A DNA stretch of 64,000 nt. It comes from Chitinophaga sp. GTDB taxonomy: Bacteria; Bacteroidota; Bacteroidia; Chitinophagales; Chitinophagaceae. Both the position numbers and the translations under genes were made by a program. Positions 1 through 64,000 of the stretch are shown in pieces; positions within the stretch are counted from its first letter, which is position 1, and the number at the start of each line of letters is the position of its first letter. The stretch is taken from contig NZ_JAGHZS010000010.1 in the NCBI RefSeq assembly GCF_017745275.1, forward strand, positions 248,001 through 312,000, in the 5' to 3' direction. The notes under the pieces were generated by a model, which saw only the letters and a program-made list of their open reading frames with translations, ran no database searches and had not been told where the DNA came from.

Positions 1-1
1 C

Positions 2-3000
2 CGTTCACTGGAAATGATCGTTAGTATATTGGGTATTCTGAAGGCCGGCGGCGCTTATGTGCCCATCGATCCCGAATACCCGCTGGACAGGATCAATTAT
101 ATGCTGGCGGATACCGGTGCCACTATTATTCTTACCAATGAAAATATTATCGCGAAACTGAGAAGCACCACGCATGCAGTCAGTATCGTAACGCTGGATA
201 ATGATGATATTATAGGAGGATATCCTAAAACTGCCCTGGCAACGGATATCAGCGCTACACAGCTGGCATATGTGATTTATACTTCAGGGTCAACCGGCCA
301 CCCGAAAGGTGTGCTGGCCACACAACAATCGCTCATCAACCTTATCCACTGCCAGAGTAAAGTATATAATATCACGAAAGAAGAACGCATCCTGCTATTA
401 TCTAATTATATTTTTGATGCTTCCGTAGAGCAGATATTTTTTGCTTTGCTGAATGGCGTAGCACTGGTATTGGTGGATACCGATGTACAATTAGACATGG
501 CATTGTTTGAGCAGTTCCTGACCGATCAACAGGTTACGCATATAGAGGCTACGCCCAGTTTCCTGGTGAATGTGAAACCCGGCAGGTATGGAGGCCTTAA
601 AAGGATTGTGTCTGGTGGAGAGCTTTGCCGCAAAGTATTTGCAGAGAAATGGACCGGGCTGGTAGACTTTTATAACATCTACGGACCTACGGAAGCGACT
701 ATTTCGGCGATCGCCTATCATTATACCGCAGATAATGCCGGCTACGCAGAGGCACTGCCCATAGGCCGCCCGCTGGCTAACGTACAGGTATACCTGTTAG
801 ATAGTCATGGTAACCCTGTTCCTGTTGGCGTTACTGGTGAACTGCATATCGGTGGTGTGGGGCTTACCCGCGGCTATTTAAAACGACCGGAGTTAACCAG
901 TGCAAAATTTGTCAGCAATCCTTTCAGTAATAACCTGGGAGCCAGTATGTATAAAACCGGTGACCTGGCAAAGTGGCTGCCGGATGGTAACATTGAATAC
1001 CTCGGAAGAGTGGATGACCAGGTAAAGATCCGCGGTTTCCGTATTGAATTGGGAGAAATAGAAAATATTCTGCAACAATCTGACTTCGTAAGCCAGGTAG
1101 CTGTGCTGGCCAAAGGAGAGGATAGTACTAAGCGCCTCGTAGCCTACGTAGTACCAGCGGATGAATTTAACCCGGATGAGATATTAGCCTATGGCAAGAA
1201 GCTGTTGCCGGAATATATGCTGCCAGCATTGATCGTAGAATTACAAAGTATGCCGCTAACCCCGGGCGGTAAAGTGGACCGTAAAGCCTTACCCGACCCG
1301 GATGTAATGGGTGCGCAGAAAGGCACCTGGCTGGCGCCGCGCAATCCCGTAGAACAAAAAGTAGCGGAGATATTTGAAACAGTGCTGGAAGTAAGTGGTG
1401 TGGGAGTATACGATGACTTCTTCAAGTTGGGGGGAGACTCCATCCTGGTGATTACGCTGGTAACACACCTGCGTGACGCTTTTGAACAGGATATTAAATT
1501 GTTTGAAGTATACGGAACACCAACGGTAGAGCAGATTGCACGGATGGTAGCACAGCCGGAAGCCGTAGCTGTCAGCACAAATGATGAATACACTGCTGTA
1601 GAATCCGAAATAACGGCGTTAAAAAATGAAGTGCTGAAAGTACGCGCAGACGCTGCACTGATAGAAGACATCTACCCGATGAGTGATATCCAGAGCGGGA
1701 TGGTATATGCTTCTTTAGTAAACCCGGAATTGGGCATTTACCATGATCAGATGGGGCATCTGCTCACCAAAGGATTGGATCCGGTGGTGCTGGAAAAGGC
1801 ATTGTCTATGATGGCGCAAAAGCATGCTATCCTGAGAACCACATTTGACCTGCATTCCCACACGGAAGGATTGCAGATTGTATATAAGGAAATACCTGTT
1901 AAGGTGGATTATCTCGACTATGGTCATCTGACGGATGATGAAGCGAAAATACAGATCGATAACTACCTGAAGGAGGAACGTACACGCCCCCTGCAAATGG
2001 ATAAGGCGCCTACGTGGCGGGCTACGGTGTTTAATCTTCAAAATAATTCAGCGTTTTTATTCCAGTGCCATCACGCTATCATAGATGGCTGGAGTGATGC
2101 TTCTTTCAATACAGAACTCAATAACCTGTATCTCCGGTTAAAAGCAGGAGAAGACGTACCACCATTGCCGCCACTGAAATGTACTTACAGGGATTATGTG
2201 CTGTCGCATATAGTGGAGAAGAGAAACGTGGCAAACAGGGAGTTTTGGAAGAATGACCTGGACGAGTACAAACGACTGAACATCTTCACGCATGAAGCAG
2301 AAGATAAGCGATTGGTGACAAAGTACGAACCAGCTTACCTGGAATTACTCCAGCAACGAACTAAAGATGATGGTATTACGCTGAAGGGCCTGTTGTTTGG
2401 CGCCATGGTATTTGCGCTGAATATGCTTACCAATGAAGACGAAGTAACCGTAGGCCTGGTAGCGAATAGCAGGCCGGTGAAAGAAGATGGCGATAAGGTG
2501 ATTGGTTGCTTCCTCAATTCAGTGCCTTTCCGGTTTAAACAGGATAAAGCCGGATTTACCTGGAAAAAGTATTTCGGACAAATAGAAAGCAAGCTCGTAG
2601 AGATGAAACAGCGTGACCGGGTAAGTCTTCCTGAAATCATAAAAATTACCGGCGAACATTTCTCCGAAGGAAATCCTTTCTTCGATGTACTGTTCAATTT
2701 CACCAATTTCCATGTCTATAAAAACATGGAAGAGGGATTGGCAGAAGAAACACAAAGTGAATTGAACGATGTGTTGAGCTATGGCGTAGTAAATACTTAC
2801 CTCACCTGCAATCTCAGCATCACGGGCAACCAGCTGGTGGTAAACAATTCCCTGAAACGGAAATTCAAATCCGGTGACTCACTGTCAACGCTGCAGGGCT
2901 ATTTTGATGCAGTACTCAACGGTTACCTGGAACATTACGAGGCGCCGGTAAATAGAAATGATATTTTTTCTCTGCGGGAATTAAACCAGTTATTAAATAC

Positions 3001-6000
3001 GGATGATACGGCCTATCCAAAGGATAAAACGATCGTTGACCTGTTTATGGAACAAGTATCGCGTACGCCGGCAGCAACAGCAGTAGTGTATGAAGATCAG
3101 TCGTTGACCTACCAGGAACTGAATGATCGTTCTACACAGCTGGCCCGCTATCTCCGACATCTGGGAGTGACTACTGAAATGCTGGTGCCGGTTTGTATAG
3201 ACAAGAGCCTTGAAATGATCATTGGTATACTCGGCATATTAAAAGCCGGCGGCGTATATGTGCCGGTGGACCCTACGTATCCGGAAGAACGGATCCGGTA
3301 CATACTGGAAGATACCAGTGCAACGATTGTAGTCAGCAGCAGCGCATGTATAGAAATATGTCACCAGGCTTCTCCTTCCCTGAAGGTAATAGCGGTAGAC
3401 AAAGAGTGGGAAAATATCAGCAAAGAATCTGTTGCGCCGGTTAATAATATTATCACACCCCAGCAACTGGCTTATGTAATTTATACTTCCGGATCTACCG
3501 GTAAGCCTAAAGGGGTACTGATAGAACATGTTAACGTGGTGAGGTTATTTAAAACCGATACCCCGCTGTTTAACTTTAATGAAAAGGATGTATGGGCAAT
3601 GTTCCATTCCTTCTCATTCGACTTCTCTGTATGGGAAATGTATGGTGCCTTGTTTTTCGGTGGCCGCCTGGTGGTAGTACCTAAGCAGGTGACCAAAGAT
3701 ACAGCCCTGTTTGCGGAGCTGTTAATCCGGGAGGGCGTAACCATCCTTAACCAAACACCGTCTTCATTTTATGTATTGCAGGATATCCTGACGGCCACTG
3801 AACGTACAGTGGCTATACGGTATGTGATTTTTGGGGGAGAAGCATTGAACCCTGCCAGGATAAAGCCCTGGAGGCAGGCATATCCCGGTTGCCGTTTGAT
3901 TAATATGTACGGCATTACAGAAACCACCGTACACGTAACTTACCAGGAGTTAACAGACGAGCAACTGGAGAGCAGTGTGAGCGTAATTGGTAAGCCAATA
4001 CCAACACTGCATGCTTATATCCTGAATAAATACCAGTCGCTTGCACCAGTGGGTGTGGCAGGTGAATTATATGTAGGTGGCATGGGTGTAGCAAGAGGTT
4101 ATCTGAACCGTGCTGCGTTATCTGCGGAGAAATTTATCCCGGATCCTTTTGTTTCCGGCGGCAGATTATATCGCACCGGGGACCTTGGACGATGGCTGCC
4201 GGATGGCACCATTGAATACCTGGGTCGTATTGATGAACAGGTAAAGATCCGTGGTTATCGTATTGAATTAGGGGAAGTAGAAAGTGTATTACAGGAATCT
4301 GACGCGGTGAGTAAAGCGGTAGTGCTGAACCGGCCAGACCATAGCGGCAATAGCCGGTTGGTGGGATATGTGGTGCCAAACGCCACTTTCGATAAAGCAG
4401 CTATACTCGCTTATCTGAAGGAGCGTTTGCCGGAATACATGGTACCATCGTTACTGGTAGAACTGGATCATTTACCATTGACCATTAATGGTAAAGTAGA
4501 TAAAAAAGCATTGCCCGACCCCGATGCCGCTACATTGCTGGCCAATGAATATGTAGCGCCCCGTAATGAGGCCGAACAGCAGCTGGCCAATATATGGAAG
4601 GAACTGCTGGGAGTAGAACGGGTAGGGGTATACGATAATTTCTTTGAGCTGGGCGGACATTCCCTGTTAGCCACCCGGTTAATATCCATTTTACGAAACC
4701 GGTTACAGGCAGAATTGTCTATCAGGTCGTTGTTCCTGTATCCTACCGTAGCAGCACAAACAGCCTACCTGCGCCAACAGGAGAAAGGCTTGCAGCTACC
4801 CGTGGTGGTGGCGGAAGAAAGACCCGCTTATATCCCGCTTTCGTATAGCCAGGAGCGTTTGTGGTTCATTGACCGCCTGGAAGGTTCGTTGGCTTATCAT
4901 ATCCCGGCTGTATTAAGACTGAAGGGCGAACTGGACATTGCAGCACTGGAATATGCGCTGCAAACGATTATCAACCGGCATGAGGTGTTGAGAACAGTGA
5001 TCAGGGAAGAGAAAGGGCAGCCTTACCAGTTGGTCTTGCCGGAAAATATCTGGCAGTTGGATGTAAGACAGATGGCGCCATATAAAAAAGATCTCCGCGC
5101 GCAACAATTTTTAATAGCCTCCTTGTTCCAGGTGCCATTTGATTTGTCTGTAGATCATATGCTGAGAGCACATTTGCTGGTGCTGGAAAAAGGAGAATAC
5201 ATACTCCAGTTTACCCTGCATCACATTGCATCGGATGGCTGGTCTACCGGCATTATTATACGGGAACTCGTTGCGTTGTACAACGCCTGTGTGGCGGGAG
5301 CTTCCGCCGAATTGCCACCACTGTTGATACAGTATGCAGATTACGCTATCTGGCAACGCAGGTATTTATCCGCAGAAACATTGGCTACCCGGTTACTTTA
5401 CTGGGAAAACAAACTCGCGGGCATTGCGCCGCTACAGCTGCCTACCGATTATAAGCGTCCGGCCGTACAGCCGGTGCGTGGTGACAGCCGGGAATTTACC
5501 TTCTCCAAAAAATTATCAGACCAGCTGAAGGTATTGTCGCAGCAACAGGGTACTACCTTGTTTATGACCTTACTGGCAGCCCTCAAGGTGTTGTTGTACC
5601 GCTATAGCGGCCAGGAAGATATCTGCGTAGGAAGCCCCGTAGCCGGCAGAACACAACAGGAACTGGAAGGACTGGTGGGCTTCTTTATCAATACACTGGC
5701 ATTGCGCAGTGATCTGCATGGTAATCCATCTTTTATTACTTTATTACAACAGGTAAAGGAAACTACGCTGGAAGCCTATGAACACCAGGAAGTACCTTTT
5801 GAAAAAATAGTGGAAAAGGTAATGAAGGTGCGCGACCTGAGCAGAACACCGCTTTTCCAGGTCATGTTTACGATGCAGAATTTACCCGGTTCACCGGAGC
5901 TTCGATTAGGTGATGCCACACTTTCTGAAGAAGGGGTAGCGCATTCTACTGCACAGCTGGATTTGTCTTTTTCCATACAGGAAGATGCGGATGGCCTCAG

Positions 6001-8008
6001 TGGTGAAATTGTTTATTGTGCTGACCTGTTCGATGCTGCCACCATTGAACGGATGGTGTTGCATTTTGAACGGCTGCTGGAATCAATAGCAGCAGCGCCG
6101 GCAACCGCCATCAGTGAATTATCTATACTTGCGCCGACAGAAACACAACAGTTGCTGACGGCATTTAATGATACGCGGAGAGAATATCCAACGGATAAGA
6201 CCCTGGTAGACTTTTTTACCGCGCAGGTGAAACGTACGCCGGAAGCAGTGGCCCTGGTGTTTGAAAATCAGCAGTTAACCTATCGTGAGCTCGATGACCG
6301 TTCTAACCAGTTAGCACATTACCTGGTTGGTAAAGGGGTAGGCGAAGAAACATTGGTACCTGTTTGCCTGGAGCGGTCTTTTGAAATGCTGGTGGGAATA
6401 TGGGGTATCCTGAAAGCAGGTGCCGCCTATGTACCGGTAGACCCGGAATATCCGGCAGACAGGATCCGGTTTATGTTATCTGACGTAAAAGCAAATCTGC
6501 TGCTTACCACCGCCACACATATTCCTTTGCTGACGGGGATAGCCGGCAATAAATACATCGTTTCTCTTGATACGCACTGGGCGGAAATCTCCAAAGAGCC
6601 GATATCTCCGGTTAAAACAGTAGTGGCACCAGACCAGCTGGCCTATGTGATTTATACCTCCGGGTCTACAGGTACACCAAAAGGAGCGATGAATGAACAT
6701 CGCGGAGTGGTGAACCGGTTGTTGTGGGCGCAGGAATATTTTGCGCTGGATAGTGCTGACGTAGTGCTACAGAAAACTACGTTCTGTTTTGATGTATCGG
6801 TATGGGAATTATTGTGGCCGTCGCTGGTAGGCGCGAAGTTGGTACTGGCCACACCTGGTGGGCAAAAAGAACCCGGGTATCTGAAAAATATCATCACGCA
6901 ACAGGGTATTACTACGCTGCATTTTGTGCCTTCCATGCTGGATGTTTTCCTGGAAAATGTGACGGCGGGAGAATGCGTGGACCTGCATACCGTTATCTGC
7001 AGCGGGGAAGCATTGAGGCCTCAGCAGGTACTCACTTTCAGGGAGAAGTTACCGGGAGCCGAACTGTATAACTTATACGGCCCTACGGAAGCAGCGATAG
7101 ACGTTACCTACTGGCATGCGGCCCGTAATAACGACGATGTAAAGATTGTTCCGATTGGGAAACCGGTAGCGAATACACAGCTATATGTGTTGGATAAATC
7201 CGGAAATATAGTACCGCTAGGGGGTGCCGGAGAATTACATATTGGTGGTGTACAGGTAGCCCGTGGTTATTTGAACCGCCCGGAATTAACCGCGGAAAAA
7301 TTTGTGCGGGATACTTTCCATCCCGGCGCCGGCAACAGGTTATATAAAACAGGCGACCTGGTAAGATGGTTGCCGGACGGCAACCTGGAGTACCTGGGCC
7401 GTATAGATGACCAGGTAAAGATTCGCGGTTACCGGATTGAGCTGGGAGAAATAGAGAATGTATTACAGGCACATGAAGATGTAAGCCAGGCGGTAGTAGT
7501 AGCGCAGAAAAGCGTGGATACGGATCAGTATCGTCTTATTGGGTATGTGGTACCACGCGGGGAGTTTGACAGATCCGGCATACAGGAATACCTCGCCGCA
7601 AAATTACCGGAATACATGATTCCTTCCTGGTTGATAGCACTGGATGTTTTACCGCTGACCACAAACGGGAAAGTGGACAAACAGGCTTTACCTGCACCGG
7701 ATGCACTGTCGCAAACACTATACGAATACGTTGCTCCCCGTGATGAAAGGGAACAACAGCTGGTCAATATATGGCAGTCGTTACTCGGTGTTGAACGGGT
7801 AGGCATACACGATAATTTCTTCACACTGGGTGGCCATTCTTTGCTGGCCATGCGCCTGATTGCAGAAATAAATCCTGAATTCCAGGTAGAACTATCTGTT
7901 AGAACCATCTTCCAGTTGCCTACAGTGGAATTGCTGGCGAAATACCTGAAAGTACAACAGCAGGAGGAACTGCTGGCAGATGAAGATGTAGATATTATAG
8001 AGTTGTAA
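2..8008 (+). CDS. Nonribosomal peptide synthetase, 5'-truncated (A-PCP-C-A-PCP-C-A-PCP)
   Basis: The frame is open from base 2 and enters inside an adenylation domain, so the gene starts upstream; the ATG at 14 is internal. Numbering from that ATG: A1 (YTSGSTG near residue 90), carrier Ser476 in LGGDS, C domain with HHAIIDGW near 685, A2 (core near 1155), carrier Ser1550 in LGGHS, C domain HHIASDGW near 1740, A3 (core near 2210), carrier Ser2609, then an acidic C-terminus. Specificity pockets read by alignment to GrsA: A1 D-A-E-E-V-G-I-I-S (two acids, basic substrate likely), A2 D-F-W-N-I-G-M-V-H (the classical Thr code), A3 D-V-W-H-I-S-L-I-D (the classical Ser code). It has no thioesterase, so the chain passes to the next protein 55 bp downstream. 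Thr and Ser calls are strong; A1 is inference. Confidence 0.97.
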   Translation, partial: RSLEMIVSILGILKAGGAYVPIDPEYPLDRINYMLADTGATIILTNENIIAKLRSTTHAVSIVTLDNDDIIGGYPKTALATDISATQLAYVIYTSGSTGHPKGVLATQQSLINLIHCQSKVYNITKEERILLLSNYIFDASVEQIFFALLNGVALVLVDTDVQLDMALFEQFLTDQQVTHIEATPSFLVNVKPGRYGGLKRIVSGGELCRKVFAEKWTGLVDFYNIYGPTEATISAIAYHYTADNAGYAEALPIGRPLANVQVYLLDSHGNPVPVGVTGELHIGGVGLTRGYLKRPELTSAKFVSNPFSNNLGASMYKTGDLAKWLPDGNIEYLGRVDDQVKIRGFRIELGEIENILQQSDFVSQVAVLAKGEDSTKRLVAYVVPADEFNPDEILAYGKKLLPEYMLPALIVELQSMPLTPGGKVDRKALPDPDVMGAQKGTWLAPRNPVEQKVAEIFETVLEVSGVGVYDDFFKLGGDSILVITLVTHLRDAFEQDIKLFEVYGTPTVEQIARMVAQPEAVAVSTNDEYTAVESEITALKNEVLKVRADAALIEDIYPMSDIQSGMVYASLVNPELGIYHDQMGHLLTKGLDPVVLEKALSMMAQKHAILRTTFDLHSHTEGLQIVYKEIPVKVDYLDYGHLTDDEAKIQIDNYLKEERTRPLQMDKAPTWRATVFNLQNNSAFLFQCHHAIIDGWSDASFNTELNNLYLRLKAGEDVPPLPPLKCTYRDYVLSHIVEKRNVANREFWKNDLDEYKRLNIFTHEAEDKRLVTKYEPAYLELLQQRTKDDGITLKGLLFGAMVFALNMLTNEDEVTVGLVANSRPVKEDGDKVIGCFLNSVPFRFKQDKAGFTWKKYFGQIESKLVEMKQRDRVSLPEIIKITGEHFSEGNPFFDVLFNFTNFHVYKNMEEGLAEETQSELNDVLSYGVVNTYLTCNLSITGNQLVVNNSLKRKFKSGDSLSTLQGYFDAVLNGYLEHYEAPVNRNDIFSLRELNQLLNTDDTAYPKDKTIVDLFMEQVSRTPAATAVVYEDQSLTYQELNDRSTQLARYLRHLGVTTEMLVPVCIDKSLEMIIGILGILKAGGVYVPVDPTYPEERIRYILEDTSATIVVSSSACIEICHQASPSLKVIAVDKEWENISKESVAPVNNIITPQQLAYVIYTSGSTGKPKGVLIEHVNVVRLFKTDTPLFNFNEKDVWAMFHSFSFDFSVWEMYGALFFGGRLVVVPKQVTKDTALFAELLIREGVTILNQTPSSFYVLQDILTATERTVAIRYVIFGGEALNPARIKPWRQAYPGCRLINMYGITETTVHVTYQELTDEQLESSVSVIGKPIPTLHAYILNKYQSLAPVGVAGELYVGGMGVARGYLNRAALSAEKFIPDPFVSGGRLYRTGDLGRWLPDGTIEYLGRIDEQVKIRGYRIELGEVESVLQESDAVSKAVVLNRPDHSGNSRLVGYVVPNATFDKAAILAYLKERLPEYMVPSLLVELDHLPLTINGKVDKKALPDPDAATLLANEYVAPRNEAEQQLANIWKELLGVERVGVYDNFFELGGHSLLATRLISILRNRLQAELSIRSLFLYPTVAAQTAYLRQQEKGLQLPVVVAEERPAYIPLSYSQERLWFIDRLEGSLAYHIPAVLRLKGELDIAALEYALQTIINRHEVLRTVIREEKGQPYQLVLPENIWQLDVRQMAPYKKDLRAQQFLIASLFQVPFDLSVDHMLRAHLLVLEKGEYILQFTLHHIASDGWSTGIIIRELVALYNACVAGASAELPPLLIQYADYAIWQRRYLSAETLATRLLYWENKLAGIAPLQLPTDYKRPAVQPVRGDSREFTFSKKLSDQLKVLSQQQGTTLFMTLLAALKVLLYRYSGQEDICVGSPVAGRTQQELEGLVGFFINTLALRSDLHGNPSFITLLQQVKETTLEAYEHQEVPFEKIVEKVMKVRDLSRTPLFQVMFTMQNLPGSPELRLGDATLSEEGVAHSTAQLDLSFSIQEDADGLSGEIVYCADLFDAATIERMVLHFERLLESIAAAPATAISELSILAPTETQQLLTAFNDTRREYPTDKTLVDFFTAQVKRTPEAVALVFENQQLTYRELDDRSNQLAHYLVGKGVGEETLVPVCLERSFEMLVGIWGILKAGAAYVPVDPEYPADRIRFMLSDVKANLLLTTATHIPLLTGIAGNKYIVSLDTHWAEISKEPISPVKTVVAPDQLAYVIYTSGSTGTPKGAMNEHRGVVNRLLWAQEYFALDSADVVLQKTTFCFDVSVWELLWPSLVGAKLVLATPGGQKEPGYLKNIITQQGITTLHFVPSMLDVFLENVTAGECVDLHTVICSGEALRPQQVLTFREKLPGAELYNLYGPTEAAIDVTYWHAARNNDDVKIVPIGKPVANTQLYVLDKSGNIVPLGGAGELHIGGVQVARGYLNRPELTAEKFVRDTFHPGAGNRLYKTGDLVRWLPDGNLEYLGRIDDQVKIRGYRIELGEIENVLQAHEDVSQAVVVAQKSVDTDQYRLIGYVVPRGEFDRSGIQEYLAAKLPEYMIPSWLIALDVLPLTTNGKVDKQALPAPDALSQTLYEYVAPRDEREQQLVNIWQSLLGVERVGIHDNFFTLGGHSLLAMRLIAEINPEFQVELSVRTIFQLPTVELLAKYLKVQQQEELLADEDVDIIEL

Positions 8009-8063
8009 TGGATAATTGTGTTGCAGGAGTAGCTGCCTTTTTTCATACCTAAACTATTAAAAG

Positions 8064-11000
8064 ATGCCTGGATTTAACCTGGTGGATATTATTGACCTGT
8101 TGGAAAAAGCAAAAGATAACGGCGTTAATGTATCTTTCGATAACGATAAACTGATTGTAAAAACCGATAAAAAGAAAACGGTTAACAGCTCGATACTCAG
8201 TGAGCTGAAAGAAAATAAAGCATTCCTGGTTGAATATTTTCAAAAATATCAACAGGGTACAGAGACGACATCCCGGCATGAGAAAATTATTCCTGTTCAT
8301 AGAAACGGATCTACCCGTATTCCGCTATCCTTTAACCAGGAACGGTTATGGTTTATTGATCAGCTGGAGGGAAGTGTACAATACCACATGCCGGCGGTAT
8401 TGCGGCTGAAAGGTAAATTGAACCTGGAAGCGCTGGCAGCAGCTTTGCAGTGGATTGTGAATCGGCATGAAGTGTTGCGTACCGTCATCTGGCAAACAGA
8501 TGGTGTTGCTTTTCAACAGGTGCAGGAAAAAGACAGGTGGGAGCTGATCGTGAAAGATGGTAAAAGTTATTACGGAAAGGATACAGACCTACAGGCGTAT
8601 ATAAAATCGCTGGTAGATATCCCGTTTGATTTATCGGCGGATCATCTGTTGCGGGCACACCTGATAATGCTGGCGGAAGAAGAATTTGTACTGGTAGTGA
8701 CCTTGCATCACATTGCTGCTGATGGCTGGTCGTTAGGAATTATTGTACACGAACTGGTAGCCGGGTATCTTTCTTTTACAGAGGGGCACAGTGCAGGCAT
8801 GGAGCCATTGCCGGTACAGTACGCAGATTACGCTGCCTGGCAGCGTAGTTATCTCTCCGGAGAAGTACTGGATAAAAAACTGGGCTACTGGAAAAAGCAG
8901 TTGGAAGGAGTAGCTGTGCTGCAGTTGCCAGCCGATTATAAACGGCCACCTATACAAAGTACCCGCGGTGCCAGGAAGGAGTTTAAACTGGATCAGCAAC
9001 TGGCTGCTGCCCTGAGAAAGTTGGCGCGCCAACAGGATGCAACGATGTTCATGGCGCTGCTGGCCGCGTTTAAAGTGCTGTTATACCGCTATAGCGGTCA
9101 AAACGATATCTGTGTGGGCAGTCCCATCGCAGGCAGGGCAGAACGCGAAGTAAAAGACCTCGTAGGCTTTTTCGTAAATACGTTGGCTTTACGCAGCCAG
9201 TTGACAGATGATCTTCTCTTTACAGATCTCCTGCAACAGGTAAAGGAAGTAACGTTGGCAGCCTATGAACACCAGGATGTTCCCTTCGAAAAAATTGTGG
9301 AAGCGGTGGTGAAGAATCGTGATATGAGCAGTACACCGGTATTCCAGGTGATGTTTGCCCTGCAGAATATACCGGAAGGCACCGATCTTACCTTAGGCGA
9401 CGTACAACTTTTCACTGAAGAAATCAAACACGATACGGCTAAACTGGACCTCACATTAAACCTTCGGGAAGGCCCTGAGGGATTAACGGGTATTCTTGAA
9501 TACGGGGTGGATGTGTTTAGTGCAGCTACCATTGAACGGATGATCGCTAACTACGAACAGTTGTTAAAGGCTATTGTAAAATCGCCGTCAACAGCCATTG
9601 GTAGCTTGCCTGTGATCAGCGAGTCAGAAGAACAACTGCTGCTGGATGTTTTCAATGCTACAGGCAGTGTTTATCCTGCAGAAAAAACAGTGCTGGAATT
9701 ATTTGAGGCACAGGTGAAGAGTAAACCTGCTGCGATCGCAGTAAGTTATGAGGGAGAGCAGCTTACCTACCAGGAATTGGATGACCGGTCCAATCAGGTA
9801 GCCCATTATTTAAGAGATCAGGGGGCAGGGCAGGGGAACTACGTAGGCCTGCTGTCTTACCGTGGCCTGGAAATGATTGTGGGGATATGGGGAATTCTGA
9901 AAAGTGGCAATGCATATGTGCCTGTTCATATTGAATATCCTTCAGAGCGGGTGAAATCTATATTGGAGGATGCCGGTGTGAATCATGTGCTGTATACAGA
10001 TAGTAAGTTATTTGATGCGCTGGAATTACCGGAAGGAACGGGGTTACCCATCGCGGGAGCATTGTCTTATGAATCAGATGCGCTGGCGGTAAATGTGACG
10101 AGTGATGCCGTGGTATACGTGATGTACACCTCCGGATCTACCGGCAAGCCTAAAGGAATTGCGGTGAACCATCGCAATATTGTAAAGCTGGTATATGAGC
10201 CCGGACCTATTGCCATTGTGCCGGAAGATAAAGTACTGCAATGGTCTAATTATGCTTTTGATGGCTCCACTTATGATATTTATGGCGCACTCCTGAAAGG
10301 TGCTGCCCTGCATATGATTCCGGATGCGGCAGCTGCTGATGTGTATGAACTGGCGGCCATTATGGAGCGGGAACAGATTTCCTTCTGCTTCATGACGACC
10401 GCGCTATTCAACAATTTTGCCGATAACAGGTTGAGTGGATTACAATCTTTGCGTAAGCTGTTGTTTGGAGGTGAACTGGTATCTGTACCACACGTAGATC
10501 GTGCCCTGTCGTTGTTAGGACCCAACAGGATCGTGCATATGTATGGGCCTACAGAAACCACGGTATATGCTACCTGTTACCCGGTGAATGAAACAGCCGG
10601 GAAGCGTACTATTCCTATTGGTGCGCCATTAGCCAACACACAGTTGCTGGTATTGGATCATCACGGAAAACCAGTGCCAATAGGTGTAAACGGAGAATTA
10701 TATATCGGCGGCGATGGTGTTGCTGCCGGGTATATTAATAATGAAAGTCTTACAGCGGAGAAATTTATTACGCTGGAAGGTCATCCCGGTCGCTGGTATA
10801 AAACCGGCGACATGGTTAGCTGGCAGGCAGATGGCACTATTGTGTATACAGGCCGGATCGATGACCAGGTGAAGGTGCGGGGTTACCGTATTGAGCTGGG
10901 TGAAATAGAAAGTGTGCTGCAGAACTGCCCATGGGTAAGCCAGGTGGTAGTAGTGGTGAAAAAAGAAGACAATAGTCATTATAACAAATTGGTGGGATAT

Positions 11001-14000
11001 ATCGTTCCTGAGGGCCCATTTGAAAGAGAGAAAATTATTGCTTACCTCAAGGAAAGACTACCCGATTACATGGTGCCTTCTCTCCTCATGGAAATGAAAG
11101 TGTTGCCACTGAATGTAAATGGAAAAGTAGATAAAAAAGCGTTGCCGGCTCCTGATATCACAGCCTTGACGCAGCAGCGGTATGTAGCGCCTGTAAGCCC
11201 GATAGAGCAAACCCTGGCAGGCATCTGGCAGGACTTGCTCGGAGTAGCACGGGTAGGCATATACGATAACTTCTTTGAACTCGGCGGCGATTCTATTATC
11301 ACTATCCAGGTAGTTAGCCGGGTGAGGCGCGCAGGATATATATTGCAGCCGCGGGACCTGTTTGTTCATCAAACCATTGAACGGTTAGCGGTGCTGTTGC
11401 AGGGACGCAGCGATAATGCTGCCACCGGCGAACAAGGTATCCTCTCCGGCGAAAGCGGGTTGCTGCCGGTGCAGCAATGGTATTTTGACCTGGTAGACGG
11501 CGATACCTCTGCACATTTTAATCAGTCTGTATTGCTGGGAATAGATAAAAGCGTAACAGCAGATACATTGGCAACAGCCATCAGGAAGCTGGTGGAATAC
11601 CATGATGCATTACGTTTTACATTCCGTCATACTAATGCCGGATGGACGCAGGAATATGCTACCGCCAGTGGTGAGCTGGAAATTGTAGACTTGCAGCAAA
11701 CGGCTGCGGAAGAATTACCCGCCCGGATCACGGCTGTTGGCGAAGAATGGCAGCGAAGCCCGGATATCAGTAAGGGCAACGTGATCCGCCCTGTATTGAT
11801 GTTGACACCAGTAGGGGAGGCTACTAACCGTTTATTGCTGGTAGTTCACCATCTCGTGGTAGATGGTGTATCCTGGCGCATCCTGCTGGAAGATCTCCAG
11901 ATATTATTAAAGGAAGATGCCGGCAAAAAAGCAGAGGAAGTATTAGGCGCCAAGAGCAGCTCTTACCGTCAATGGTATAACGCGCTGGCAGCGTATAGCC
12001 GGCGCCGTAGCCTGCAGGAGCAACAACCATACTGGCAGCAGGTAGCAGCTGGTTATACGCCGCTCCGCGTAGATAAAACCTATAGCGGTAAAATCACTAT
12101 GGCGGATATGGGACATCATACCGCTGTACTGGCATCTGCACAAACGAAAAGCTTACTGCAGGAAGCATCGAAAGCATATCATACGGAAATAAACGACCTG
12201 TTACTGACAGCACTTGCACTTACTTTGGCGGAGTGGAATGGCCATCCCAACGTGCTGATTGGGCTGGAAGGACACGGGCGGGAGGCATTGACAAAAGATA
12301 TAGATACCAGTCGTACCGTTGGTTGGTTTACTAATCTTTACCCGGTATTGATCGAAGTGCCGGCAGATGAAAGGAAAGGACAACTGATCCCATCTGTTAA
12401 AGAACAATTACGCCAGGTCACAGATAAAGGACTCGGATATGGCGTGCTGAAATATATCAGCAAGGCAGATTATTTACCCGAAAAAGACCCATGGGAGGTA
12501 GTGTTTAACTATCTCGGTCAGCTGGATAACAGCGTTAGCAGGGCAGGCGTTTTAACGGGCGTGTCTGAGTCACCGGGATTGCCGATGGGCGAAGATTTCC
12601 CGGTGCATGATAAAATTGCTGTTAACAGCATGGTAGAAGGCGGAGAACTGGTGTTTAACTGGACTTTCAGTCTTCAACATTTTGATACTGCTACCATAGA
12701 AAAGCTGGCGGCCAACTGTTTATCCCATCTCGAAAAAATCATCTCCCATTGTATATCACAACAGGTACCTGTTTATACTCCTTCTGACTATGGGCTTGGC
12801 AGGGAAGTATCCAATGAGGCACTGGAAAAATTTTTGGAAGCTCCTTATAACGGCGCACCAAGACGTGAACAGTTAACCGGCTTATGCCGGTTAAGCGGAT
12901 TGCAGGAAGGGATGTTGTTCCTTGGATTGTATAATGAGCAGTCGGGCACTTATGTAGAACAAATGAATTGTGAACTGGAGCATTTACAACCGGTTGCTTT
13001 TAAACAGGCCTGGCAAAATTTATTGCTTCGCCATAGTATTTTAAGAAGTGCCTTTTATGTAGATGAATTGAGTATACCGGTACAATGTATTTATAAAGAC
13101 GTGGAATTACCTGTATTAGAGCTGGACTACCGGGGATTAAGCCGGGAGGAACAGGAACAGGCGTTTCGTGTATTTGAGGAGGCCGACCTGCGCCAGGGTT
13201 TCGATTTTAAAGCAGCGCCGCTGATGAGGATCACCTTGATCCGGTTGGAGGAAGACCGTTACCGGTTATTGTGGACGGTGCATCACATCCTGTTGGATGG
13301 ATGGTCTCAACCGATATTGATTGGGGAATTGCTGGAAAATTATGAAGCATTGCTGGCAGGAAATGGTTTGCCTGAAGTAGCGGAAGACCGTTATGAAGAT
13401 TATATCCGTTACCTGGAGCAGCAGGACAAAGAAGCGGCAGCCGCTTACTGGCAGGCATATCTGAAAAACATGGAAGAGGGTTCTCTGCTGCCATTTGTAG
13501 GCGATACCACGGCACGTACAAAAGGTGTTGGCGTATACAGGGAAGAGAAAATCAGGTTAGATGCTGCGCTTACAGAGAAAATAAACGACTATACGCAGCA
13601 ACAGCATATTACGCCAAATACACTGATGCAGGGTATCTGGAGTTACCTGTTGTCGGTTTATACCGGTCGCAACGACGTGGCTTTCGGCGTAACGGTTTCC
13701 GGGCGCCCGGAAGATCTGGCAGGTGTGGAACAACGGGTGGGGTTATACATCAATACATTGCCACTGTATGCGAATGCAGACGGGGCAAAGGAAATAGCTG
13801 CGTGGCTGCGGGAGTTGCAGGTAACGCAACTGCAAAGCAGGGAGTACCAGTATACAGCCCTGAATAATATCCTGCAATGGACCGCCGTGGGTGGCGATTT
13901 GTTTGATACCTCTATTACCTTCCAGAATTTCCCGGTGGGAGAAGTGGTGGCTTCCCGGGAGTGGCAGCTCAAAGTGACAGAGGTAGAAGTGCATCCGCAC

Positions 14001-17000
14001 ACCAATTATCCTTTAACCATTATCATTGGCATTGGTGCAGAAACAAGCCTGTTATTCAGCTACAACAGTGATCTGCTGGATACGTTTTATGCAGAGAAAA
14101 TTGCCGGTCATTTTAAGCAGGCATTATTACAGATCATTCAGAAAGAAGCATTGCAGCTACAGGATATTCAGTTGCATACGGCGGCTGAGCAGGCGCAGTT
14201 ATTATCTTCCCACCAGGTAGCTTACCCGGCTGATAAAACATTTATAGATCTTTTTACTGCGCAAGCCGCATATAGTCCCAACGCGCCGGCCGTGATTTTT
14301 GATAATACCAGGCTTAGTTACCGTATGCTGGAGGAACGGTCGAACCAACTGTCCCATTATCTGCGTAACCTGGGCGTGAAGGAGGGTTCCCTGGTACCGT
14401 TATATATAGAAAGATCCGCAGAGATGATGGTGGGAATACTAGGCATCCTCAAAGCAGGAGCTGCTTATGTACCTATCGATCCTGATTTCCCGGCTGATCG
14501 TATCTCCTTTATGCTGGAGGATACCCGCGCCGACATTGTCGTGAGTAATAATGCCGGTAAGGCAAAGCTGCCTGCAGGGATTACAGCACGTGTGGTAACG
14601 CTGGACGGAGACGAGTCCGCTATCAATAACTGCCCGGTGGCCGAACCAACAGGTAAACCTGCACCGGATGCACCATTGTATGTAATTTATACTTCCGGTA
14701 GTACGGGTAACCCTAAAGGGGTGATCGTTACCCATCGCAACCTGGTGGATTACCTGTATGGATTGAAAGCTGCGCTGCCGGTAGAGGAATGCCGCTCCTT
14801 CGGATTGCTTTCCAGCATTGCTACCGACTTAGGGAACACGGTTTTATTTCCGCCATTGATTTCAGGAGGAACGCTGCACATATTCTCTAAGGAGATGATC
14901 AGTGACGGTGAATTGTTAAGTAATTATTTTTCCATTCATCCAATAGATTGTATCAAAATTGTGGCTTCCCACTGGAAAGCGCTGTCAGCTTCCGGCAGAC
15001 TACTCTTGCCGGAGAAGCTGCTCATTTTCGGAGGCGAAGCGCTGGAAACAGCCGTGGAGAAGAGCATTCGCGCTTATGGCGCCCACTGCACCATTGTGAA
15101 TCACTATGGACCAACGGAAACGACTATAGGAAAACTACTGCATGTAGTGAATGATACCGATGCTTATGGTCACCATATCCCGGTTGGTAAACCATTTTCC
15201 AATACCAGGGTATATGTATTGAATGCTGCCGGGAAGTTATGTCCTGTAGGCGTTCCGGGTGAATTATACATTGGTGGTGAGGGGGTAGCGGCAGGCTATT
15301 TGAATAATAAGGATTTAACAGCGCAACGCTTTATTGCAGATCCTTTTGTAGGAGCGGCTGCTTCAAAATTATACCGTACCGGCGACCTGGTAAAGGTACT
15401 GCCGGATGGCAACATCCTGTTTGCCGGTCGTGTGGATGACCAGGTGAAAATTCGTGGCTACCGCGTGGAACTGGGAGAAGTAGAAAAGGCCTTGCTACAG
15501 CAGGATGCCGTGCATCAGGCCGTGGTGATAGCGCGTGGAGAAGACAGTGGCAGCCGGCGTTTGATTGGTTATGTGATAGCGGAAAGCAGCCAGGTAGATA
15601 CGGCCGCCATTATTGCCGGTATGAAAAAGCACCTGCCGGAATACATGATTCCTTCGGCGTTGGTGGTATTGGATAAGTTTCCATTACTGGCCAACGGTAA
15701 AGTAGATAAAAAGTCCCTGCCGGATCCCGACAGGGACAGCCCGGGCGCCGCTTCAGCAGTACCTTCAACACCAACGGAGCTGGCCCTCGCCGCTATCTGG
15801 TGCTCATTGCTGGAACTGGATGAAGTAGGTGTACATGATGATTTCTTTGCAATGGGAGGCCACTCGCTGTTAGCCATCCGCGTGGTATCTGCCATCCGGA
15901 AAAAGCTGGAAGTGGAAATCAGTATCGGGGATGTATTTGATTATCCCACTATTGCTGCTTTATCAGGTAGAATTACCGGCGGCAGTGAAAAAAGTACGAT
16001 ACCTCCGCTGGTAGCATTGGAAAGACCCGCACATATCCCGCTTTCGTATAGCCAGGAACGTTTGTGGTTTATAGATCAGCTGGAAGGAAGTGTACATTAT
16101 CATACGCCACATATCCTGCATTTGAAAGGGGAAATCAATAAACCCGCCCTGGAGCAGGCGTTGCAGCTGATCATCAACCGGCATGAGATATTACGTACCG
16201 TTATTGTGCAGCAGGATGGAATGGCCTGGCAGCAGGTGTTGGATAAATACCGCTGGCACATGACCATTATAGAGCACCTGCGCTTCAGGCCCGGAACCAA
16301 TGCATGCAGAGACTACATAAAATCATTGATTGATGTGCCTTTCAACCTGCAACAGGATCATATGTTGCGGGCGCATCTGCTGGTATTCGGTGAAACAGAT
16401 CACGTACTGGTGCTTAACCTGCATCATATTGCTTCTGATGGTTGGTCTACCGGTATATTGGTGCGTGAGTTGGAAGAAGGATATGCCGCCTTTGTGGAAA
16501 ACAGACCGGCACAGTTGCCTGTGCTGCCTGTGCAGTATGCAGATTACGCTATCTGGCAGCGAAAGCACCTGAGCGAAGAAGTATTACAACAAAAAACAGA
16601 CTACTGGAAAGAAAAGCTTACCGGGGTAAGTACGTTACAGTTACCCACAGATTATATACGGCCGGCGGTGCAGAGTGTTCGCGGTGATACCCACGAATTT
16701 AAACTGGATAAAGCGCTGTCAGAACGTTTGCTGGCCCTGTCACAACAGGAAGGTGTTACGCCGTTTATGACGCTGCTGGCGGCATTCAATGTGCTGCTCA
16801 ACCGTTATACTGGTGCGGAAGATATTTGTGTTGGCAGCCCGATAGCCGGCAGAACACAACAGGAAGTAGAAGGATTGATAGGTTTCTTCATTAACACATT
16901 AGCGCTGCGTACCCATCTGCAGGATGATCCTTCTTTTATATCCTTGTTGCACCAGGTAAAGCAAACCACGCTGAGTGCTTATGAAAACCAGGAAGTGCCG

Positions 17001-20000
17001 TATGAAAAAATTGTGGAACTGGTAGTGAAGGAGCGTGATATGAGCCGGCATCCTTTGTTCCAGGTAATGTTTGTATTGCAGAATGTGCCGGAGGCTGATT
17101 CGCTGCAAATGGGCGCATTGCAAATGTCGCAGCTGGACACGGAAGAAGTAGCAGCCAAGTTTGACCTGACGGTGTACCTGCAGGAAGGCCCTGACGGATT
17201 GAATGGATTTGTAGTGTACTGTGCCGACTTATTTACTGCGGAAACAATAGAACGGATGATGGGGCATTTTACGCAATTGCTTCGTGCGGTAGTGGATGCC
17301 CCTGCTGCAAGCATCAGCGAATTGCAGTTGTTAACACCTAAAGAGCAGAAACAGCTACGGTGGGCGTTTAATGAAACGGCCAGCGATTATCCACAGGATA
17401 AAACAATTGCCGCACTGTTTTCCGAACAGGCCAGGCTTTCTCCTTCCATGATTGCGCTGACGTTTTCAGGCCAGAGTTTAACTTACCGGGAGCTGGATGA
17501 ACGCTCCAATCAGCTGGCGCACTACCTGCAGCGTAAAGGTGTAACAGCGGAAGTAATGGTACCTGTTTGTGTGGACCGGTCGTTGGAATTAATTGTTGGT
17601 ATCCTGGGTATTCTGAAGGCGGGAGGTGCCTATGTGCCTATTGATACGGAATATCCTGCCGACCGCATTGCCTGGATGCTGACAGATACAGCTGCTCATA
17701 TTGTTGTTGGGAACACTGCCGCCAAAGCTATTTTGCCGGGAGTGAATCCTGCATTGGATATCATAGACCTGGAGGCCGACTGGGCGGTACTCAGCAAAGA
17801 GTCTATAGAAGCGGTTGACAGTGGTACACAGCCGGATAATCTGGCCTATGTTATTTATACCTCCGGTTCTACGGGACAGCCTAAGGGAGTAATGGTAACC
17901 AATAATAACGTAGTAAGCCTTGTACGGGGAACAGCTTATCTTAAACTTACACCAAAAGATATTTTGCTGTCAACAGGTTCACCTTCTTTTGATGCCAGTA
18001 CATTGGAGTACTGGGGCATGTTGCTGAACGGTGGTCAGCTGGTGCTTTGTTCACTAAATACTTTACTGGATAGTAGTTTGCTGAAGGCAGAGATCCGCAG
18101 CCGGGGTGTTTCCACCATGTGGTTTACAGCCAGCTGGTTGAATCAACTGGTAGATACAGATATCAGTGTATTTAAGGGATTGAAAACCATATTGGCCGGT
18201 GGAGAGAAACTTTCGGAGATACACATTGAAAAGATACGGAAGGCTTACCCGGATATGATAGTGATTAACGGATACGGCCCTACGGAAAATACGACTTTCT
18301 CCCTGACCTGTGAAATTGATGATGCGGCATTGGCGCATACCATTCCTGTTGGGCGCCCGTTGAATAACCGGGTAGCCTATATCCTGGATAGCCGTCGAAG
18401 ACTATGTCCGATTGGAGTGCCAGGGGAAATATATGTAGGTGGAGAAGGGCTTTCGCGTGGTTACCTGCATCGCCCGGAACTTACAGCAGAGAAGTTTGTG
18501 ATGCATAGTTTTGATCGTCAAACCACTGTCCGTTTATACCGTACCGGTGATCTGGGGAGATGGTTGCCGGATGGCAATATCGCTTATATGGGTCGTACGG
18601 ATGACCAGGTGAAGATACGTGGCCACCGGATAGAGCTGGGCGAAATAGAGAGTGTGTTACAATCATGCGAAGGGGTACAGCAAAATGTAGTGATTGCCGG
18701 CAAAGATGAACACGGTAGTTATAACAGGCTGATTGCTTACGTGGTGCCCGCCGGTTCATTCGACCGGGAAGGCATTCATCAATACCTGAATACCCGTTTG
18801 CCGGAATATATGGTACCGTCGCTGTTGATACCGCTGGAGCAGCTACCCCTTACCACCAATGGAAAAGTGGATAAACGCGCTTTGCCTGCACCGGATATAG
18901 CATTGTCGCAGGCGGATGCTTATGTTGCGCCGCGCAATAGCACAGAACAGCAACTGGCGGCTATCTGGCAACAGCTATTGGGGGTAGAACGGGTAGGGAT
19001 ATACGATAATTTCTTTGAATTGGGAGGGCACTCTTTGTTGGCGGTACGACTGATGTCGGCTATTAAAAAAGAGATGCAGGCAGCCGTACAGATCGGTGAT
19101 ATTTTTGATAGCCCTACCATACAGCTCCTGGCGGAGAAGGTGAAAGGCTGTGTTCCTGCTACTGTGCCGGCCATTGTTCCGAGAGACCGTAGTGCAAAAA
19201 TTCCTTTATCATTCAGCCAGGAACGTTTATGGTTCATAGACCAGTTCCAGGGAAGTACGCATTATCACGTGCCTTTGGTGCTAAGGCTGGGCACTAACCC
19301 CGACAGGGAAGCTTTGGCCTACGCTTTTCAGACCATGATCAATCGTCATGAGGTATTGCGTACGGTAATGGTGTCGGAAGAAGGGGTGGCATATCAACAG
19401 GTAAGAGAAAAGGACCGCTGGCAGCTGCAGGTGGTGGAAGACGAAAAGTATATCAATGATCCGGAAGCACTCGAACATTTGGTACAGGCACTCATTGCCA
19501 CGCCATTCGATTTGTCTGCGGATCATATGCTACGGGCACACCTGGTAGTACTGGATAAAGGCGAACATTTACTGGTGGTTACCTGGCATCATATTGTTTC
19601 TGATGGCTGGTCGATCAGTATTATTATGCGGGAACTGGCAGAGCTGTACGATGCGTACCTGCATAAACGCAGTCCCAACCTGCCGTTATTGCCCATACAA
19701 TATGCAGACTTTGCCATCTGGCAGCGGCAGTATTTATCTGGCGAGGTACTACAGCAAAAAATCAATTACTGGAAAGAAAAACTGACGGGTGTTACTTCAT
19801 TGCAACTACCCACAGATTTTATACGTCCGCCTGTGCAAAGTATGCGCGGCGCCACAAAAAGGTTTTTACTTCCTGCAACGTTGTCGGCACAGTTGCAGGT
19901 ATTGTCGAGGCAGGAGGGTACTACCTTGTTTATGACATTACTGGCCGCTTTTAAAGTGTTGTTGTATCGCTACAGTGGCCAGGAAGATATTTGTATTGGC

Positions 20001-23000
20001 AGCCCTATTGCCGGCAGAACGCAACAGGAAACAGAAGGGTTGATCGGATTTTTTGTGAACACCCTGGCCTTGCGCTCTGATCTGAGCAACCAGCCTTCCT
20101 TTACCAGGCTGTTGCAACAGGTAAGAGAAACTACTTTAGGTGCTTATGAACACCAGGAAGTGCCCTTTGAAAAAATAGTGGAAGAAGTGGTGAAAGAACG
20201 TGATCTGAGCCGGCACCCATTGTTCCAGGTGATGTTTATATTACAGAACACGCCTGAGGTACAGTCGCATAGCCTGGGAGAAGTGCCTTTGATACAGGAA
20301 GGCGTGGAACGGGTCACCGCGCAGTTTGACATGATGGTCAGCTTCGATGAAAGCCCGGAAGGATTGATGGGGACCGTGTTATATTGCGCCGACTTATTTG
20401 TTGCTGAAACCATCGACCGGCTGATAACGCATTTCGAACAATTGTTAGCGGCCATTGTGAAAGCACCTGACACCACTATCGGAAAAATTCCTATGCTGGC
20501 AGCCGCAGAACGTGATGAATTACTGACTACCTTAAATGCCACAGAGGTGGCCTTTGAAGGACTCGTTTCATTGCCGGAACTATTCACTACCCGCGCCGCA
20601 CTTTGCCCAAATGAAATAGCAGTTGTTGCCGGGAAAGAAACACTTACTTACCAGGAATTGGATCTTCGTTCCACTCAATTGGCGCACTACCTGCAAAGCA
20701 TAGGGGTAACAACCGGTACACTGGTGCCAATAAGTGTAGAGCGGTCGCTGAATATGATAGTGGGTGTATTGGGTATCCTCAAAGCCGGGGGAACCTACGT
20801 ACCAATAGACCCGGAATATCCGGAAGCCCGTATCCGTTATATCCTCAACGATATCGACGGCAAGGTCATCGTGTCCAGCAGCGCCTGTGCACCCAAAATA
20901 GATCTGTATCCCGGTGCAACAATAGTAGAAATAGACACATACCAGGATTTGATAGTAAAAGAAAGTCAGGACAAGGTTACCTGGAAGATAACGCCCGCAC
21001 CGTTGATGTATATTCTCTATACCTCGGGCACCACCGGTAATCCAAAAGGTGTAGAAATGCCGGCTACAGCAGCTATTAACCTGTTGTTCTGGCAACAAAC
21101 CCAGTTCGACACACAACAACCCAAACGTATACTGCAATTTGCCAGCCTGAATTTCGATGTGAGCTTCCAGGAAATATTTTCTTCCTTATGCTTTGGTAAT
21201 ACCATCTACCTGGTAGATGAAAATACAAGGAGAGATACGGATGCTTTATTACGCCTGATAGACAGGGGAGGGATCAATTACCTGTTCCTGCCTTATGTGG
21301 TATTGAAAAGTATTGCGGAGTATGCAAAACTGGTGTCTCTATATCCTGCTTCATTGGAGGCTGTATTTACCGCGGGAGAACAACTGCGGCTGGATAATGA
21401 CATCAAAGCGCTGCTGGATAATACCGGCGCAAAATTATATAACCACTACGGACCTACGGAAGCGCATGTGGTCACCTCTTATGAGGTGGAAGCCGCCGAT
21501 TTTGAAACCAGGTTTTTACCACCAATAGGTAGGCCTATTGCGAACGTGGCGATGTACATCCTGGATGCTAACGGTGAACTTTGCGGTAGAGGTGTAATCG
21601 GAGAATTGTGTATCGGCGGGGTACAGGTGGCCAACGGGTATTTGCATCAGCCGGAACTGACGGCTAAAAAATTCATTCCGGACCCTTTCAGTAAAATACC
21701 GGGAGCCCGCCTTTATAGAACTGGTGATATTGGCCGGTGGTTGCCTGATGGGAATATAGAATGCCTGGGCAGACTGGACGACCAGGTGAAGATCCGCGGA
21801 TACCGCGTGGAACTGGGAGAGGTGGAAAGTATTTTGCAGCAATGTAACGGAGTAAAGAAGTCTGTTGTATTAGCCAAAACAGATAGTAACGGCATGAAAC
21901 GGCTGGTGGGCTATGTGGTGCCCGAAGAACATTTTAACCGGGATGAAATAACTGCTTTCCTAAAGAGCAGGTTACCGGATTATATGGTGCCTTCACTCCT
22001 GATCGGGATGGAAAATCTGCCGCTGACGGCCAATGGAAAAGTAAATAAAAAAGCACTTCCGGATCCTGCAGCAGATGAATTGCTGAGTGGAAAGTATGCA
22101 GCTCCCCGCAATGATACAGAAACAGCTATTGCCGCTATTTGGCAGGAATTATTGGGGGTACAACGGATAGGCATATACGATAATTTCTTTGAGTTGGGTG
22201 GACATTCCCTGCTGGTGGTCCGTGTAGTTTGGACAATCAGAAAAACATTACAGGTGGAAATCGCCAACCGGGAAATATTTGAGTTCCCTACAGTTGCCTC
22301 ACTGGCAGCGGTACTGGATGAACGCAGAAAATGGGAACGGAGTAACGGGCAGGCGCTGTTGATGGATCCATCTGCCAGTCAGCATATTGTATTGCTGAAT
22401 AAAGGACCGAGGAATTTCCCTGTATTCCTGTTGCCGGGCGCCATCGGGCTTTGTGATGCTTACGAACAGTTGTCGGCGGCATTGAATGATACCTGCGCGG
22501 TATATGGATTATATATGCAGGGAATATTTGAAGGGGAGCAACCCCTTGAGGATTTTGCCAGCATCGCCGCGCAGAATATTACGTGGATGAAACAAGTGCA
22601 GCCGGTTGGGCCGTATCGTTTTATGGGCCATTCTTTTGGAGGGTATATTGTACATGAAATGGTAAGGCAGTTGGAGGATAGTGGCGACAAAGTGGAATTT
22701 GCAGCTATACTTGATACTACGGCAGTGGTAAAACAGCGGGTGCAACAACAGGAACTGATAGGAGGCGAGGTATTTGAATCGCTGGTATGGATCTTTGAAC
22801 AATACAAAATCATTTCCGTACCACATCCGGCATGGGTAGGGGATCTGGGCAAAGCCCTGGAAACAGTATCCGCCACCGAAGTGATTCCTTTTGTACTGGA
22901 TTTCATTAAAGACAAGCTGAGTAATGACTATATAGAATTTGTATTACGGTTAACAGATGTTCACCGGTGTAACCTGTCGATGGATTATACCATCACCGGG

Positions 23001-23204
23001 AAAGTGAGCACGCCGTTGATAGTAGCGAAAGCGGCAGCCAACCAGTGGCGTGGAGCGGATGAACACCTGGGTTGGTCGGAATATGCAGAAACGGTAACAG
23101 GAACCATAGTGCCGGGGCATCACGGCTCCATGCTGGAAGAGGAAAATGTGCTGGTGTTGGCCGCATACCTGAAAGAACAGCTGGGGAAATTGCAGACTTC
23201 ATAG
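8064..23204 (+). CDS. Nonribosomal peptide synthetase, four modules with epimerase and terminal thioesterase
   Basis: This 5046-residue protein opens with a ~75-residue TubC-like docking domain. Order by residue: C (HHIAADGW ~215), A (~686), carrier Ser1077 in LGGDS, epimerase (HHLVVDG ~1262), C of the D-accepting type (HHILLDGW ~1740), A (~2206), carrier ~2599, C (~2787), A (~3262), carrier ~3656, C (~3842), A (~4316), carrier ~4713, thioesterase (GHSFGG ~4855). Pocket readings: D-G-Y-F-L-G-M-V-Y (Ile-like), D-L-T-K-I-G-H-I-G (Asp, Asn possible), D-A-L-W-L-G-G-T-F (Val), D-V-Q-F-F-A-H-V-V (Pro-like, weakest). The epimerase should give a D-residue at the Ile-like position. The thioesterase releases, probably cyclises, the peptide; the ring closure is not readable from sequence. 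A strong terminator follows. Confidence 0.97.
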   Translation: MPGFNLVDIIDLLEKAKDNGVNVSFDNDKLIVKTDKKKTVNSSILSELKENKAFLVEYFQKYQQGTETTSRHEKIIPVHRNGSTRIPLSFNQERLWFIDQLEGSVQYHMPAVLRLKGKLNLEALAAALQWIVNRHEVLRTVIWQTDGVAFQQVQEKDRWELIVKDGKSYYGKDTDLQAYIKSLVDIPFDLSADHLLRAHLIMLAEEEFVLVVTLHHIAADGWSLGIIVHELVAGYLSFTEGHSAGMEPLPVQYADYAAWQRSYLSGEVLDKKLGYWKKQLEGVAVLQLPADYKRPPIQSTRGARKEFKLDQQLAAALRKLARQQDATMFMALLAAFKVLLYRYSGQNDICVGSPIAGRAEREVKDLVGFFVNTLALRSQLTDDLLFTDLLQQVKEVTLAAYEHQDVPFEKIVEAVVKNRDMSSTPVFQVMFALQNIPEGTDLTLGDVQLFTEEIKHDTAKLDLTLNLREGPEGLTGILEYGVDVFSAATIERMIANYEQLLKAIVKSPSTAIGSLPVISESEEQLLLDVFNATGSVYPAEKTVLELFEAQVKSKPAAIAVSYEGEQLTYQELDDRSNQVAHYLRDQGAGQGNYVGLLSYRGLEMIVGIWGILKSGNAYVPVHIEYPSERVKSILEDAGVNHVLYTDSKLFDALELPEGTGLPIAGALSYESDALAVNVTSDAVVYVMYTSGSTGKPKGIAVNHRNIVKLVYEPGPIAIVPEDKVLQWSNYAFDGSTYDIYGALLKGAALHMIPDAAAADVYELAAIMEREQISFCFMTTALFNNFADNRLSGLQSLRKLLFGGELVSVPHVDRALSLLGPNRIVHMYGPTETTVYATCYPVNETAGKRTIPIGAPLANTQLLVLDHHGKPVPIGVNGELYIGGDGVAAGYINNESLTAEKFITLEGHPGRWYKTGDMVSWQADGTIVYTGRIDDQVKVRGYRIELGEIESVLQNCPWVSQVVVVVKKEDNSHYNKLVGYIVPEGPFEREKIIAYLKERLPDYMVPSLLMEMKVLPLNVNGKVDKKALPAPDITALTQQRYVAPVSPIEQTLAGIWQDLLGVARVGIYDNFFELGGDSIITIQVVSRVRRAGYILQPRDLFVHQTIERLAVLLQGRSDNAATGEQGILSGESGLLPVQQWYFDLVDGDTSAHFNQSVLLGIDKSVTADTLATAIRKLVEYHDALRFTFRHTNAGWTQEYATASGELEIVDLQQTAAEELPARITAVGEEWQRSPDISKGNVIRPVLMLTPVGEATNRLLLVVHHLVVDGVSWRILLEDLQILLKEDAGKKAEEVLGAKSSSYRQWYNALAAYSRRRSLQEQQPYWQQVAAGYTPLRVDKTYSGKITMADMGHHTAVLASAQTKSLLQEASKAYHTEINDLLLTALALTLAEWNGHPNVLIGLEGHGREALTKDIDTSRTVGWFTNLYPVLIEVPADERKGQLIPSVKEQLRQVTDKGLGYGVLKYISKADYLPEKDPWEVVFNYLGQLDNSVSRAGVLTGVSESPGLPMGEDFPVHDKIAVNSMVEGGELVFNWTFSLQHFDTATIEKLAANCLSHLEKIISHCISQQVPVYTPSDYGLGREVSNEALEKFLEAPYNGAPRREQLTGLCRLSGLQEGMLFLGLYNEQSGTYVEQMNCELEHLQPVAFKQAWQNLLLRHSILRSAFYVDELSIPVQCIYKDVELPVLELDYRGLSREEQEQAFRVFEEADLRQGFDFKAAPLMRITLIRLEEDRYRLLWTVHHILLDGWSQPILIGELLENYEALLAGNGLPEVAEDRYEDYIRYLEQQDKEAAAAYWQAYLKNMEEGSLLPFVGDTTARTKGVGVYREEKIRLDAALTEKINDYTQQQHITPNTLMQGIWSYLLSVYTGRNDVAFGVTVSGRPEDLAGVEQRVGLYINTLPLYANADGAKEIAAWLRELQVTQLQSREYQYTALNNILQWTAVGGDLFDTSITFQNFPVGEVVASREWQLKVTEVEVHPHTNYPLTIIIGIGAETSLLFSYNSDLLDTFYAEKIAGHFKQALLQIIQKEALQLQDIQLHTAAEQAQLLSSHQVAYPADKTFIDLFTAQAAYSPNAPAVIFDNTRLSYRMLEERSNQLSHYLRNLGVKEGSLVPLYIERSAEMMVGILGILKAGAAYVPIDPDFPADRISFMLEDTRADIVVSNNAGKAKLPAGITARVVTLDGDESAINNCPVAEPTGKPAPDAPLYVIYTSGSTGNPKGVIVTHRNLVDYLYGLKAALPVEECRSFGLLSSIATDLGNTVLFPPLISGGTLHIFSKEMISDGELLSNYFSIHPIDCIKIVASHWKALSASGRLLLPEKLLIFGGEALETAVEKSIRAYGAHCTIVNHYGPTETTIGKLLHVVNDTDAYGHHIPVGKPFSNTRVYVLNAAGKLCPVGVPGELYIGGEGVAAGYLNNKDLTAQRFIADPFVGAAASKLYRTGDLVKVLPDGNILFAGRVDDQVKIRGYRVELGEVEKALLQQDAVHQAVVIARGEDSGSRRLIGYVIAESSQVDTAAIIAGMKKHLPEYMIPSALVVLDKFPLLANGKVDKKSLPDPDRDSPGAASAVPSTPTELALAAIWCSLLELDEVGVHDDFFAMGGHSLLAIRVVSAIRKKLEVEISIGDVFDYPTIAALSGRITGGSEKSTIPPLVALERPAHIPLSYSQERLWFIDQLEGSVHYHTPHILHLKGEINKPALEQALQLIINRHEILRTVIVQQDGMAWQQVLDKYRWHMTIIEHLRFRPGTNACRDYIKSLIDVPFNLQQDHMLRAHLLVFGETDHVLVLNLHHIASDGWSTGILVRELEEGYAAFVENRPAQLPVLPVQYADYAIWQRKHLSEEVLQQKTDYWKEKLTGVSTLQLPTDYIRPAVQSVRGDTHEFKLDKALSERLLALSQQEGVTPFMTLLAAFNVLLNRYTGAEDICVGSPIAGRTQQEVEGLIGFFINTLALRTHLQDDPSFISLLHQVKQTTLSAYENQEVPYEKIVELVVKERDMSRHPLFQVMFVLQNVPEADSLQMGALQMSQLDTEEVAAKFDLTVYLQEGPDGLNGFVVYCADLFTAETIERMMGHFTQLLRAVVDAPAASISELQLLTPKEQKQLRWAFNETASDYPQDKTIAALFSEQARLSPSMIALTFSGQSLTYRELDERSNQLAHYLQRKGVTAEVMVPVCVDRSLELIVGILGILKAGGAYVPIDTEYPADRIAWMLTDTAAHIVVGNTAAKAILPGVNPALDIIDLEADWAVLSKESIEAVDSGTQPDNLAYVIYTSGSTGQPKGVMVTNNNVVSLVRGTAYLKLTPKDILLSTGSPSFDASTLEYWGMLLNGGQLVLCSLNTLLDSSLLKAEIRSRGVSTMWFTASWLNQLVDTDISVFKGLKTILAGGEKLSEIHIEKIRKAYPDMIVINGYGPTENTTFSLTCEIDDAALAHTIPVGRPLNNRVAYILDSRRRLCPIGVPGEIYVGGEGLSRGYLHRPELTAEKFVMHSFDRQTTVRLYRTGDLGRWLPDGNIAYMGRTDDQVKIRGHRIELGEIESVLQSCEGVQQNVVIAGKDEHGSYNRLIAYVVPAGSFDREGIHQYLNTRLPEYMVPSLLIPLEQLPLTTNGKVDKRALPAPDIALSQADAYVAPRNSTEQQLAAIWQQLLGVERVGIYDNFFELGGHSLLAVRLMSAIKKEMQAAVQIGDIFDSPTIQLLAEKVKGCVPATVPAIVPRDRSAKIPLSFSQERLWFIDQFQGSTHYHVPLVLRLGTNPDREALAYAFQTMINRHEVLRTVMVSEEGVAYQQVREKDRWQLQVVEDEKYINDPEALEHLVQALIATPFDLSADHMLRAHLVVLDKGEHLLVVTWHHIVSDGWSISIIMRELAELYDAYLHKRSPNLPLLPIQYADFAIWQRQYLSGEVLQQKINYWKEKLTGVTSLQLPTDFIRPPVQSMRGATKRFLLPATLSAQLQVLSRQEGTTLFMTLLAAFKVLLYRYSGQEDICIGSPIAGRTQQETEGLIGFFVNTLALRSDLSNQPSFTRLLQQVRETTLGAYEHQEVPFEKIVEEVVKERDLSRHPLFQVMFILQNTPEVQSHSLGEVPLIQEGVERVTAQFDMMVSFDESPEGLMGTVLYCADLFVAETIDRLITHFEQLLAAIVKAPDTTIGKIPMLAAAERDELLTTLNATEVAFEGLVSLPELFTTRAALCPNEIAVVAGKETLTYQELDLRSTQLAHYLQSIGVTTGTLVPISVERSLNMIVGVLGILKAGGTYVPIDPEYPEARIRYILNDIDGKVIVSSSACAPKIDLYPGATIVEIDTYQDLIVKESQDKVTWKITPAPLMYILYTSGTTGNPKGVEMPATAAINLLFWQQTQFDTQQPKRILQFASLNFDVSFQEIFSSLCFGNTIYLVDENTRRDTDALLRLIDRGGINYLFLPYVVLKSIAEYAKLVSLYPASLEAVFTAGEQLRLDNDIKALLDNTGAKLYNHYGPTEAHVVTSYEVEAADFETRFLPPIGRPIANVAMYILDANGELCGRGVIGELCIGGVQVANGYLHQPELTAKKFIPDPFSKIPGARLYRTGDIGRWLPDGNIECLGRLDDQVKIRGYRVELGEVESILQQCNGVKKSVVLAKTDSNGMKRLVGYVVPEEHFNRDEITAFLKSRLPDYMVPSLLIGMENLPLTANGKVNKKALPDPAADELLSGKYAAPRNDTETAIAAIWQELLGVQRIGIYDNFFELGGHSLLVVRVVWTIRKTLQVEIANREIFEFPTVASLAAVLDERRKWERSNGQALLMDPSASQHIVLLNKGPRNFPVFLLPGAIGLCDAYEQLSAALNDTCAVYGLYMQGIFEGEQPLEDFASIAAQNITWMKQVQPVGPYRFMGHSFGGYIVHEMVRQLEDSGDKVEFAAILDTTAVVKQRVQQQELIGGEVFESLVWIFEQYKIISVPHPAWVGDLGKALETVSATEVIPFVLDFIKDKLSNDYIEFVLRLTDVHRCNLSMDYTITGKVSTPLIVAKAAANQWRGADEHLGWSEYAETVTGTIVPGHHGSMLEEENVLVLAAYLKEQLGKLQTS

Positions 23205-23221
23205 GTATAGTAGTAATAGCA

Positions 23222-23262
23222 AAAAAAAGGCAGCATCGTTTTACACGGTGCTGCTTTTTTAT
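23222..23262 (+). terminator. Terminator ending the NRPS operon, probably bidirectional
   Basis: Stem 23230-23238 pairs with 23246-23254 (GCAGCATCG with CGGTGCTGC, one G-U pair), loop of 7 nt, then six T. An A-run upstream of the stem gives a U-tract on the reverse strand too, so it can end the convergent ABC exporter gene as well. Confidence 0.85.
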
Positions 23263-23279
23263 TTTGGGAACTGTTGCTT

Positions 23280-25040
23280 TTATTGTGTGAACTGCATCTC
23301 ACATAAATTCTTATACAGTCCGTAGTCAGTATTTACCAGTTCATGGTGCGTACCTTCTTCTACGATAGTACCTTTGTCGATAACAATGATTTTATCGGCC
23401 TGCCGGATGGTAGCCAGGCGATGTGCGATGATAATGGATGTGCGTCCTTCCATTAGTTTATTCAAGGCGTCCTGGACCAGTCTTTCTGATTCTGCATCCA
23501 GTGCGGAGGTAGCCTCATCGAGGATCAGGATACGGGGAGCTTTCAATACGGCGCGGGCAATGGCTACGCGCTGGCGCTGACCACCGGATAACTGCATGCC
23601 ACGTTCACCTACTATCGTTTGTAGTCCGAGGGGAAGCCGTTCAATAAATTCCCAGGCATTTGCTTTTTTGGCGGCAGCAATGATCTCTGCTTCCGTAGCA
23701 TCCTGCTTGCCGTAGGCAATGTTTTCACTAATGGTGCCTCCAAAAAGGAATACATCCTGCGGTACGGTGGCCATTTGTGAGCGGAGCGTTGACAACGGAA
23801 AATAATTATTTTCTTTCTTGTCGAAATAAATATGGCCACCCGAAGGATCGTACATGCGTAACAGTAAGGATACGATAGTGCTTTTGCCGGCGCCGCTGGG
23901 GCCTACCAGAGCTACTTTCTGGTTGGCGCTCACATCAAAAGACATTTTACTGAGTACGTGGGTATCATTTCTTCCCGGGTAGCGGAACGATACATTCCTG
24001 AAACTGATATCACCCTGCAGCACATGTTCGTTAGCGATACCAGTGACGGGTGATAAGGGCTCGGCAGGTTCATCCAGTATAGCAAAAAGATTTTCGGTAG
24101 CGCCGATACTTTTCTGAAGGGAAGCATATATTTCTGTGAGTCCGCCAATGGAACTGCCAATAAATACGGAGTACAGCACAAAGGAGAACAACTTTCCTGA
24201 GTCCATTCCGATGATAACACCTCTCCATATTACGGCTACCAATGCGCCAAAGATGCCCATAATAATGAAGGACGACAAAGCTGCCCGGTATTTCCCGCTT
24301 TGGATACCAATATTAGCTGCTTCGTTGGTGCATTCCCGGTAGCGCTTCATCTCGAGGAACTCGTTGGCAAAGGCTTTTACGCTGAATATTCCCTGTAAGG
24401 TTTCTTCTACTACGGTGCTGGAAGATGCTACCTGGTTCTGTGCTTTGCTGGAGAAGTTACGGATAGACCGTCCGAATATCACCGCAATAATAACCATCAC
24501 CGGCAATATCGCCAGCATGAATATAGTCAGCTTGATAGACGTTAGCATCAGGAAGGTGAGCCCACCAACAATAATAATCAGCTGCCGGATAAATTCAGCC
24601 AATGTGGTAGTGAAGGTTTCCTGCAGTAGTGTGATGTCTGAAGATATCCTGCTATTGAGTTCTCCTACGCGTCGCGTAAGAAAGAAGTTCATAGGTAGTT
24701 GAATCAGGTGATTGTAAACCGTTTGCCGTAGCGTGGCCAATGCCCTTTCAGCGGCTTTTATAAACAGTGTAGTCCTGAAAAATGAGCCGACCGATTGCAT
24801 AGTTAGCAGGCCTAATAATTCAAGACCAATTATATTGATGTTGGAACGCGTGTTTGCCTGTTTGCCTGCATCAATTAGCCGGCCAAGTACGTCAGGGAAT
24901 GCCAGGCTTGCCAGGCTGGATAGTAAAAGGAACAACATACCTGCGGTAATGGTTGCCCAGTATGGTTGAAGGTATTTGAACAATCGCAGTGTTTTGGCAA
25001 ACTTGTTTTTCTTGTTGCTGGTTAAGGAGGGCACAGTCAT
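23280..25040 (-). CDS. ABC exporter, fused permease-ATPase (MsbA/multidrug type)
   Basis: A 586-residue half transporter: about six membrane segments in the first ~300 residues, then an ATPase domain with Walker A GPSGAGKST, signature LSGGQRQR, Walker B ILILDEATSALD and an H-loop IIAHRL. It would work as a homodimer in the inner membrane. It lies convergent to the NRPS genes and next to the type II thioesterase operon, so export of the finished peptide or self-protection is the obvious inference; lipid or general drug export cannot be excluded. Unlike the RiPP exporter at 42.3 kb it has no peptidase domain. A reverse-strand promoter and a stem-loop are found upstream. Confidence 0.93.
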   Translation of the reverse strand: MTVPSLTSNKKNKFAKTLRLFKYLQPYWATITAGMLFLLLSSLASLAFPDVLGRLIDAGKQANTRSNINIIGLELLGLLTMQSVGSFFRTTLFIKAAERALATLRQTVYNHLIQLPMNFFLTRRVGELNSRISSDITLLQETFTTTLAEFIRQLIIIVGGLTFLMLTSIKLTIFMLAILPVMVIIAVIFGRSIRNFSSKAQNQVASSSTVVEETLQGIFSVKAFANEFLEMKRYRECTNEAANIGIQSGKYRAALSSFIIMGIFGALVAVIWRGVIIGMDSGKLFSFVLYSVFIGSSIGGLTEIYASLQKSIGATENLFAILDEPAEPLSPVTGIANEHVLQGDISFRNVSFRYPGRNDTHVLSKMSFDVSANQKVALVGPSGAGKSTIVSLLLRMYDPSGGHIYFDKKENNYFPLSTLRSQMATVPQDVFLFGGTISENIAYGKQDATEAEIIAAAKKANAWEFIERLPLGLQTIVGERGMQLSGGQRQRVAIARAVLKAPRILILDEATSALDAESERLVQDALNKLMEGRTSIIIAHRLATIRQADKIIVIDKGTIVEEGTHHELVNTDYGLYKNLCEMQFTQ

Positions 25041-25102
25041 TGATAAATATTGGATGATGTAAAAGGGTTTACTGGAGCTGATGTAAGGGTATCTGCTGAA
25101 TA

Positions 25103-25142
25103 TGCGAAGCAGTAAAAGCCATACAGGATATGGTGCTTCGCA
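25103..25142 (-). promoter_or_regulatory. Stem-loop at the predicted 5' end of the ABC exporter mRNA
   Basis: Arms TGCGAAGCA (25103-25111) and TGCTTCGCA (25134-25142) are perfect complements. Nested inside are CCATA (25119-25123) and TATGG (25129-25133), giving a 14-bp helix with one 7-nt bulge and a 5-nt loop. It begins where transcription from the reverse promoter at 25150-25179 should start. It could stabilise the mRNA 5' end or act as a protein-binding site; which one is unknown. Confidence 0.6.
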
Positions 25143-25149
25143 GCAGTTG

Positions 25150-25179
25150 GAAAGTTATGTATATTTTTTTTTCTGGCAA
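25150..25179 (-). promoter_or_regulatory. Candidate Bacteroidota promoter for the ABC exporter
   Basis: On the reverse strand TTG (25179-25177), a 19-nt spacer and TAACTTTC (25157-25150) match TTG-N19-TAnnTTTG with one mismatch in the last base. Predicted start is near 25143, giving a leader of about 100 nt. Confidence 0.55.
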
Positions 25180-25370
25180 TGGAATCAGGGAGATTTTATC
25201 ATTAATATTAATTAATTATCACCACTGAAATTTTTTTCTCGTTGCCGCAATCGGATGCAATCTGCTGATACTTCCTGTTGTAAAGGGTTTCGGGAGATTT
25301 TTATTTTGATGATTGTAAACAGGTTATTAGTCTTCCTAAAAAAAAAGCACACGATACTGCAAGTGATTTT

Positions 25371-25400
25371 TTGTTGAATTGAATATGTTTGCTATTTTTG
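25371..25400 (+). promoter_or_regulatory. Bacteroidota-type promoter for the tailoring operon
   Basis: TTG at 25371-25373, a 19-nt spacer and TATTTTTG at 25393-25400 match the TTG-N19-TAnnTTTG consensus exactly. Predicted transcription start is near 25407, more than 500 nt before the first gene of the operon. Confidence 0.65.
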
Positions 25401-25933
25401 AATTATTAATGATCTGATGGGAAGTGTTTTTGTACAACGATAGATAGTTAATTGAATCCCTCGAATAGCCTGAAACCCTTAAATAACGTCAACGGTTAAG
25501 AAATAGATGAAGCCCGAGTAAGTACTATCCAGATAAATTCCATTATATAACAATTCTTTTTTTTGCCGTAACCCAGGTGTTTATTTAAACAGGTACATTG
25601 ATTTTTTTTCAAATGATGTGGAAGATTTGCATCCACATTAGCGACAGCTTTAACCTTTCGTGAAATATATGTTTTTTACCGGAAGCCTGAAACATTGATC
25701 AGAAGGGGCTATCAGACGAAATGTGTCTCCGTATTGGTGTGTTCTTCCGAGGTATGCAAAATCCTGGTGGCGTAAAAAGTGATTAACCTTTTATCCGCAG
25801 GAACCTGATTTGTTGTTGCCAGCAATTTTCCAAAATGCATTTTTATTTGTTTGCTGCCGGGATATTCTTTCCGGCAACGGGATCACTTTATCAATATTGA
25901 AAAGCGCATTTGCCGCGCCGAAACTTTTATCCA
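25401..25933 (+). other. Long untranslated leader ahead of the thioesterase operon
   Basis: No convincing gene lies between 25041 and 25933. Downstream of the promoter the stretch is AT-rich and carries hairpins: 25616-25622 with 25632-25638 (ATGTGGA/TCCACAT) and 25855-25860 with 25871-25876 (TGCCGG/CCGGCA). Neither has a U-tract behind it. A leader of this length is compatible with control by the NusG/UpxY paralogue at 33.3 kb, but no specific recognition motif is recognised. Confidence 0.5.
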
Positions 25934-26656
25934 ATGGAGAAAATTAACCTTTTCTGCTTGCCGTTTGCCGGCGGAAGCAAATATTCATACCGGTTGTTTG
26001 AAGAGAATTTACCGTCTTTCCTCAACCTGGTACCGCTCGAGTACCCTGGGAGAGGGAGCCGGATGAGTGAGCCGCTTAAAGAAGATGTTGATCAGCTGGT
26101 ACCTGATTTATACGCACAAATAGAAAGCCGGTTGGAACAATCTCCCTATGCTATCTATGGTCATAGCATGGGCGGGTTAATGGCGTATCTGCTGACCCGG
26201 AAAATTATTGAAAACGGTAAAACGCCGCCCCTGCACCTGTTTATTACAGGCACTCCCGGGCCTGCCGCTTCGTCGCGGACAGAACGGAAAAGGCATCTCA
26301 TGGACAAGCAGACGTTTATAGAAGAAGTCAGAAGCCTGAATGGAAGCCCTGATGAAATACTGCAGAACAACGAGTTGCTGGAATATATTGAACCTATTTT
26401 GCGGGCAGATTTTAAAGTGTCGGAAAACTATAACTACCTGCGGGAAGGAATGCTTAATATACCCATGACCGTTATAACTGGTACCGGTGAAAATATGAAA
26501 CAGGAGGAGATTCATTTATGGCAGAAAGAAACTAATATGACGGTCGACTTCAGACGTATGCCCGGTCATCACTTTTTTATATTTAAATACCCTTACGAAA
26601 TAATTCAGATCATCGCTAAAAAGTTAGTTGTTCATTACAAATCATATCAATTATGA
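25934..26656 (+). CDS. Type II thioesterase (alpha/beta hydrolase) of the NRPS cluster
   Basis: 240 residues with the family opening LFCLPFAGGS, nucleophile motif GHSMGG (Ser near residue 78) and the C-terminal PGHHFF histidine. Type II thioesterases remove wrong or stalled acyl groups from carrier proteins in trans. The ATG at 25934 gives the usual start just before the first beta-strand; an in-frame TTG at 25910 would add eight residues without support. Its stop overlaps the next start (ATGA at 26653), so the two are translationally coupled. First gene of the tailoring operon. Confidence 0.93.
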   Translation: MEKINLFCLPFAGGSKYSYRLFEENLPSFLNLVPLEYPGRGSRMSEPLKEDVDQLVPDLYAQIESRLEQSPYAIYGHSMGGLMAYLLTRKIIENGKTPPLHLFITGTPGPAASSRTERKRHLMDKQTFIEEVRSLNGSPDEILQNNELLEYIEPILRADFKVSENYNYLREGMLNIPMTVITGTGENMKQEEIHLWQKETNMTVDFRRMPGHHFFIFKYPYEIIQIIAKKLVVHYKSYQL

Positions 26657-28278
26657 GTGAGAAAAAAGTATACCTCAAACCCAACGTGGTATTGGAACCA
26701 TTGTACGACCGGTGGTATGCATGGAGTCACCTGATATCTCCGGCAACCGCTTCCATGAATACCATTGCAAGGCATCTTACCATCATGGATTCCTACCTGG
26801 ATGATCCCAGTATACACGCAGAAGCAGTCCTGAATCCGAAAATGAAAGGAGGTCCCTTCATGGACTTTGGCGGAGGCCGGGTAGCAGAGGTGAAAGCATT
26901 GAAAGAAACTATTCTGAAACGCCAGGAAAAAGTGATCCAGTTTGCCCAGGCTGCCAAAGAATTGGATAAGATACTGGCAACAGAGTGTAAAGGTTTTGGA
27001 CTGGAAACGGTGTATGAGAAAGTACCGGATATATTGAAAGGCTACGTGGAACTTTATTACGATCGCAACAATAATGCAGATTTTCGCTTTTTTGAATCCC
27101 TGCTGTATAAAAGCGAGTTTTATAACAAGAAAGCACAAAGCATTGCGCTGTGGATCACCAATAATGACCACAGACCGTTTTGCCTTAGTACGCCCCGGCT
27201 GGATGAACCAGATGTACTTCATCTGCCCATACCATTCGACCATGCCGGCATTGATGTACTCAGCCGCATGAAGAGAGGGGGTGGTTCATTAGCAGAGATT
27301 AAGAAAATACTGAACATTTCCGCAGACCAGGAAGCATTGTTTGATACTTTCTTCACGGAAACGCCCCCACCAGTGTATAAGAAATATACCGGCGACAAAA
27401 TTCGTATGCGTTACTTCGGGCATGCCTGTATCCTCGTGGAAACAAAGGATGTGAGCATCCTGGTAGATCCGCTGATCAGCTACTACGGATACGACAGCGA
27501 TATCGAACACTTCTCTGATGCTGATCTGCCGGATACTATTGATTATGTGCTGATTACTCATAATCACCAGGACCATATCCTGTTTGAAACATTACTGCCT
27601 TTGCGCCACAAAATTAAGAACCTGATCGTTCCGCGCACCTGCAGTGGTAAACTGGAAGATCCTGATCTGAAACTCATGTTTAAAAACATAGGCTTCAACA
27701 ATGTGGTGGCAATAGATGAAATGGAAACCATCGAATTTATTGATACCACTATTACCGGCTTGCCATTTACCGGTGAACACAGCGACTTGAACATTCAAAC
27801 CAAGTCCTGCTACCTGGTACAGATCAGCGGCTTCAAATTATTGTTCCTGGCAGATTCCAGGATTGTGGAGTCTGGTCTTTATAAGCATATACACCAGCAG
27901 ATTGGAGATGTGGATGTCATGTTCCTGGGAATGGAATGTGATGGTGCACCGCTTACCTGGCTGTATGGCCCGCTGTTAACCAAAAAGATTACCAGGGATC
28001 AGGATGGAAGTCGTCGCCTGGCCGGATCTGATTGTACAAAAGGAATGGCGCTGGTCAATATCTTTAACCCGAAAGAGGCCTACGTATATGCGATGGGAAT
28101 GGAGCCGTGGCTGGAATTCATCAGCAGTATTAAATATACCGATGAATCTAATCCCATTATTCAATCCAATAAGCTGGTAAAAGAGTGTGAGGCCCGGGGT
28201 ATCATTGCAGAACGCCTGTATGGAGAAAAGGAACTGTTGTACGACCGGAAAGAAGTGTTGGCGGCTGAACTGCAGTAA
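26653..28278 (+). CDS. CmlA-type diiron beta-hydroxylase (metallo-beta-lactamase fold)
   Basis: 541 residues, close to the ~530 of CmlA, the chloramphenicol-pathway enzyme that beta-hydroxylates an aminoacyl group on an NRPS carrier. An N-terminal domain of ~240 residues precedes the metallo-beta-lactamase fold. Candidate iron ligands are His303, His305, Asp307 and His308 in the motif HNHQDH, Glu375 in TGEHSD and Asp401 in FLADSR; as I recall CmlA numbering these sit at a constant offset of two. Overlap with the thioesterase gene ties it to the cluster. It should place a beta-OH on one residue of the peptide, but which carrier it serves is not readable. A plain hydrolase is less likely because of the N-terminal domain. 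Confidence 0.85.
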   Translation: MSEKKVYLKPNVVLEPLYDRWYAWSHLISPATASMNTIARHLTIMDSYLDDPSIHAEAVLNPKMKGGPFMDFGGGRVAEVKALKETILKRQEKVIQFAQAAKELDKILATECKGFGLETVYEKVPDILKGYVELYYDRNNNADFRFFESLLYKSEFYNKKAQSIALWITNNDHRPFCLSTPRLDEPDVLHLPIPFDHAGIDVLSRMKRGGGSLAEIKKILNISADQEALFDTFFTETPPPVYKKYTGDKIRMRYFGHACILVETKDVSILVDPLISYYGYDSDIEHFSDADLPDTIDYVLITHNHQDHILFETLLPLRHKIKNLIVPRTCSGKLEDPDLKLMFKNIGFNNVVAIDEMETIEFIDTTITGLPFTGEHSDLNIQTKSCYLVQISGFKLLFLADSRIVESGLYKHIHQQIGDVDVMFLGMECDGAPLTWLYGPLLTKKITRDQDGSRRLAGSDCTKGMALVNIFNPKEAYVYAMGMEPWLEFISSIKYTDESNPIIQSNKLVKECEARGIIAERLYGEKELLYDRKEVLAAELQ

Positions 28279-28384
28279 TACTAACCCCTGATTGTTTGCT
28301 CCCCGATTATTAGGTATAACCATTATTTGACCCAATGGATAAATTGATCTCATTGCAAATGCAGTGGGGCGGTTAGATCTATGT

Positions 28385-28422
28385 ACCTGCACCTATCCAC
28401 AGGTGCAGGTTTCCTCCTTTTT
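28385..28422 (+). terminator. Strong hairpin terminator inside the tailoring operon
   Basis: ACCTGCACCT (28385-28394) and AGGTGCAGGT (28401-28410) pair perfectly over 10 bp with a 6-nt loop, followed by a T/C-rich tract ending in six T. It lies between the beta-hydroxylase and the sbnA-like gene, whose ATG is only ~19 nt further on. No good promoter is seen between hairpin and ATG, so the downstream genes seem to depend on read-through. Confidence 0.75.
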
Positions 28423-28440
28423 TACACCAAAAAATAGCAT

Positions 28441-29406
28441 ATGCTTAAGCAACTTGAAAAACTATCCGCTTTTATAGGGAATACTCCCCTGATGTCTCTG
28501 AGGAATACCAGAACCCCCTTATATGCCAAATTGGAGTACAACAATTTCTCTGGAAGCTCAAAAGACCGTGCCGGCTATAGTATCGTTTATAATGGGATCA
28601 AGTCGGGACGTATTAATGAAAACACCACCATCATCGCCTCCAGCTCTGGTAACCTTGCAATAGCAGTGGCTTCCATCTGTAAAATGCTCGACCTGAAATT
28701 TATTCCTGTGATCGATCCAAATATCAACAGTGCTTATGAGGAATTACTCAACCTGTTGTCCTATAAGGTGGTGAAAATTACAGAAAGAGATAGCACCGGC
28801 GGGTACCTGCTAACCCGTATAGAAACGGTAAATAAATTGCATGCTGCTACGGAAAATTCATTTATCGCCGATCAATATGGCGATCCGAATAATTATAAAG
28901 GATACTATGGCTTATCAGAAGAGATTCTTCGTTGCCCTGTGCCTGTTGAATATGTTTTCGTGGCAGTAAGCTCCAGTGGTGCTATTACAGGCATCTCCAA
29001 AAGTATTAAAGAAAAAAATCCTGATATCAAAATCATCGGGGTGGATGTGGAAGGTTCCGTGATTTTTAATGCCCCTCCTGTGAAGAGATATATTTCAGGT
29101 ATCGGCGCCAGCCAGGTACCCCCTATTATAAAAAATGCCAGCATCGATGATGTGGTGATTGTATCGCAAACAGATATCATCAAAGGCTGTTTTGAGCTGC
29201 TGAATGAACAGGTGATTTTTGCCGGTGCTTCTTCCGGTGCCGTATACCTGGCAGCTAAAAACTATTTCAACGAAAAATCATATTTAATACCTCCTGTGTC
29301 ATTGTTGATCTTTCCTGATAAAGGACATACTTACCTGGATACTATCTACAATAAGCAATGGGGAGAACAACTGGCAGCTAAATTAGAATCTGCTACCGTC
29401 GCTTAA
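28441..29406 (+). CDS. sbnA: SbnA-like PLP synthase (N-(2-amino-2-carboxyethyl)-L-glutamate synthase)
   Basis: 321 residues of the cysteine synthase fold: early IGNTPL motif, the PLP lysine in SGSSKDRAG, a substrate loop ASSSGN and a C-terminal SSGA phosphate-binding loop. In staphyloferrin B synthesis SbnA condenses O-phospho-L-serine with L-glutamate, and SbnB then releases L-2,3-diaminopropionate. The next gene is the SbnB-like partner 19 bp away, which fixes the assignment far better than homology to cysteine synthases alone. Cytosolic precursor supply for the NRPS. Confidence 0.88.
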   Translation: MLKQLEKLSAFIGNTPLMSLRNTRTPLYAKLEYNNFSGSSKDRAGYSIVYNGIKSGRINENTTIIASSSGNLAIAVASICKMLDLKFIPVIDPNINSAYEELLNLLSYKVVKITERDSTGGYLLTRIETVNKLHAATENSFIADQYGDPNNYKGYYGLSEEILRCPVPVEYVFVAVSSSGAITGISKSIKEKNPDIKIIGVDVEGSVIFNAPPVKRYISGIGASQVPPIIKNASIDDVVIVSQTDIIKGCFELLNEQVIFAGASSGAVYLAAKNYFNEKSYLIPPVSLLIFPDKGHTYLDTIYNKQWGEQLAAKLESATVA

Positions 29407-29425
29407 AATATAAAAGAGTAAAACT

Positions 29426-30394
29426 ATGCTATATCTCAACGCGGATCACATTCATGAAATAGGAATCAACTGGAAGGAGTTAACCAGTGTTATTGCCAAC
29501 GCTACTGCAGCACTTCATGAAAATGACTATTCCCAACCGATTAAGCCCTATCTCCGTTATGGTGATCCGAAAAACAGGATTATTGCTATGCCGGCATACG
29601 TAGGCGGGGAGCTACCCCTGGCTGGTATTAAATGGATCGCCAGTTTTCCTGACAATATTTACAAGAACAAGTTACGGGCACATTCGGTGACTATTTTGAA
29701 TGAACATGATTCGGGAATACCGCTTTGTATTATCAATACTGCTGCCATAAGCGGGATCCGCACTGCTGCAGTTTCCGGTGTTGTACTACAGCGATTCCTG
29801 GCTACCCGGAATACAAACCAGGAGTTTACAGTAGGTATTACCGGGTTTGGCCCGATAGGACGAATGCACCTGAAAATGGTATCCGATATATTAGGTAACC
29901 GTATAGGTAAAGTGTTATTGTATGATATCAATGGGGTAGACCTGTCGCAGGTGGACCCGGTGTTGAGAAGCAAAATAACAGTAGTGGATTCCTGGCAGGA
30001 CAGCTATAAAGTGGCAGATATTTTTATCACCTGTACGGTATCTGCTGCCCCATATGTAGATCTGCCCCCGGTAAAATCTTCTCTTCAGCTCAATGTTTCT
30101 TTACGTGATTATAAAGTAGAAATGATCAGGCATATGGATGTAGTGATTGTAGATGACTGGGAAGAAGTGTGCCGGCAGAATACAGATATAGAAAACATGC
30201 ATAAGGTAATGGGATTGGAAAAAAGTGATACCCTGTCTATTTCGGATATTGTTTGTAAGGATGTATTGAAAGAAAAGGACGATGCTGTAGTAATGTTTAA
30301 CCCAATGGGCATGGCTATTTTTGATATCGCCATAGGGGGATATTATTACCACGAAGCGATTAGAAAGAATATTGGCGTAGTGATGCCGGATTAA
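29426..30394 (+). CDS. sbnB: SbnB-like dehydrogenase (ornithine cyclodeaminase family), diaminopropionate-forming
   Basis: 322 residues of the ornithine cyclodeaminase/mu-crystallin family with an NAD-binding glycine motif GFGPIG near residue 140. SbnB oxidatively splits the SbnA product into L-2,3-diaminopropionate, 2-oxoglutarate and NADH. The SbnA-SbnB pair is a recognised signature of diaminopropionate supply in siderophore and NRPS clusters. The acidic-pocket A domain in the first NRPS is the natural consumer (inference). True ornithine cyclodeaminase activity is the alternative but the SbnA partner argues against it. Confidence 0.88.
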   Translation: MLYLNADHIHEIGINWKELTSVIANATAALHENDYSQPIKPYLRYGDPKNRIIAMPAYVGGELPLAGIKWIASFPDNIYKNKLRAHSVTILNEHDSGIPLCIINTAAISGIRTAAVSGVVLQRFLATRNTNQEFTVGITGFGPIGRMHLKMVSDILGNRIGKVLLYDINGVDLSQVDPVLRSKITVVDSWQDSYKVADIFITCTVSAAPYVDLPPVKSSLQLNVSLRDYKVEMIRHMDVVIVDDWEEVCRQNTDIENMHKVMGLEKSDTLSISDIVCKDVLKEKDDAVVMFNPMGMAIFDIAIGGYYYHEAIRKNIGVVMPD

Positions 30395-30512
30395 TTGCGT
30401 GTTTTCAAAACAGATCATAGCATTGCTTAATCATATCTTCTCCATCAATTTAACTATTAGAATAACACACCTGTTAAACACTCAATTCTTTATTTACCCT
30501 TAATCATTATTC

Positions 30513-32057
30513 ATGAAAATTTCTTATTTATTTGCAGCGGGTATTTTCTTTTCAGCATTTGTTTCCTGTAGCAGACCGGAAACAACGCTGATTAGTACAC
30601 CTGCGGATAGCAACCCACAGGAAGTAATACCAAAATCTGCGATCAATGCCACGGTCAACGAACAACTGCGCAAAACCGGCCGCTTCGACTGGAAAGTAGT
30701 AAGCGATAATGTGGCCTGGAGTGCACTGGTACAAGGCGATAGCATTTTATCTGTTGGATACCAGCCTGCTGACGTACAGAATGTTGGTCAAACGATTGAT
30801 AAAATCGATATCCGCAGCCAGAGCTGGGATGCCGCCAGGCAACAGGTATTAAGCATTATTGCTGAAAAGGAAAAACAAACAGGTAAGTTAGCAGAAAACC
30901 TGGTTACTTACCAGTCTCAGAAGCTGCCTGTTTTTTATGTGAAAGCAAGCCGCCTGGCAACCATAAAAGCACTGCGGGCATCAAAGCTGGTGCGTTATGT
31001 GGAGCCGGTAGGTTATGGAAAGTATATGAATACGAATAGCGGAGGTACCGCCATATCTACACCCCACACAGAATCAGGGTTTCTCACTTTCGGATGTGAT
31101 GATAATCTGCCTAAAACTAATCTTGTAGCCGGTGTTGACTATATAAACATCACGCCTGGTGCCAAACAATCCTGGAACTATGCTTATCATCATATTCCCG
31201 AAGCATGGACCAAATCTACCGGCAGTAATGTAAAAGTGATGCTGATAGACACTGGTGTAAGTCCGGACCAGGCTAACCTGGGAAGCGCTTTCAACCAGGG
31301 TGCTTCAACCGGCAGGACCATAGAAAAAATAGCTACTTTCCCTGGCGGCACACCTGCTGATGTATGTGGTCACGGTACTAAAATGGCCGGTGTGATTGCT
31401 GCACCAAGAGGAGTGAGCGGCAGCAGTGCAGGTATTGCTTATAACAGTAACCTGATAACAGTACATGCGGCAGAAAATGTAATCATCCTGTCTACTGAAA
31501 CAGTACAGGGCGTGGGTGATGCGTACGTAGCAGGTGGTGATAATGCCGATGTGAAAATCATCAGCATGAGCCTGGGAACACTCTTTGCTTTTGGCCACAT
31601 TACCGATGGTATCAACTATGCATACAATAAAGGCAAGCTGATGTTCTGTGCCGCAGGTACTACCACCGCAGGACTGGGTTCAGCAATTGGCGTAGTGTAT
31701 CCTGCTTATTTGCCACAGGTGCAGGCTGTAACAGGTGTAACCGATAACGGTATCACCCCTTGCGAAGATTGCCACACCGGAGCAGAGGTAGCTTTTGACA
31801 TCATCATGGAAAAATCCGGCACCGGCGTTAACCCACTTACCACTACTGCAACCGGCAATGCGCCTAATACAGTGGGAGGATCTTCAGTGGCTACAGCTAG
31901 TTGTTCGGCTATTGCAGCCCTGGTATGGAGCAAGTATCCTACTTATCCGAGAGATAGTATTGTAGCCAGGATGAAGCGCGCTTCCAGCAATTATCCTAAT
32001 AGGAATGGTACCCTGGGATGGGGCGTTGTGAATGCTGACCTGGCTGTTGGCAATTAA
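30513..32057 (+). CDS. Subtilisin-like (S8) serine protease, predicted lipoprotein
   Basis: 514 residues. The N-terminus is a lipoprotein signal with cleavage before Cys19 (FVSC). A pro-region of ~200 residues follows, then the catalytic domain: Asp246 in LIDTG, His287 in GHGT and Ser458 in GGSSVATA. The last motif departs from the usual GTSMAxP by lacking the proline. Being lipidated it should act at the cell surface or in the periplasm. It sits between diaminopropionate and phosphopantetheinyl transferase genes, so a role in maturation, release or self-resistance of the NRPS peptide is possible but unproven; a passenger gene is the alternative. Confidence 0.88.
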   Translation: MKISYLFAAGIFFSAFVSCSRPETTLISTPADSNPQEVIPKSAINATVNEQLRKTGRFDWKVVSDNVAWSALVQGDSILSVGYQPADVQNVGQTIDKIDIRSQSWDAARQQVLSIIAEKEKQTGKLAENLVTYQSQKLPVFYVKASRLATIKALRASKLVRYVEPVGYGKYMNTNSGGTAISTPHTESGFLTFGCDDNLPKTNLVAGVDYINITPGAKQSWNYAYHHIPEAWTKSTGSNVKVMLIDTGVSPDQANLGSAFNQGASTGRTIEKIATFPGGTPADVCGHGTKMAGVIAAPRGVSGSSAGIAYNSNLITVHAAENVIILSTETVQGVGDAYVAGGDNADVKIISMSLGTLFAFGHITDGINYAYNKGKLMFCAAGTTTAGLGSAIGVVYPAYLPQVQAVTGVTDNGITPCEDCHTGAEVAFDIIMEKSGTGVNPLTTTATGNAPNTVGGSSVATASCSAIAALVWSKYPTYPRDSIVARMKRASSNYPNRNGTLGWGVVNADLAVGN

Positions 32058-32098
32058 TAGTCTATTCTTTTGTTTCTTGGTGGAGATGGAACATAAGG

Positions 32099-32128
32099 AC
32101 GCACCCCGGCATCGGATCGGGGGCGTAC
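32099..32128 (+). terminator. Imperfect hairpin after the subtilase gene
   Basis: ACGCaCCCC and GGGGgCGT pair around an 11-nt loop with one mismatch. There is no good T-run behind it, so termination is weak or it is only a structured spacer. Confidence 0.3.
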
Positions 32129-32185
32129 TTATTGTTATAATAAAATAGTCCATTGGTCTTTATAGCCGAAATTATTTTGTTCGCA

Positions 32186-32860
32186 ATGTATATCCAGCAG
32201 ACGGCTCCGGTTATTTATTATACTTATTATAATACGCCATTGCCAGCGGCACATTTTTCCTGGTTGCTGAAGATGCTGCCGGAACAAATGAGAGAGAAAA
32301 TCTGCAAATTCAGAAGATGGGAAGACGCACATGCGAGCCTCCTGGGCAGATTATTGTTATTGCAGGCACTGGCGAAGGCGAATTGTGAGCAGGCAATTAA
32401 CAATATCGCCTATACGAATTATGGCCGCCCATATATTCCTGGTATGCCGGATTTTAGTATTTCGCATTCCGGTCACCTGGTGGTTTGTGCCGTAGGTGCT
32501 ACCGGCCGGATAGGCATTGATGTAGAAATGCACGCGCCTATCCAGGTCGCTGAATATTGTAACCAGTTTTCTGCAGAAGAATGGTGTAACATTCAACACG
32601 CTGGTGATCCGGAATTAGTCTTTTATAAATACTGGACAAAAAAGGAAGCGATTCTTAAAGCAGATGGAAGAGGTATTAGTTTATCATTATCCTCCCTTCA
32701 TGTGGCAGAGAATGAGATAGCTTGTCTGGATGGCCGTAAGTGGTATGTGAATACCGTGGATGTTTTCGAAAATTATAGTTGTCATTTCGGATCGGATATC
32801 AAACATCATCAATATGCGCTCATGAAGGTTGATTTTGTGGGAGCAAAAATGCCGGTATAA
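32186..32860 (+). CDS. 4'-phosphopantetheinyl transferase, Sfp type
   Basis: 224 residues with the two family signatures: IGIDVEM (magnesium-binding Asp and Glu) near the middle and WTKKEAILKADGRG after it. It transfers phosphopantetheine from coenzyme A to the serine of the PCP domains of both synthetases, turning them from apo to holo form. The ATG at 32186 is chosen; an in-frame TTG at 32153 would add 11 hydrophobic residues with no family support. A dedicated transferase in the cluster makes it independent of the primary-metabolism enzyme. Confidence 0.93.
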   Translation: MYIQQTAPVIYYTYYNTPLPAAHFSWLLKMLPEQMREKICKFRRWEDAHASLLGRLLLLQALAKANCEQAINNIAYTNYGRPYIPGMPDFSISHSGHLVVCAVGATGRIGIDVEMHAPIQVAEYCNQFSAEEWCNIQHAGDPELVFYKYWTKKEAILKADGRGISLSLSSLHVAENEIACLDGRKWYVNTVDVFENYSCHFGSDIKHHQYALMKVDFVGAKMPV

Positions 32861-33348
32861 ATAATCAGCTGATTTTACGACTGCATTTATATTTCACCGG
32901 ATTTTACTTCCTGGATAATGATGGGCCGGTATTATTTTTAATAATTATTTTTTATTGGTTTTATTTTGATGGATAAAATTATTATCACTAGTTTCATGTA
33001 CCTAAAACTGATATCCGTGCCGTTTATTGTTTGATCAAACAATACTTGAAGTATGTTTTAACATTTAAAATATAAACCCTCAGAAAAACGACCCTCTTAC
33101 TATTTATGAAGAACTGTTAATGCTATCCAAAAACCTTGTGTTGAATTATATGTGGCTCGTATAATTAACCCAATGTTGCTTTTAATGAGTTGAAATTTTA
33201 AAGAATGTGCCGGAAACCACTCACATTGTCGACCGCTGTATCTCATCTATAGCAGCAGTATCTCATTACGCTGTTATTTAGACCCGACAGGTATCTGTAC
33301 ATCTTTGTTAACTATTATCTACAAAACTGTTATTTGAAACTTTTCCGT
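32861..33348 (+). other. Gene-free AT-rich stretch before the NusG paralogue
   Basis: About 490 bp without a supported gene. The only clear element is the 20-bp palindrome at 33025-33044. A convincing TTG/TAnnTTTG pair is not found. Confidence 0.5.
33025..33044. promoter_or_regulatory. Perfect 20-bp palindrome upstream of the NusG paralogue
   Basis: Arms TATTGTTTGA and TCAAACAATA are exact reverse complements with no spacer. It lies ~305 bp before the antiterminator ATG and looks like an operator for a dimeric regulator; as there is no loop it is unlikely to be an RNA hairpin. Confidence 0.5.
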
Positions 33349-33867
33349 ATGAACACCCCCATTTCCGGATGGTATGTTATTTATACCAGGCCAAGACATG
33401 AGAAGAAAGTTGCTGTCCAGTTATCGCAGGCAAATATTGTGTTTTTTTTACCTACACTGAAGACACTCCGCGTATACAAGGACAGGAAGAGAAATATTGA
33501 CGCACCACTTTTTCCGTCGTATATTTTCATTTATGTAAATGACCTGGATGAATATTACAGGGCATTAAGCATCAATGGGACGCTTTACTATGTGCGGTCG
33601 GGAGATAAAGTAGCGAAAGTAAGCGAAACCGTGATCCATAATATCCGTTTATTACTGGCAGAAGGAAATGACCAGGATATAGAGGTATCCGATGCTTATT
33701 TCCGGCCGGGAAAACAGGTGTTGATCAAAGACGGTATAATGACCGGGCTTTACGGAGAAATTGTAGAGTTCAAAGGAACCCGGAAAATTTTGATAAGGAT
33801 CACGCTGATGCGGCGGAATATCCTGGTAACGTTGCCTTGCAATGACCTGGTAGCTGATCCTGTATGA
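33349..33867 (+). CDS. NusG-like transcription antiterminator (UpxY/LoaP-type paralogue)
   Basis: 172 residues: an N-terminal NusG domain starting GWYVIYTRPRHEKKVA and a C-terminal KOW-like segment around GIMTGLYGEIVEFKG. Specialised NusG paralogues (UpxY in Bacteroides capsule loci, LoaP in antibiotic loci) let RNA polymerase read through terminators in long operons. Here it stands at the 3' end of the NRPS region rather than in front of a target operon, with no co-directional gene after it. The ATG at 33349 is preferred; a TTG at 33334 is possible. Target inferred: the NRPS and/or tailoring operon, which contains an internal terminator. Confidence 0.88.
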   Translation: MNTPISGWYVIYTRPRHEKKVAVQLSQANIVFFLPTLKTLRVYKDRKRNIDAPLFPSYIFIYVNDLDEYYRALSINGTLYYVRSGDKVAKVSETVIHNIRLLLAEGNDQDIEVSDAYFRPGKQVLIKDGIMTGLYGEIVEFKGTRKILIRITLMRRNILVTLPCNDLVADPV

Positions 33868-33907
33868 ATGGGCCCCGATGCATGTATTTATTCCTACTTA
33901 TAATGAT

Positions 33908-33945
33908 GGTGGCGATTTTCCCTTTACCGGGAACTGATCGCCACC
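33908..33945. terminator. Hairpin between convergent genes
   Basis: GGTGGCGAT (33908-33916) and ATCGCCACC (33937-33945) are perfect complements and enclose an inner TTCCC/GGGAA helix. No clear T-run, but the position between the NusG paralogue and the response regulator fits a shared terminator. Confidence 0.6.
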
Positions 33946-33958
33946 AATAAACTATTTC

Positions 33959-34654
33959 CTATCCTGCAGATAATAGCAGTTTATAACCAATGCCTCTCAG
34001 GTTCATGATACTGATATTTTTCTCAGCAGAAAGTCGTTTCCTGATTTGTGTGAGATGAACATCCATGCTACGTGAAGTATAATAGTCATCATTGCCCCAG
34101 ATCTTCTGCAGCAGTACACTGCGTTCCACAATCTGGTTAACATTCAGTACCAGGATCTCCAGCAGGATGGTTTCCTTGTAAGAGAGGATGAACCTGTTGG
34201 TGGAAGTGATCAGTGTTTGATGTGTGGTATCCAGCGTACAGGCTCCGAAATGATAGATCTCCCTTTTGGAGGTAACCTCATTGTTGTTGAATCTCGTCAG
34301 CAGGGCATCAATCCTGATTAAAAGCTCATCGATGCTGAAGGGCTTTCTGAGATAATCATTTCCTCCATGCCTGAACCCTTTCACAATATCTTCCGTTTGT
34401 ACTTTGGCACTAAGGAAGATAATAGGGATTTCTTTCGTCAGGCCTCTTACCTGTCCCGCCAGGTCATATCCATTAATTCCTGGCAGCATTACATCCAGTA
34501 AGCAAAGATCAGGCTGCCAGGCGGTAAATTGCTCAAAAAAGACCGCGCCACTGTCTATATGCAATACGTCATAACCGCCTGTTTTTAATCCGTCGCAGAC
34601 AATTTTAGCCAGAAATGGTTCGTCTTCTGCATACATTATTTTATATTTCCTCAT
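33959..34654 (-). CDS. OmpR-family response regulator
   Basis: 231 residues: a receiver domain with acidic pocket EDE near residue 16, phospho-acceptor Asp in LCLLDVMLPG and the conserved Lys in FLSAK, then a winged-helix DNA-binding domain ending in RGIGYKLL. Overlaps the kinase gene upstream by 14 bp, so the two are co-translated. Likely binds the TTAAC repeats in front of the divergent receptor gene at 36.3 kb (inference from position and repeat architecture). Confidence 0.95.
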   Translation of the reverse strand: MRKYKIMYAEDEPFLAKIVCDGLKTGGYDVLHIDSGAVFFEQFTAWQPDLCLLDVMLPGINGYDLAGQVRGLTKEIPIIFLSAKVQTEDIVKGFRHGGNDYLRKPFSIDELLIRIDALLTRFNNNEVTSKREIYHFGACTLDTTHQTLITSTNRFILSYKETILLEILVLNVNQIVERSVLLQKIWGNDDYYTSRSMDVHLTQIRKRLSAEKNISIMNLRGIGYKLLLSAG

Positions 34655-36086
34655 ACAGCGGGAATTGAATGATAAATGTGCTTCCGTATCCTTTATTGCT
34701 TTGTACCTTAATAGTAGCCCCGTGTTGTTGTAATATCTCCTTCACATAATGTAAGCCCAGGCCGCTTCCCTTGGTGTTATGGACGTCGAAGTCAGGTATC
34801 CGGAAGAATCGTTCAAATATTTTTTTATGGTAGATGGGGGCAATACCAATTCCATTATCTTTTACAGATATCACCACGCGGCTATCTTTTGTTTTGCAGG
34901 TGATATGGATCTGCGGCGCCTCTTCGGTATATTTAAGTGCATTATCCAGTACATTTACGAATACATTCCCCAGGTGTATGCGGTCGCCCATTACTATGAT
35001 GGGTTGCTGACAGGGGTCGAAATGAATAGTCGCCTTTTTTTTCTGGCGTAAGAGCGCTAAAGAATTGATCACATGCTGTATCAACAGTGGCAGATCAACA
35101 GGCTCAATGTGAAGTGTAAGTGCAGTTCCCTCCTCCGGCTTTAGGTTTAATATTTTTTCTATCATGAAGTTAAGCCGTTCTAACTCCATCTGGCTCATAT
35201 GTATATACTCATAGAGCTGTTCCGGGTTATTTTCCATTTTATATTTAACAATAGACTCCAGTGCAACGGATATCGTGGCAACGGGTGTTTTAAATTCATG
35301 GGTCATATTACTGATAAAACCGAGTCGTTCCTGTGAAAATAGCTGCTGCAGGCGGATGAAGCGAAGCAGGAAGTAAAATGCAAAGGAAATGATAAGCGTT
35401 GTAATGAGATTGGAAAGCAGGAAATACCTGAGCAGATACCAGACCGGCATGCTGAGAGAAGGGATGAAGAGCCGGTATTTGGCGAAATGATGTAAGTTGT
35501 ATGAATAACTATTGCTCCGGAAATCAGCGTTTTTAACCGGATTGTTTTGCGGGTAGCCAGGTAGCAATGTATCCTTTCCATAACTGTATAAAGCATAGGT
35601 GGAAGAGGAAATGTTAGCCGTAGCGCTCAGCTTTTCCCGTATCAGGGAATCCATGAAATGGAGTGACTCCACATCCTGTGGGCTCTGGAACGCCTGCTCC
35701 TGGAAGTTTTCCCGTTTATTGGATGCCGGCTCCTGGTGCGACTTCAACTTGAACCGGAGACTGAATTCTATGGAGTCGGGAGTAATATCGTAGTCGAAAC
35801 TACTTCTTAGGCCTCCGATTTTACTATTATCAAAGGCATTTCTAAGCTGCCCCCATTGCGGCGAAAGTAGGAATTGCCGAAAGCTTTCGTTGGCAATATT
35901 ACTGCCTCCCAGCGATTGATATATAGATATTAATGACGCCTCGTTTACAATGTTCTCCAGTTGTTGTTTCAATTGTTTTTTCTGGGAATGAAAAGTAGTG
36001 TGAATCCATAGAGCCTGGAACGTACAGCATAATAGCATACAAATCGCTACGAAATGATAAATGTACTTTGGTTGATAAAGGCGCAT
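34641..36086 (-). CDS. Sensor histidine kinase with periplasmic loop
   Basis: 481 residues: membrane segments near residues 10-28 and 215-240 flank a periplasmic sensor domain of ~185 residues; then the dimerisation helix with phospho-acceptor His in MTHEFKTP, and an ATPase domain with N box, DNGIGI and GSGLGLHYV motifs. The periplasmic domain resembles no ligand-binder I recognise. Arrangement kinase-regulator next to a divergent TonB-type receptor is common in Bacteroidota and resembles RprX/RprY style systems. Confidence 0.94.
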   Translation of the reverse strand: MRLYQPKYIYHFVAICMLLCCTFQALWIHTTFHSQKKQLKQQLENIVNEASLISIYQSLGGSNIANESFRQFLLSPQWGQLRNAFDNSKIGGLRSSFDYDITPDSIEFSLRFKLKSHQEPASNKRENFQEQAFQSPQDVESLHFMDSLIREKLSATANISSSTYALYSYGKDTLLPGYPQNNPVKNADFRSNSYSYNLHHFAKYRLFIPSLSMPVWYLLRYFLLSNLITTLIISFAFYFLLRFIRLQQLFSQERLGFISNMTHEFKTPVATISVALESIVKYKMENNPEQLYEYIHMSQMELERLNFMIEKILNLKPEEGTALTLHIEPVDLPLLIQHVINSLALLRQKKKATIHFDPCQQPIIVMGDRIHLGNVFVNVLDNALKYTEEAPQIHITCKTKDSRVVISVKDNGIGIAPIYHKKIFERFFRIPDFDVHNTKGSGLGLHYVKEILQQHGATIKVQSNKGYGSTFIIQFPLYEEI

Positions 36087-36225
36087 ATTATCGCAGGTAA
36101 AACAGGGTATTTAAAAATCGTTGAGATAGATCGGGCAATGGACCTGTCGGTATATCCGGGTTAACACGTCTGATCTGCTTCGTCCTTAAAAATAGTAAAT
36201 TTTCATCATTCAGGGAGCTGTATAC

Positions 36226-36280
36226 TTAACTCTATTTAACAAATCTTAACACCCCTTAAGATTTAAAAATAATAGGTTCG
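36226..36280 (+). promoter_or_regulatory. TTAAC repeat array and -7-like element in front of the receptor gene
   Basis: TTAAC occurs at 36226, 36236 and 36246, exactly 10 bp apart. The last copy is part of a perfect inverted repeat AAATCTTAA (36241-36249), 6-nt spacer, TTAAGATTT (36256-36264). A -7-like TAGGTTCG lies at 36273-36280, 16 bp before the ATG, with no TTG at the right distance. Tandem repeats at helical period directly upstream of a weak promoter fit activation by an OmpR-family regulator, here the neighbouring one. Confidence 0.6.
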
Positions 36281-36295
36281 AAGAAATTAAGCGGA

Positions 36296-38695
36296 ATGCT
36301 GAAAGCCCTTGCTATCCTATTCTCCCTGGTGTACCCTTTTATGCTTTGTGCGCAGCACAATGTGAAAGGAAGGGTGTTATGTGGGGAACAGCCGTTATCC
36401 TTAGCCAGCATCAGCGTTCGAGACAGTGTTCAGATAATAGCTACCCGGTTATCTGAGCAGGATGGCACTTTTTTGTTATCGCTTCCTGCAGGAAAGTACC
36501 AGTTGGAAGTCAGCCTGATTGGATATAAAATATACACTACCAGTGTAACGATACCGGCTCCCGCCGACTTACTGGTTGTAATGGAGCAAGAGAGCCGCCA
36601 GCTTTCTGCAGTTAGCATTTCAGGATCAAAGCCACTAATAGAGCGGAAACTGGACCGTATTATATTTAATGTTCCCAATAGTATCATGGCCAGCGGAGGA
36701 TCTGCCTGGGAGGCCCTGGCAAAGGCGCCGGGGGTAAGAACTACCACCGGCGGGAATGTTACTGCTATGGGCAAAGGAGCCGTGATTTATATAAATAACA
36801 GGATACTACGCTTATCCGGGGAAGACCTGGTCTCCTTCCTGCAGGGGCAAAATGCCGATAATATACAGCGAATAGAAGTGATTGTAAATCCTCCTGCATC
36901 TTACGACGCACAGGGGGGAGCGGTGATTAATATTGTCACAAAGAAAATATTGGCGGGTGGTCTCAATGCAGTGATTTCAGGCGGTATTACACAATCGGCC
37001 CTTACAGGAGGGCGCCTGGGAAGTAATTTCAACTACCGGAAAGGGAAGTGGAATGTGTATGGAGGCCTGGCTGGAAACATCAGCAGGAAAGATTACCGGG
37101 AGGATAATTACATTGTTTTTGGATTGCCGGACAGCTATTCATATTGGAAAGGAGTGAAAGAGGGGCAGCGACGCGGAGAAACGGTGGCCTATAAACTGGG
37201 AGCTGATTTCGCTGTGAATAGCCGCCATGTAGTAGGCTTTATGCTCGATGGAGCCACCGGCAACAGGGAGCGGCCGATAAACATACGAACGGATGTTTAT
37301 CAACCCGATATTAAGGGGATAGATTCATTGCTCACCACACACAATACTACCGGCAGTACCATCAACCAGCAGTCTGTTAACTTTAACTACAGCGGATCGC
37401 TGGATACCGGCGGAACGAAAACAATTAATGTGGACGTTGATATTTCCCCTTTTCGCAACCGGAAAAACCAGGATATAGATTTTGCCTCCTATAAACCGGA
37501 AAGCAGCAGGCCTGTGTACAGGGAGGTTAACAATACCCGGTCACTACAGGATATCAGCATTTTATCCGGCCGCATAGATTATTCGCAGCAGTGGAATAAA
37601 GACTGGCGTTTTGAAACAGGCATTAAGTATAACCGGACATTTAACAAAAGTGATCTTCGTTTTTATAACCTGGACAACAACATCCCCCACTATGATACCC
37701 TGAAAAGCAGTGAGTTTCACTATACCGAGAAAAACCTCGCGTTATATGTGAATATGCAGGGTGCTATTGGTAAGCTATCTGTAGAAACCGGCCTTAGAGG
37801 AGAGTATACGTGGACAACCGGTTACCTGGTCACAAAAGACCTGTTGAATGAACGTAATTATTTCAAGCTATTTCCTACTGTTTTTATTACCTATGCCATC
37901 AATGATAAGCATGAGGTGAATGCATACTACGGCAGGCGGATAAACCGGCCGGATTACTGGCGGTTAAATCCATTCAGGTATTACACCAGCCCATATACCT
38001 ACCTGGAAGGGAATCCATACCTGAGGCCGGCGTTTGTTAACGAAATAGAATTAGGATATTCCTTCAAAAAACATATCAGCATTACGCTTTTTTATAACGA
38101 TACAAGAGACTATTTCAGTAATATATCTATACAGGACAATACCCAACATATTTTTTATGATACACAGCGGAATCTCAACCAAAGTCTTGAAACCGGCATG
38201 CATGCCACCATTCCTTATACCCCTTTCAGCTGGTGGGAAATAAATGCTTTTTTACAAGCTTCTTATAAAAAGGAAAAATCAGGTTTCCTGGATAGTAAAT
38301 ATAACTACAGCACCTGGTTTGCCTATGTAAATCTCACGCAGGCATTTACAATTTCCCGGAAGGCGGGCTGGAAGGGAGAAATTACTACCTGGTATGCATC
38401 GCCTGGTATACAGGGAATTTACCGGATAGCCGCTAACTATGATGTTAGCTTTGGTGTACGAAAAATGTTATGGGGCGGAAAAGGAAGTGTTCAGCTTTCA
38501 GTAGCTGATATTTTCTATAGTAATTTTTCCAGGATTGACGTTGATTACGAAAACCAACGGAACGGATTCAGGGAGAAAACAGATACGCGCGCTGTAACAC
38601 TTAACTTTAATTATAAAATAGGAAATAAAAAGATTGCCGCTACACGTAGCAGAAAAACATCCAATGAGGACGAAAAAAAACGCGCCACCAATTAA
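36296..38695 (+). CDS. TonB-dependent receptor-like outer membrane beta-barrel protein
   Basis: 799 residues: signal peptide ending near CAQ (residue ~20), a carboxypeptidase-regulatory-like beta-sandwich (residues ~25-95), a plug with KAPGVRTTTGG and the IYINNR motif, then a large beta-barrel of the OMP_b-brl type. Such proteins sit in the outer membrane; substrate is unknown. There is no SusD partner. It is divergent from the two-component pair and carries putative regulator sites upstream, so it is probably its main target. Confidence 0.9.
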   Translation: MLKALAILFSLVYPFMLCAQHNVKGRVLCGEQPLSLASISVRDSVQIIATRLSEQDGTFLLSLPAGKYQLEVSLIGYKIYTTSVTIPAPADLLVVMEQESRQLSAVSISGSKPLIERKLDRIIFNVPNSIMASGGSAWEALAKAPGVRTTTGGNVTAMGKGAVIYINNRILRLSGEDLVSFLQGQNADNIQRIEVIVNPPASYDAQGGAVINIVTKKILAGGLNAVISGGITQSALTGGRLGSNFNYRKGKWNVYGGLAGNISRKDYREDNYIVFGLPDSYSYWKGVKEGQRRGETVAYKLGADFAVNSRHVVGFMLDGATGNRERPINIRTDVYQPDIKGIDSLLTTHNTTGSTINQQSVNFNYSGSLDTGGTKTINVDVDISPFRNRKNQDIDFASYKPESSRPVYREVNNTRSLQDISILSGRIDYSQQWNKDWRFETGIKYNRTFNKSDLRFYNLDNNIPHYDTLKSSEFHYTEKNLALYVNMQGAIGKLSVETGLRGEYTWTTGYLVTKDLLNERNYFKLFPTVFITYAINDKHEVNAYYGRRINRPDYWRLNPFRYYTSPYTYLEGNPYLRPAFVNEIELGYSFKKHISITLFYNDTRDYFSNISIQDNTQHIFYDTQRNLNQSLETGMHATIPYTPFSWWEINAFLQASYKKEKSGFLDSKYNYSTWFAYVNLTQAFTISRKAGWKGEITTWYASPGIQGIYRIAANYDVSFGVRKMLWGGKGSVQLSVADIFYSNFSRIDVDYENQRNGFREKTDTRAVTLNFNYKIGNKKIAATRSRKTSNEDEKKRATN

Positions 38696-38786
38696 CGCGG
38701 AACCCACTTTGTTAGGCCCGGATTATTTAGAGCACAACGATGATAAACCCAAAGTATCTGAAATTAACCGTTAAACCCTTAATGCT

Positions 38787-39431
38787 ATGCACTGTATTAT
38801 TATTGCGAAGAATGGCGCGTCTTATGCCGGTATTTTTACTGAATATCTTATGGAGAAAGGGTTGGCCCGTGTTACAGTAACTTCTCCCGCCGTTGGGGAG
38901 GTGAGAAGAGAATTGACGAAAATGGTTTACCATTATGCATTAATAGACCTGGAAGATGATGGAATAGACGGTTTGGAGGTAGCCAGGATCATCAAGAAGA
39001 CCTCTCCCCGTACGCATTGCCTGATCCGGATTCAGCCGGACGACTTCAAGCTTGATTTTCTCATTCATTTTGATATCAGCGGATATCTTTCTCCCAATTG
39101 TTCGCTGAAAGAACTGATGCAATGTTTTGAACTGCTGAATGAAGGTTACCGCTTTATGAGCGGGGATATTCGTGAAAAATTATCACGGATAGAAAGTGTC
39201 AGCGCAAAAGATTTTTCTGATAACAGCCTCACGAAACAGGAGAACAGAATACTTAACCTGGTAATGAAAGGTAAGAGTACCGGTGAAATTGCCAGGGAGC
39301 TTTTTTTAAGCATTAATACCATTAATAATCACAAAACACGGATCAGGAATAAATTGAATCTTCAAAGTAACCGTCAGTTAGTAGCTTATGTGATGCAGTG
39401 GAGAAATCGTGTTCATCAAAATGCTTGTTAG
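38787..39431 (+). CDS. LuxR-family response regulator-like protein
   Basis: 214 residues: an N-terminal receiver-like domain with Asp in ALIDLEDDGIDG but without a clear N-terminal acidic pair, and a C-terminal LuxR helix-turn-helix (LTKQENRILNLVMKGKSTGEIA...). No kinase gene adjoins. It stands 132 bp before the RiPP precursor in the same direction, so it is the likely pathway regulator. Its stop codon lies inside an 18-bp palindrome. Receiver degeneracy suggests phosphorylation may not be the input signal. Confidence 0.88.
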   Translation: MHCIIIAKNGASYAGIFTEYLMEKGLARVTVTSPAVGEVRRELTKMVYHYALIDLEDDGIDGLEVARIIKKTSPRTHCLIRIQPDDFKLDFLIHFDISGYLSPNCSLKELMQCFELLNEGYRFMSGDIREKLSRIESVSAKDFSDNSLTKQENRILNLVMKGKSTGEIARELFLSINTINNHKTRIRNKLNLQSNRQLVAYVMQWRNRVHQNAC

Positions 39432-39445
39432 CAGAATTCTGCTAA
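39428..39445. promoter_or_regulatory. Perfect 18-bp palindrome between regulator and RiPP precursor
   Basis: TTAGCAGAA and TTCTGCTAA abut as exact reverse complements and include the regulator stop codon. No T-run follows. An operator for the LuxR-like protein is plausible; a weak terminator is the alternative. Confidence 0.45.
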
Positions 39446-39475
39446 GAGAGGCTTCAGTTAGATCATTTACTGCTA

Positions 39476-39507
39476 TTGACTTGTAGCATGTGTTCGTCTA
39501 AATTGTG
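39476..39507 (+). promoter_or_regulatory. Candidate promoter of the RiPP precursor
   Basis: TTG at 39476-39478, 20-nt spacer, then TAAATTGTG at 39499-39507, an imperfect match to TAnnTTTG. It would start transcription ~50 nt before the precursor ATG. Confidence 0.35.
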
Positions 39508-39563
39508 AGAACATTTCTGAGGCCTCAAATTGCATTTTTTCAACTAATTAAATCCTACAAAAA

Positions 39564-39752
39564 ATGGAAAAGAAAATTAAATTCAACGCAAATCAGGCGC
39601 AACTGATCGCCAAATCTATCGATGCTTTCAAAAACGAAACAGTTAAGAAAGTAGCTAAATCTTATTTCGGAGGTAATGTTCCTTCTCACTCTAAAGGAAC
39701 TTATTCTCAGAGCTATAGCAGAAGCGCTGTTGAAGAACCAGCTTCTATTTAA
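39564..39752 (+). CDS. RiPP precursor peptide, cyclophane type
   Basis: 62 residues. The leader (1-37) is Lys-rich and helical in character and ends in Gly36-Gly37, the cleavage site expected for the C39 peptidase encoded downstream. The 25-residue core starts at Asn38 and holds Tyr47-Ser48-Gln49 and Tyr51-Ser52-Arg53, two aromatic-x-x units of the kind that radical SAM cyclophane synthases crosslink, then an acidic tail EEPASI. No Cys is present, which excludes lanthionine and sactipeptide chemistry. Placement directly before a radical SAM/SPASM gene and behind its own terminator-like hairpin is typical. The exact crosslinks are inference. Confidence 0.85.
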   Translation: MEKKIKFNANQAQLIAKSIDAFKNETVKKVAKSYFGGNVPSHSKGTYSQSYSRSAVEEPASI

Positions 39753-39770
39753 TAATAGCCTGATTACAAT

Positions 39771-39802
39771 AAAAGCCCGTAAGGAATTTTCCTGGGGCTT
39801 TT
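39771..39802 (+). terminator. Attenuator-like terminator after the RiPP precursor
   Basis: AAAAGCCC (39771-39778) pairs with GGGCTTTT (39795-39802), with an inner AGGAA/TTCCT helix, followed by ATTTCTT. A hairpin here allows more precursor than enzyme mRNA, with partial read-through into the maturase genes. Confidence 0.7.
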
Positions 39803-39843
39803 ATTTCTTATCCCTCTAATAACCTCATATTGAATTTAACCTT

Positions 39844-41103
39844 ATGACAATGCTGAAATGTAATACGCTCGTACTGAAAGTAGCCAGCAGATGTAATCTT
39901 AACTGCACCTACTGCTATATGTATAACATGGGTGACAGTACCTACAGGAATCAACCAAAAGTGATGAGTGATAAAGTGGTGGAGTCACTGCTGGAGAGAG
40001 TAAGGAATCATTGTCAGCAATACGGGGTAGCGTCATTTAATTTCGCTTTTCATGGAGGGGAACCATTGTTGGCAGGGAAAGAATTCTTTATCCGGTTTAT
40101 CAGTAAAGCAAATGCCATGTTAGCCGGTGTGGCAACAATTACCTACCTGGTGCAAACGAATGGTACATTACTGACCCGTGAATGGTGTGAGTTTTTCGAC
40201 ACCTGGGGCGTTCAGATAGGTGTGAGCCTGGATGGAACTCCCGAAGCCAATGATCAATATAGAATTGATCATGCAGGCAGAGGGTCCTATCGTCAAATTA
40301 TTGCAGGACTGAAATTGGCGCAGCAATACACCGTCAAAAACAGTCAGCCAGGCGTTTTATCCGTTGTTAATATAGATGCAGATCCCCTCGATATTTATAC
40401 GCATTTTAAAGAAATTGGTGTGAACAATATCAGTTTTCTTTTACCGGATTCTAATTTTGATAAACTACCGCCCGCTCCGGCTGCTGGAAGCCCTTTTTCA
40501 GGTGATACGCCTTATGCCGACTGGATGATCCGGCTTTTCGATGCCTGGTTTTTTGATGATAAAAGCCGGTTGACCATTCAATATTTCCGGAAAATTATAC
40601 ATGTCATTTTAGGAAGGGAAGTAGTGTCTGAATTGGTGGGTACGGCTAATAATGAAGTATTGGTGATAGAAACAGATGGCAGTATAGAACCGCTGGATGT
40701 ATTGAAAATCTGTGGAGAAGGATTTACGAAAAACAATGCCAACGTTTTGTCCCATGAATTAACGGAGGCCCTGAATACGCCCCTGGCAAACCTGTATCAG
40801 TTAAGTCATACGAAGATCTGCGCAAAGTGTGCTGCCTGCCCTGTAAGTGAAATCTGTGGAGGCGGATACCTGCCACATCGCTACAGTTCTGCCAATGGTT
40901 TTAATAATCCTTCAGTTTATTGCAATGATTTGCTGAAGTTGATCATACATATTCAGAACAGGGTGATCAGCCAGTTGCCCCAGGACTTGCTGGAGGAAGC
41001 CGGTGTAACAATGCTCACCTATGAGGAGGCATTGCAAATACTGGAAGAAGCAGCAACCGGCGGTGAAGGATCCCGGTTTGCTGAAGAACTGGAAGCATAT
41101 TGA
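39844..41103 (+). CDS. Radical SAM/SPASM peptide maturase, FxsB-like (cyclophane-forming)
   Basis: 419 residues. Cys17, Cys21 and Cys24 form the CxxxCxxC site for the radical SAM cluster. A HGGEPLL motif follows near residue 70. The C-terminal SPASM region has CAKCAACPVSEICGGG and, further on, PHRYSSANGFNNPSVYC, the signature of FxsB/GrrM-type maturases that join an aromatic ring to the beta-carbon of the residue two positions on. It is the core enzyme of the cluster and should act on the 62-residue precursor in the cytosol. The actinobacterial FxsB proteins are often fused to an HExxH domain; here that domain is the next, separate gene. Confidence 0.92.
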   Translation: MTMLKCNTLVLKVASRCNLNCTYCYMYNMGDSTYRNQPKVMSDKVVESLLERVRNHCQQYGVASFNFAFHGGEPLLAGKEFFIRFISKANAMLAGVATITYLVQTNGTLLTREWCEFFDTWGVQIGVSLDGTPEANDQYRIDHAGRGSYRQIIAGLKLAQQYTVKNSQPGVLSVVNIDADPLDIYTHFKEIGVNNISFLLPDSNFDKLPPAPAAGSPFSGDTPYADWMIRLFDAWFFDDKSRLTIQYFRKIIHVILGREVVSELVGTANNEVLVIETDGSIEPLDVLKICGEGFTKNNANVLSHELTEALNTPLANLYQLSHTKICAKCAACPVSEICGGGYLPHRYSSANGFNNPSVYCNDLLKLIIHIQNRVISQLPQDLLEEAGVTMLTYEEALQILEEAATGGEGSRFAEELEAY

Positions 41104-41133
41104 CCTGCTATTAATGATATAAAATTTACTGAT

Positions 41134-42264
41134 ATGGTCGGCACATATAATGATAGCGGAATATATACCGTATTAACTCCTTTTCAATTTAATAAAGGTG
41201 ATAACCTGCCGTTTTATAAGAATGTGTTATCCATTTTTACTACTATTTTAAAGAGGAATTTTGAGGCGTTGATGGCGGGTGCAAATTTATATCGCGCCGA
41301 TGATACGAGGCAGTTGGCCAGTCAGCTGAATGACCCCAACCTGGTGGAATACCTGCTGCAACCGGAAGTATCTCACCGGTTGTTATTTGACCATGAGCAA
41401 CTGGCCGGCGCAGATGATTTCTTTCTGCTTACTTTATCGGCCCACCTGGCAAAGAAAACGGGTAAGTATGATAGCGCCCTGGGTAGCCGTATCTGGTCTG
41501 CCAACGGTGATTTTCTCATCTCTTCTGAAGAGGATACCGGAAACTACGAAACATATGAAGCGCCCCGCGTAGCCGGGCGTGTACCGATAGATTTTTTTAG
41601 CCCCTGCTGCCTGGGATTGTCTGCTGAAGAAATTCAGGAAGGACAGCATACATTATTTGACCTGTATAGCATAGAAGAAGCAGAGCAAATCTTTACCCAC
41701 CTGGAAGATGCGGTGTTGCCGTTGGCAGATAACAGCAATTTTCATGAGTTGATTTGCCTGTTCAATAATGTACTCATGGTAAAAAAGCAGCAGAACCCTA
41801 ACGGAAAAAAACCATTCATATCGGGTTCAGATGGCTACTATATTGGCAGAACGCACGTGATGAATCCGGATGTAGTGAGTGCAGAACCTATTGCGGAAAT
41901 GTTTGTTCATGAAGCTATTCATTCCGTATTGTATATGCTGGAAGAACATGGACCCTGGATGCCTGGTGTTGCAGATGCTCATCGTATAGGTATAAGCGTG
42001 CCTTCCAACTGGTCAGGTAACCGTTTGAGTATCCGGAGCTACTTTCAGGCCGTGTTTGTATGGTTTGGGATCTGGAATCTCTGGCGGTATGCCCGGGAAA
42101 ATAACCTGTATAACCAGGAATGGATAAAGAAAAGATTACAGTTTGTAACCAACGGTTTTGCTACACTGAACCTGGATGATATCCGGAAAAAGTATGACAT
42201 CCGTTTGCCGGATGAAACAGTGGATGCGGTACTGGCCGCAAAGAAAATTGTATTGGAAGGGTAG
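41134..42264 (+). CDS. HExxH-motif protein, probable 2-oxoglutarate-dependent peptide beta-hydroxylase
   Basis: 376 residues. The only recognisable motif is His259-Glu-Ala-Ile-His263 in FVHEAIHSVL. The rest matches the HExxH family that accompanies or is fused to FxsB-type maturases. Members of this family have been reported as iron/2-oxoglutarate peptide beta-hydroxylases rather than proteases; I rely on memory for that. It starts 30 bp after the maturase. Predicted role: hydroxylate a beta-carbon in the core peptide, possibly one also involved in a crosslink. A metallopeptidase that trims the leader is the alternative. Confidence 0.75.
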   Translation: MVGTYNDSGIYTVLTPFQFNKGDNLPFYKNVLSIFTTILKRNFEALMAGANLYRADDTRQLASQLNDPNLVEYLLQPEVSHRLLFDHEQLAGADDFFLLTLSAHLAKKTGKYDSALGSRIWSANGDFLISSEEDTGNYETYEAPRVAGRVPIDFFSPCCLGLSAEEIQEGQHTLFDLYSIEEAEQIFTHLEDAVLPLADNSNFHELICLFNNVLMVKKQQNPNGKKPFISGSDGYYIGRTHVMNPDVVSAEPIAEMFVHEAIHSVLYMLEEHGPWMPGVADAHRIGISVPSNWSGNRLSIRSYFQAVFVWFGIWNLWRYARENNLYNQEWIKKRLQFVTNGFATLNLDDIRKKYDIRLPDETVDAVLAAKKIVLEG

Positions 42265-42285
42265 TAACTATTAAACAAACGTACT

Positions 42286-44499
42286 TTGTGGTTCGATAAA
42301 TTTCATTTTATACAACAGCATGATCATGCCGATTGCGGACCTGCTTGTCTGGCGATGGTTTGCCATTTTTATGGCCGCCCGGTAAGCCTGCAACAAATTA
42401 AAGGAACTACCGCATTAACGAGGCAGGGGATGTCGTTGGAAAGTTTATCCAACAAGTCAGTTGAATTGGGCTTCAGATCACTGAGTGTACAAACCACCTT
42501 CTCTAAGCTGGCTTCCAATGCGCCGTTGCCAGCTATTGTACATTGGGAAGAGAATCACTTTGTAGTGATCTACAGGATTACTGCAACGCATGTTTTTATT
42601 GCGGATCCCGGAAAAGGAAAATTAAAACTCTCCCATGCCAGGTTTATGGATGGCTGGATATCCAGGGAAGAAGAAGATAATACGGGCGTAGTGTTGCTGC
42701 TGGAGCCTGCCGCGGAGTTCTTTCATGCAGATGCAAAGCTGGAAGCTAAGGCTGGCACCGTACTGCCATTTATTACTGGTTACCTGAAAAGCTACCGGCT
42801 CAATATACTGCAAATCTTATTCGGGTTGTTCCTGGGAAGTTTGATCCAGCTACTGGTGCCCTTCCTGACACAATCTATCGTGGATAAAGGGATTGGTTAT
42901 TCAGACAGCGCTTTTATATACGCCATCCTGGCGATCCAGTTGGTATTGTATCTGAGCGCTACAGGGATTGAGTTTATGCGAACCTGGGTGTTCATGCATC
43001 TGAGCACCAGGATCAATGTATTGATTATATCCGATTTCCTGGCGAAGTTAATGCGGCTGCCGGTGGGCTTTTTCGACTCAAAGATCATTGGAGATCTTAC
43101 CCAGCGTATTAACGATCATAAGCGTATTGAACAATTTATCACGGATACATTGGTCAAGAGCCTGTTCTCTATTTTCACCCTGCTGGTATTTGCCGGTATC
43201 CTGCTTTATTTCAGCCTGCCCGTTTTTTTCATTTTCGTTAGCGGAACCATACTTCAACTTTCGTGGATTTTTTTCTTTCTCGGGAAACTGAAATTGTTGG
43301 ACTATGAATCTTTTGCATTACTGGCAAAAGATAATAGCAAAGTCCTGGAAATCATTACTGGTATGCAGGAGATAAAGTTCAACAACCTGGAAGAAGAGAA
43401 GAAGAATGAATGGCAGGAAATACAATCTTCTCTTTTCGGTGTGAGCCTCGCAAAGCTGAGGACTAACCAGGTAGAACAAGGAGGAACGCGTTTCATTGGC
43501 TATCTGCAGATCATCCTCATTGTATTTTTCTCGGCGCTGGCAGCTTTGCACCATGAAATGACGCTGGGTACCATGATGTCTGTGTTATTTATTACAGGCC
43601 AGCTAAATGCGCCTGTTACACAACTGATCAATTTTATCCTGTCGGCCCAGATGGCAAGGATTAGTATGAGCCGTCTGGCAGAGGTACATCAGCATGGGGA
43701 AGAGGAAGTGGCCGGCGCGTATAAACTGGAGACACTACCGGAAGCACATTCTCTTGAATTAACGGACGTGCGTTTCAGTTATACAGAAGGAGTAGAGGTG
43801 CTCCGGGGCATCAATGTTCATATACCCGAAAATAGGATTACGGCAATTGTTGGGTTGAGTGGCAGTGGAAAAACCACTTTAATCAGGTTATTGCTGAAAT
43901 ATTACACGCATTTTTCGGGACAGATTAAGGTAGGCGATGTTCCGTTGCAGGATGTACGGAATGCTTGCTGGAGAAGCCAGTGCGGAGCTGTGTTACAGGA
44001 TAGTTTTATATTCTCGGATTCCATTGCCTATAATATTACACTTCAGCGGGAACCCGACCCGGAGCGACTTTTAAACGCAGCGGTAGCGGCCAATATTTAC
44101 GAATTTATTATGTCATTGCCGCTTCAATATAATACGAGGATAGGACAGGAAGGATTTGGCATCAGTCATGGCCAAAAGCAAAGGATACTAATTGCCAGGG
44201 CAATTTACAAGAATCCCCGGCTGATATTTTTTGACGAAGCAACCAATTCATTAGATGCCAAAAATGAATTTATTATCATGCAAAATCTGCAGCATTTTTT
44301 CAAAGGACGTACCGTGGTGATTGTAGCTCACCGTTTAAGTACGGTCAGAAATGCTGACCAGATCATTGTACTGGAGCAGGGGAAAATTGTAGAATCAGGT
44401 ACGCACTACGAGTTAATGGCATCAGAAGGCAGTTATTATTCGCTGGTGAAAAACCAGGTAGAACTGGGGGCCAGGGATGTTTTACAAACAGAAATATGA
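42286..44499 (+). CDS. Peptidase-containing ABC exporter (C39 peptidase-permease-ATPase)
   Basis: 737 residues: C39 cysteine peptidase (residues ~5-135) with Cys17 in ADCGPACLAM, His in ENHFVV and Asp in FIADPGKG; permease ~165-430; ATPase with Walker A GLSGSGKTT, signature ISHGQKQR (usual form LSGGQ) and Walker B LIFFDEATNSLD. It cuts the leader after the double glycine and exports the core. The start is a TTG at 42286: a stop lies upstream and the first in-frame ATG comes after the catalytic cysteine, so a later start would destroy the peptidase. Overlaps the next gene by 4 bp. Confidence 0.95.
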   Translation: MWFDKFHFIQQHDHADCGPACLAMVCHFYGRPVSLQQIKGTTALTRQGMSLESLSNKSVELGFRSLSVQTTFSKLASNAPLPAIVHWEENHFVVIYRITATHVFIADPGKGKLKLSHARFMDGWISREEEDNTGVVLLLEPAAEFFHADAKLEAKAGTVLPFITGYLKSYRLNILQILFGLFLGSLIQLLVPFLTQSIVDKGIGYSDSAFIYAILAIQLVLYLSATGIEFMRTWVFMHLSTRINVLIISDFLAKLMRLPVGFFDSKIIGDLTQRINDHKRIEQFITDTLVKSLFSIFTLLVFAGILLYFSLPVFFIFVSGTILQLSWIFFFLGKLKLLDYESFALLAKDNSKVLEIITGMQEIKFNNLEEEKKNEWQEIQSSLFGVSLAKLRTNQVEQGGTRFIGYLQIILIVFFSALAALHHEMTLGTMMSVLFITGQLNAPVTQLINFILSAQMARISMSRLAEVHQHGEEEVAGAYKLETLPEAHSLELTDVRFSYTEGVEVLRGINVHIPENRITAIVGLSGSGKTTLIRLLLKYYTHFSGQIKVGDVPLQDVRNACWRSQCGAVLQDSFIFSDSIAYNITLQREPDPERLLNAAVAANIYEFIMSLPLQYNTRIGQEGFGISHGQKQRILIARAIYKNPRLIFFDEATNSLDAKNEFIIMQNLQHFFKGRTVVIVAHRLSTVRNADQIIVLEQGKIVESGTHYELMASEGSYYSLVKNQVELGARDVLQTEI

Positions 44500-45026
44500 A
44501 AAGTACCGTTATTCATACTAATTATCCTCCGCAAAGTGCGGAAGCATCAGTCACAAATCTGTCGAAGGCAACAACAACGGGCTTTTCGAAGCCATTCCCC
44601 GGTTGGATTAATCGCTGGACTATTTTATTACTGGGTGCTTTTTTCCTGTTGCCATTAACATTGCTGCTACTGGTTAGGCAACCGGTGTATACAAAGATCC
44701 CCTTCTCTGTAGCAGGTAGTATTGGAAAATCAGGTATCACATTGACGGTAAGCAGTGTCATAGCAGCACACAACATCGCCGGCGACCGGGTTATTTTGTT
44801 AACAGATGCCAATGGCTACCAGTCTGCGGCACGGTATGCAGGCTATCTTTCGGCAATAGAGCCATTGAACATAAAGGAATGCCGGCTCCGCATCATGCCC
44901 GTGGATGGAAAGATGGAGGAAGTGTTGGCTAATGGCCCACATATGATCACAGGGCAGGCTATATTAAAATCTACCTATGTATCTATTTTAGGGAAGATAT
45001 TTTATCGCGAATCACAGGCTCAATGA
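44496..45026 (+). CDS. Short HlyD-like membrane protein (mini adaptor)
   Basis: 176 residues: ~40 cytosolic residues, one membrane segment near 42-61, then a beta-rich region whose last part (near ITGQAILKSTYVSILGKIF) resembles the C-terminal end of HlyD-family adaptors that accompany C39 exporters. The alpha-helical hairpin and most of the lipoyl region of a normal ~400-residue HlyD are missing, and the reading frame shows no sign of a frameshift. Overlap with the exporter gene implies that it works with it, perhaps as a minimal periplasmic guide. Last gene of the RiPP operon. Confidence 0.7.
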   Translation: MKSTVIHTNYPPQSAEASVTNLSKATTTGFSKPFPGWINRWTILLLGAFFLLPLTLLLLVRQPVYTKIPFSVAGSIGKSGITLTVSSVIAAHNIAGDRVILLTDANGYQSAARYAGYLSAIEPLNIKECRLRIMPVDGKMEEVLANGPHMITGQAILKSTYVSILGKIFYRESQAQ

Positions 45027-45120
45027 TTCCGGATGCCCATAGGGTTTCATCAGGCTGGCGCAGGGTATAGGTACCATAAATGTTTGCCTCAAAAGCAGAA
45101 TTGATATTATCTTTACCCCT

Positions 45121-45702
45121 ATGTACGAGCAAATAGATCAATTCGCCGATAAGTGTATCCAGCTCACGCCGGAAGAGCGTGCCTATTTTCATTCGCTGCT
45201 AAAATTAAAACGTATCCGTAAACGCACTTTCCTGCTACAGGAAGGGGAGGTATGCGATTTTGAAGCCTTCATCGTGAAAGGCTGTGTAAGAACCTATTTC
45301 CTGAGTGAGGATGGCACAGAAACCATTCTATCCTTCGCCATAGAAAACTGGTGGGTAAGTGATTTGTATAGCTTTACAGATCAAACCCCCTCGAATATGT
45401 TTATTGAAACACTGGAGGATTCAGAGTTGCTGATGATCGATTATAAAAGTAAGACGGCTTTATTTGAGAAAGTCCCCAAGTTCGAAAGGCTGTTTCGTTT
45501 GCTGGTACAGCGTTCCCTGTTTTCCTTGCAACGCCGCTTCCATAGCCTCGTATCGCAGACCGCTGAGCAGCGGTATATCGCTTTTACAGAAAAGTACCCG
45601 GAAATAGTACAACGTGTACCACAACATCAGATCGCCCGCTACCTGGGCGTGTCACCGGAGTTTTTAAGCAAGGTACGCGGTGCTATGCATAAAAAAAAGT
45701 AA
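45121..45702 (+). CDS. Crp/Fnr-family transcriptional regulator
   Basis: 193 residues: a cyclic-nucleotide-binding beta-roll (residues ~25-125, with KGCVRTYFLSEDGTE) and a short C-terminal helix-turn-helix (HQIARYLGVSPEFLSKVR). Such single-domain regulators with no iron-sulfur cysteines are very common in Bacteroidota; ligand is unknown. It is convergent with the electrophile-stress operon and ends in the shared hairpin. Confidence 0.9.
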   Translation: MYEQIDQFADKCIQLTPEERAYFHSLLKLKRIRKRTFLLQEGEVCDFEAFIVKGCVRTYFLSEDGTETILSFAIENWWVSDLYSFTDQTPSNMFIETLEDSELLMIDYKSKTALFEKVPKFERLFRLLVQRSLFSLQRRFHSLVSQTAEQRYIAFTEKYPEIVQRVPQHQIARYLGVSPEFLSKVRGAMHKKK

Positions 45703-45720
45703 GTCCTTATGGACTTACTT
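45697..45720 (-). terminator. Terminator of the reverse-strand detoxification operon
   Basis: AAGTAAGTCC (45697-45706) pairs perfectly with GGACTTACTT (45711-45720) around TTAT. The A-run at 45691-45698 is a U-tract on the reverse transcript. The stem includes the stop codons of both convergent genes. Confidence 0.8.
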
Positions 45721-46335
45721 AAACACCAGTTTATTGGCCTGGCTGATTTCTTCACCGGTAATGGTATGCCCCATGTTAGGGTAGATGGTGGCAGTCACAT
45801 TTGCGCCCATTGATTGCAGGATAGCTTCGGATTCATGTACCCGGGAAACAGGTACGTGGAAGTCTGGATCGCTGCTACCGATATATACCGGGGTCTGGTT
45901 AAAATTCCCTTTATAATTTGCTGTATATATTTTGTCCCCGATTAAGCCGCCGGTAAAGGCTACAATGCCACCATACTGTGCGGCGTTACGGGTGGTAAAT
46001 TCCAGTGTCAAGCAGGCGCCCTGCGAAAATCCCAGGAAGTAAATATTTTCCCTGGAGATGCCTGCGGCTAATACATCGTCTACCACCTGTGTGAGCAGTT
46101 GCAGGGCACCGGTCAGGTAAGGTTCATTTTGTGATGGTGGCGCCAGGAACGATTGTGGATACCAGGTATTCCCGGTAGCCTGTGGCGCTACAATCGCAAA
46201 GTCAGCTACGTTGAGATGCGGTGCCAGCGAAATGATATCTCTCGCAGAGCCTCCACGTCCGTGGATCATGATCAATGCTTTCTTCGCCTGTTCCAATGGC
46301 ACGCCGGCCGTTATAATATTTTTCTGATGTGTCAT
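45715..46335 (-). CDS. Phospholipase/carboxylesterase family hydrolase (MhqD-like)
   Basis: 206 residues of the alpha/beta hydrolase fold: oxyanion region MIHGRGGSA, nucleophile Ser in GFSQGAC, Asp in SSDPDFHVP and His in NMGHTIT. With a glyoxalase-type dioxygenase directly upstream it resembles the MhqD-MhqO pair of Firmicutes that protects against quinones and catechols; the transfer of that role to this organism is inference. The ATG at 46335 is preferred because a purine-rich GGAAAG lies before it; an in-frame TTG at 46353 would fall in a hairpin. Confidence 0.88.
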   Translation of the reverse strand: MTHQKNIITAGVPLEQAKKALIMIHGRGGSARDIISLAPHLNVADFAIVAPQATGNTWYPQSFLAPPSQNEPYLTGALQLLTQVVDDVLAAGISRENIYFLGFSQGACLTLEFTTRNAAQYGGIVAFTGGLIGDKIYTANYKGNFNQTPVYIGSSDPDFHVPVSRVHESEAILQSMGANVTATIYPNMGHTITGEEISQANKLVFK

Positions 46336-46348
46336 ATTCTTTCCTTTT

Positions 46349-46379
46349 TTCAAAGGCGGATACCTGATCCGCCTTTGAA
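46349..46379 (-). repeat. 13-bp intercistronic hairpin
   Basis: TTCAAAGGCGGAT (46349-46361) and ATCCGCCTTTGAA (46367-46379) are exact complements around a 5-nt loop, just after the dioxygenase stop and just before the hydrolase ribosome-binding region. There is no U-tract in the operon direction, so mRNA processing or stabilisation is more likely than termination. Confidence 0.65.
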
Positions 46380-46386
46380 TGATAAC

Positions 46387-47319
46387 TTATTTCAATACCG
46401 GTAACACTTTTTCAATGTCGGCTCTGGCTGGCTCATATTGTTTGGGCAATCGTAAGCCGGTACCGAGCTGCTGCAACGGTTCATCTACGGTGAATCCCGG
46501 GTTATCAGTAGCTATTTCAAACAGTACGCCTCCTGGTTCCCTGAAGTAGAGGGAGAAGAAATAATCCCTGTCGATTTTAGGGGTGATCTGGTGCCCGGCA
46601 GAGAGAATTTTCTCGCGGAACTCCATCTGCACCTTATCATCAGCTACACGGAATGCGATGTGGTGATTGGTACCGCCGGCATTGTAACCGGGAGTGCCGT
46701 TCGGCGTCGCTAACAGGTCGATGATATTGGCGTTGTCTACCGTGTTGGTGATAAAACGATAACGATTGTCTTCCTGGGATTGCAGCGTATACCCGAAGAT
46801 GTCAGTCAGGATTTTAGCAGTAGGCTCAATATCCTTCAGGGTGAGTGTGGTGCTGTGAAATCCTTTGGTAGCAGCATTTTCGGCAATGTCTGCAGTTATC
46901 CATGGGCGACGTGTATCCGTTACTGTTTCCACGAAGCTGAGCTGAAGTCCATCCGGATCGGTGAAGCGGAGATATTTTTCTCCGAGTCGTTCGATGGTTT
47001 CTTCGAAAGGAACGTTAAATTGTTTAAAGCGTTCTTTCCAGAATCCGAGGCTGCCTGCCGGAACGGTGTAGGTGATCTCTGTGGCCATGCCCGTACCGGT
47101 ACGCCCTTTGCCAATGCCTTCCCATGGGAAGAAGGTGAGGATGGTACCAGGTGTTCCCTGTTCATTTCCAAAATAAAAGTGATAGGTGCCAGGGTCATCG
47201 AAGTTAACGGTTTTCTTTACCAGCCGTTGTCCGAGTACTTTGGTATAGAAGTCGAAGTTGCGTTGTGCATCACCTGCAATAGCAGTGATGTGGTGTAAGC
47301 CTAATATTTTATTGTCCAT
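46387..47319 (-). CDS. Ring-cleaving dioxygenase, glyoxalase/VOC family (MhqO-like)
   Basis: 310 residues made of two VOC halves: LGLHHITAIAGD at the start and GFHSTTLTLKDIEP near residue 150, with metal ligands expected at the first histidine of each unit and at Glu in GGVLFEIATD. Members of this family open catechol or hydroquinone rings. 17 bp separate it from the small protein upstream in the operon. Likely removes quinone-derived electrophiles together with the hydrolase and pirin genes. Confidence 0.9.
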   Translation of the reverse strand: MDNKILGLHHITAIAGDAQRNFDFYTKVLGQRLVKKTVNFDDPGTYHFYFGNEQGTPGTILTFFPWEGIGKGRTGTGMATEITYTVPAGSLGFWKERFKQFNVPFEETIERLGEKYLRFTDPDGLQLSFVETVTDTRRPWITADIAENAATKGFHSTTLTLKDIEPTAKILTDIFGYTLQSQEDNRYRFITNTVDNANIIDLLATPNGTPGYNAGGTNHHIAFRVADDKVQMEFREKILSAGHQITPKIDRDYFFSLYFREPGGVLFEIATDNPGFTVDEPLQQLGTGLRLPKQYEPARADIEKVLPVLK

Positions 47320-47335
47320 AGTAATTTTTTTTTAG

Positions 47336-47641
47336 TTAGATGAAAAATGCCATGCGGATTTCGTTTTCCAGCAGTCCGCTACCACCGCCATAGTGGCGGA
47401 TAATGCGGGTATTTTGCGCAGCAGCGGCTTGTTTTATTTGCGCTTCATCCGCTATGCTGACCCCTGCACATAACAGGATGCCATCGTATGGATGCTGCTG
47501 CAATAGTGCCAGGGCTTCCAACAAAGAGCCGGCGGTAGTGCCTGTCCAGCCTTCGTGTTTATTAATCAGGCGGTGTACTACCTCCATGATTTCTGTATGA
47601 TAGCCAACGGCAAGCAGGTTTAATGATGATTTATCGGTCAT
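47336..47641 (-). CDS. Small receiver-like protein of unknown function
   Basis: 101 residues lying between pirin and the dioxygenase with gaps of 4 and 16 bp, so clearly part of the operon. The pattern NLLAVGYHTEIMEVVHRLIN ... PYDGILLCAGV resembles the fold of a response-regulator receiver, but the phospho-acceptor position is Gly/Cys rather than Asp and there is no DNA-binding domain. Function unknown. Confidence 0.8.
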   Translation of the reverse strand: MTDKSSLNLLAVGYHTEIMEVVHRLINKHEGWTGTTAGSLLEALALLQQHPYDGILLCAGVSIADEAQIKQAAAAQNTRIIRHYGGGSGLLENEIRMAFFI

Positions 47642-47645
47642 GGTA

Positions 47646-48371
47646 TTACTGTTGAATGGTCATAGGTACATCAATCACGAGTACCGTAGTATTATTGCTT
47701 TTAGCCTGTCCTTTGAAGCCGTTGGTATCACTGATGCCCAGTGCGTCGCCGGCTGATAAGGTATAGCCATCTATTTCGATGCTGCCGTCGATGATATATA
47801 CATAGGCGCCATGCCCGGTTTGTTTCAGGTCATAGCTGAACGACTGATCAGCAGCAAATTTGCCCATGCTCAGGTACGCATCCTGGTTGATCCAGGCGGT
47901 ATCGGCGGCTGCCTGTGGCGCCACGAAGGTGCCAAACCGGTTAACGAAGGAGGCCTCGTTCAATGTAAGCTGGCCGTATTGTGGCGTTACATTCAGTTGG
48001 GCCGGATAAATCCATATCTGCAGGAAGCGGGTAGCCTGGTCTTGTTCATAGTTATATTCGCTGTGAAAAACACCGCTGCCAGTACTCATGATCTGGATGT
48101 CACCCGTTTTGATGACGCCTTCATTGCCAAGGTTGTCTTTATGAATCAGGCTTCCCTGCAGGGGAATAGAGATAATCTCCATGTTATCGTGAGGGTGTCT
48201 GCCAAATCCTTTGCCCGGCTGTACAATATCGTCGTTAAATACCCGAAGGGCACCAAACTGGATCCTTTTGGGATTATAGTAATCCGCGAAGCTGAATGTT
48301 TTCTTACTATCCAGCCAGTCGTTGATTTCATGGTGCCTGCTGTCTTCTTTATGTAAGATATATTTGGTCAT
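47646..48371 (-). CDS. Pirin-family protein (bicupin, quercetinase-like)
   Basis: 241 residues: N-terminal cupin with the metal-binding HPHDNMEII motif near residue 59-67 and a further His in VFHSEYN near residue 103; C-terminal cupin more degenerate. Pirins can act as quercetin 2,3-dioxygenases or iron-dependent redox sensors. First gene of the four-gene reverse operon; direct repeats lie upstream between it and the divergent antiporter. Confidence 0.92.
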   Translation of the reverse strand: MTKYILHKEDSRHHEINDWLDSKKTFSFADYYNPKRIQFGALRVFNDDIVQPGKGFGRHPHDNMEIISIPLQGSLIHKDNLGNEGVIKTGDIQIMSTGSGVFHSEYNYEQDQATRFLQIWIYPAQLNVTPQYGQLTLNEASFVNRFGTFVAPQAAADTAWINQDAYLSMGKFAADQSFSYDLKQTGHGAYVYIIDGSIEIDGYTLSAGDALGISDTNGFKGQAKSNNTTVLVIDVPMTIQQ

Positions 48372-48425
48372 ATGTTGTTGTTATTGATGATGTAAAATTG
48401 CAAAGAAGTGGATGAGTGGCCAATA

Positions 48426-48461
48426 ACCTGGTTTAAGAAACAATCTTAACCTGGATTAAGT
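48426..48461. promoter_or_regulatory. Two 13-bp direct repeats between pirin operon and antiporter
   Basis: AACCTGGTTTAAG (48426-48438) and AACCTGGATTAAG (48449-48461) differ by one base and are 23 bp apart, about two helical turns. The location between divergent genes suggests an operator for the detoxification operon. Confidence 0.55.
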
Positions 48462-48538
48462 TTTTGGGCAGAGGCTACGAAGCGTCTTGTTTGTCAGGAT
48501 TTTCCCTATTTTTAGTGAGCGCAAACATATTACCCCTG

Positions 48539-50113
48539 ATGCATACGATACTCCCTTTTCTGCTGGCAATGATTGCCGTGATTGTACTATTGGAAATGCT
48601 GGCAACCCGGTTAAGGATCGCTTACCCAATTTTGCTGGTGATAGCAGGACTTTTATTGAGCTTTGTCCCCGGGCTGCCACCTGTCCGTATAAATCCCAAC
48701 CTGATATTTTTCCTGGTGCTGCCGCCTTTGTTGTTTGAGGCGGCATGGAGTATTTCTTTTAAAGAGATGAAGAAGTGGTGGCGTATCATCAGTAGCTTTG
48801 CCTTCCTGGTGGTGTTTTTTACGGCGCTGAGTGTGGCGCTTGCGGCTAATTATTTCATTCCGGGCTTTTCTATTGCGTTGGGCTTCTTGCTGGGTGGTAT
48901 CGTTTCTCCGCCAGACGCAGTTAGTACGGGGGCTATTACGAAGTTTGTTAAAATTCCGTGGGGAAGCGCCACTATCCTGGAAGGAGAAAGCCTGCTGAAT
49001 GATGCTTCAGCGCTCATTATTTTCCGTTTTGCATTGGTAGCAGTGGGTACCGGGCAATTTATCTGGCAGGATGCGGCGGTCAGCTTTATATGGATGATCG
49101 TAGGTGGTGCGGGAATAGGGTTGATATTGGGATGGATGTTTGTACAGATGCATCGGCGACTGCCTACGGACGCGGCATCAGATATCACCCTGACAATTAT
49201 TGAACCCTACATGATGTACTGGGTGGCAGAGCAATTGCATAGTTCAGGCGTACTGGCAGTAGTAGCGGGTGGTTTGTATTTGTCCAATAAGCGTTTACTT
49301 TTCTTAAATAGTATAAGCCGTATCCAGGCTTATAGCGTGTGGGAGAACTTTGTATTTATTTTAAACGGCGTGGTATTTTTGATTATCGGGTTAGATCTCC
49401 CGGAAATCGTTGGTGGACTGCGATCAGAGGGTATCTCTTTAAACATGGCCATGGGGTATGGGCTCATTGTAACGGCTGTACTGATTTTGGTAAGGATTGT
49501 TAGTGCATATGTCGCCATGGTGGCTACGTTGATCTTTCGGCCCAAAGTGATGCCGGTTACTACGCTCCGGGGGCGTTTGGTATTGCCGCTAGTGCTGGGT
49601 TGGTCGGGGATGCGGGGCGTAGTGTCATTAGCCGCTGCATTATCGATTCCTGTTACCTACAACCAGGTAGCATTCCCCCAACGCAACCTGATTTTATTTA
49701 TCACGTTCGTGGTGATATTATTTACATTGGTGGTACAGGGACTTACATTACCGTATTTGATTAACCGCTCCCGGGTATTTGTGGCGACTGCCGGTGAAAC
49801 CGAAGAAGAGACTATCCGGAAGATCAGGCATGGGCTTAAACAGCATATTTACCGGTTTCTCAAAGAAAATTATGAGCATAAGCTGCCTGATCATGTTGGT
49901 GTGCAAAAGATGATGCAGCATTGGGAAGAGAGATCCAAAGCAGAGAAGGACGACTGGATGGATGACAAGATAAAAGTCATTTATTTGGAAACGCTCGAAA
50001 GTCAGCGTCAATATCTTACCGCATTGAATAATGATCCCTTGATCAATGAAGAGTTAATCCGCCGGCAGTTATATCAAATCGACCTGGAGGAGGTCCGTTT
50101 ACGTATGTTATAG
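48539..50113 (+). CDS. Na+/H+ antiporter (CPA1 family)
   Basis: 524 residues with about 12-13 membrane segments and the conserved acidic transport-site region SPPDAVSTGAI and EGESLLNDASALI typical of NhaP/NHE exchangers. A C-terminal cytosolic tail of ~110 charged residues follows. It exchanges sodium (or potassium) for protons across the inner membrane. The ATG at 48539 begins directly at the first membrane helix; a TTG at 48464 would add 25 unsupported residues. Monocistronic. Confidence 0.92.
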   Translation: MHTILPFLLAMIAVIVLLEMLATRLRIAYPILLVIAGLLLSFVPGLPPVRINPNLIFFLVLPPLLFEAAWSISFKEMKKWWRIISSFAFLVVFFTALSVALAANYFIPGFSIALGFLLGGIVSPPDAVSTGAITKFVKIPWGSATILEGESLLNDASALIIFRFALVAVGTGQFIWQDAAVSFIWMIVGGAGIGLILGWMFVQMHRRLPTDAASDITLTIIEPYMMYWVAEQLHSSGVLAVVAGGLYLSNKRLLFLNSISRIQAYSVWENFVFILNGVVFLIIGLDLPEIVGGLRSEGISLNMAMGYGLIVTAVLILVRIVSAYVAMVATLIFRPKVMPVTTLRGRLVLPLVLGWSGMRGVVSLAAALSIPVTYNQVAFPQRNLILFITFVVILFTLVVQGLTLPYLINRSRVFVATAGETEEETIRKIRHGLKQHIYRFLKENYEHKLPDHVGVQKMMQHWEERSKAEKDDWMDDKIKVIYLETLESQRQYLTALNNDPLINEELIRRQLYQIDLEEVRLRML

Positions 50114-50191
50114 CTATTTATGCACCAGGTAGATCTTTGGATAGCAGAGAAGTTATCATGTTACATTATTTCTATGGAAGTGCTATCTTGG

Positions 50192-50205
50192 CAGGCAATT
50201 GCCTG
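50192..50205. repeat. 14-bp perfect palindrome upstream of a lipoprotein gene
   Basis: CAGGCAA/TTGCCTG without a spacer, 30 bp before the lipoprotein ATG. Possible operator; weak on its own. Confidence 0.3.
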
Positions 50206-50234
50206 ATTGTAGCGTAATATTTTAAATGTAGCTG

Positions 50235-51086
50235 ATGAAGAAGAGAAATTTATTGTTATTGGTGTTGCCTGTTGTTTTTTCCTGCAAACCCCGGGTACCA
50301 CAGGTCCCGCTGCCGAAAGTACTGGAGAAGAATTATGGTTTTGATATTGAAAAGATAACTTTCAATGAAGATGTGCCGACCTTATATTCCAAACACGTGA
50401 TGGGCGAGGAGATAGAGTATGATAGTGCCCGTGACGGAAAAATCACCGACACCACCTTTAAGTACCAAATAAGCAACACGATTACGGATGTGATGAAGTT
50501 CAGGATGCCCCAGAAGGATTTTGGATACCTTTATAAGAGCCCGGAAATAGATAGCATTGCGAAGTTTGGGAATGTTTACTTCAACACGCTTTATACCCTG
50601 ACCGATACAAGCAGGAAGCCCGTTGCTTTTTATGCAGCAGCAACTTTTGACTCCGCCCGGCTGAGGGCACATTTCCTGGATGAATTCCGGAAAAAATATG
50701 GGCCGCCAAAATATTCGTTTTATATCAGTAATGAATTCAACCATTGCTCTTATGAATGGGATCTCAGCGACAGAACTATTCAAATTGAAACCTCGTTTGG
50801 ATTTGAAGCCTCATTTAATTCGAATGGAAAAAGTAAAAGCGGGAAATATTACCGGCTGGATATGCTGGTCATGAACAATAAGCATAAAGATGAAATTTAT
50901 AAGGCACACCTGATGGATGTACCGGAAAAAATAATGTACGACGGAAAATTAAGAAGCTATAAAGATTTTCAGTTTGAGAAAGTGATGCTTGTAAAAGATG
51001 AGTTTTACTTGTTCTCTACAAACGAAGCACTGATTAAGAACGAATATGGTGAGTACAGCATTGAGAATGCAGAAGCAGATGAGTAA
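50235..51086 (+). CDS. Hypothetical lipoprotein
   Basis: 283 residues with a lipoprotein signal (MKKRNLLLLVLPVVFSC, lipid Cys at 17). The mature part has no recognised domain; it is rich in charged and aromatic residues without repeats or membrane segments. Followed after 30 bp by the Sel1-repeat gene in the same direction, so the two may be one operon. Confidence 0.85.
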   Translation: MKKRNLLLLVLPVVFSCKPRVPQVPLPKVLEKNYGFDIEKITFNEDVPTLYSKHVMGEEIEYDSARDGKITDTTFKYQISNTITDVMKFRMPQKDFGYLYKSPEIDSIAKFGNVYFNTLYTLTDTSRKPVAFYAAATFDSARLRAHFLDEFRKKYGPPKYSFYISNEFNHCSYEWDLSDRTIQIETSFGFEASFNSNGKSKSGKYYRLDMLVMNNKHKDEIYKAHLMDVPEKIMYDGKLRSYKDFQFEKVMLVKDEFYLFSTNEALIKNEYGEYSIENAEADE

Positions 51087-51116
51087 ATTAAATTTCTTGA
51101 TTTTAAAGCATATACG

Positions 51117-51728
51117 ATGCCAGCCATCCTTAGCAGGAAAGAGCAGCAGCGGCTATTCCTCCTGGGCTATCAGCTTGCCTTTCAAACAACCTCAAAGAAG
51201 AAGAACTGGCGTAAGATATTTTCGCTTTGGTACGCTGCCGCCAGCAATGGACATAAACGTGCCCAGTTTTATGTGGGCACCTGTTATGATCACGCGCGGG
51301 GTGTTGAAAAAAATACATCGATAGCTTTTGACTGGTATTTGAAAGCAGCTGGTCAGGGGCATATGGAGTCGATATATAATATTGGCTTTTTTTACAGGGA
51401 AGGTGAAATAGTGGAACAGGATTACAAAAAAGCGGTGAAACTTTTTACCGCCGCCGCGAAACTGGGAGATACTGAAGCGCAAAGGGATTTAGGGTATTCC
51501 TATTTTTATGGACAGGGAGTTAAAGAAGACCACAGGAAAGCCGTTTACTGGTATAAGCGGGCTGCGCGAAAGAACGATCTGATGGCTTTTTATAATTTAG
51601 GATTGTGTTATAAGCATGGTCATGGCGTTACGCAATCCGATCGCTGGACGATATATTATTTTGAAAAAGCAAGGAATGGTGGACATAAAGGTGCTGCCAG
51701 GCAATTGAAGAAGCTGGGGCAGCTTTAG
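51117..51728 (+). CDS. Sel1-repeat (tetratricopeptide-like) protein
   Basis: 203 residues. Four to five Sel1-like units of ~36 residues run from about residue 45 to the end (for example KRAQFYVGTCYDHARGV, MESIYNIGFFYREGE, AQRDLGYSYFYGQGV and MAFYNLGLCYKHGHGV). No signal peptide, so cytosolic. Sel1 proteins are scaffolds for protein-protein contacts; the partner is unknown. Confidence 0.9.
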   Translation: MPAILSRKEQQRLFLLGYQLAFQTTSKKKNWRKIFSLWYAAASNGHKRAQFYVGTCYDHARGVEKNTSIAFDWYLKAAGQGHMESIYNIGFFYREGEIVEQDYKKAVKLFTAAAKLGDTEAQRDLGYSYFYGQGVKEDHRKAVYWYKRAARKNDLMAFYNLGLCYKHGHGVTQSDRWTIYYFEKARNGGHKGAARQLKKLGQL

Positions 51729-51791
51729 AACGTTATTTCAGTATCATCTCATTTAAATATCCTCATTAAAAAATACTTGTCGCTTTTCCGG

Positions 51792-51822
51792 TTGTCAGCC
51801 GCAAACGGCGCGCCTACTTTTG
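51792..51822 (+). promoter_or_regulatory. Bacteroidota-type promoter of the MFS exporter
   Basis: TTG at 51792-51794, a 20-nt spacer and TACTTTTG at 51815-51822 match the consensus. Predicted start near 51829, about 20 nt before the ATG. Confidence 0.7.
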
Positions 51823-51847
51823 TGTCGGTAAATAAAACAAACCGACA
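51823..51847. promoter_or_regulatory. Inverted-repeat operator over the MFS transcription start
   Basis: TGTCGGT (51823-51829) and ACCGACA (51841-51847) with a 10-nt spacer directly follow the -7 element and reach to the start codon. The layout fits repression by a TetR-type dimer, though no TetR gene is adjacent. Confidence 0.65.
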
Positions 51848-51849
51848 AT

Positions 51850-53271
51850 ATGAGCACCTCTTCCATTGCTATCAATAAGTGGTTTGCGCTGTTGATTATC
51901 CTTACGGCGCCACTGTTATACGTGATAGACATCTTTATTATCAACATCGCCATTCCCACTATTAAAAGCAGTTTACATGCTACGGATGGAGAAGTACAAC
52001 TGGTGATAGCTGGCTACCTGTTGGGAAGCGCCTGTTTCTTAATCATCGGCGGCAGGGCAGGGGATTATCTGGGCAAGAAGAAAGTATTTTTCTGGGGCAT
52101 GTGCTGGTTTACGCTGACCTCCTGTTTATGTGGATTATGTCAAACGCCGGCGCAGTTGAATATCGCCCGTTTTCTCCAGGGTGTAAGTTCTGCGTTTATG
52201 GTAACGCAGTCTATTTCGTTGATACAGGTACTGTTTCCCGTAGCGGCGGAAAGAGCGAAAGCTATTGGCTGGTATGGGATCACGCTGAGTATTGCCGCCA
52301 TCATCGGGCAAATGCTGGGAGGCTATCTGGCGGAAACACATTTCATAATACCCGGGTGGCGACTGATATTTTTCATTAACCTACCGGTAGGAGTGGCGGC
52401 TATGTGGGCCATTCAATGCTACTTGCGGGAAACGGAGAGGGTAACACACGTGCAATTTGATTATCCGGGAGCCATTGTGCTGACGGCTTCGTTGGGGTGT
52501 TTGATTTATGCTATTACGGAGGGGCGTGAGCAGCACTGGCCGTTATGGAGCTTTGGGTTAATGGCATTATCATTGGTGTTGTTGCGCTTTTTCATACATA
52601 CACAACAAAAAAATGAAATGCCGTTGATCAATCTGCGGTTATTTAAGCAACCAGCTTTTAACATTGGACTACTGGCAGTGTTGTTTCACTTTATGTTACA
52701 TACCGCATACCTGTTGATGATGGCGGTATTTCTGCAGAATGGGCTGGGCATTTCCGCATTGGCTTGCGGCGCCTGTTTTATCCCGCATGCTTTACTATTT
52801 ATGTTGTCGTCAGTGGTGGCGTCGCGGTTGCTGGTAAGGTATGGCAAGCGTGTGTTGCAGGCTGGTTTATTGATTATCCTGGTGGCTTTTCTGTCGCAGA
52901 TTTTTTGTGATGCGGGTCCGTGGCTAACGGTATTGTTTATTGCTATATATGGGCTGGGAAATGGGTTGGTACTCCCTTTCCTGTTAAATATTGTGTTGGA
53001 TAATGTACCTGTGGAAGATGCGGGTGCAGCATCCGGTATTTTCTCCACTTTCCAGCAAACGGCCTCCGGACTGGGTATCAGCATTATTGGCGGGATATTT
53101 TTTGCGGTGCTGGAAGCTAAGCAACATACGCTGATATATGCCAGCGCATTGCGTTATGGATTAATTGCCGGAATTGGTTGTTTGATGATAGTCGCGTTGA
53201 TGCTGTATTGGTTACCGCGGAATGCGCCGGCAGACGCTGCCCGGGAAAAAATACGGCATTATGGGGAGTAG
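51850..53271 (+). CDS. MFS drug exporter, DHA2 (14-helix) type
   Basis: 473 residues, about 14 membrane segments, with the motif-A loop GGRAGDYLGKKK between helices 2 and 3 and a motif-C-like region IGQMLGGYLAE. DHA2 members export drugs or dyes with proton antiport. The gene stands alone behind a well-formed promoter and operator, which suggests induction by a substrate through a regulator encoded elsewhere. Confidence 0.92.
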   Translation: MSTSSIAINKWFALLIILTAPLLYVIDIFIINIAIPTIKSSLHATDGEVQLVIAGYLLGSACFLIIGGRAGDYLGKKKVFFWGMCWFTLTSCLCGLCQTPAQLNIARFLQGVSSAFMVTQSISLIQVLFPVAAERAKAIGWYGITLSIAAIIGQMLGGYLAETHFIIPGWRLIFFINLPVGVAAMWAIQCYLRETERVTHVQFDYPGAIVLTASLGCLIYAITEGREQHWPLWSFGLMALSLVLLRFFIHTQQKNEMPLINLRLFKQPAFNIGLLAVLFHFMLHTAYLLMMAVFLQNGLGISALACGACFIPHALLFMLSSVVASRLLVRYGKRVLQAGLLIILVAFLSQIFCDAGPWLTVLFIAIYGLGNGLVLPFLLNIVLDNVPVEDAGAASGIFSTFQQTASGLGISIIGGIFFAVLEAKQHTLIYASALRYGLIAGIGCLMIVALMLYWLPRNAPADAAREKIRHYGE

Positions 53272-53297
53272 CGGCATAAAACTCCACACATCTTGCA

Positions 53298-53319
53298 AGG
53301 GGCGTTATGACTTGCCCCT
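53298..53319 (+). terminator. Weak hairpin after the MFS gene
   Basis: AGGGGC (53298-53303) pairs with GCCCCT (53314-53319) around a 10-nt loop; a short T-run follows after 4 nt. Termination is possible but poor by sequence. Confidence 0.35.
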
Positions 53320-53441
53320 GCTGTTTTCCCGCCCGTATTATACAATAGCACATGCATGTGCAAGGGCCTGTCTGCCCCGGCACCGGATTTGAAAAATTAC
53401 AGGAGATACTTTCATGATTTTTAACCAGAAAAATTTTTGTT

Positions 53442-53615
53442 ATGGACCAGGATAAAGACAAGAATAAAGAGGTAGATCAGCAAGCAAATCCAGCCTTTAC
53501 AAAGAAGGATCTTTTAGGAAAGCAGGAACAGTCAGAGCCTGCAGATTTACAGGAGGAACAAGACTCCGGAGAAGCAGAGGAAGCAGAAGAGAGCGAAACG
53601 GAAGAAGAAGAATGA
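53442..53615 (+). CDS. Small very acidic hypothetical protein
   Basis: A 57-residue frame ATG to TGA. The first half is mixed-charge (MDQDKDKNKEVDQQ), the second almost entirely Glu with Asp, Gln and Ser, ending SETEEEE. No hydrophobic core, so probably disordered. It has a good terminator 33 bp after the stop. Its compact frame and terminator favour a real gene; function unknown. Confidence 0.55.
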   Translation: MDQDKDKNKEVDQQANPAFTKKDLLGKQEQSEPADLQEEQDSGEAEEAEESETEEEE

Positions 53616-53647
53616 ACGGATACTTTAATCATGTTTGGTTATAATAG

Positions 53648-53669
53648 GGCCGCGTAAAAGCGGCCTTTT
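53648..53669. terminator. Terminator between convergent genes
   Basis: GGCCGC (53648-53653) and GCGGCC (53660-53665) with loop GTAAAA, followed by TTTT. It serves the small acidic gene; its right side touches the stop of the reverse-strand DUF1835-like gene. Confidence 0.75.
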
Positions 53670-54441
53670 ATTCTTTAGCCCGCTTCAGTTCAAATGTTCT
53701 CATAGAAGACATATCTCCCCTTGCTTTTAGCTTCCCTGCGGCCACCAGTGCTTTAATCCGGCCACTGGCAAACACTTCATTGATTGGATTGCGGCGATCA
53801 CTAAATCCTATAATTTGACCTATAATTCTTACAGCGCTGATCCAGCGTTTGTCATTATTGTATCCTAAAATAGTATCATCGTATATTGCTTCATCAAGAA
53901 ATTGCAGTTGTCCATTCTCATCACATTCCCGTAATAGTTCCGGGCGGGCGGCAATGTTTTCATATTCCCTGGCCAGTTCGTTCAGGGTGTGGGCGGTGAT
54001 TTGTCCGGCTTGCGTGAAGAGTGAAGCCAGTTCCTGCTGATTGTAGCTGGCAATGTCGTTTCCGCCATGTGTGGGCGCGTTCACTAACCAAAGATCAACA
54101 GGTATCTCTCTTAACCACCAACAAGCCATGCGTGTGAAAACATAATCATTCCCATCGCTGCCGGCCCAAATGATTAAACGATCAACGGGATGTGCGTGTA
54201 GCCGTTGTTGCAATTGATGCCAGCTATCGAAAACATTATTAAGATAAGCGTATTGATAACCGGGGTGACTGCCAAAAACGAGCGACTGCAAATAACGGGT
54301 TCGTTTCCCGCCATCATCTAAAGGACCAATGCCTGGTAATTCATTGAATCCTATGGCATCGCCGGCGAGCAAGTGCTCATAAATGGCCAGGCGAAGCGTA
54401 CCAGCGACACTAATCGATGAAGTGATGTGTAAATCTTTCAT
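53668..54441 (-). CDS. DUF1835-like protein
   Basis: 257 residues. The opening DLHITSSISVAGTLRLAI and LLAGDAIGFNELPGIGPL follow the pattern of DUF1835 proteins, with a conserved-looking LIIWAGSDGNDY in the middle. Molecular function of the family is unknown. ATG at 54441 is chosen since a longer frame to 54519 would overlap the XRE gene upstream. 16 bp after the XRE stop, so co-transcribed. Confidence 0.75.
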   Translation of the reverse strand: MKDLHITSSISVAGTLRLAIYEHLLAGDAIGFNELPGIGPLDDGGKRTRYLQSLVFGSHPGYQYAYLNNVFDSWHQLQQRLHAHPVDRLIIWAGSDGNDYVFTRMACWWLREIPVDLWLVNAPTHGGNDIASYNQQELASLFTQAGQITAHTLNELAREYENIAARPELLRECDENGQLQFLDEAIYDDTILGYNNDKRWISAVRIIGQIIGFSDRRNPINEVFASGRIKALVAAGKLKARGDMSSMRTFELKRAKE

Positions 54442-54457
54442 AGAAGGTATGACGAGG

Positions 54458-54661
54458 TTAGAAATCGCTTTTTTCCAGCTTAAATATCTCATCCACTGTG
54501 CTGTCGAAGAATTTTGCAATCTTCAATGCCAGCAACGTTGACGGAATGAATTTACCAATTTCAATCGAGTTTATCGTTTGCCGCGATACATTTACCTGCT
54601 CCGCCAGCTCCGCCTGGGTAATGTTTTTCTTTGCACGCTCCACTTTTATTGAATTAGTCAT
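54458..54661 (-). CDS. Small XRE-family HTH regulator
   Basis: 67 residues, almost entirely one helix-turn-helix: ERAKKNITQAELAEQVNVSR followed by the recognition helix QTINSIEIGKF and the tail FDSTVDEIFKLE. Such minimal regulators typically sit next to a small membrane protein, as here (10 bp upstream), and repress their own operon. Confidence 0.93.
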   Translation of the reverse strand: MTNSIKVERAKKNITQAELAEQVNVSRQTINSIEIGKFIPSTLLALKIAKFFDSTVDEIFKLEKSDF

Positions 54662-54671
54662 GTTGCATTAA

Positions 54672-55022
54672 TTATTTGAAAGAATAAAAGCGGATATAGT
54701 AAAGAAGCAGCGACAGCGAGAATACCAATATCATAAAATGATTAACGTCTGTTAAGTTGAAAGGCAACGATAGATGGGCTGTCAGCAGCTTAAACACATA
54801 CGACAGTATAAATGAAAAATAAAGGGAAGAAGTTTTCAAACTCACCGATCTTTCATCTTCATATTTTCCGGGAGCGGTAAATAATATGAAGAGGCCCAAT
54901 AACAATAACATGTTGTTATGTGTATCAAAGAAGAAGATAGGTAACGCAACCAGGATGCAGAGTATACCCACATATTTTTGAAACATAAATAGCCGGGTTA
55001 AGCTTTTTGATTTGCTGAGCAT
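54672..55022 (-). CDS. Small integral membrane protein
   Basis: 116 residues with four predicted membrane segments (about 17-30, 36-50, 65-85 and 92-110). The charged loop GKYEDERSVSLK between helices two and three resembles membrane partners of small XRE regulators. Function unknown. First gene of the three-gene reverse operon. Confidence 0.8.
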   Translation of the reverse strand: MLSKSKSLTRLFMFQKYVGILCILVALPIFFFDTHNNMLLLLGLFILFTAPGKYEDERSVSLKTSSLYFSFILSYVFKLLTAHLSLPFNLTDVNHFMILVFSLSLLLYYIRFYSFK

Positions 55023-55211
55023 GATGTTAAGTTTAATTATCTTAAAGTTAAATAAACTATTTAAAAAGACAAGTATGCTTTACATTTTTTGATGACTTGA
55101 TAATTTTAATGACGCCGATAATAACAAAATATCGACTTATATAACGGAGATGATTAAACGATCATTTTTATACATCTTACAACAGTAAAAAGCCTTGAAA
55201 TTCCAGGTAAT

Positions 55212-55249
55212 AAAAAGCCCCGGAAAACGAATGTTCCCCGGGGCTTTTT
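55212..55249 (-). terminator. Strong terminator of the reverse amidohydrolase
   Basis: AAAAAGCCCCGG (55212-55223) and CCGGGGCTTTTT (55238-55249) are exact complements with a 14-nt loop; on the reverse strand the stem ends in a U-tract. It is 15 bp past the stop. Confidence 0.85.
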
Positions 55250-55263
55250 CCAACACATTATCT

Positions 55264-56598
55264 TTAATATACGATCTGTCCTTTATTAATCAGCGATTTT
55301 ACCGGTGATATTCTCGATACAGCTTCCGCGGAGCAGCTGGCATCTACCAGTACCATATCTGCTGTATCGCCGGCTTTAGGCCATTGTTGTATGCCTTTGT
55401 CGTCTAGTGGAAGCACATTGCCGGTAGCCAGTTTCAGGCTCCTGGACAGCTTAAATTCTGTGGAGTAGCCATATAACTGTGCCATGGTATGCGCCTTTTC
55501 CAGTACGCTGCCTGATCCGAAAGTACTCCAGTGATCAATGATGCTGTCGTTTCCGGTCATTACAGTAACGTTGTGCTTGTAGAGGGTAGGTATAGGCATA
55601 ATCAAACCGCCAAATGGAATGGTGGAAACGATACCGATGCCTGCGGCGCCCAATTGTTCCGCGATTTCTTCCTGTTTAATGCTATCAATTCTTCCCAGCA
55701 CAAAGCAGTGGCTCAGGAAGGTTTTATTTTTCAGCGCCGGATTTTCGTTGACCTTTTTAATGAGATATTCTACTGTTTTCAGCCCGGATTCACCTGATTC
55801 GTGCAGGTGGATATCAATTCCTTTTTTATTGTCCAGCGCCAGTTGTACGGTGAAGTCGATCGTTTTTTCGATGGCGCCGTCAATGGTATAAGGATCCAGT
55901 CCGCCGATGAAGTCGATGTCCATTTGGGCCGCTTCCCTGAGATACGGAACCGAGTCGGTATAAAATACGCCATGCTGCGGGAAGGCCACGAGTTCTGCTC
56001 CAAAGGAATTCTTTTTATTGTCCAGTGCTTTCAGGAGGTTGTTGAGGGATTGCAACTTCGACGTAGGCTCAATATTAACATGACTTCTGGCGAAGTTGGT
56101 ACCTTTTGACTGCAGTAATTCCACCAGCTTTTCTGCGCGGTAGGTGGATGTTTTCAGCATTTCCGGAAGTATTTTCTGTTCCAGGGCAATCATTCCTTTC
56201 ACGCCACCGGGGCCTCTCCGGGTAGCCTGCCAGAAGCCGCCATAGAATGTTTTATCGAGATGGATATGCATGTCCCGGAAGGCAGGCAACATCAGCCAGC
56301 CTTTGGCATCAATGGCTTTGGCGTCGTTCGGCTTATTGGCGGAAACGTTGCTGATTTTTCCGTCTTTGATTTCTACGCAGAATAATTCAGTGTTGGTGTG
56401 GACTACCTCTCCTTCTTCATATACAAATCCTGTTTCCAGTCGTACGTTTTTCAACAGGTAGCTTTTGCCGCCATTCCCTGTTATCTCGCCGGCAAATGCC
56501 GTTGCTGATCCCAGTAAGCCGGAGGCAAAGGCTACGCCTGCCATCCCTAATCCGGACATCCTGATAAATTCCTTGCGGGATATTTCCGTTTTCTTCAT
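55264..56598 (-). CDS. Exported amidohydrolase (cytosine deaminase-like)
   Basis: 444 residues. The N-terminus ISRKEFIRMSGLGMAGVAFASG is a Tat-like signal, though with Arg-Lys in place of Arg-Arg. Metal-site motifs of the amidohydrolase superfamily: HIHLDK, HLHESGE, SHCF and the Asp in GNDSIIDHW. The Glu after HLH and the single Asp fit the cytosine deaminase branch. Substrate unknown. Closely related to the divergent gene at 56795. The ATG at 56598 is preferred to 56610 because the -7 element at 56618-56625 would put the transcript start at the longer form's first codon. Confidence 0.9.
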   Translation of the reverse strand: MKKTEISRKEFIRMSGLGMAGVAFASGLLGSATAFAGEITGNGGKSYLLKNVRLETGFVYEEGEVVHTNTELFCVEIKDGKISNVSANKPNDAKAIDAKGWLMLPAFRDMHIHLDKTFYGGFWQATRRGPGGVKGMIALEQKILPEMLKTSTYRAEKLVELLQSKGTNFARSHVNIEPTSKLQSLNNLLKALDNKKNSFGAELVAFPQHGVFYTDSVPYLREAAQMDIDFIGGLDPYTIDGAIEKTIDFTVQLALDNKKGIDIHLHESGESGLKTVEYLIKKVNENPALKNKTFLSHCFVLGRIDSIKQEEIAEQLGAAGIGIVSTIPFGGLIMPIPTLYKHNVTVMTGNDSIIDHWSTFGSGSVLEKAHTMAQLYGYSTEFKLSRSLKLATGNVLPLDDKGIQQWPKAGDTADMVLVDASCSAEAVSRISPVKSLINKGQIVY

Positions 56599-56617
56599 AG
56601 TCCCAGTCATTTTTTTA

Positions 56618-56625
56618 CAAAGCTA
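56618..56625 (-). promoter_or_regulatory. -7 element of the exported amidohydrolase gene
   Basis: Reverse strand reads TAGCTTTG, an exact match to TAnnTTTG. No TTG is found at the right spacing, so the promoter may need an activator. Confidence 0.45.
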
Positions 56626-56666
56626 ATATTCGTATCCTTTATTTGTGTGAAGGATTCATGATATGC

Positions 56667-56713
56667 CTTGAAAGATTTATAACAATTTCCGAAGTAGTTA
56701 TAAATCTTTCAAG
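56667..56713. promoter_or_regulatory. Perfect 17-bp inverted repeat between divergent amidohydrolases
   Basis: CTTGAAAGATTTATAAC (56667-56683) and GTTATAAATCTTTCAAG (56697-56713) are exact reverse complements with a 13-nt spacer. It lies between the divergent promoters with no T-run behind either arm, so an operator controlling both genes is the best reading. Confidence 0.65.
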
Positions 56714-56794
56714 CATCTGCATAGATAGTACAAAGTTCCGGAGATATTAACCACTTACTTTGCCGTAGTTATCTGACAATAAAAAAATGGACCA

Positions 56795-58015
56795 ATGGAT
56801 ATAATAACAAGCGATAGTCACTATACATTTAAGAATGTATTGCTGGAAACAGGCTTTGAGTATGATGGAGAAGAAGTGGTGAAAACGAAGACCGCATTGT
56901 TCTGCGTGGAAGTAGCAGCAGGCAGTATTAAGTCCATCATGCCAAATGATCCTTCTAAGCCTGCCATTGATGCAAAAGGCTGGCTGATGTTGCCTGCCTT
57001 TAAGGATATGCACGCCCATTTGGATAAAATGCTGTATGGCCTGCCCTGGCAGGCAGTTTCTTCGAAGAGGAAAACAGTGAAAGACCAGATTGCATATGAG
57101 CAAAAGATGATTCCGGAATGGCTGAAAACTTCTATACCGCGGACTGAAAAGCTGATTGAATTTTTGCAATCTAACGGTACTCATTTTATTCGTTCCCATT
57201 TCAATGTGGATCCTACCTCCGGTTTCGACTCCCTGAAGCACCTGGAAATAGCGCTGAAGAATAAGGAAAAAACAGTAGGAGCAGAGCTGGTGGCCTTTCC
57301 GCAGCATGGCGTGTTTTACACCGATACTGCCCCGCTGCTGAAAGAAGTGGTGAAAATGAACATCGATTTTATTGGCGGTGTAGATCCTTATTCTATCGAT
57401 GGCAGCATCGAAAAAACGATGGACCTCACCACACAATTGGCGATTGATCACCAAAAAGGTATTGATATTCACCTGCATGAAGCAGGGGAAACCGGTATCA
57501 AAACCATTGAATACCTGATCAACAAGGCAAATGAAAACCCGGTGCTCCGGGGTAAAACCTTTGTAAGCCACGCGTTTGCATTGGGGCATCTGTCTGCCGT
57601 GGAAACGGAGCGCATAGCAGCCCGACTGGGAGAAGCCGGCGTTGGTATTGTGTCTTCCGTACCATTCGGTCGTACTATTATGCCTATTCCTGTACTGAGA
57701 AAGCATGGGGTAGAAGTACTGATTGGCAACGATAATATCCAGGATCACTGGAATACCTTTGGCCCGGGACACATGCTGCAGAAGGCGAAACTCATTGCCG
57801 GGCTGTATGGCTATAGCTCTGAATGGGCGCTGTCGAGAACACTGGGATTTGCTACCCGGTACGTGTTGCCTTTGGATGATAAAGGTAACCAGCAGTGGCC
57901 TAAAGCGGGCAATGATGCTAACCTGGTATTCCTGGAGGCATCCTGCTCTGCCGAAGCAGTATCAAGGGTTTCACCGGTGAAGTCACTGGTGCATAAAGGA
58001 AATATTGTATTCTGA
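56795..58015 (+). CDS. Cytosolic amidohydrolase (cytosine deaminase-like), paralogue of its neighbour
   Basis: 406 residues without a signal peptide. Motifs HAHLDK, HLHEAGE, SHAF and GNDNIQDHW match those of the exported neighbour, and long stretches such as GAELVAFPQHGVFYTD are identical in both, so the pair arose by duplication. Substrate unknown; deaminases and hydrolases of cyclic amides are both possible. The ATG at 56795 is in frame; the ATG 8 bp earlier is not. Confidence 0.92.
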   Translation: MDIITSDSHYTFKNVLLETGFEYDGEEVVKTKTALFCVEVAAGSIKSIMPNDPSKPAIDAKGWLMLPAFKDMHAHLDKMLYGLPWQAVSSKRKTVKDQIAYEQKMIPEWLKTSIPRTEKLIEFLQSNGTHFIRSHFNVDPTSGFDSLKHLEIALKNKEKTVGAELVAFPQHGVFYTDTAPLLKEVVKMNIDFIGGVDPYSIDGSIEKTMDLTTQLAIDHQKGIDIHLHEAGETGIKTIEYLINKANENPVLRGKTFVSHAFALGHLSAVETERIAARLGEAGVGIVSSVPFGRTIMPIPVLRKHGVEVLIGNDNIQDHWNTFGPGHMLQKAKLIAGLYGYSSEWALSRTLGFATRYVLPLDDKGNQQWPKAGNDANLVFLEASCSAEAVSRVSPVKSLVHKGNIVF

Positions 58016-58026
58016 TAAATGCCCGT

Positions 58027-58096
58027 TATCTGCCCCGTGATAAATGTTACAAGCTTTGGGATGAAAAACGCAAAGTATCGTCATACGGGGCAGATA
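58027..58096. promoter_or_regulatory. 12-bp inverted repeat spanning the lipoprotein promoter
   Basis: TATCTGCCCCGT (58027-58038) and ACGGGGCAGATA (58085-58096) are exact complements 46 nt apart. The right arm runs into the -7 element at 58095. Two half-sites bridged by a loop, or part of a stress-type operator, are possible. Confidence 0.45.
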
Positions 58097-58102
58097 CCTT
58101 TG
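58095..58102 (+). promoter_or_regulatory. -7 element of the small lipoprotein gene
   Basis: TACCTTTG matches TAnnTTTG exactly, 24 bp before the ATG at 58126. No TTG at normal spacing. Confidence 0.5.
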
Positions 58103-58125
58103 TAATGCCTAAATATTTAACTGGT

Positions 58126-58608
58126 ATGAAGAACGTAAAAAAAGTAACCGCCGCTCTTTTGTTGACACTCTGTAGCGTATTTTTCTTTAGCTGCAGCAAA
58201 GACAAAGATCCTGAACCAAAGCAATTGACACCCGGCGAAACGCTTGCCAGCACTCCCTGGGAAACTACCAACGCAAGAAATAATAAAGGCGAAAAGGTAG
58301 TGTTGAGCGATGCTAATGTATCTAACTTCGTAGGCTTCGCTTACTTTAAAGCAGATGGTACTTTTACCATGTACAACCTGGATGATTCTCCAAAAATGCA
58401 TGGCGACTGGACCGTTTCTGCAGATGGGAAAACCCGCACCGTAGTGGCAAAAGATGCAGATGGTAAAGTATTATTCACCCGTGTAGTGGATATCACGGTA
58501 TTGACCAAATTGGAGTTTACTTACCGCATTTATCCTAATGCGAACGACAAAACCGTTTACTTCGACATTATCCACACACCAACAACACACGCAGAGCCTA
58601 AGAAGTAA
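58126..58608 (+). CDS. Small lipoprotein, DUF4822-like
   Basis: 160 residues. Lipoprotein signal MKNVKKVTAALLLTL ending in the lipobox FFSC; mature part one beta-rich domain with LASTPWETTNA and GDWTVSADGKTRTVV, similar to DUF4822 or lipocalin-like proteins of Bacteroidota. The ATG at 58126 gives a normal signal; one at 58105 lies at the expected transcript start and is disfavoured. Function unknown. Confidence 0.85.
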   Translation: MKNVKKVTAALLLTLCSVFFFSCSKDKDPEPKQLTPGETLASTPWETTNARNNKGEKVVLSDANVSNFVGFAYFKADGTFTMYNLDDSPKMHGDWTVSADGKTRTVVAKDADGKVLFTRVVDITVLTKLEFTYRIYPNANDKTVYFDIIHTPTTHAEPKK

Positions 58609-58624
58609 TCGCATGATCTTATTA

Positions 58625-58662
58625 TAAAAAATGGATTGGCCTATCGCCAATCCATTTTTTTT
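58625..58662 (+). terminator. Strong terminator after the small lipoprotein
   Basis: ATGGATTGGC (58631-58640) pairs with GCCAATCCAT (58646-58655), loop CTATC, with flanking A5 and T8 extending the stem. Confidence 0.9.
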
Positions 58663-58712
58663 GCGATAAATTGTCATATTTTACAGGTTCAATGGCTACT
58701 TAATCCGCGGAT

Positions 58713-59570
58713 ATGATGATTTATGACGACAGCGGCTATATCCCTGTTCTGGGGCTACAGGAATTCAGGAAAGGCCAGTTGGCTGGCAGGGAAGAATTCC
58801 TCTTTAATGAACTGCATGGTGAACGGCATATTGAGAAGCCGCACAAACATGATTTTTTTATTATTAACCTCTTTGAATCCGCCAAGGGGGTACATAATAT
58901 CGACTTCCACGACTATCCCATCGGCAATAAGCAGGTGCATATATTGTTTCCCGGCCAGGTGCATACCTGGAGTATAAAGCCCAATACAACCGGTTACCAG
59001 CTGATGATACAGCAGCACTTCTTCGAACGATTTGCGTCTTTTTTCCGCTATTCGTTTTCAAATTATATGAATCACCCGGTGATTCCATTAACCAATGAAA
59101 ACTTTCAGTTGCTGAAATATGAATTTGATGCCATCAGGGATGAACTAAGTTCTCCTGAATCCGTACAGGAGGTGATTGCTGCCAGAGCCGCTGTGATTGC
59201 CGCTATTGTAAGTAAAGAAGCGGAGAACATTTTTACAGACCTGAAAGTATTCCAATCGAACCCCCGGCTTGCAAAATTCAATATGCTGATTGATAAATTT
59301 TACAAGCAGGAAAAGCTGGTGGGATTCTATGCTGCCCAACTGCATATCTCCGCTAATTATTTAAATATTTTGTGTAAAAACCATTTGCATGTATCTGCCA
59401 CTAAACTGATTCAGCAGCGCGTATTGCTGGAAGCCAAGCGGCTGTTGCAAACTACGGCGCTTTCTATCAAAGAAATCGCTTTTGAACTGGGGTTTGTGGA
59501 TCACGCATATTTTTCTAATTTCTTTAAAGCGCAGGCAGGGATTACGCCTACACAGTTTAGAGAGGGATAA
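58713..59570 (+). CDS. AraC-family transcriptional regulator
   Basis: 285 residues: an N-terminal cupin-like sensing domain (EKPHKHDFFIINLF, FPGQVHTW) and a C-terminal double helix-turn-helix (LHISANYLNILCK ... IKEIAFELGFVDHAYFSNFFK). Ligand and targets unknown. The divergent amidohydrolase region 0.6-2 kb upstream with its inverted repeat is a possible target but nothing links them directly. Confidence 0.92.
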   Translation: MMIYDDSGYIPVLGLQEFRKGQLAGREEFLFNELHGERHIEKPHKHDFFIINLFESAKGVHNIDFHDYPIGNKQVHILFPGQVHTWSIKPNTTGYQLMIQQHFFERFASFFRYSFSNYMNHPVIPLTNENFQLLKYEFDAIRDELSSPESVQEVIAARAAVIAAIVSKEAENIFTDLKVFQSNPRLAKFNMLIDKFYKQEKLVGFYAAQLHISANYLNILCKNHLHVSATKLIQQRVLLEAKRLLQTTALSIKEIAFELGFVDHAYFSNFFKAQAGITPTQFREG

Positions 59571-59589
59571 TTACTTTATAATATCATTT

Positions 59590-60042
59590 ATGCATCGTTT
59601 TATATTAATGATAGTGTTGGCCGGCTTATGTTGTTTTCAAACTGTGTCGGCGCAAACAGGGAGTTTAAGCCATATATTTCCCGCCACTTATAAAGCAGGT
59701 AAAAATATATATCCTGAGGCAACGGGCAGATTTACGCCTACTGCTGCAGAAGCCAGGCGTGCAGAAGAAGTTGTCAGGAAAAAGTTGCAGCAGATCAATA
59801 ATAAAACCTTAATCAGCCTCAGGGATAATTGGAATTTTTACTACCGGCAGTATGTTGGATTTATCGGTGAAAATGGTAAGAAAATTATCTGGATAAATTT
59901 CCTCTGGCCGGATGACGAGCATGAGCGTAACCTGGCAAAACAAATCATCGAGGTAGAAGATGGAGGTACGCACTACTGGAATGTCAAGGCAGATATTTCC
60001 AGCGGCCGCGTGTTTGCGTTACGGATTAATAGCAGGGGGTGA
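59590..60042 (+). CDS. Hypothetical secreted protein
   Basis: 150 residues with a signal peptide cleaved near VSAQ (residue ~21). The rest is a single mixed alpha/beta domain with no recognised family. The ATG at 59590 is chosen because it begins the signal peptide and follows the AraC stop by 19 bp; an upstream start at 59482 would overlap the AraC gene. Confidence 0.8.
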   Translation: MHRFILMIVLAGLCCFQTVSAQTGSLSHIFPATYKAGKNIYPEATGRFTPTAAEARRAEEVVRKKLQQINNKTLISLRDNWNFYYRQYVGFIGENGKKIIWINFLWPDDEHERNLAKQIIEVEDGGTHYWNVKADISSGRVFALRINSRG

Positions 60043-60074
60043 TGAATACCTATAAAGATATTGTGTCTTTTAAT

Positions 60075-60806
60075 TTATAGCTTCGGCGTAAACTGCGCCA
60101 GATCATAAATCCCCAATTGCCGTTCTATACCCGCTACTTTATCTACAAACAATTCAAATCCGCCTTTTCCAAACAGTTGATGTTCCCGTTTTTCAAAGTC
60201 TTCTCCCAGGCTGTCGAATTCATGTTTACTCACGATATCCCGGATAGCCGGAAAGAGGATCGTATCTTCTCTCGCTTCATGGGGCCGGTACATATCAATA
60301 AAGGACGTGAGCAGGCGAACCAGTTGCTCTTTATCACCATCAGTGGAGATTTGCGCTTGTTTACCTAATTGCAGTACCTGGTCGGTAATCAGGCGCCCCT
60401 GTTGATGCTGGGCCCGTAATACCTGGACGAGGTTTGTTAGTTTATGCGCTTTTTCAAATCGGGGGAATAGAAAATCTTCTTCCTGCTTCTCGTGGTACGA
60501 TTCTATAAAAGTGCGAATGATATTAGCAGCATCGGTGAGTAGTTGCGGCGGAATGGGTTGACTGGAGGCCAGCATTTTCAGGAAGTGATCGTATACGAGT
60601 AATACGCGGTTGAGGATGCCGTGCTCACGCATGAGATCTTCCGGGGGACTTATTTCATCTTCTTCTTTATTGCCGCAGCCTGGTAGCAGGGCTATGCCGG
60701 CAATGCCGGTGATAATCGTTGTTTTCAGGCCGTTTTCAATGAAACTTCTTCGGCTATGTGCAGGATTGTGTTGAATGGGAGGTTTCATAGCATCATCTTT
60801 TAACAT
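60075..60806 (-). CDS. Hemerythrin-like lipoprotein with Tat-type signal
   Basis: 243 residues. N-terminus contains SRRSFIENGLKTTIITGIAG, a twin-arginine signal, ending in lipobox LLPGC. The mature part is a four-helix HHE domain with the expected metal ligands in MREHG, YDHFLK, SYHEKQEEDFLFP, RAQHQQ and PHEAREDTILFP. It should bind a diiron site outside the cytosol, for oxygen or nitric-oxide sensing or protection. 52 bp after the sigma factor in the same direction, so perhaps co-transcribed. A second ATG at 60788 is possible. Confidence 0.9.
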   Translation of the reverse strand: MLKDDAMKPPIQHNPAHSRRSFIENGLKTTIITGIAGIALLPGCGNKEEDEISPPEDLMREHGILNRVLLVYDHFLKMLASSQPIPPQLLTDAANIIRTFIESYHEKQEEDFLFPRFEKAHKLTNLVQVLRAQHQQGRLITDQVLQLGKQAQISTDGDKEQLVRLLTSFIDMYRPHEAREDTILFPAIRDIVSKHEFDSLGEDFEKREHQLFGKGGFELFVDKVAGIERQLGIYDLAQFTPKL

Positions 60807-60858
60807 AAATAATGTCAGAACACTCCCACAAACTTCATACTATAATTTGCCCTTTATG

Positions 60859-61413
60859 CTATTGCTCTTTCAGTTGCTGCCGTAATACATGCAGGGCCTT
60901 TACAATATGCTTCTCTACCGTACTCACAGAAATACTCATTTTGGTAGCAATGGCCTGGTGCGATAAGTACTGCATCCGGCTTAAGATAAATGCTTCCCTG
61001 CATTTCTCAGGTAGCCCGTTGATGATATAATGAATTTTTTCCTCCAGCTTTTTACTGTCGATAGCTGGTTCACCGGGGTGAGCAGATTGATATTGTGCCT
61101 GTTCTTTTAAGGCGGCATATTGTTTTTGTCGTAACAGCCGTTGCCGGTAGCGGTCAACCATGCCATTTTTCAGCATGGTTTGCAGATAGGCGTAGAGGTG
61201 ATCGGTATTTTCTATTCCCGCACGTTTGGTGTATAGCCTGACAAATACATCCTGCACCACTTCCAGCGCATCTTCTCTGTCACCCAGCAGCTTATAGGCG
61301 GTATTCAATAAGCGGATGAAGTAACGATCGTAAATGGCTTCGAATGCAGTAATATCCCCTTCTTTTAGTAACCGGAACAGATCGCTGTCGGTGATGTTGG
61401 AATACGGCTTCAT
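60859..61413 (-). CDS. ECF sigma-70 factor
   Basis: 184 residues: region 2 (ITAFEAIYDRYFIRLLNTAYKL ... DALEVVQDVFVRLY as separate parts) and region 4 (LPEKCREAFILSRMQYLSHQAIA...SVSTVEKHI). The ATG at 61413 begins region 2 correctly; an upstream ATG at 61446 adds 11 residues without family support. It is divergent from the FecR-like anti-sigma gene, forming the usual Bacteroidota sigma/anti-sigma/SusC switch. Confidence 0.94.
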   Translation of the reverse strand: MKPYSNITDSDLFRLLKEGDITAFEAIYDRYFIRLLNTAYKLLGDREDALEVVQDVFVRLYTKRAGIENTDHLYAYLQTMLKNGMVDRYRQRLLRQKQYAALKEQAQYQSAHPGEPAIDSKKLEEKIHYIINGLPEKCREAFILSRMQYLSHQAIATKMSISVSTVEKHIVKALHVLRQQLKEQ

Positions 61414-61533
61414 GTTGTTGTTCACGTGCGGAATAAAAATACTCAAAAAAAAATCACAAATGCAATAGCGGTCTTTTCTTTTCTGTTCGTTTATAGATAG
61501 GTAAGAAAAAAATATTGGGATAGGATTTATATT

Positions 61534-62697
61534 TTGAATAATAAGATAGATATCAAAATATTAAGTAAGTACCTGGATGGTACTGCATCTCCGGAGGAGC
61601 AGCTAATCATAGAAGCATGGTTGGCCGAATCGGGAGAGAATGCCCCTTTGTTTGAGGAGGAAGAGTCGCCCGATGCAGTGATGTACCGGGAAGCCGCGAA
61701 GACTGCGGTGCTGGAGCAGATGCAACTCTACGAAGAGCCGGAGGTACCGCCTCGCCGCAACTGGCGGGTAGTAGCGCTGCGGGTAGCTGTAGCGGCGGCA
61801 GTGTTGGGTGCTATCGCGATAGTGGGTTACCAGTGGAGAAAATTATCGCCGGTACAGCCGGTAGCGATGCGACAGAAAAAGGAGCCTGTATCCCGTAACA
61901 GGGCAATGCTGGCGCTTTTCAACGGACAGCAAATAACGTTGGAAACGTTGGCCATCGGGCAGGCAATACAGGTAGGAGCAATAACTATCTCTAAAACAGA
62001 TACCAACGAAATCAGGTACCAGGTAACAGGAGGGGAATTACCACCAACAGCGGGTACCAACCAGTTAACGGTGCCTAAATCATCGCAGTACGCGGTAGTG
62101 CTGGCCGATGGCACAAAGGTATGGCTCAATGCCGGGTCGTCTATCAGCTTCCCTGCTGCATTTGCAGGGAATAGCAGGAAAGTGGGGATCACCGGGGAAG
62201 CATACTTTGAAGTGGCCAAACAGCTGACAGCCAATGGCAGTAACTATCAGCCATTTAGTGTGGCTACAGAGAAAGTGGAAGTGCTGGTATTAGGGACGCA
62301 TTTTAACATTAACGCATATACGAATGAACCGGCTGTAAAAACAACCTTGCTGGAAGGAAGTGTACAGGTGAAAACCAATAAACAAAAAATACAAATCAGG
62401 CCTGGCCAACAGGCACAATTAAATCATACCGGCCAACTGTCGGTAGCGCAACCAAATCTTGAAGAAGTAACCGCCTGGAAAAAAGGCTATCTCCAGTTCG
62501 ACGACACACCGCTGGAAGAAGTTTTCAGACAAATTGCACGCTGGTACGATGTGGAAGTCATTTTTAAAGGAACATCCCCGCAGGGATCTTTCCACGGAAA
62601 AGTATATCCCGGCATGACCCTGCCGGAAATCCTGCGCGGACTGGAAGTAAACGGCGCCCGGTTTACCTTCAACGGAACCAAAATCATCGTAGAGTAG
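61534..62697 (+). CDS. FecR-family anti-sigma factor
   Basis: 387 residues: a cytosolic N-terminal part, one membrane segment near 84-101, a periplasmic FecR domain (KVWLNAGSSISFPAAF, GEAYFEV) and a C-terminal DUF4974-like segment (WYDVEVIFKG). The start is a TTG at 61534; no ATG lies before residue 52, which would lose the cytosolic part, so TTG is favoured. It holds the divergent ECF sigma until the SusC-type receptor downstream signals substrate binding. Confidence 0.92.
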   Translation: MNNKIDIKILSKYLDGTASPEEQLIIEAWLAESGENAPLFEEEESPDAVMYREAAKTAVLEQMQLYEEPEVPPRRNWRVVALRVAVAAAVLGAIAIVGYQWRKLSPVQPVAMRQKKEPVSRNRAMLALFNGQQITLETLAIGQAIQVGAITISKTDTNEIRYQVTGGELPPTAGTNQLTVPKSSQYAVVLADGTKVWLNAGSSISFPAAFAGNSRKVGITGEAYFEVAKQLTANGSNYQPFSVATEKVEVLVLGTHFNINAYTNEPAVKTTLLEGSVQVKTNKQKIQIRPGQQAQLNHTGQLSVAQPNLEEVTAWKKGYLQFDDTPLEEVFRQIARWYDVEVIFKGTSPQGSFHGKVYPGMTLPEILRGLEVNGARFTFNGTKIIVE

Positions 62698-62766
62698 CCA
62701 TCATTGCGCCACGGCATTGCGATAGCTCATCAACGGCTTTATCATTCAAATTTAAATAAGGAAAGT

Positions 62767-64000
62767 ATGAAACTACCTGTAAAAAGATTTCTTTTAATGG
62801 GACGTCATGTCCATAAACGTTTGTTACTGCTTACCTGTATATTGACCTGCCTGTACAGCAGCATCATGGCCGAACAGCAGGTTACCAAAATCAGCCTGGA
62901 TGTATATGATCAACCACTCGATAAAGTATTCAGGAAAATTGAAGCGAAAACAAATTATGTTTTCTGGTACAAAATGGATGTGCTCAAAAAAGCACAACGC
63001 GTAACACTCAAAGTGAACAATCAGGATATTTTGCAGGTATTGGACAACATCTTTAAAAACCAGGTGCTCACCTATAGCATCGAGAAAAACGTAATTGCTA
63101 TTAAAGAAAAACCAGTAGCCAACTTAATGGATGGCAACCTGGCTACCGCACCGGATATAACTATTACCGGTAAAGTGCTGGGAGAAGATGGCAATCCACT
63201 ACCCGGTGTGATTGTAAGAACGAAAAGTGGCAAAACCGGTACCACTACCGATGATGCAGGACATTTCAGTATCAAAGCAGCATCCGGTGAAACACTGATC
63301 TTTTCATTTATCGGGTATAGCCCAACGGAAATTGTGGTAACATCAGCGGAGCCACTCACGGTAACGCTTAAAACATCTTCCGATAAATTATCAGAAGTAG
63401 TGGTGGTAGGTTATGGTACCCAAAAACGCGCTAACTTAACCGGCGCCGTAGCCACCATCAACTACGACAAAGCCCTGGAAAACAGGCCTATCACTAATCC
63501 CAGCCAGGCGCTGGCAGGTAAGGTAGCCGGCGTGTTCGTGAGCCAGAATTCCGGCTCTCCCGGCAGTGATGGCGCTACCTTACGTATCCGCGGTTTCGGA
63601 ACCCTTAACAATACTGATCCCCTGATCCTGATTGATGGTATTGAAGGCAAACTGGCAGAACTCAACCCCGCAGATATAGGCAGTATCACCATCCTGAAAG
63701 ATGCGGCATCTGCTTCTATTTATGGTTCGCGCGCTGCCAACGGCATCGTACTGGTAACTACCAAAAAAGGTAATTACAATATGGATCCCGTGATCTCTTA
63801 TAACGGCTATTACGGCCTGCAACAGCTGGGCAGAAAATACGACCGTATCAATAACAGTGTACAATTTATGAACATGTGGAACACCGCTGTGGTTAATAGC
63901 GGCGGTGATCCCCTGTTCCCTAAAAATGTGATCGACGACTTCAGCAACAATCACGATCCCTATCTCTACCCGAACACCGATTTTTATAAAGAAATATTTC
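62767..64000 (+). CDS. SusC/RagA-type TonB-linked outer membrane transporter, 3'-truncated
   Basis: About 411 residues up to the window edge: signal peptide ending near IMA (residue ~37), an STN domain (LDVYDQPLDKVFRKIEA) that contacts the FecR protein, a carboxypeptidase-regulatory-like domain (ITGKVLGEDGNPLPGV), the TonB-box region VVVVGYGTQ, and the plug with NPSQALAGKVAGV and ILIDGIEG, ILKDAASASIYG. The STN domain shows that it is the signalling member of the sigma/FecR switch. A SusD partner would be expected just outside the window. Confidence 0.96.
   Translation, partial: MKLPVKRFLLMGRHVHKRLLLLTCILTCLYSSIMAEQQVTKISLDVYDQPLDKVFRKIEAKTNYVFWYKMDVLKKAQRVTLKVNNQDILQVLDNIFKNQVLTYSIEKNVIAIKEKPVANLMDGNLATAPDITITGKVLGEDGNPLPGVIVRTKSGKTGTTTDDAGHFSIKAASGETLIFSFIGYSPTEIVVTSAEPLTVTLKTSSDKLSEVVVVGYGTQKRANLTGAVATINYDKALENRPITNPSQALAGKVAGVFVSQNSGSPGSDGATLRIRGFGTLNNTDPLILIDGIEGKLAELNPADIGSITILKDAASASIYGSRAANGIVLVTTKKGNYNMDPVISYNGYYGLQQLGRKYDRINNSVQFMNMWNTAVVNSGGDPLFPKNVIDDFSNNHDPYLYPNTDFYKEIF

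Follow-up and report, generated by a model that had tools for sequence, protein, structure and literature searches.

Seven genes of a Chitinophaga sp. probably form a RiPP system that makes a ring-bearing, hydroxylated peptide and exports it through a short-adaptor apparatus beside an outer-membrane barrel (Table 1). The locus lies in a 64,000-nt stretch of contig NZ_JAGHZS010000010.1 (positions 248,001-312,000, forward strand), referred to here as the window. Its chemistry is of a known kind, and the unusual part is the export arrangement. The locus offers a small candidate pathway from Bacteroidota for cyclophane formation plus hydroxylation, in which each enzyme has its own gene and the precursor fits no Pfam or NCBIfam model, and it raises the question of how a Gram-negative RiPP crosses the outer membrane when its exporter is without a full-length adaptor, a step for which a PF14905 barrel is the candidate.

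In the proposed pathway, the regulator would switch on the precursor, whose leader (residues 1-37) would guide the ChlB-type radical SAM enzyme. As its family suggests, this enzyme would join the aromatic residue or His to the third residue of the HSK, YSQ, and YSR triads of the core, giving up to three cyclophanes. The iron/alpha-ketoglutarate HExxH oxygenase, so classed by predicted fold, would then hydroxylate at least one core residue, and the C39 exporter, judging from its family, would cut after GG and move the 25-residue product to the periplasm. The adaptor is without a long periplasmic part, and the PF14905 barrel would most likely carry out the outer-membrane step.

Table 1. Features of the candidate RiPP locus, in window coordinates.
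Feature	Position	Strand	Evidence
Outer-membrane beta-barrel, 799 aa, CarboxypepD_reg + PF14905 (TonB-receptor-like)	36296..38695	+	Pfam
LuxR-type regulator, 214 aa, atypical receiver	38787..39431	+	GerE 60.8 bits
RiPP precursor, 62 aa	39564..39752	+	sequence; similarity to L025 and other-locus precursors
Precursor leader, residues 1-37, ending ..YFGG	39564-39674	+	sequence
Predicted core NVPSHSKGTYSQSYSRSAVEEPASI	39675-39749	+	sequence
Intergenic RNA hairpin (precursor/maturase)	39768..39805	+	folding-energy calculation
Radical SAM/SPASM maturase (P0003), 419 aa, ChlB/FxsB/YhhB type	39844..41103	+	NCBIfam, Pfam, PDB matches, alignment
aKG-HExxH-type peptide oxygenase (P0004; predicted hydroxylase), 376 aa, H259 E260 H263 + E270	41134..42264	+	TIGR04267, AlphaFold, Foldseek
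C39 peptidase-containing ABC exporter, 737 aa, TTG start	42286..44499	+	Pfam domains
Short adaptor-like membrane protein, 176 aa	44496..45026	+	position behind exporter; weak HlyD N-terminus HMM score

Gene content and layout

The six ORFs that an earlier note had placed at 38787..45026 are all present there, all on the forward strand. Counterparts of P0001, the precursor, P0003, P0004, and P0005 occur in other genomes, with the order of several of them kept, and the ORFs are therefore genuine genes rather than chance occurrences. The six-gene set is incomplete, as it omitted the barrel, a seventh gene with which the unit probably starts further upstream. A divergent two-component pair (33959-36086) adjoins the barrel gene, and the barrel may belong with it. 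The regulator scores only 19.3 bits against the receiver domain (cut-off 30.2) and shares 36% identity over 195 aa with a relative in a Chitinophaga MAG locus (L025). Around the hairpin, the region 39750-39835 folds with an MFE of -19.5 kcal/mol (z -2.63; equalled by 1 of 200 shuffles); the hairpin, which is absent from the list given by a simple terminator scan, is possibly an attenuator that keeps the genes downstream of it at a lower level of expression than the precursor.

Exporter, adaptor and outer-membrane barrel

The exporter carries Peptidase_C39 (116 bits), ABC_membrane (102 bits), and ABC_tran (90 bits) domains, in keeping with its earlier description as a peptidase-containing exporter, and groups in the exporter tree with those of L026, L085, and L025 (98% SH-aLRT). 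The barrel, proposed here as the outer-membrane partner of the RiPP system, scores 344.6 bits against PF14905 and 37.1 bits against CarboxypepD_reg, with no PF07715 plug match at E ≤ 0.01. Four Flavobacterium/Chryseobacterium loci show the same order of barrel, precursor, radical SAM, HExxH, C39 exporter, and a 41-aa stump, without the regulator, and thus carry a barrel in the same place as the window. When the window barrel was used as query in these four genomes (8-12 matches each), the top match was the barrel beside the HExxH RiPP locus; beyond those four Flavobacteriales genomes, barrels elsewhere in the genome match it better than the RiPP-linked ones. No such barrel was found in the fetched DNA of L025, the closest Chitinophaga relative (21 kb), or of L013 and L019 (19 kb each). 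A tree of the barrels leaves its backbone open, carries a long-branch warning where L014/L015 join L070, and lends no support to the idea of a single clade of all RiPP-linked barrels (4 changes). A C-terminal DEKxR tail as a mark of RiPP-linked barrels was likewise dropped, other barrels having similar ends.

In a separate survey, 76 Bacteroidota C39 exporters were divided by whether their HlyD adaptor is short or absent, or full (356-482 aa, mostly 424-465). PF14905-type barrels accompany 9 of 20 exporters of the former group versus 0 of 56 of the latter (Fisher p 1.2e-6). With one duplicate removed, together with the loci truncated at a contig end or by the range requested, the figures are 7/17 versus 0/48 (p 2.8e-5); leaving out also L092 and L100, which were counted as short adaptors and may be broken full-length genes, gives 7/15 versus 0/48 (p 1.2e-5). 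PF14905 was confirmed for each of the 12 barrels examined at 10 loci, and the pairing of barrel with short adaptor is also seen between loci of one genome, in five genomes. According to the exporter tree the association is largely one lineage, with a median p of 0.5 (not significant) in an independent-pairs test, so that it is mostly a single inherited link. Two loci scored as lacking a barrel, L155 and L156, later proved to have a piece or the tail of one where the fetched DNA ends (the L156 tail judged by eye); these are not in the counts. A small HMM, built from four seeds of which one is an incomplete ORF, places a TolC beside 3 of the 76 exporters, each of them with a full adaptor, and genome G000 holds 56 PF02321 (TolC-family) matches; because TolC is so seldom adjacent and so plentiful elsewhere, its lack beside the locus is uninformative, and the notion of a "TolC-less" system was dropped.

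For the outer-membrane step the barrel is thus the most likely agent, whether it acts as exit path or as receptor. Peptide export through it is plausible, if unproven, and the exit-path role taken on its own has somewhat less than an even chance. A competing account, to which we give a similarly short-of-even weight, holds that the barrel is a receptor re-importing the peptide or its metal complex, an immunity factor, or a neighbor controlled by the two-component pair, with a TolC encoded elsewhere handling the crossing. Proteins of the PF14905 family resemble TonB receptors and are widespread (G000 alone gives the window barrel 14 matches), TolC-family genes abound, the L086 barrel groups with the linked ones yet has no RiPP locus beside it, and short adaptors occur at L025 and L013, where the fetched DNA contains no barrel, and no barrel was counted for 11 of the 20 survey loci whose adaptor is short or missing. 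A pure receptor role, however, would not predict that barrels track short or absent adaptors, also within genomes, and TolC would be all but out of reach for a short adaptor.

Tentatively, and with a good deal less confidence than attaches to the locus itself, Bacteroidota may possess a second RiPP route over two membranes, in which a C39 exporter works with an HlyD adaptor cut down to between about 200 and 40 residues, or with none, and a dedicated PF14905 barrel provides the exit in place of TolC; the window would be one case and other radical SAM, graspetide-like, and lanthipeptide-like loci the others. If true, the export of many natural products would run through TonB-type barrels, much as that of one protease runs through Oar. 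Oar/PopC secretion likewise uses a TonB-dependent outer-membrane barrel for export; its cargo is a protease, and the abstract and outline of PMC6434023 mention no C39 exporter. Colicin V export, as outlined in PMC10352776, shares a C39 ABC exporter cutting at GG and combines it with a membrane fusion protein and TolC, whereas here the adaptor has 176 aa and a PF14905 barrel stands beside the exporter. At graspetide loci, a PF14905/SusC cluster occurs 31 times near ATP-grasp genes, and TonB-receptor-related proteins are predicted to mediate graspetide export; in the excerpts of that report, the barrels are linked to graspetides and not to adaptor length or cyclophanes (PMC8939145).

The "mini adaptor" of the earlier note is indeed a membrane protein behind the exporter; its adaptor identity is recast here as a putative shortened HlyD stump, a reading to which the data lend weak support. 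It has one transmembrane helix (36-60) with ~115 aa beyond, and its 11.9 bits against the HlyD N-terminus HMM exceed the top of 200 shuffles (9.6) by only 2.3 bits. The model (pLDDT 48.6) is confident in the helix region alone and predicts, at low confidence, no helix of ≥4 residues after residue 60 and no helical hairpin. That it is instead a membrane protein of other descent, such as an immunity protein, is rather doubtful: it has no family match in Pfam or NCBIfam, and BLASTP against the 181-aa L013 adaptor returned nothing, but clear short HlyD proteins occupy the same spot behind C39 exporters (N-terminal model: L013 58 bits, L014 45 bits), and a single N-terminal transmembrane helix is HlyD-like.

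Precursor and maturation enzymes

Cutting the precursor after Gly37 leaves 25 residues, the product length given earlier. The core holds three triads (aromatic or His, Ser, Lys/Gln/Arg), and the "one or two Tyr-centred rings" of the earlier note are therefore revised to a possible three, HSK included. The precursor has no match in Pfam and a single one in NCBIfam (E 0.08, far under that model's cut-off). It is 53% identical to the precursor of L025 across 45 aa, has a shorter relative in the four Flavobacterium/Chryseobacterium genomes, and was aligned with those of L026, L029, L031, and L013. A precursor unconserved beside its maturase had been named as a sign against the RiPP reading; since a GG-type precursor is kept beside relatives of this maturase type in L025 and the four genomes, that objection does not arise.

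The maturase contains the CxxxCxxC radical SAM motif and C-terminal SPASM cysteines, and C17, C21, C24, C290, C329, C332, C338, and C360 are invariant in seven aligned maturases, P0003 included. Over most of its length it scores 355.5 bits against YhhB (NF041707) and 350.9 bits against FxsB (TIGR04269), under the curated cut-offs of 445 and 370, and is therefore related to, and not a member of, both models. Its best PDB match is ChlB (9gm3, E 3.4e-70), and the assignment as a cyclophane-synthase-type maturase accordingly holds as a sequence-based prediction. Formation of a different bond (an ether, a sulfatase-type oxidation, or similar) is improbable: the sulfatase maturase model TIGR03942 also matches (192 bits) and the cyclophane scores fall under their cut-offs, but those families supply the three top NCBIfam scores, ChlB leads the PDB matches, and the aromatic-x-x triads recurrent in precursor cores argue for cyclophanes.

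The separate HExxH protein was earlier proposed as a candidate peptide hydroxylase, a role its modeled structure favors. The AlphaFold model (pLDDT 88.1) has the predicted fold of the alpha-ketoglutarate-dependent oxygenases ChlB-HExxH (8s5f, four chains, E 7.4e-10) and SjiH (22ob, E 2.6e-8; TM-score 0.65/0.60, 14% identity), the sole PDB matches by Foldseek at E ≤ 0.001, the next having E 0.44. P0004 scores 37.1 bits against TIGR04267, under the cut-off of 40, and its relatives in L025 and L026 score 33 and 29 bits; phmmer searches of the PDB sequences with P0004 or with P0006, the 176-aa protein, were unproductive. Across 23 aligned sequences, P0004 included, H259, E260, and H263 are invariant, and position 270, which may provide the third, carboxylate ligand of the HExxH metal site, is E in 18 and D in 5. 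An HExxH motif with a later Glu, as in P0004, is also a peptidase pattern. PflC of the same family is described as proteolytic when the leader is missing (PMC12636437), but with only the two aKG-HExxH oxygenases matching the model at that threshold, a role as zincin metallopeptidase, whether for trimming the peptide or for destroying intruders, is very improbable.

As a single query, P0004 retrieved no relative in viral or genome contigs, whereas a search with profile A1 recovered relatives at 28 genome loci, 20 of which carry a P0003-related maturase in the fetched DNA. Such relatives are rare, in 2 of 394 family genomes (its own included) and 1 of 395 phylum genomes (its own), as are TIGR04267 matches (1 of 345 sampled genomes, its own).

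The biosynthetic reading, with chemistry of the ChlB/SjiH kind, thus stands as a prediction, because the maturase appears to be of ChlB type, the HExxH protein matches in modeled fold, and the precursor is kept beside maturase relatives. PflC/PosC, BpmH, and PesO are likewise aKG-HExxH enzymes that stand alone in RiPP clusters; MNIO enzymes accompany them there, and no ChlB-type radical SAM enzyme is named in the excerpts of those reports (PMC12636437, PMC12257519, PMC13060819). ChlB itself is described as a fused radical SAM-aKG-HExxH protein (Morishita et al. 2024, cited in PMC12636437; PDB 9gm3, 8s5f). In the window the two are separate genes, their ChlB-like and ChlB-HExxH-like products presumably acting on one precursor, and the C39 exporter, short adaptor, and barrel adjoin them.

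Gene content and precursor conservation

The six open reading frames proposed in an earlier note for the candidate RiPP system were all recovered on the + strand with their coordinates unchanged, although the proposed extent missed a PF14905 barrel, a TonB-receptor-like outer-membrane protein encoded directly upstream of the regulator gene. A Pfam and NCBIfam scan assigned the regulator to GerE, the maturase P0003 to the radical SAM (rSAM) family and the exporter P0005 to C39 plus ABC domains, and returned no weighty family match for the precursor or the 176-aa membrane protein P0006. The genome carrying the window is 7.94 Mb in size, and no paper on its putative cyclophane system was found among openly licensed PMC papers. 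The two-component pair adjoining the barrel may regulate it or be an unrelated neighbour.

Features of the window and of selected related loci
Locus	Position	Feature
Window	14-32860	Upstream of RiPP genes: large NRPS genes, thioesterase- and phosphopantetheinyl-transferase-like genes (by eye)
Window	33959-36086	Divergently oriented genes for a histidine kinase and a response regulator (by eye)
Window	36296-38695	PF14905 barrel
Window	38787-45026 (+)	LuxR-like regulator, 62-aa precursor, P0003, P0004, P0005, P0006
L016, L017, L018, L053, L054	10721-14232 (L016)	One maturase, then three or four 277-295 aa proteins in tandem
L023 (Rhizobium ruizarguesonis plasmid p4)	4481-8744	632-aa protein directly 5' of rSAM and HExxH genes
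L024 (Rhizobium etli conjugative plasmid)	6033-11335	In a row: small ORF, rSAM, HExxH-containing hypothetical protein, two genes (one JmjC), GNAT
L085		Barrel, 60-aa precursor, rSAM, C39, 40-aa stump
L087		51-aa GG peptide, C39, 239-aa adaptor (beside barrel)

Conservation of the precursor beside relatives of this maturase was borne out in a Chitinophaga MAG (L025), where the gene of a 57-aa peptide (53% identity over 45 residues; core ..AYSQGYYQQFYSRV) adjoins the maturase gene. Three Flavobacterium loci and one Chryseobacterium locus (L026, L029, L030, L031) encode a 52-56-aa peptide immediately 5' of the maturase with the core ..VPSFSRSTWERS.., and the L013 and Taibaiella soli (L045) precursors have the cores ..VNVNPWAKSTFSKD and ..FSRSAFSRSSPDKI, respectively. 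All six cores tested (window, L045, L025, L013, L029, L026) contain one or more [FYWH]S[RKQ] triads. The window core holds three (HSK, YSQ, and YSR), a count reached by 0 of 20,000 same-core shuffles for a motif that was defined after this core was seen; for the other cores, the respective core's own count was reached by 30 shuffles for L045, 129 for L025, 933 for L013, 1,105 for L029, and 2,232 for L026, a single triad in a short core not being rare by chance. Triads of this type were also seen by eye 5' of maturases in L028, L034, L036, L040, L041, L042, and L044. A hairpin between the precursor and maturase genes gave a z of -2.63.

The maturase and the HExxH protein

The top NCBIfam scores of P0003 were to YhhB (355.5 bits, cut-off 445) and FxsB (350.9 bits, cut-off 370), so that the proposed FxsB-type maturase is akin to both families but lies formally outside both curated models. 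In a PDB sequence search, the solved rSAM domain of ChlB matched residues 9-379 (E 3.4e-70), and there are cysteines common to seven aligned maturases, P0003 included. Of 79 genomes in the genus, six, its own among them, encode relatives at E ≤ 1e-40.

The HExxH protein P0004 scored 37.1 bits against TIGR04267 (cut-off 40). A profile built from four HExxH proteins and run on the species-genome collection gave 159 pattern matches, leading to 28 loci spread, as judged from record titles, over Bacteroidota, Proteobacteria, Cyanobacteria, Actinobacteria, and others; a maturase related to P0003 (BLASTP, query P0003, E 1e-3) was present in the fetched DNA of 20, and an exporter matching P0005 along its length in six. 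With an alignment of proteins from 22 of these loci, the AlphaFold model of P0004 reached a pLDDT of 88.1 and a pTM of 0.89, and matched five PDB chains at E ≤ 0.001, four of 8s5f (ChlB-HExxH) and 22ob (SjiH-Ni). H259, E260, and H263 are invariant in all 23 aligned HExxH sequences, with position 270 occupied by E in 18 and by D in five, a pattern compatible with a putative 2-His-1-carboxylate iron site. For members of the aKG-HExxH family, hydroxylation of His, Asp, Phe, Gln, and Pro has been described, as has backbone cleavage by one of them (PMC13060819, PMC12636437). In the candidate pathway, P0003 would form the rings, P0004 may hydroxylate the peptide, P0005 would cleave at the GG site, and the barrel may offer a route across the outer membrane. 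What the analysis itself shows is the gene content and its conservation, the fold class predicted for P0004, the family of the barrel, and an association between adaptor and barrel.

Adaptor length and the outer-membrane barrel

The proteins behind the exporter in related systems measure 244, 240, 239, 181, 176 (window), 139, 41, and 40 aa, and no adaptor was seen there in L016-L018, L053, and L054. Clear matches to the whole HlyD model came from L013-L015 and L087 (60-145 bits). Against the N-terminal HlyD model, L085 scored 17.5, the window 11.9, L031 11.3, L025 10.4, L030 8.8, L026 8.5, and L029 1.5 bits, the best shuffles scoring 4.5-9.6 bits. The proposed "mini adaptor" P0006 lies behind the exporter, and its derivation from HlyD is thus weakly supported.

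A barrel lies 5' of the precursor in all four Flavobacteriales loci, and barrels also occur in L014-L018, L053, and L054, which are related systems of Chitinophagaceae; the fetched DNA of L013, L019/L045, and L025 showed none. A search with the window barrel covered 13 genomes. In each of the four Flavobacteriales genomes, with 8-12 matches apiece, the barrel next to the HExxH RiPP locus scored best, a result close to one observation since these loci look orthologous; in seven Chitinophagaceae genomes (G071, G253, G330, G354, G408, G411, G461) the top match was a barrel elsewhere in the genome. On a tree of 37 barrels, near-copies included, 12 of them linked to RiPP loci, the linkage label required 4 changes against a shuffled mean of 10.4. 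Three presumed paralogues grouped with linked barrels, one join carrying a long-branch warning; two proved to lie in further loci with a GG-type peptide, C39 exporter, and short adaptor (L085, L087), and no such locus surrounds the third (L086).

The association was surveyed in loci outside those that had prompted the idea. P0005-like exporters (E ≤ 1e-100) in 167 family and 178 phylum genomes gave 82 hand-picked, nearly full-length places besides the window, of which 76 were fetched with some 6 kb of flanking DNA on either side (10 stretches being shorter), the others being two places already in L054 and four near contig starts. Adaptor calls used an HMM built on 51 full-length adaptors, and barrel calls one built on 21 barrels (>250 bits, 500-900 aa, ≤6 kb away, same strand); PF14905 was present in all 12 barrels examined, which came from 10 loci. 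A barrel accompanied none of the 56 loci with a full adaptor (356-482 aa, mostly 424-465) and nine of the 20 with a short (133-202 aa) or no adaptor (Fisher p 1.2e-6), leaving 11 of the latter without one by the same count. On either strand the figures were 1/56 and 10/20 (p 1.8e-6), and dropping one duplicate along with the 10 shorter stretches gave 0/48 and 7/17 (p 2.8e-5). Five of nine tabulated genomes (G006, G067, G145, G557, G598) contain both adaptor kinds and a barrel with a short-adaptor locus only; G006 and G145 each have a second short-adaptor locus lacking a counted barrel, and G543, G553, and G065 have both kinds with no counted barrel at either. The genome of the window carries, besides the window system, two exporters with full adaptors and no barrel (L089, L115).

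A tree of the 76 survey exporters and nine from discovery loci (85 in all) places 15 of the 16 short-adaptor loci with a barrel in one half, and the survey barrels required 4 changes. An independent-pairs test of adaptor against barrel, with six starred pairs, was not significant (median p 0.5); the barrel goes the same way in 1.6 pairs on average and never the opposite way, the clearest independent case being L125. Barrel presence may track modified peptides, not adaptor loss. The barrel is not specific to cyclophane systems, since PF14905 barrels or fragments occur near varied peptide loci (L095, L103, L109, L110, L124, L129, L154, L155, L156, L158), with multi-copy Cys-rich GG peptides, ATP-grasp-like and LanC-like neighbours seen by eye. 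A survey of graspetides counts 31 occurrences of a PF14905/SusC cluster in the neighbourhood of ATP-grasp genes and predicts export mediated by TonB-receptor-related proteins (PMC8939145), and PopC secretion is reported to require Oar (PMC6434023). No paper on the link between adaptor and barrel was found among openly licensed PMC papers.

Related loci of other architecture

The L016 arrangement recurs in L017, L018, L053, and L054. Judged by eye, its tandem proteins carry an HxD-like motif. One of those in L016 was scanned and had no Pfam or NCBIfam match; proteins of this type may stand in for the HExxH oxygenase. L013, L014, and L015 have, not one maturase and an HExxH protein, but a tandem pair of related maturases and, behind it, a single protein of 274-287 aa apparently of the same kind as those tandem proteins; that of L013 had no Pfam or NCBIfam match. 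The 632-aa protein of L023, with many MHDQTHSEGGG-type repeats, looks like a multi-core precursor, and conjugation genes flank its locus. The Taibaiella soli locus (L019/L045) comprises three genes, precursor, rSAM, and HExxH, with no exporter in the fetched DNA, and by eye adjoins genes resembling those of a mobile element.
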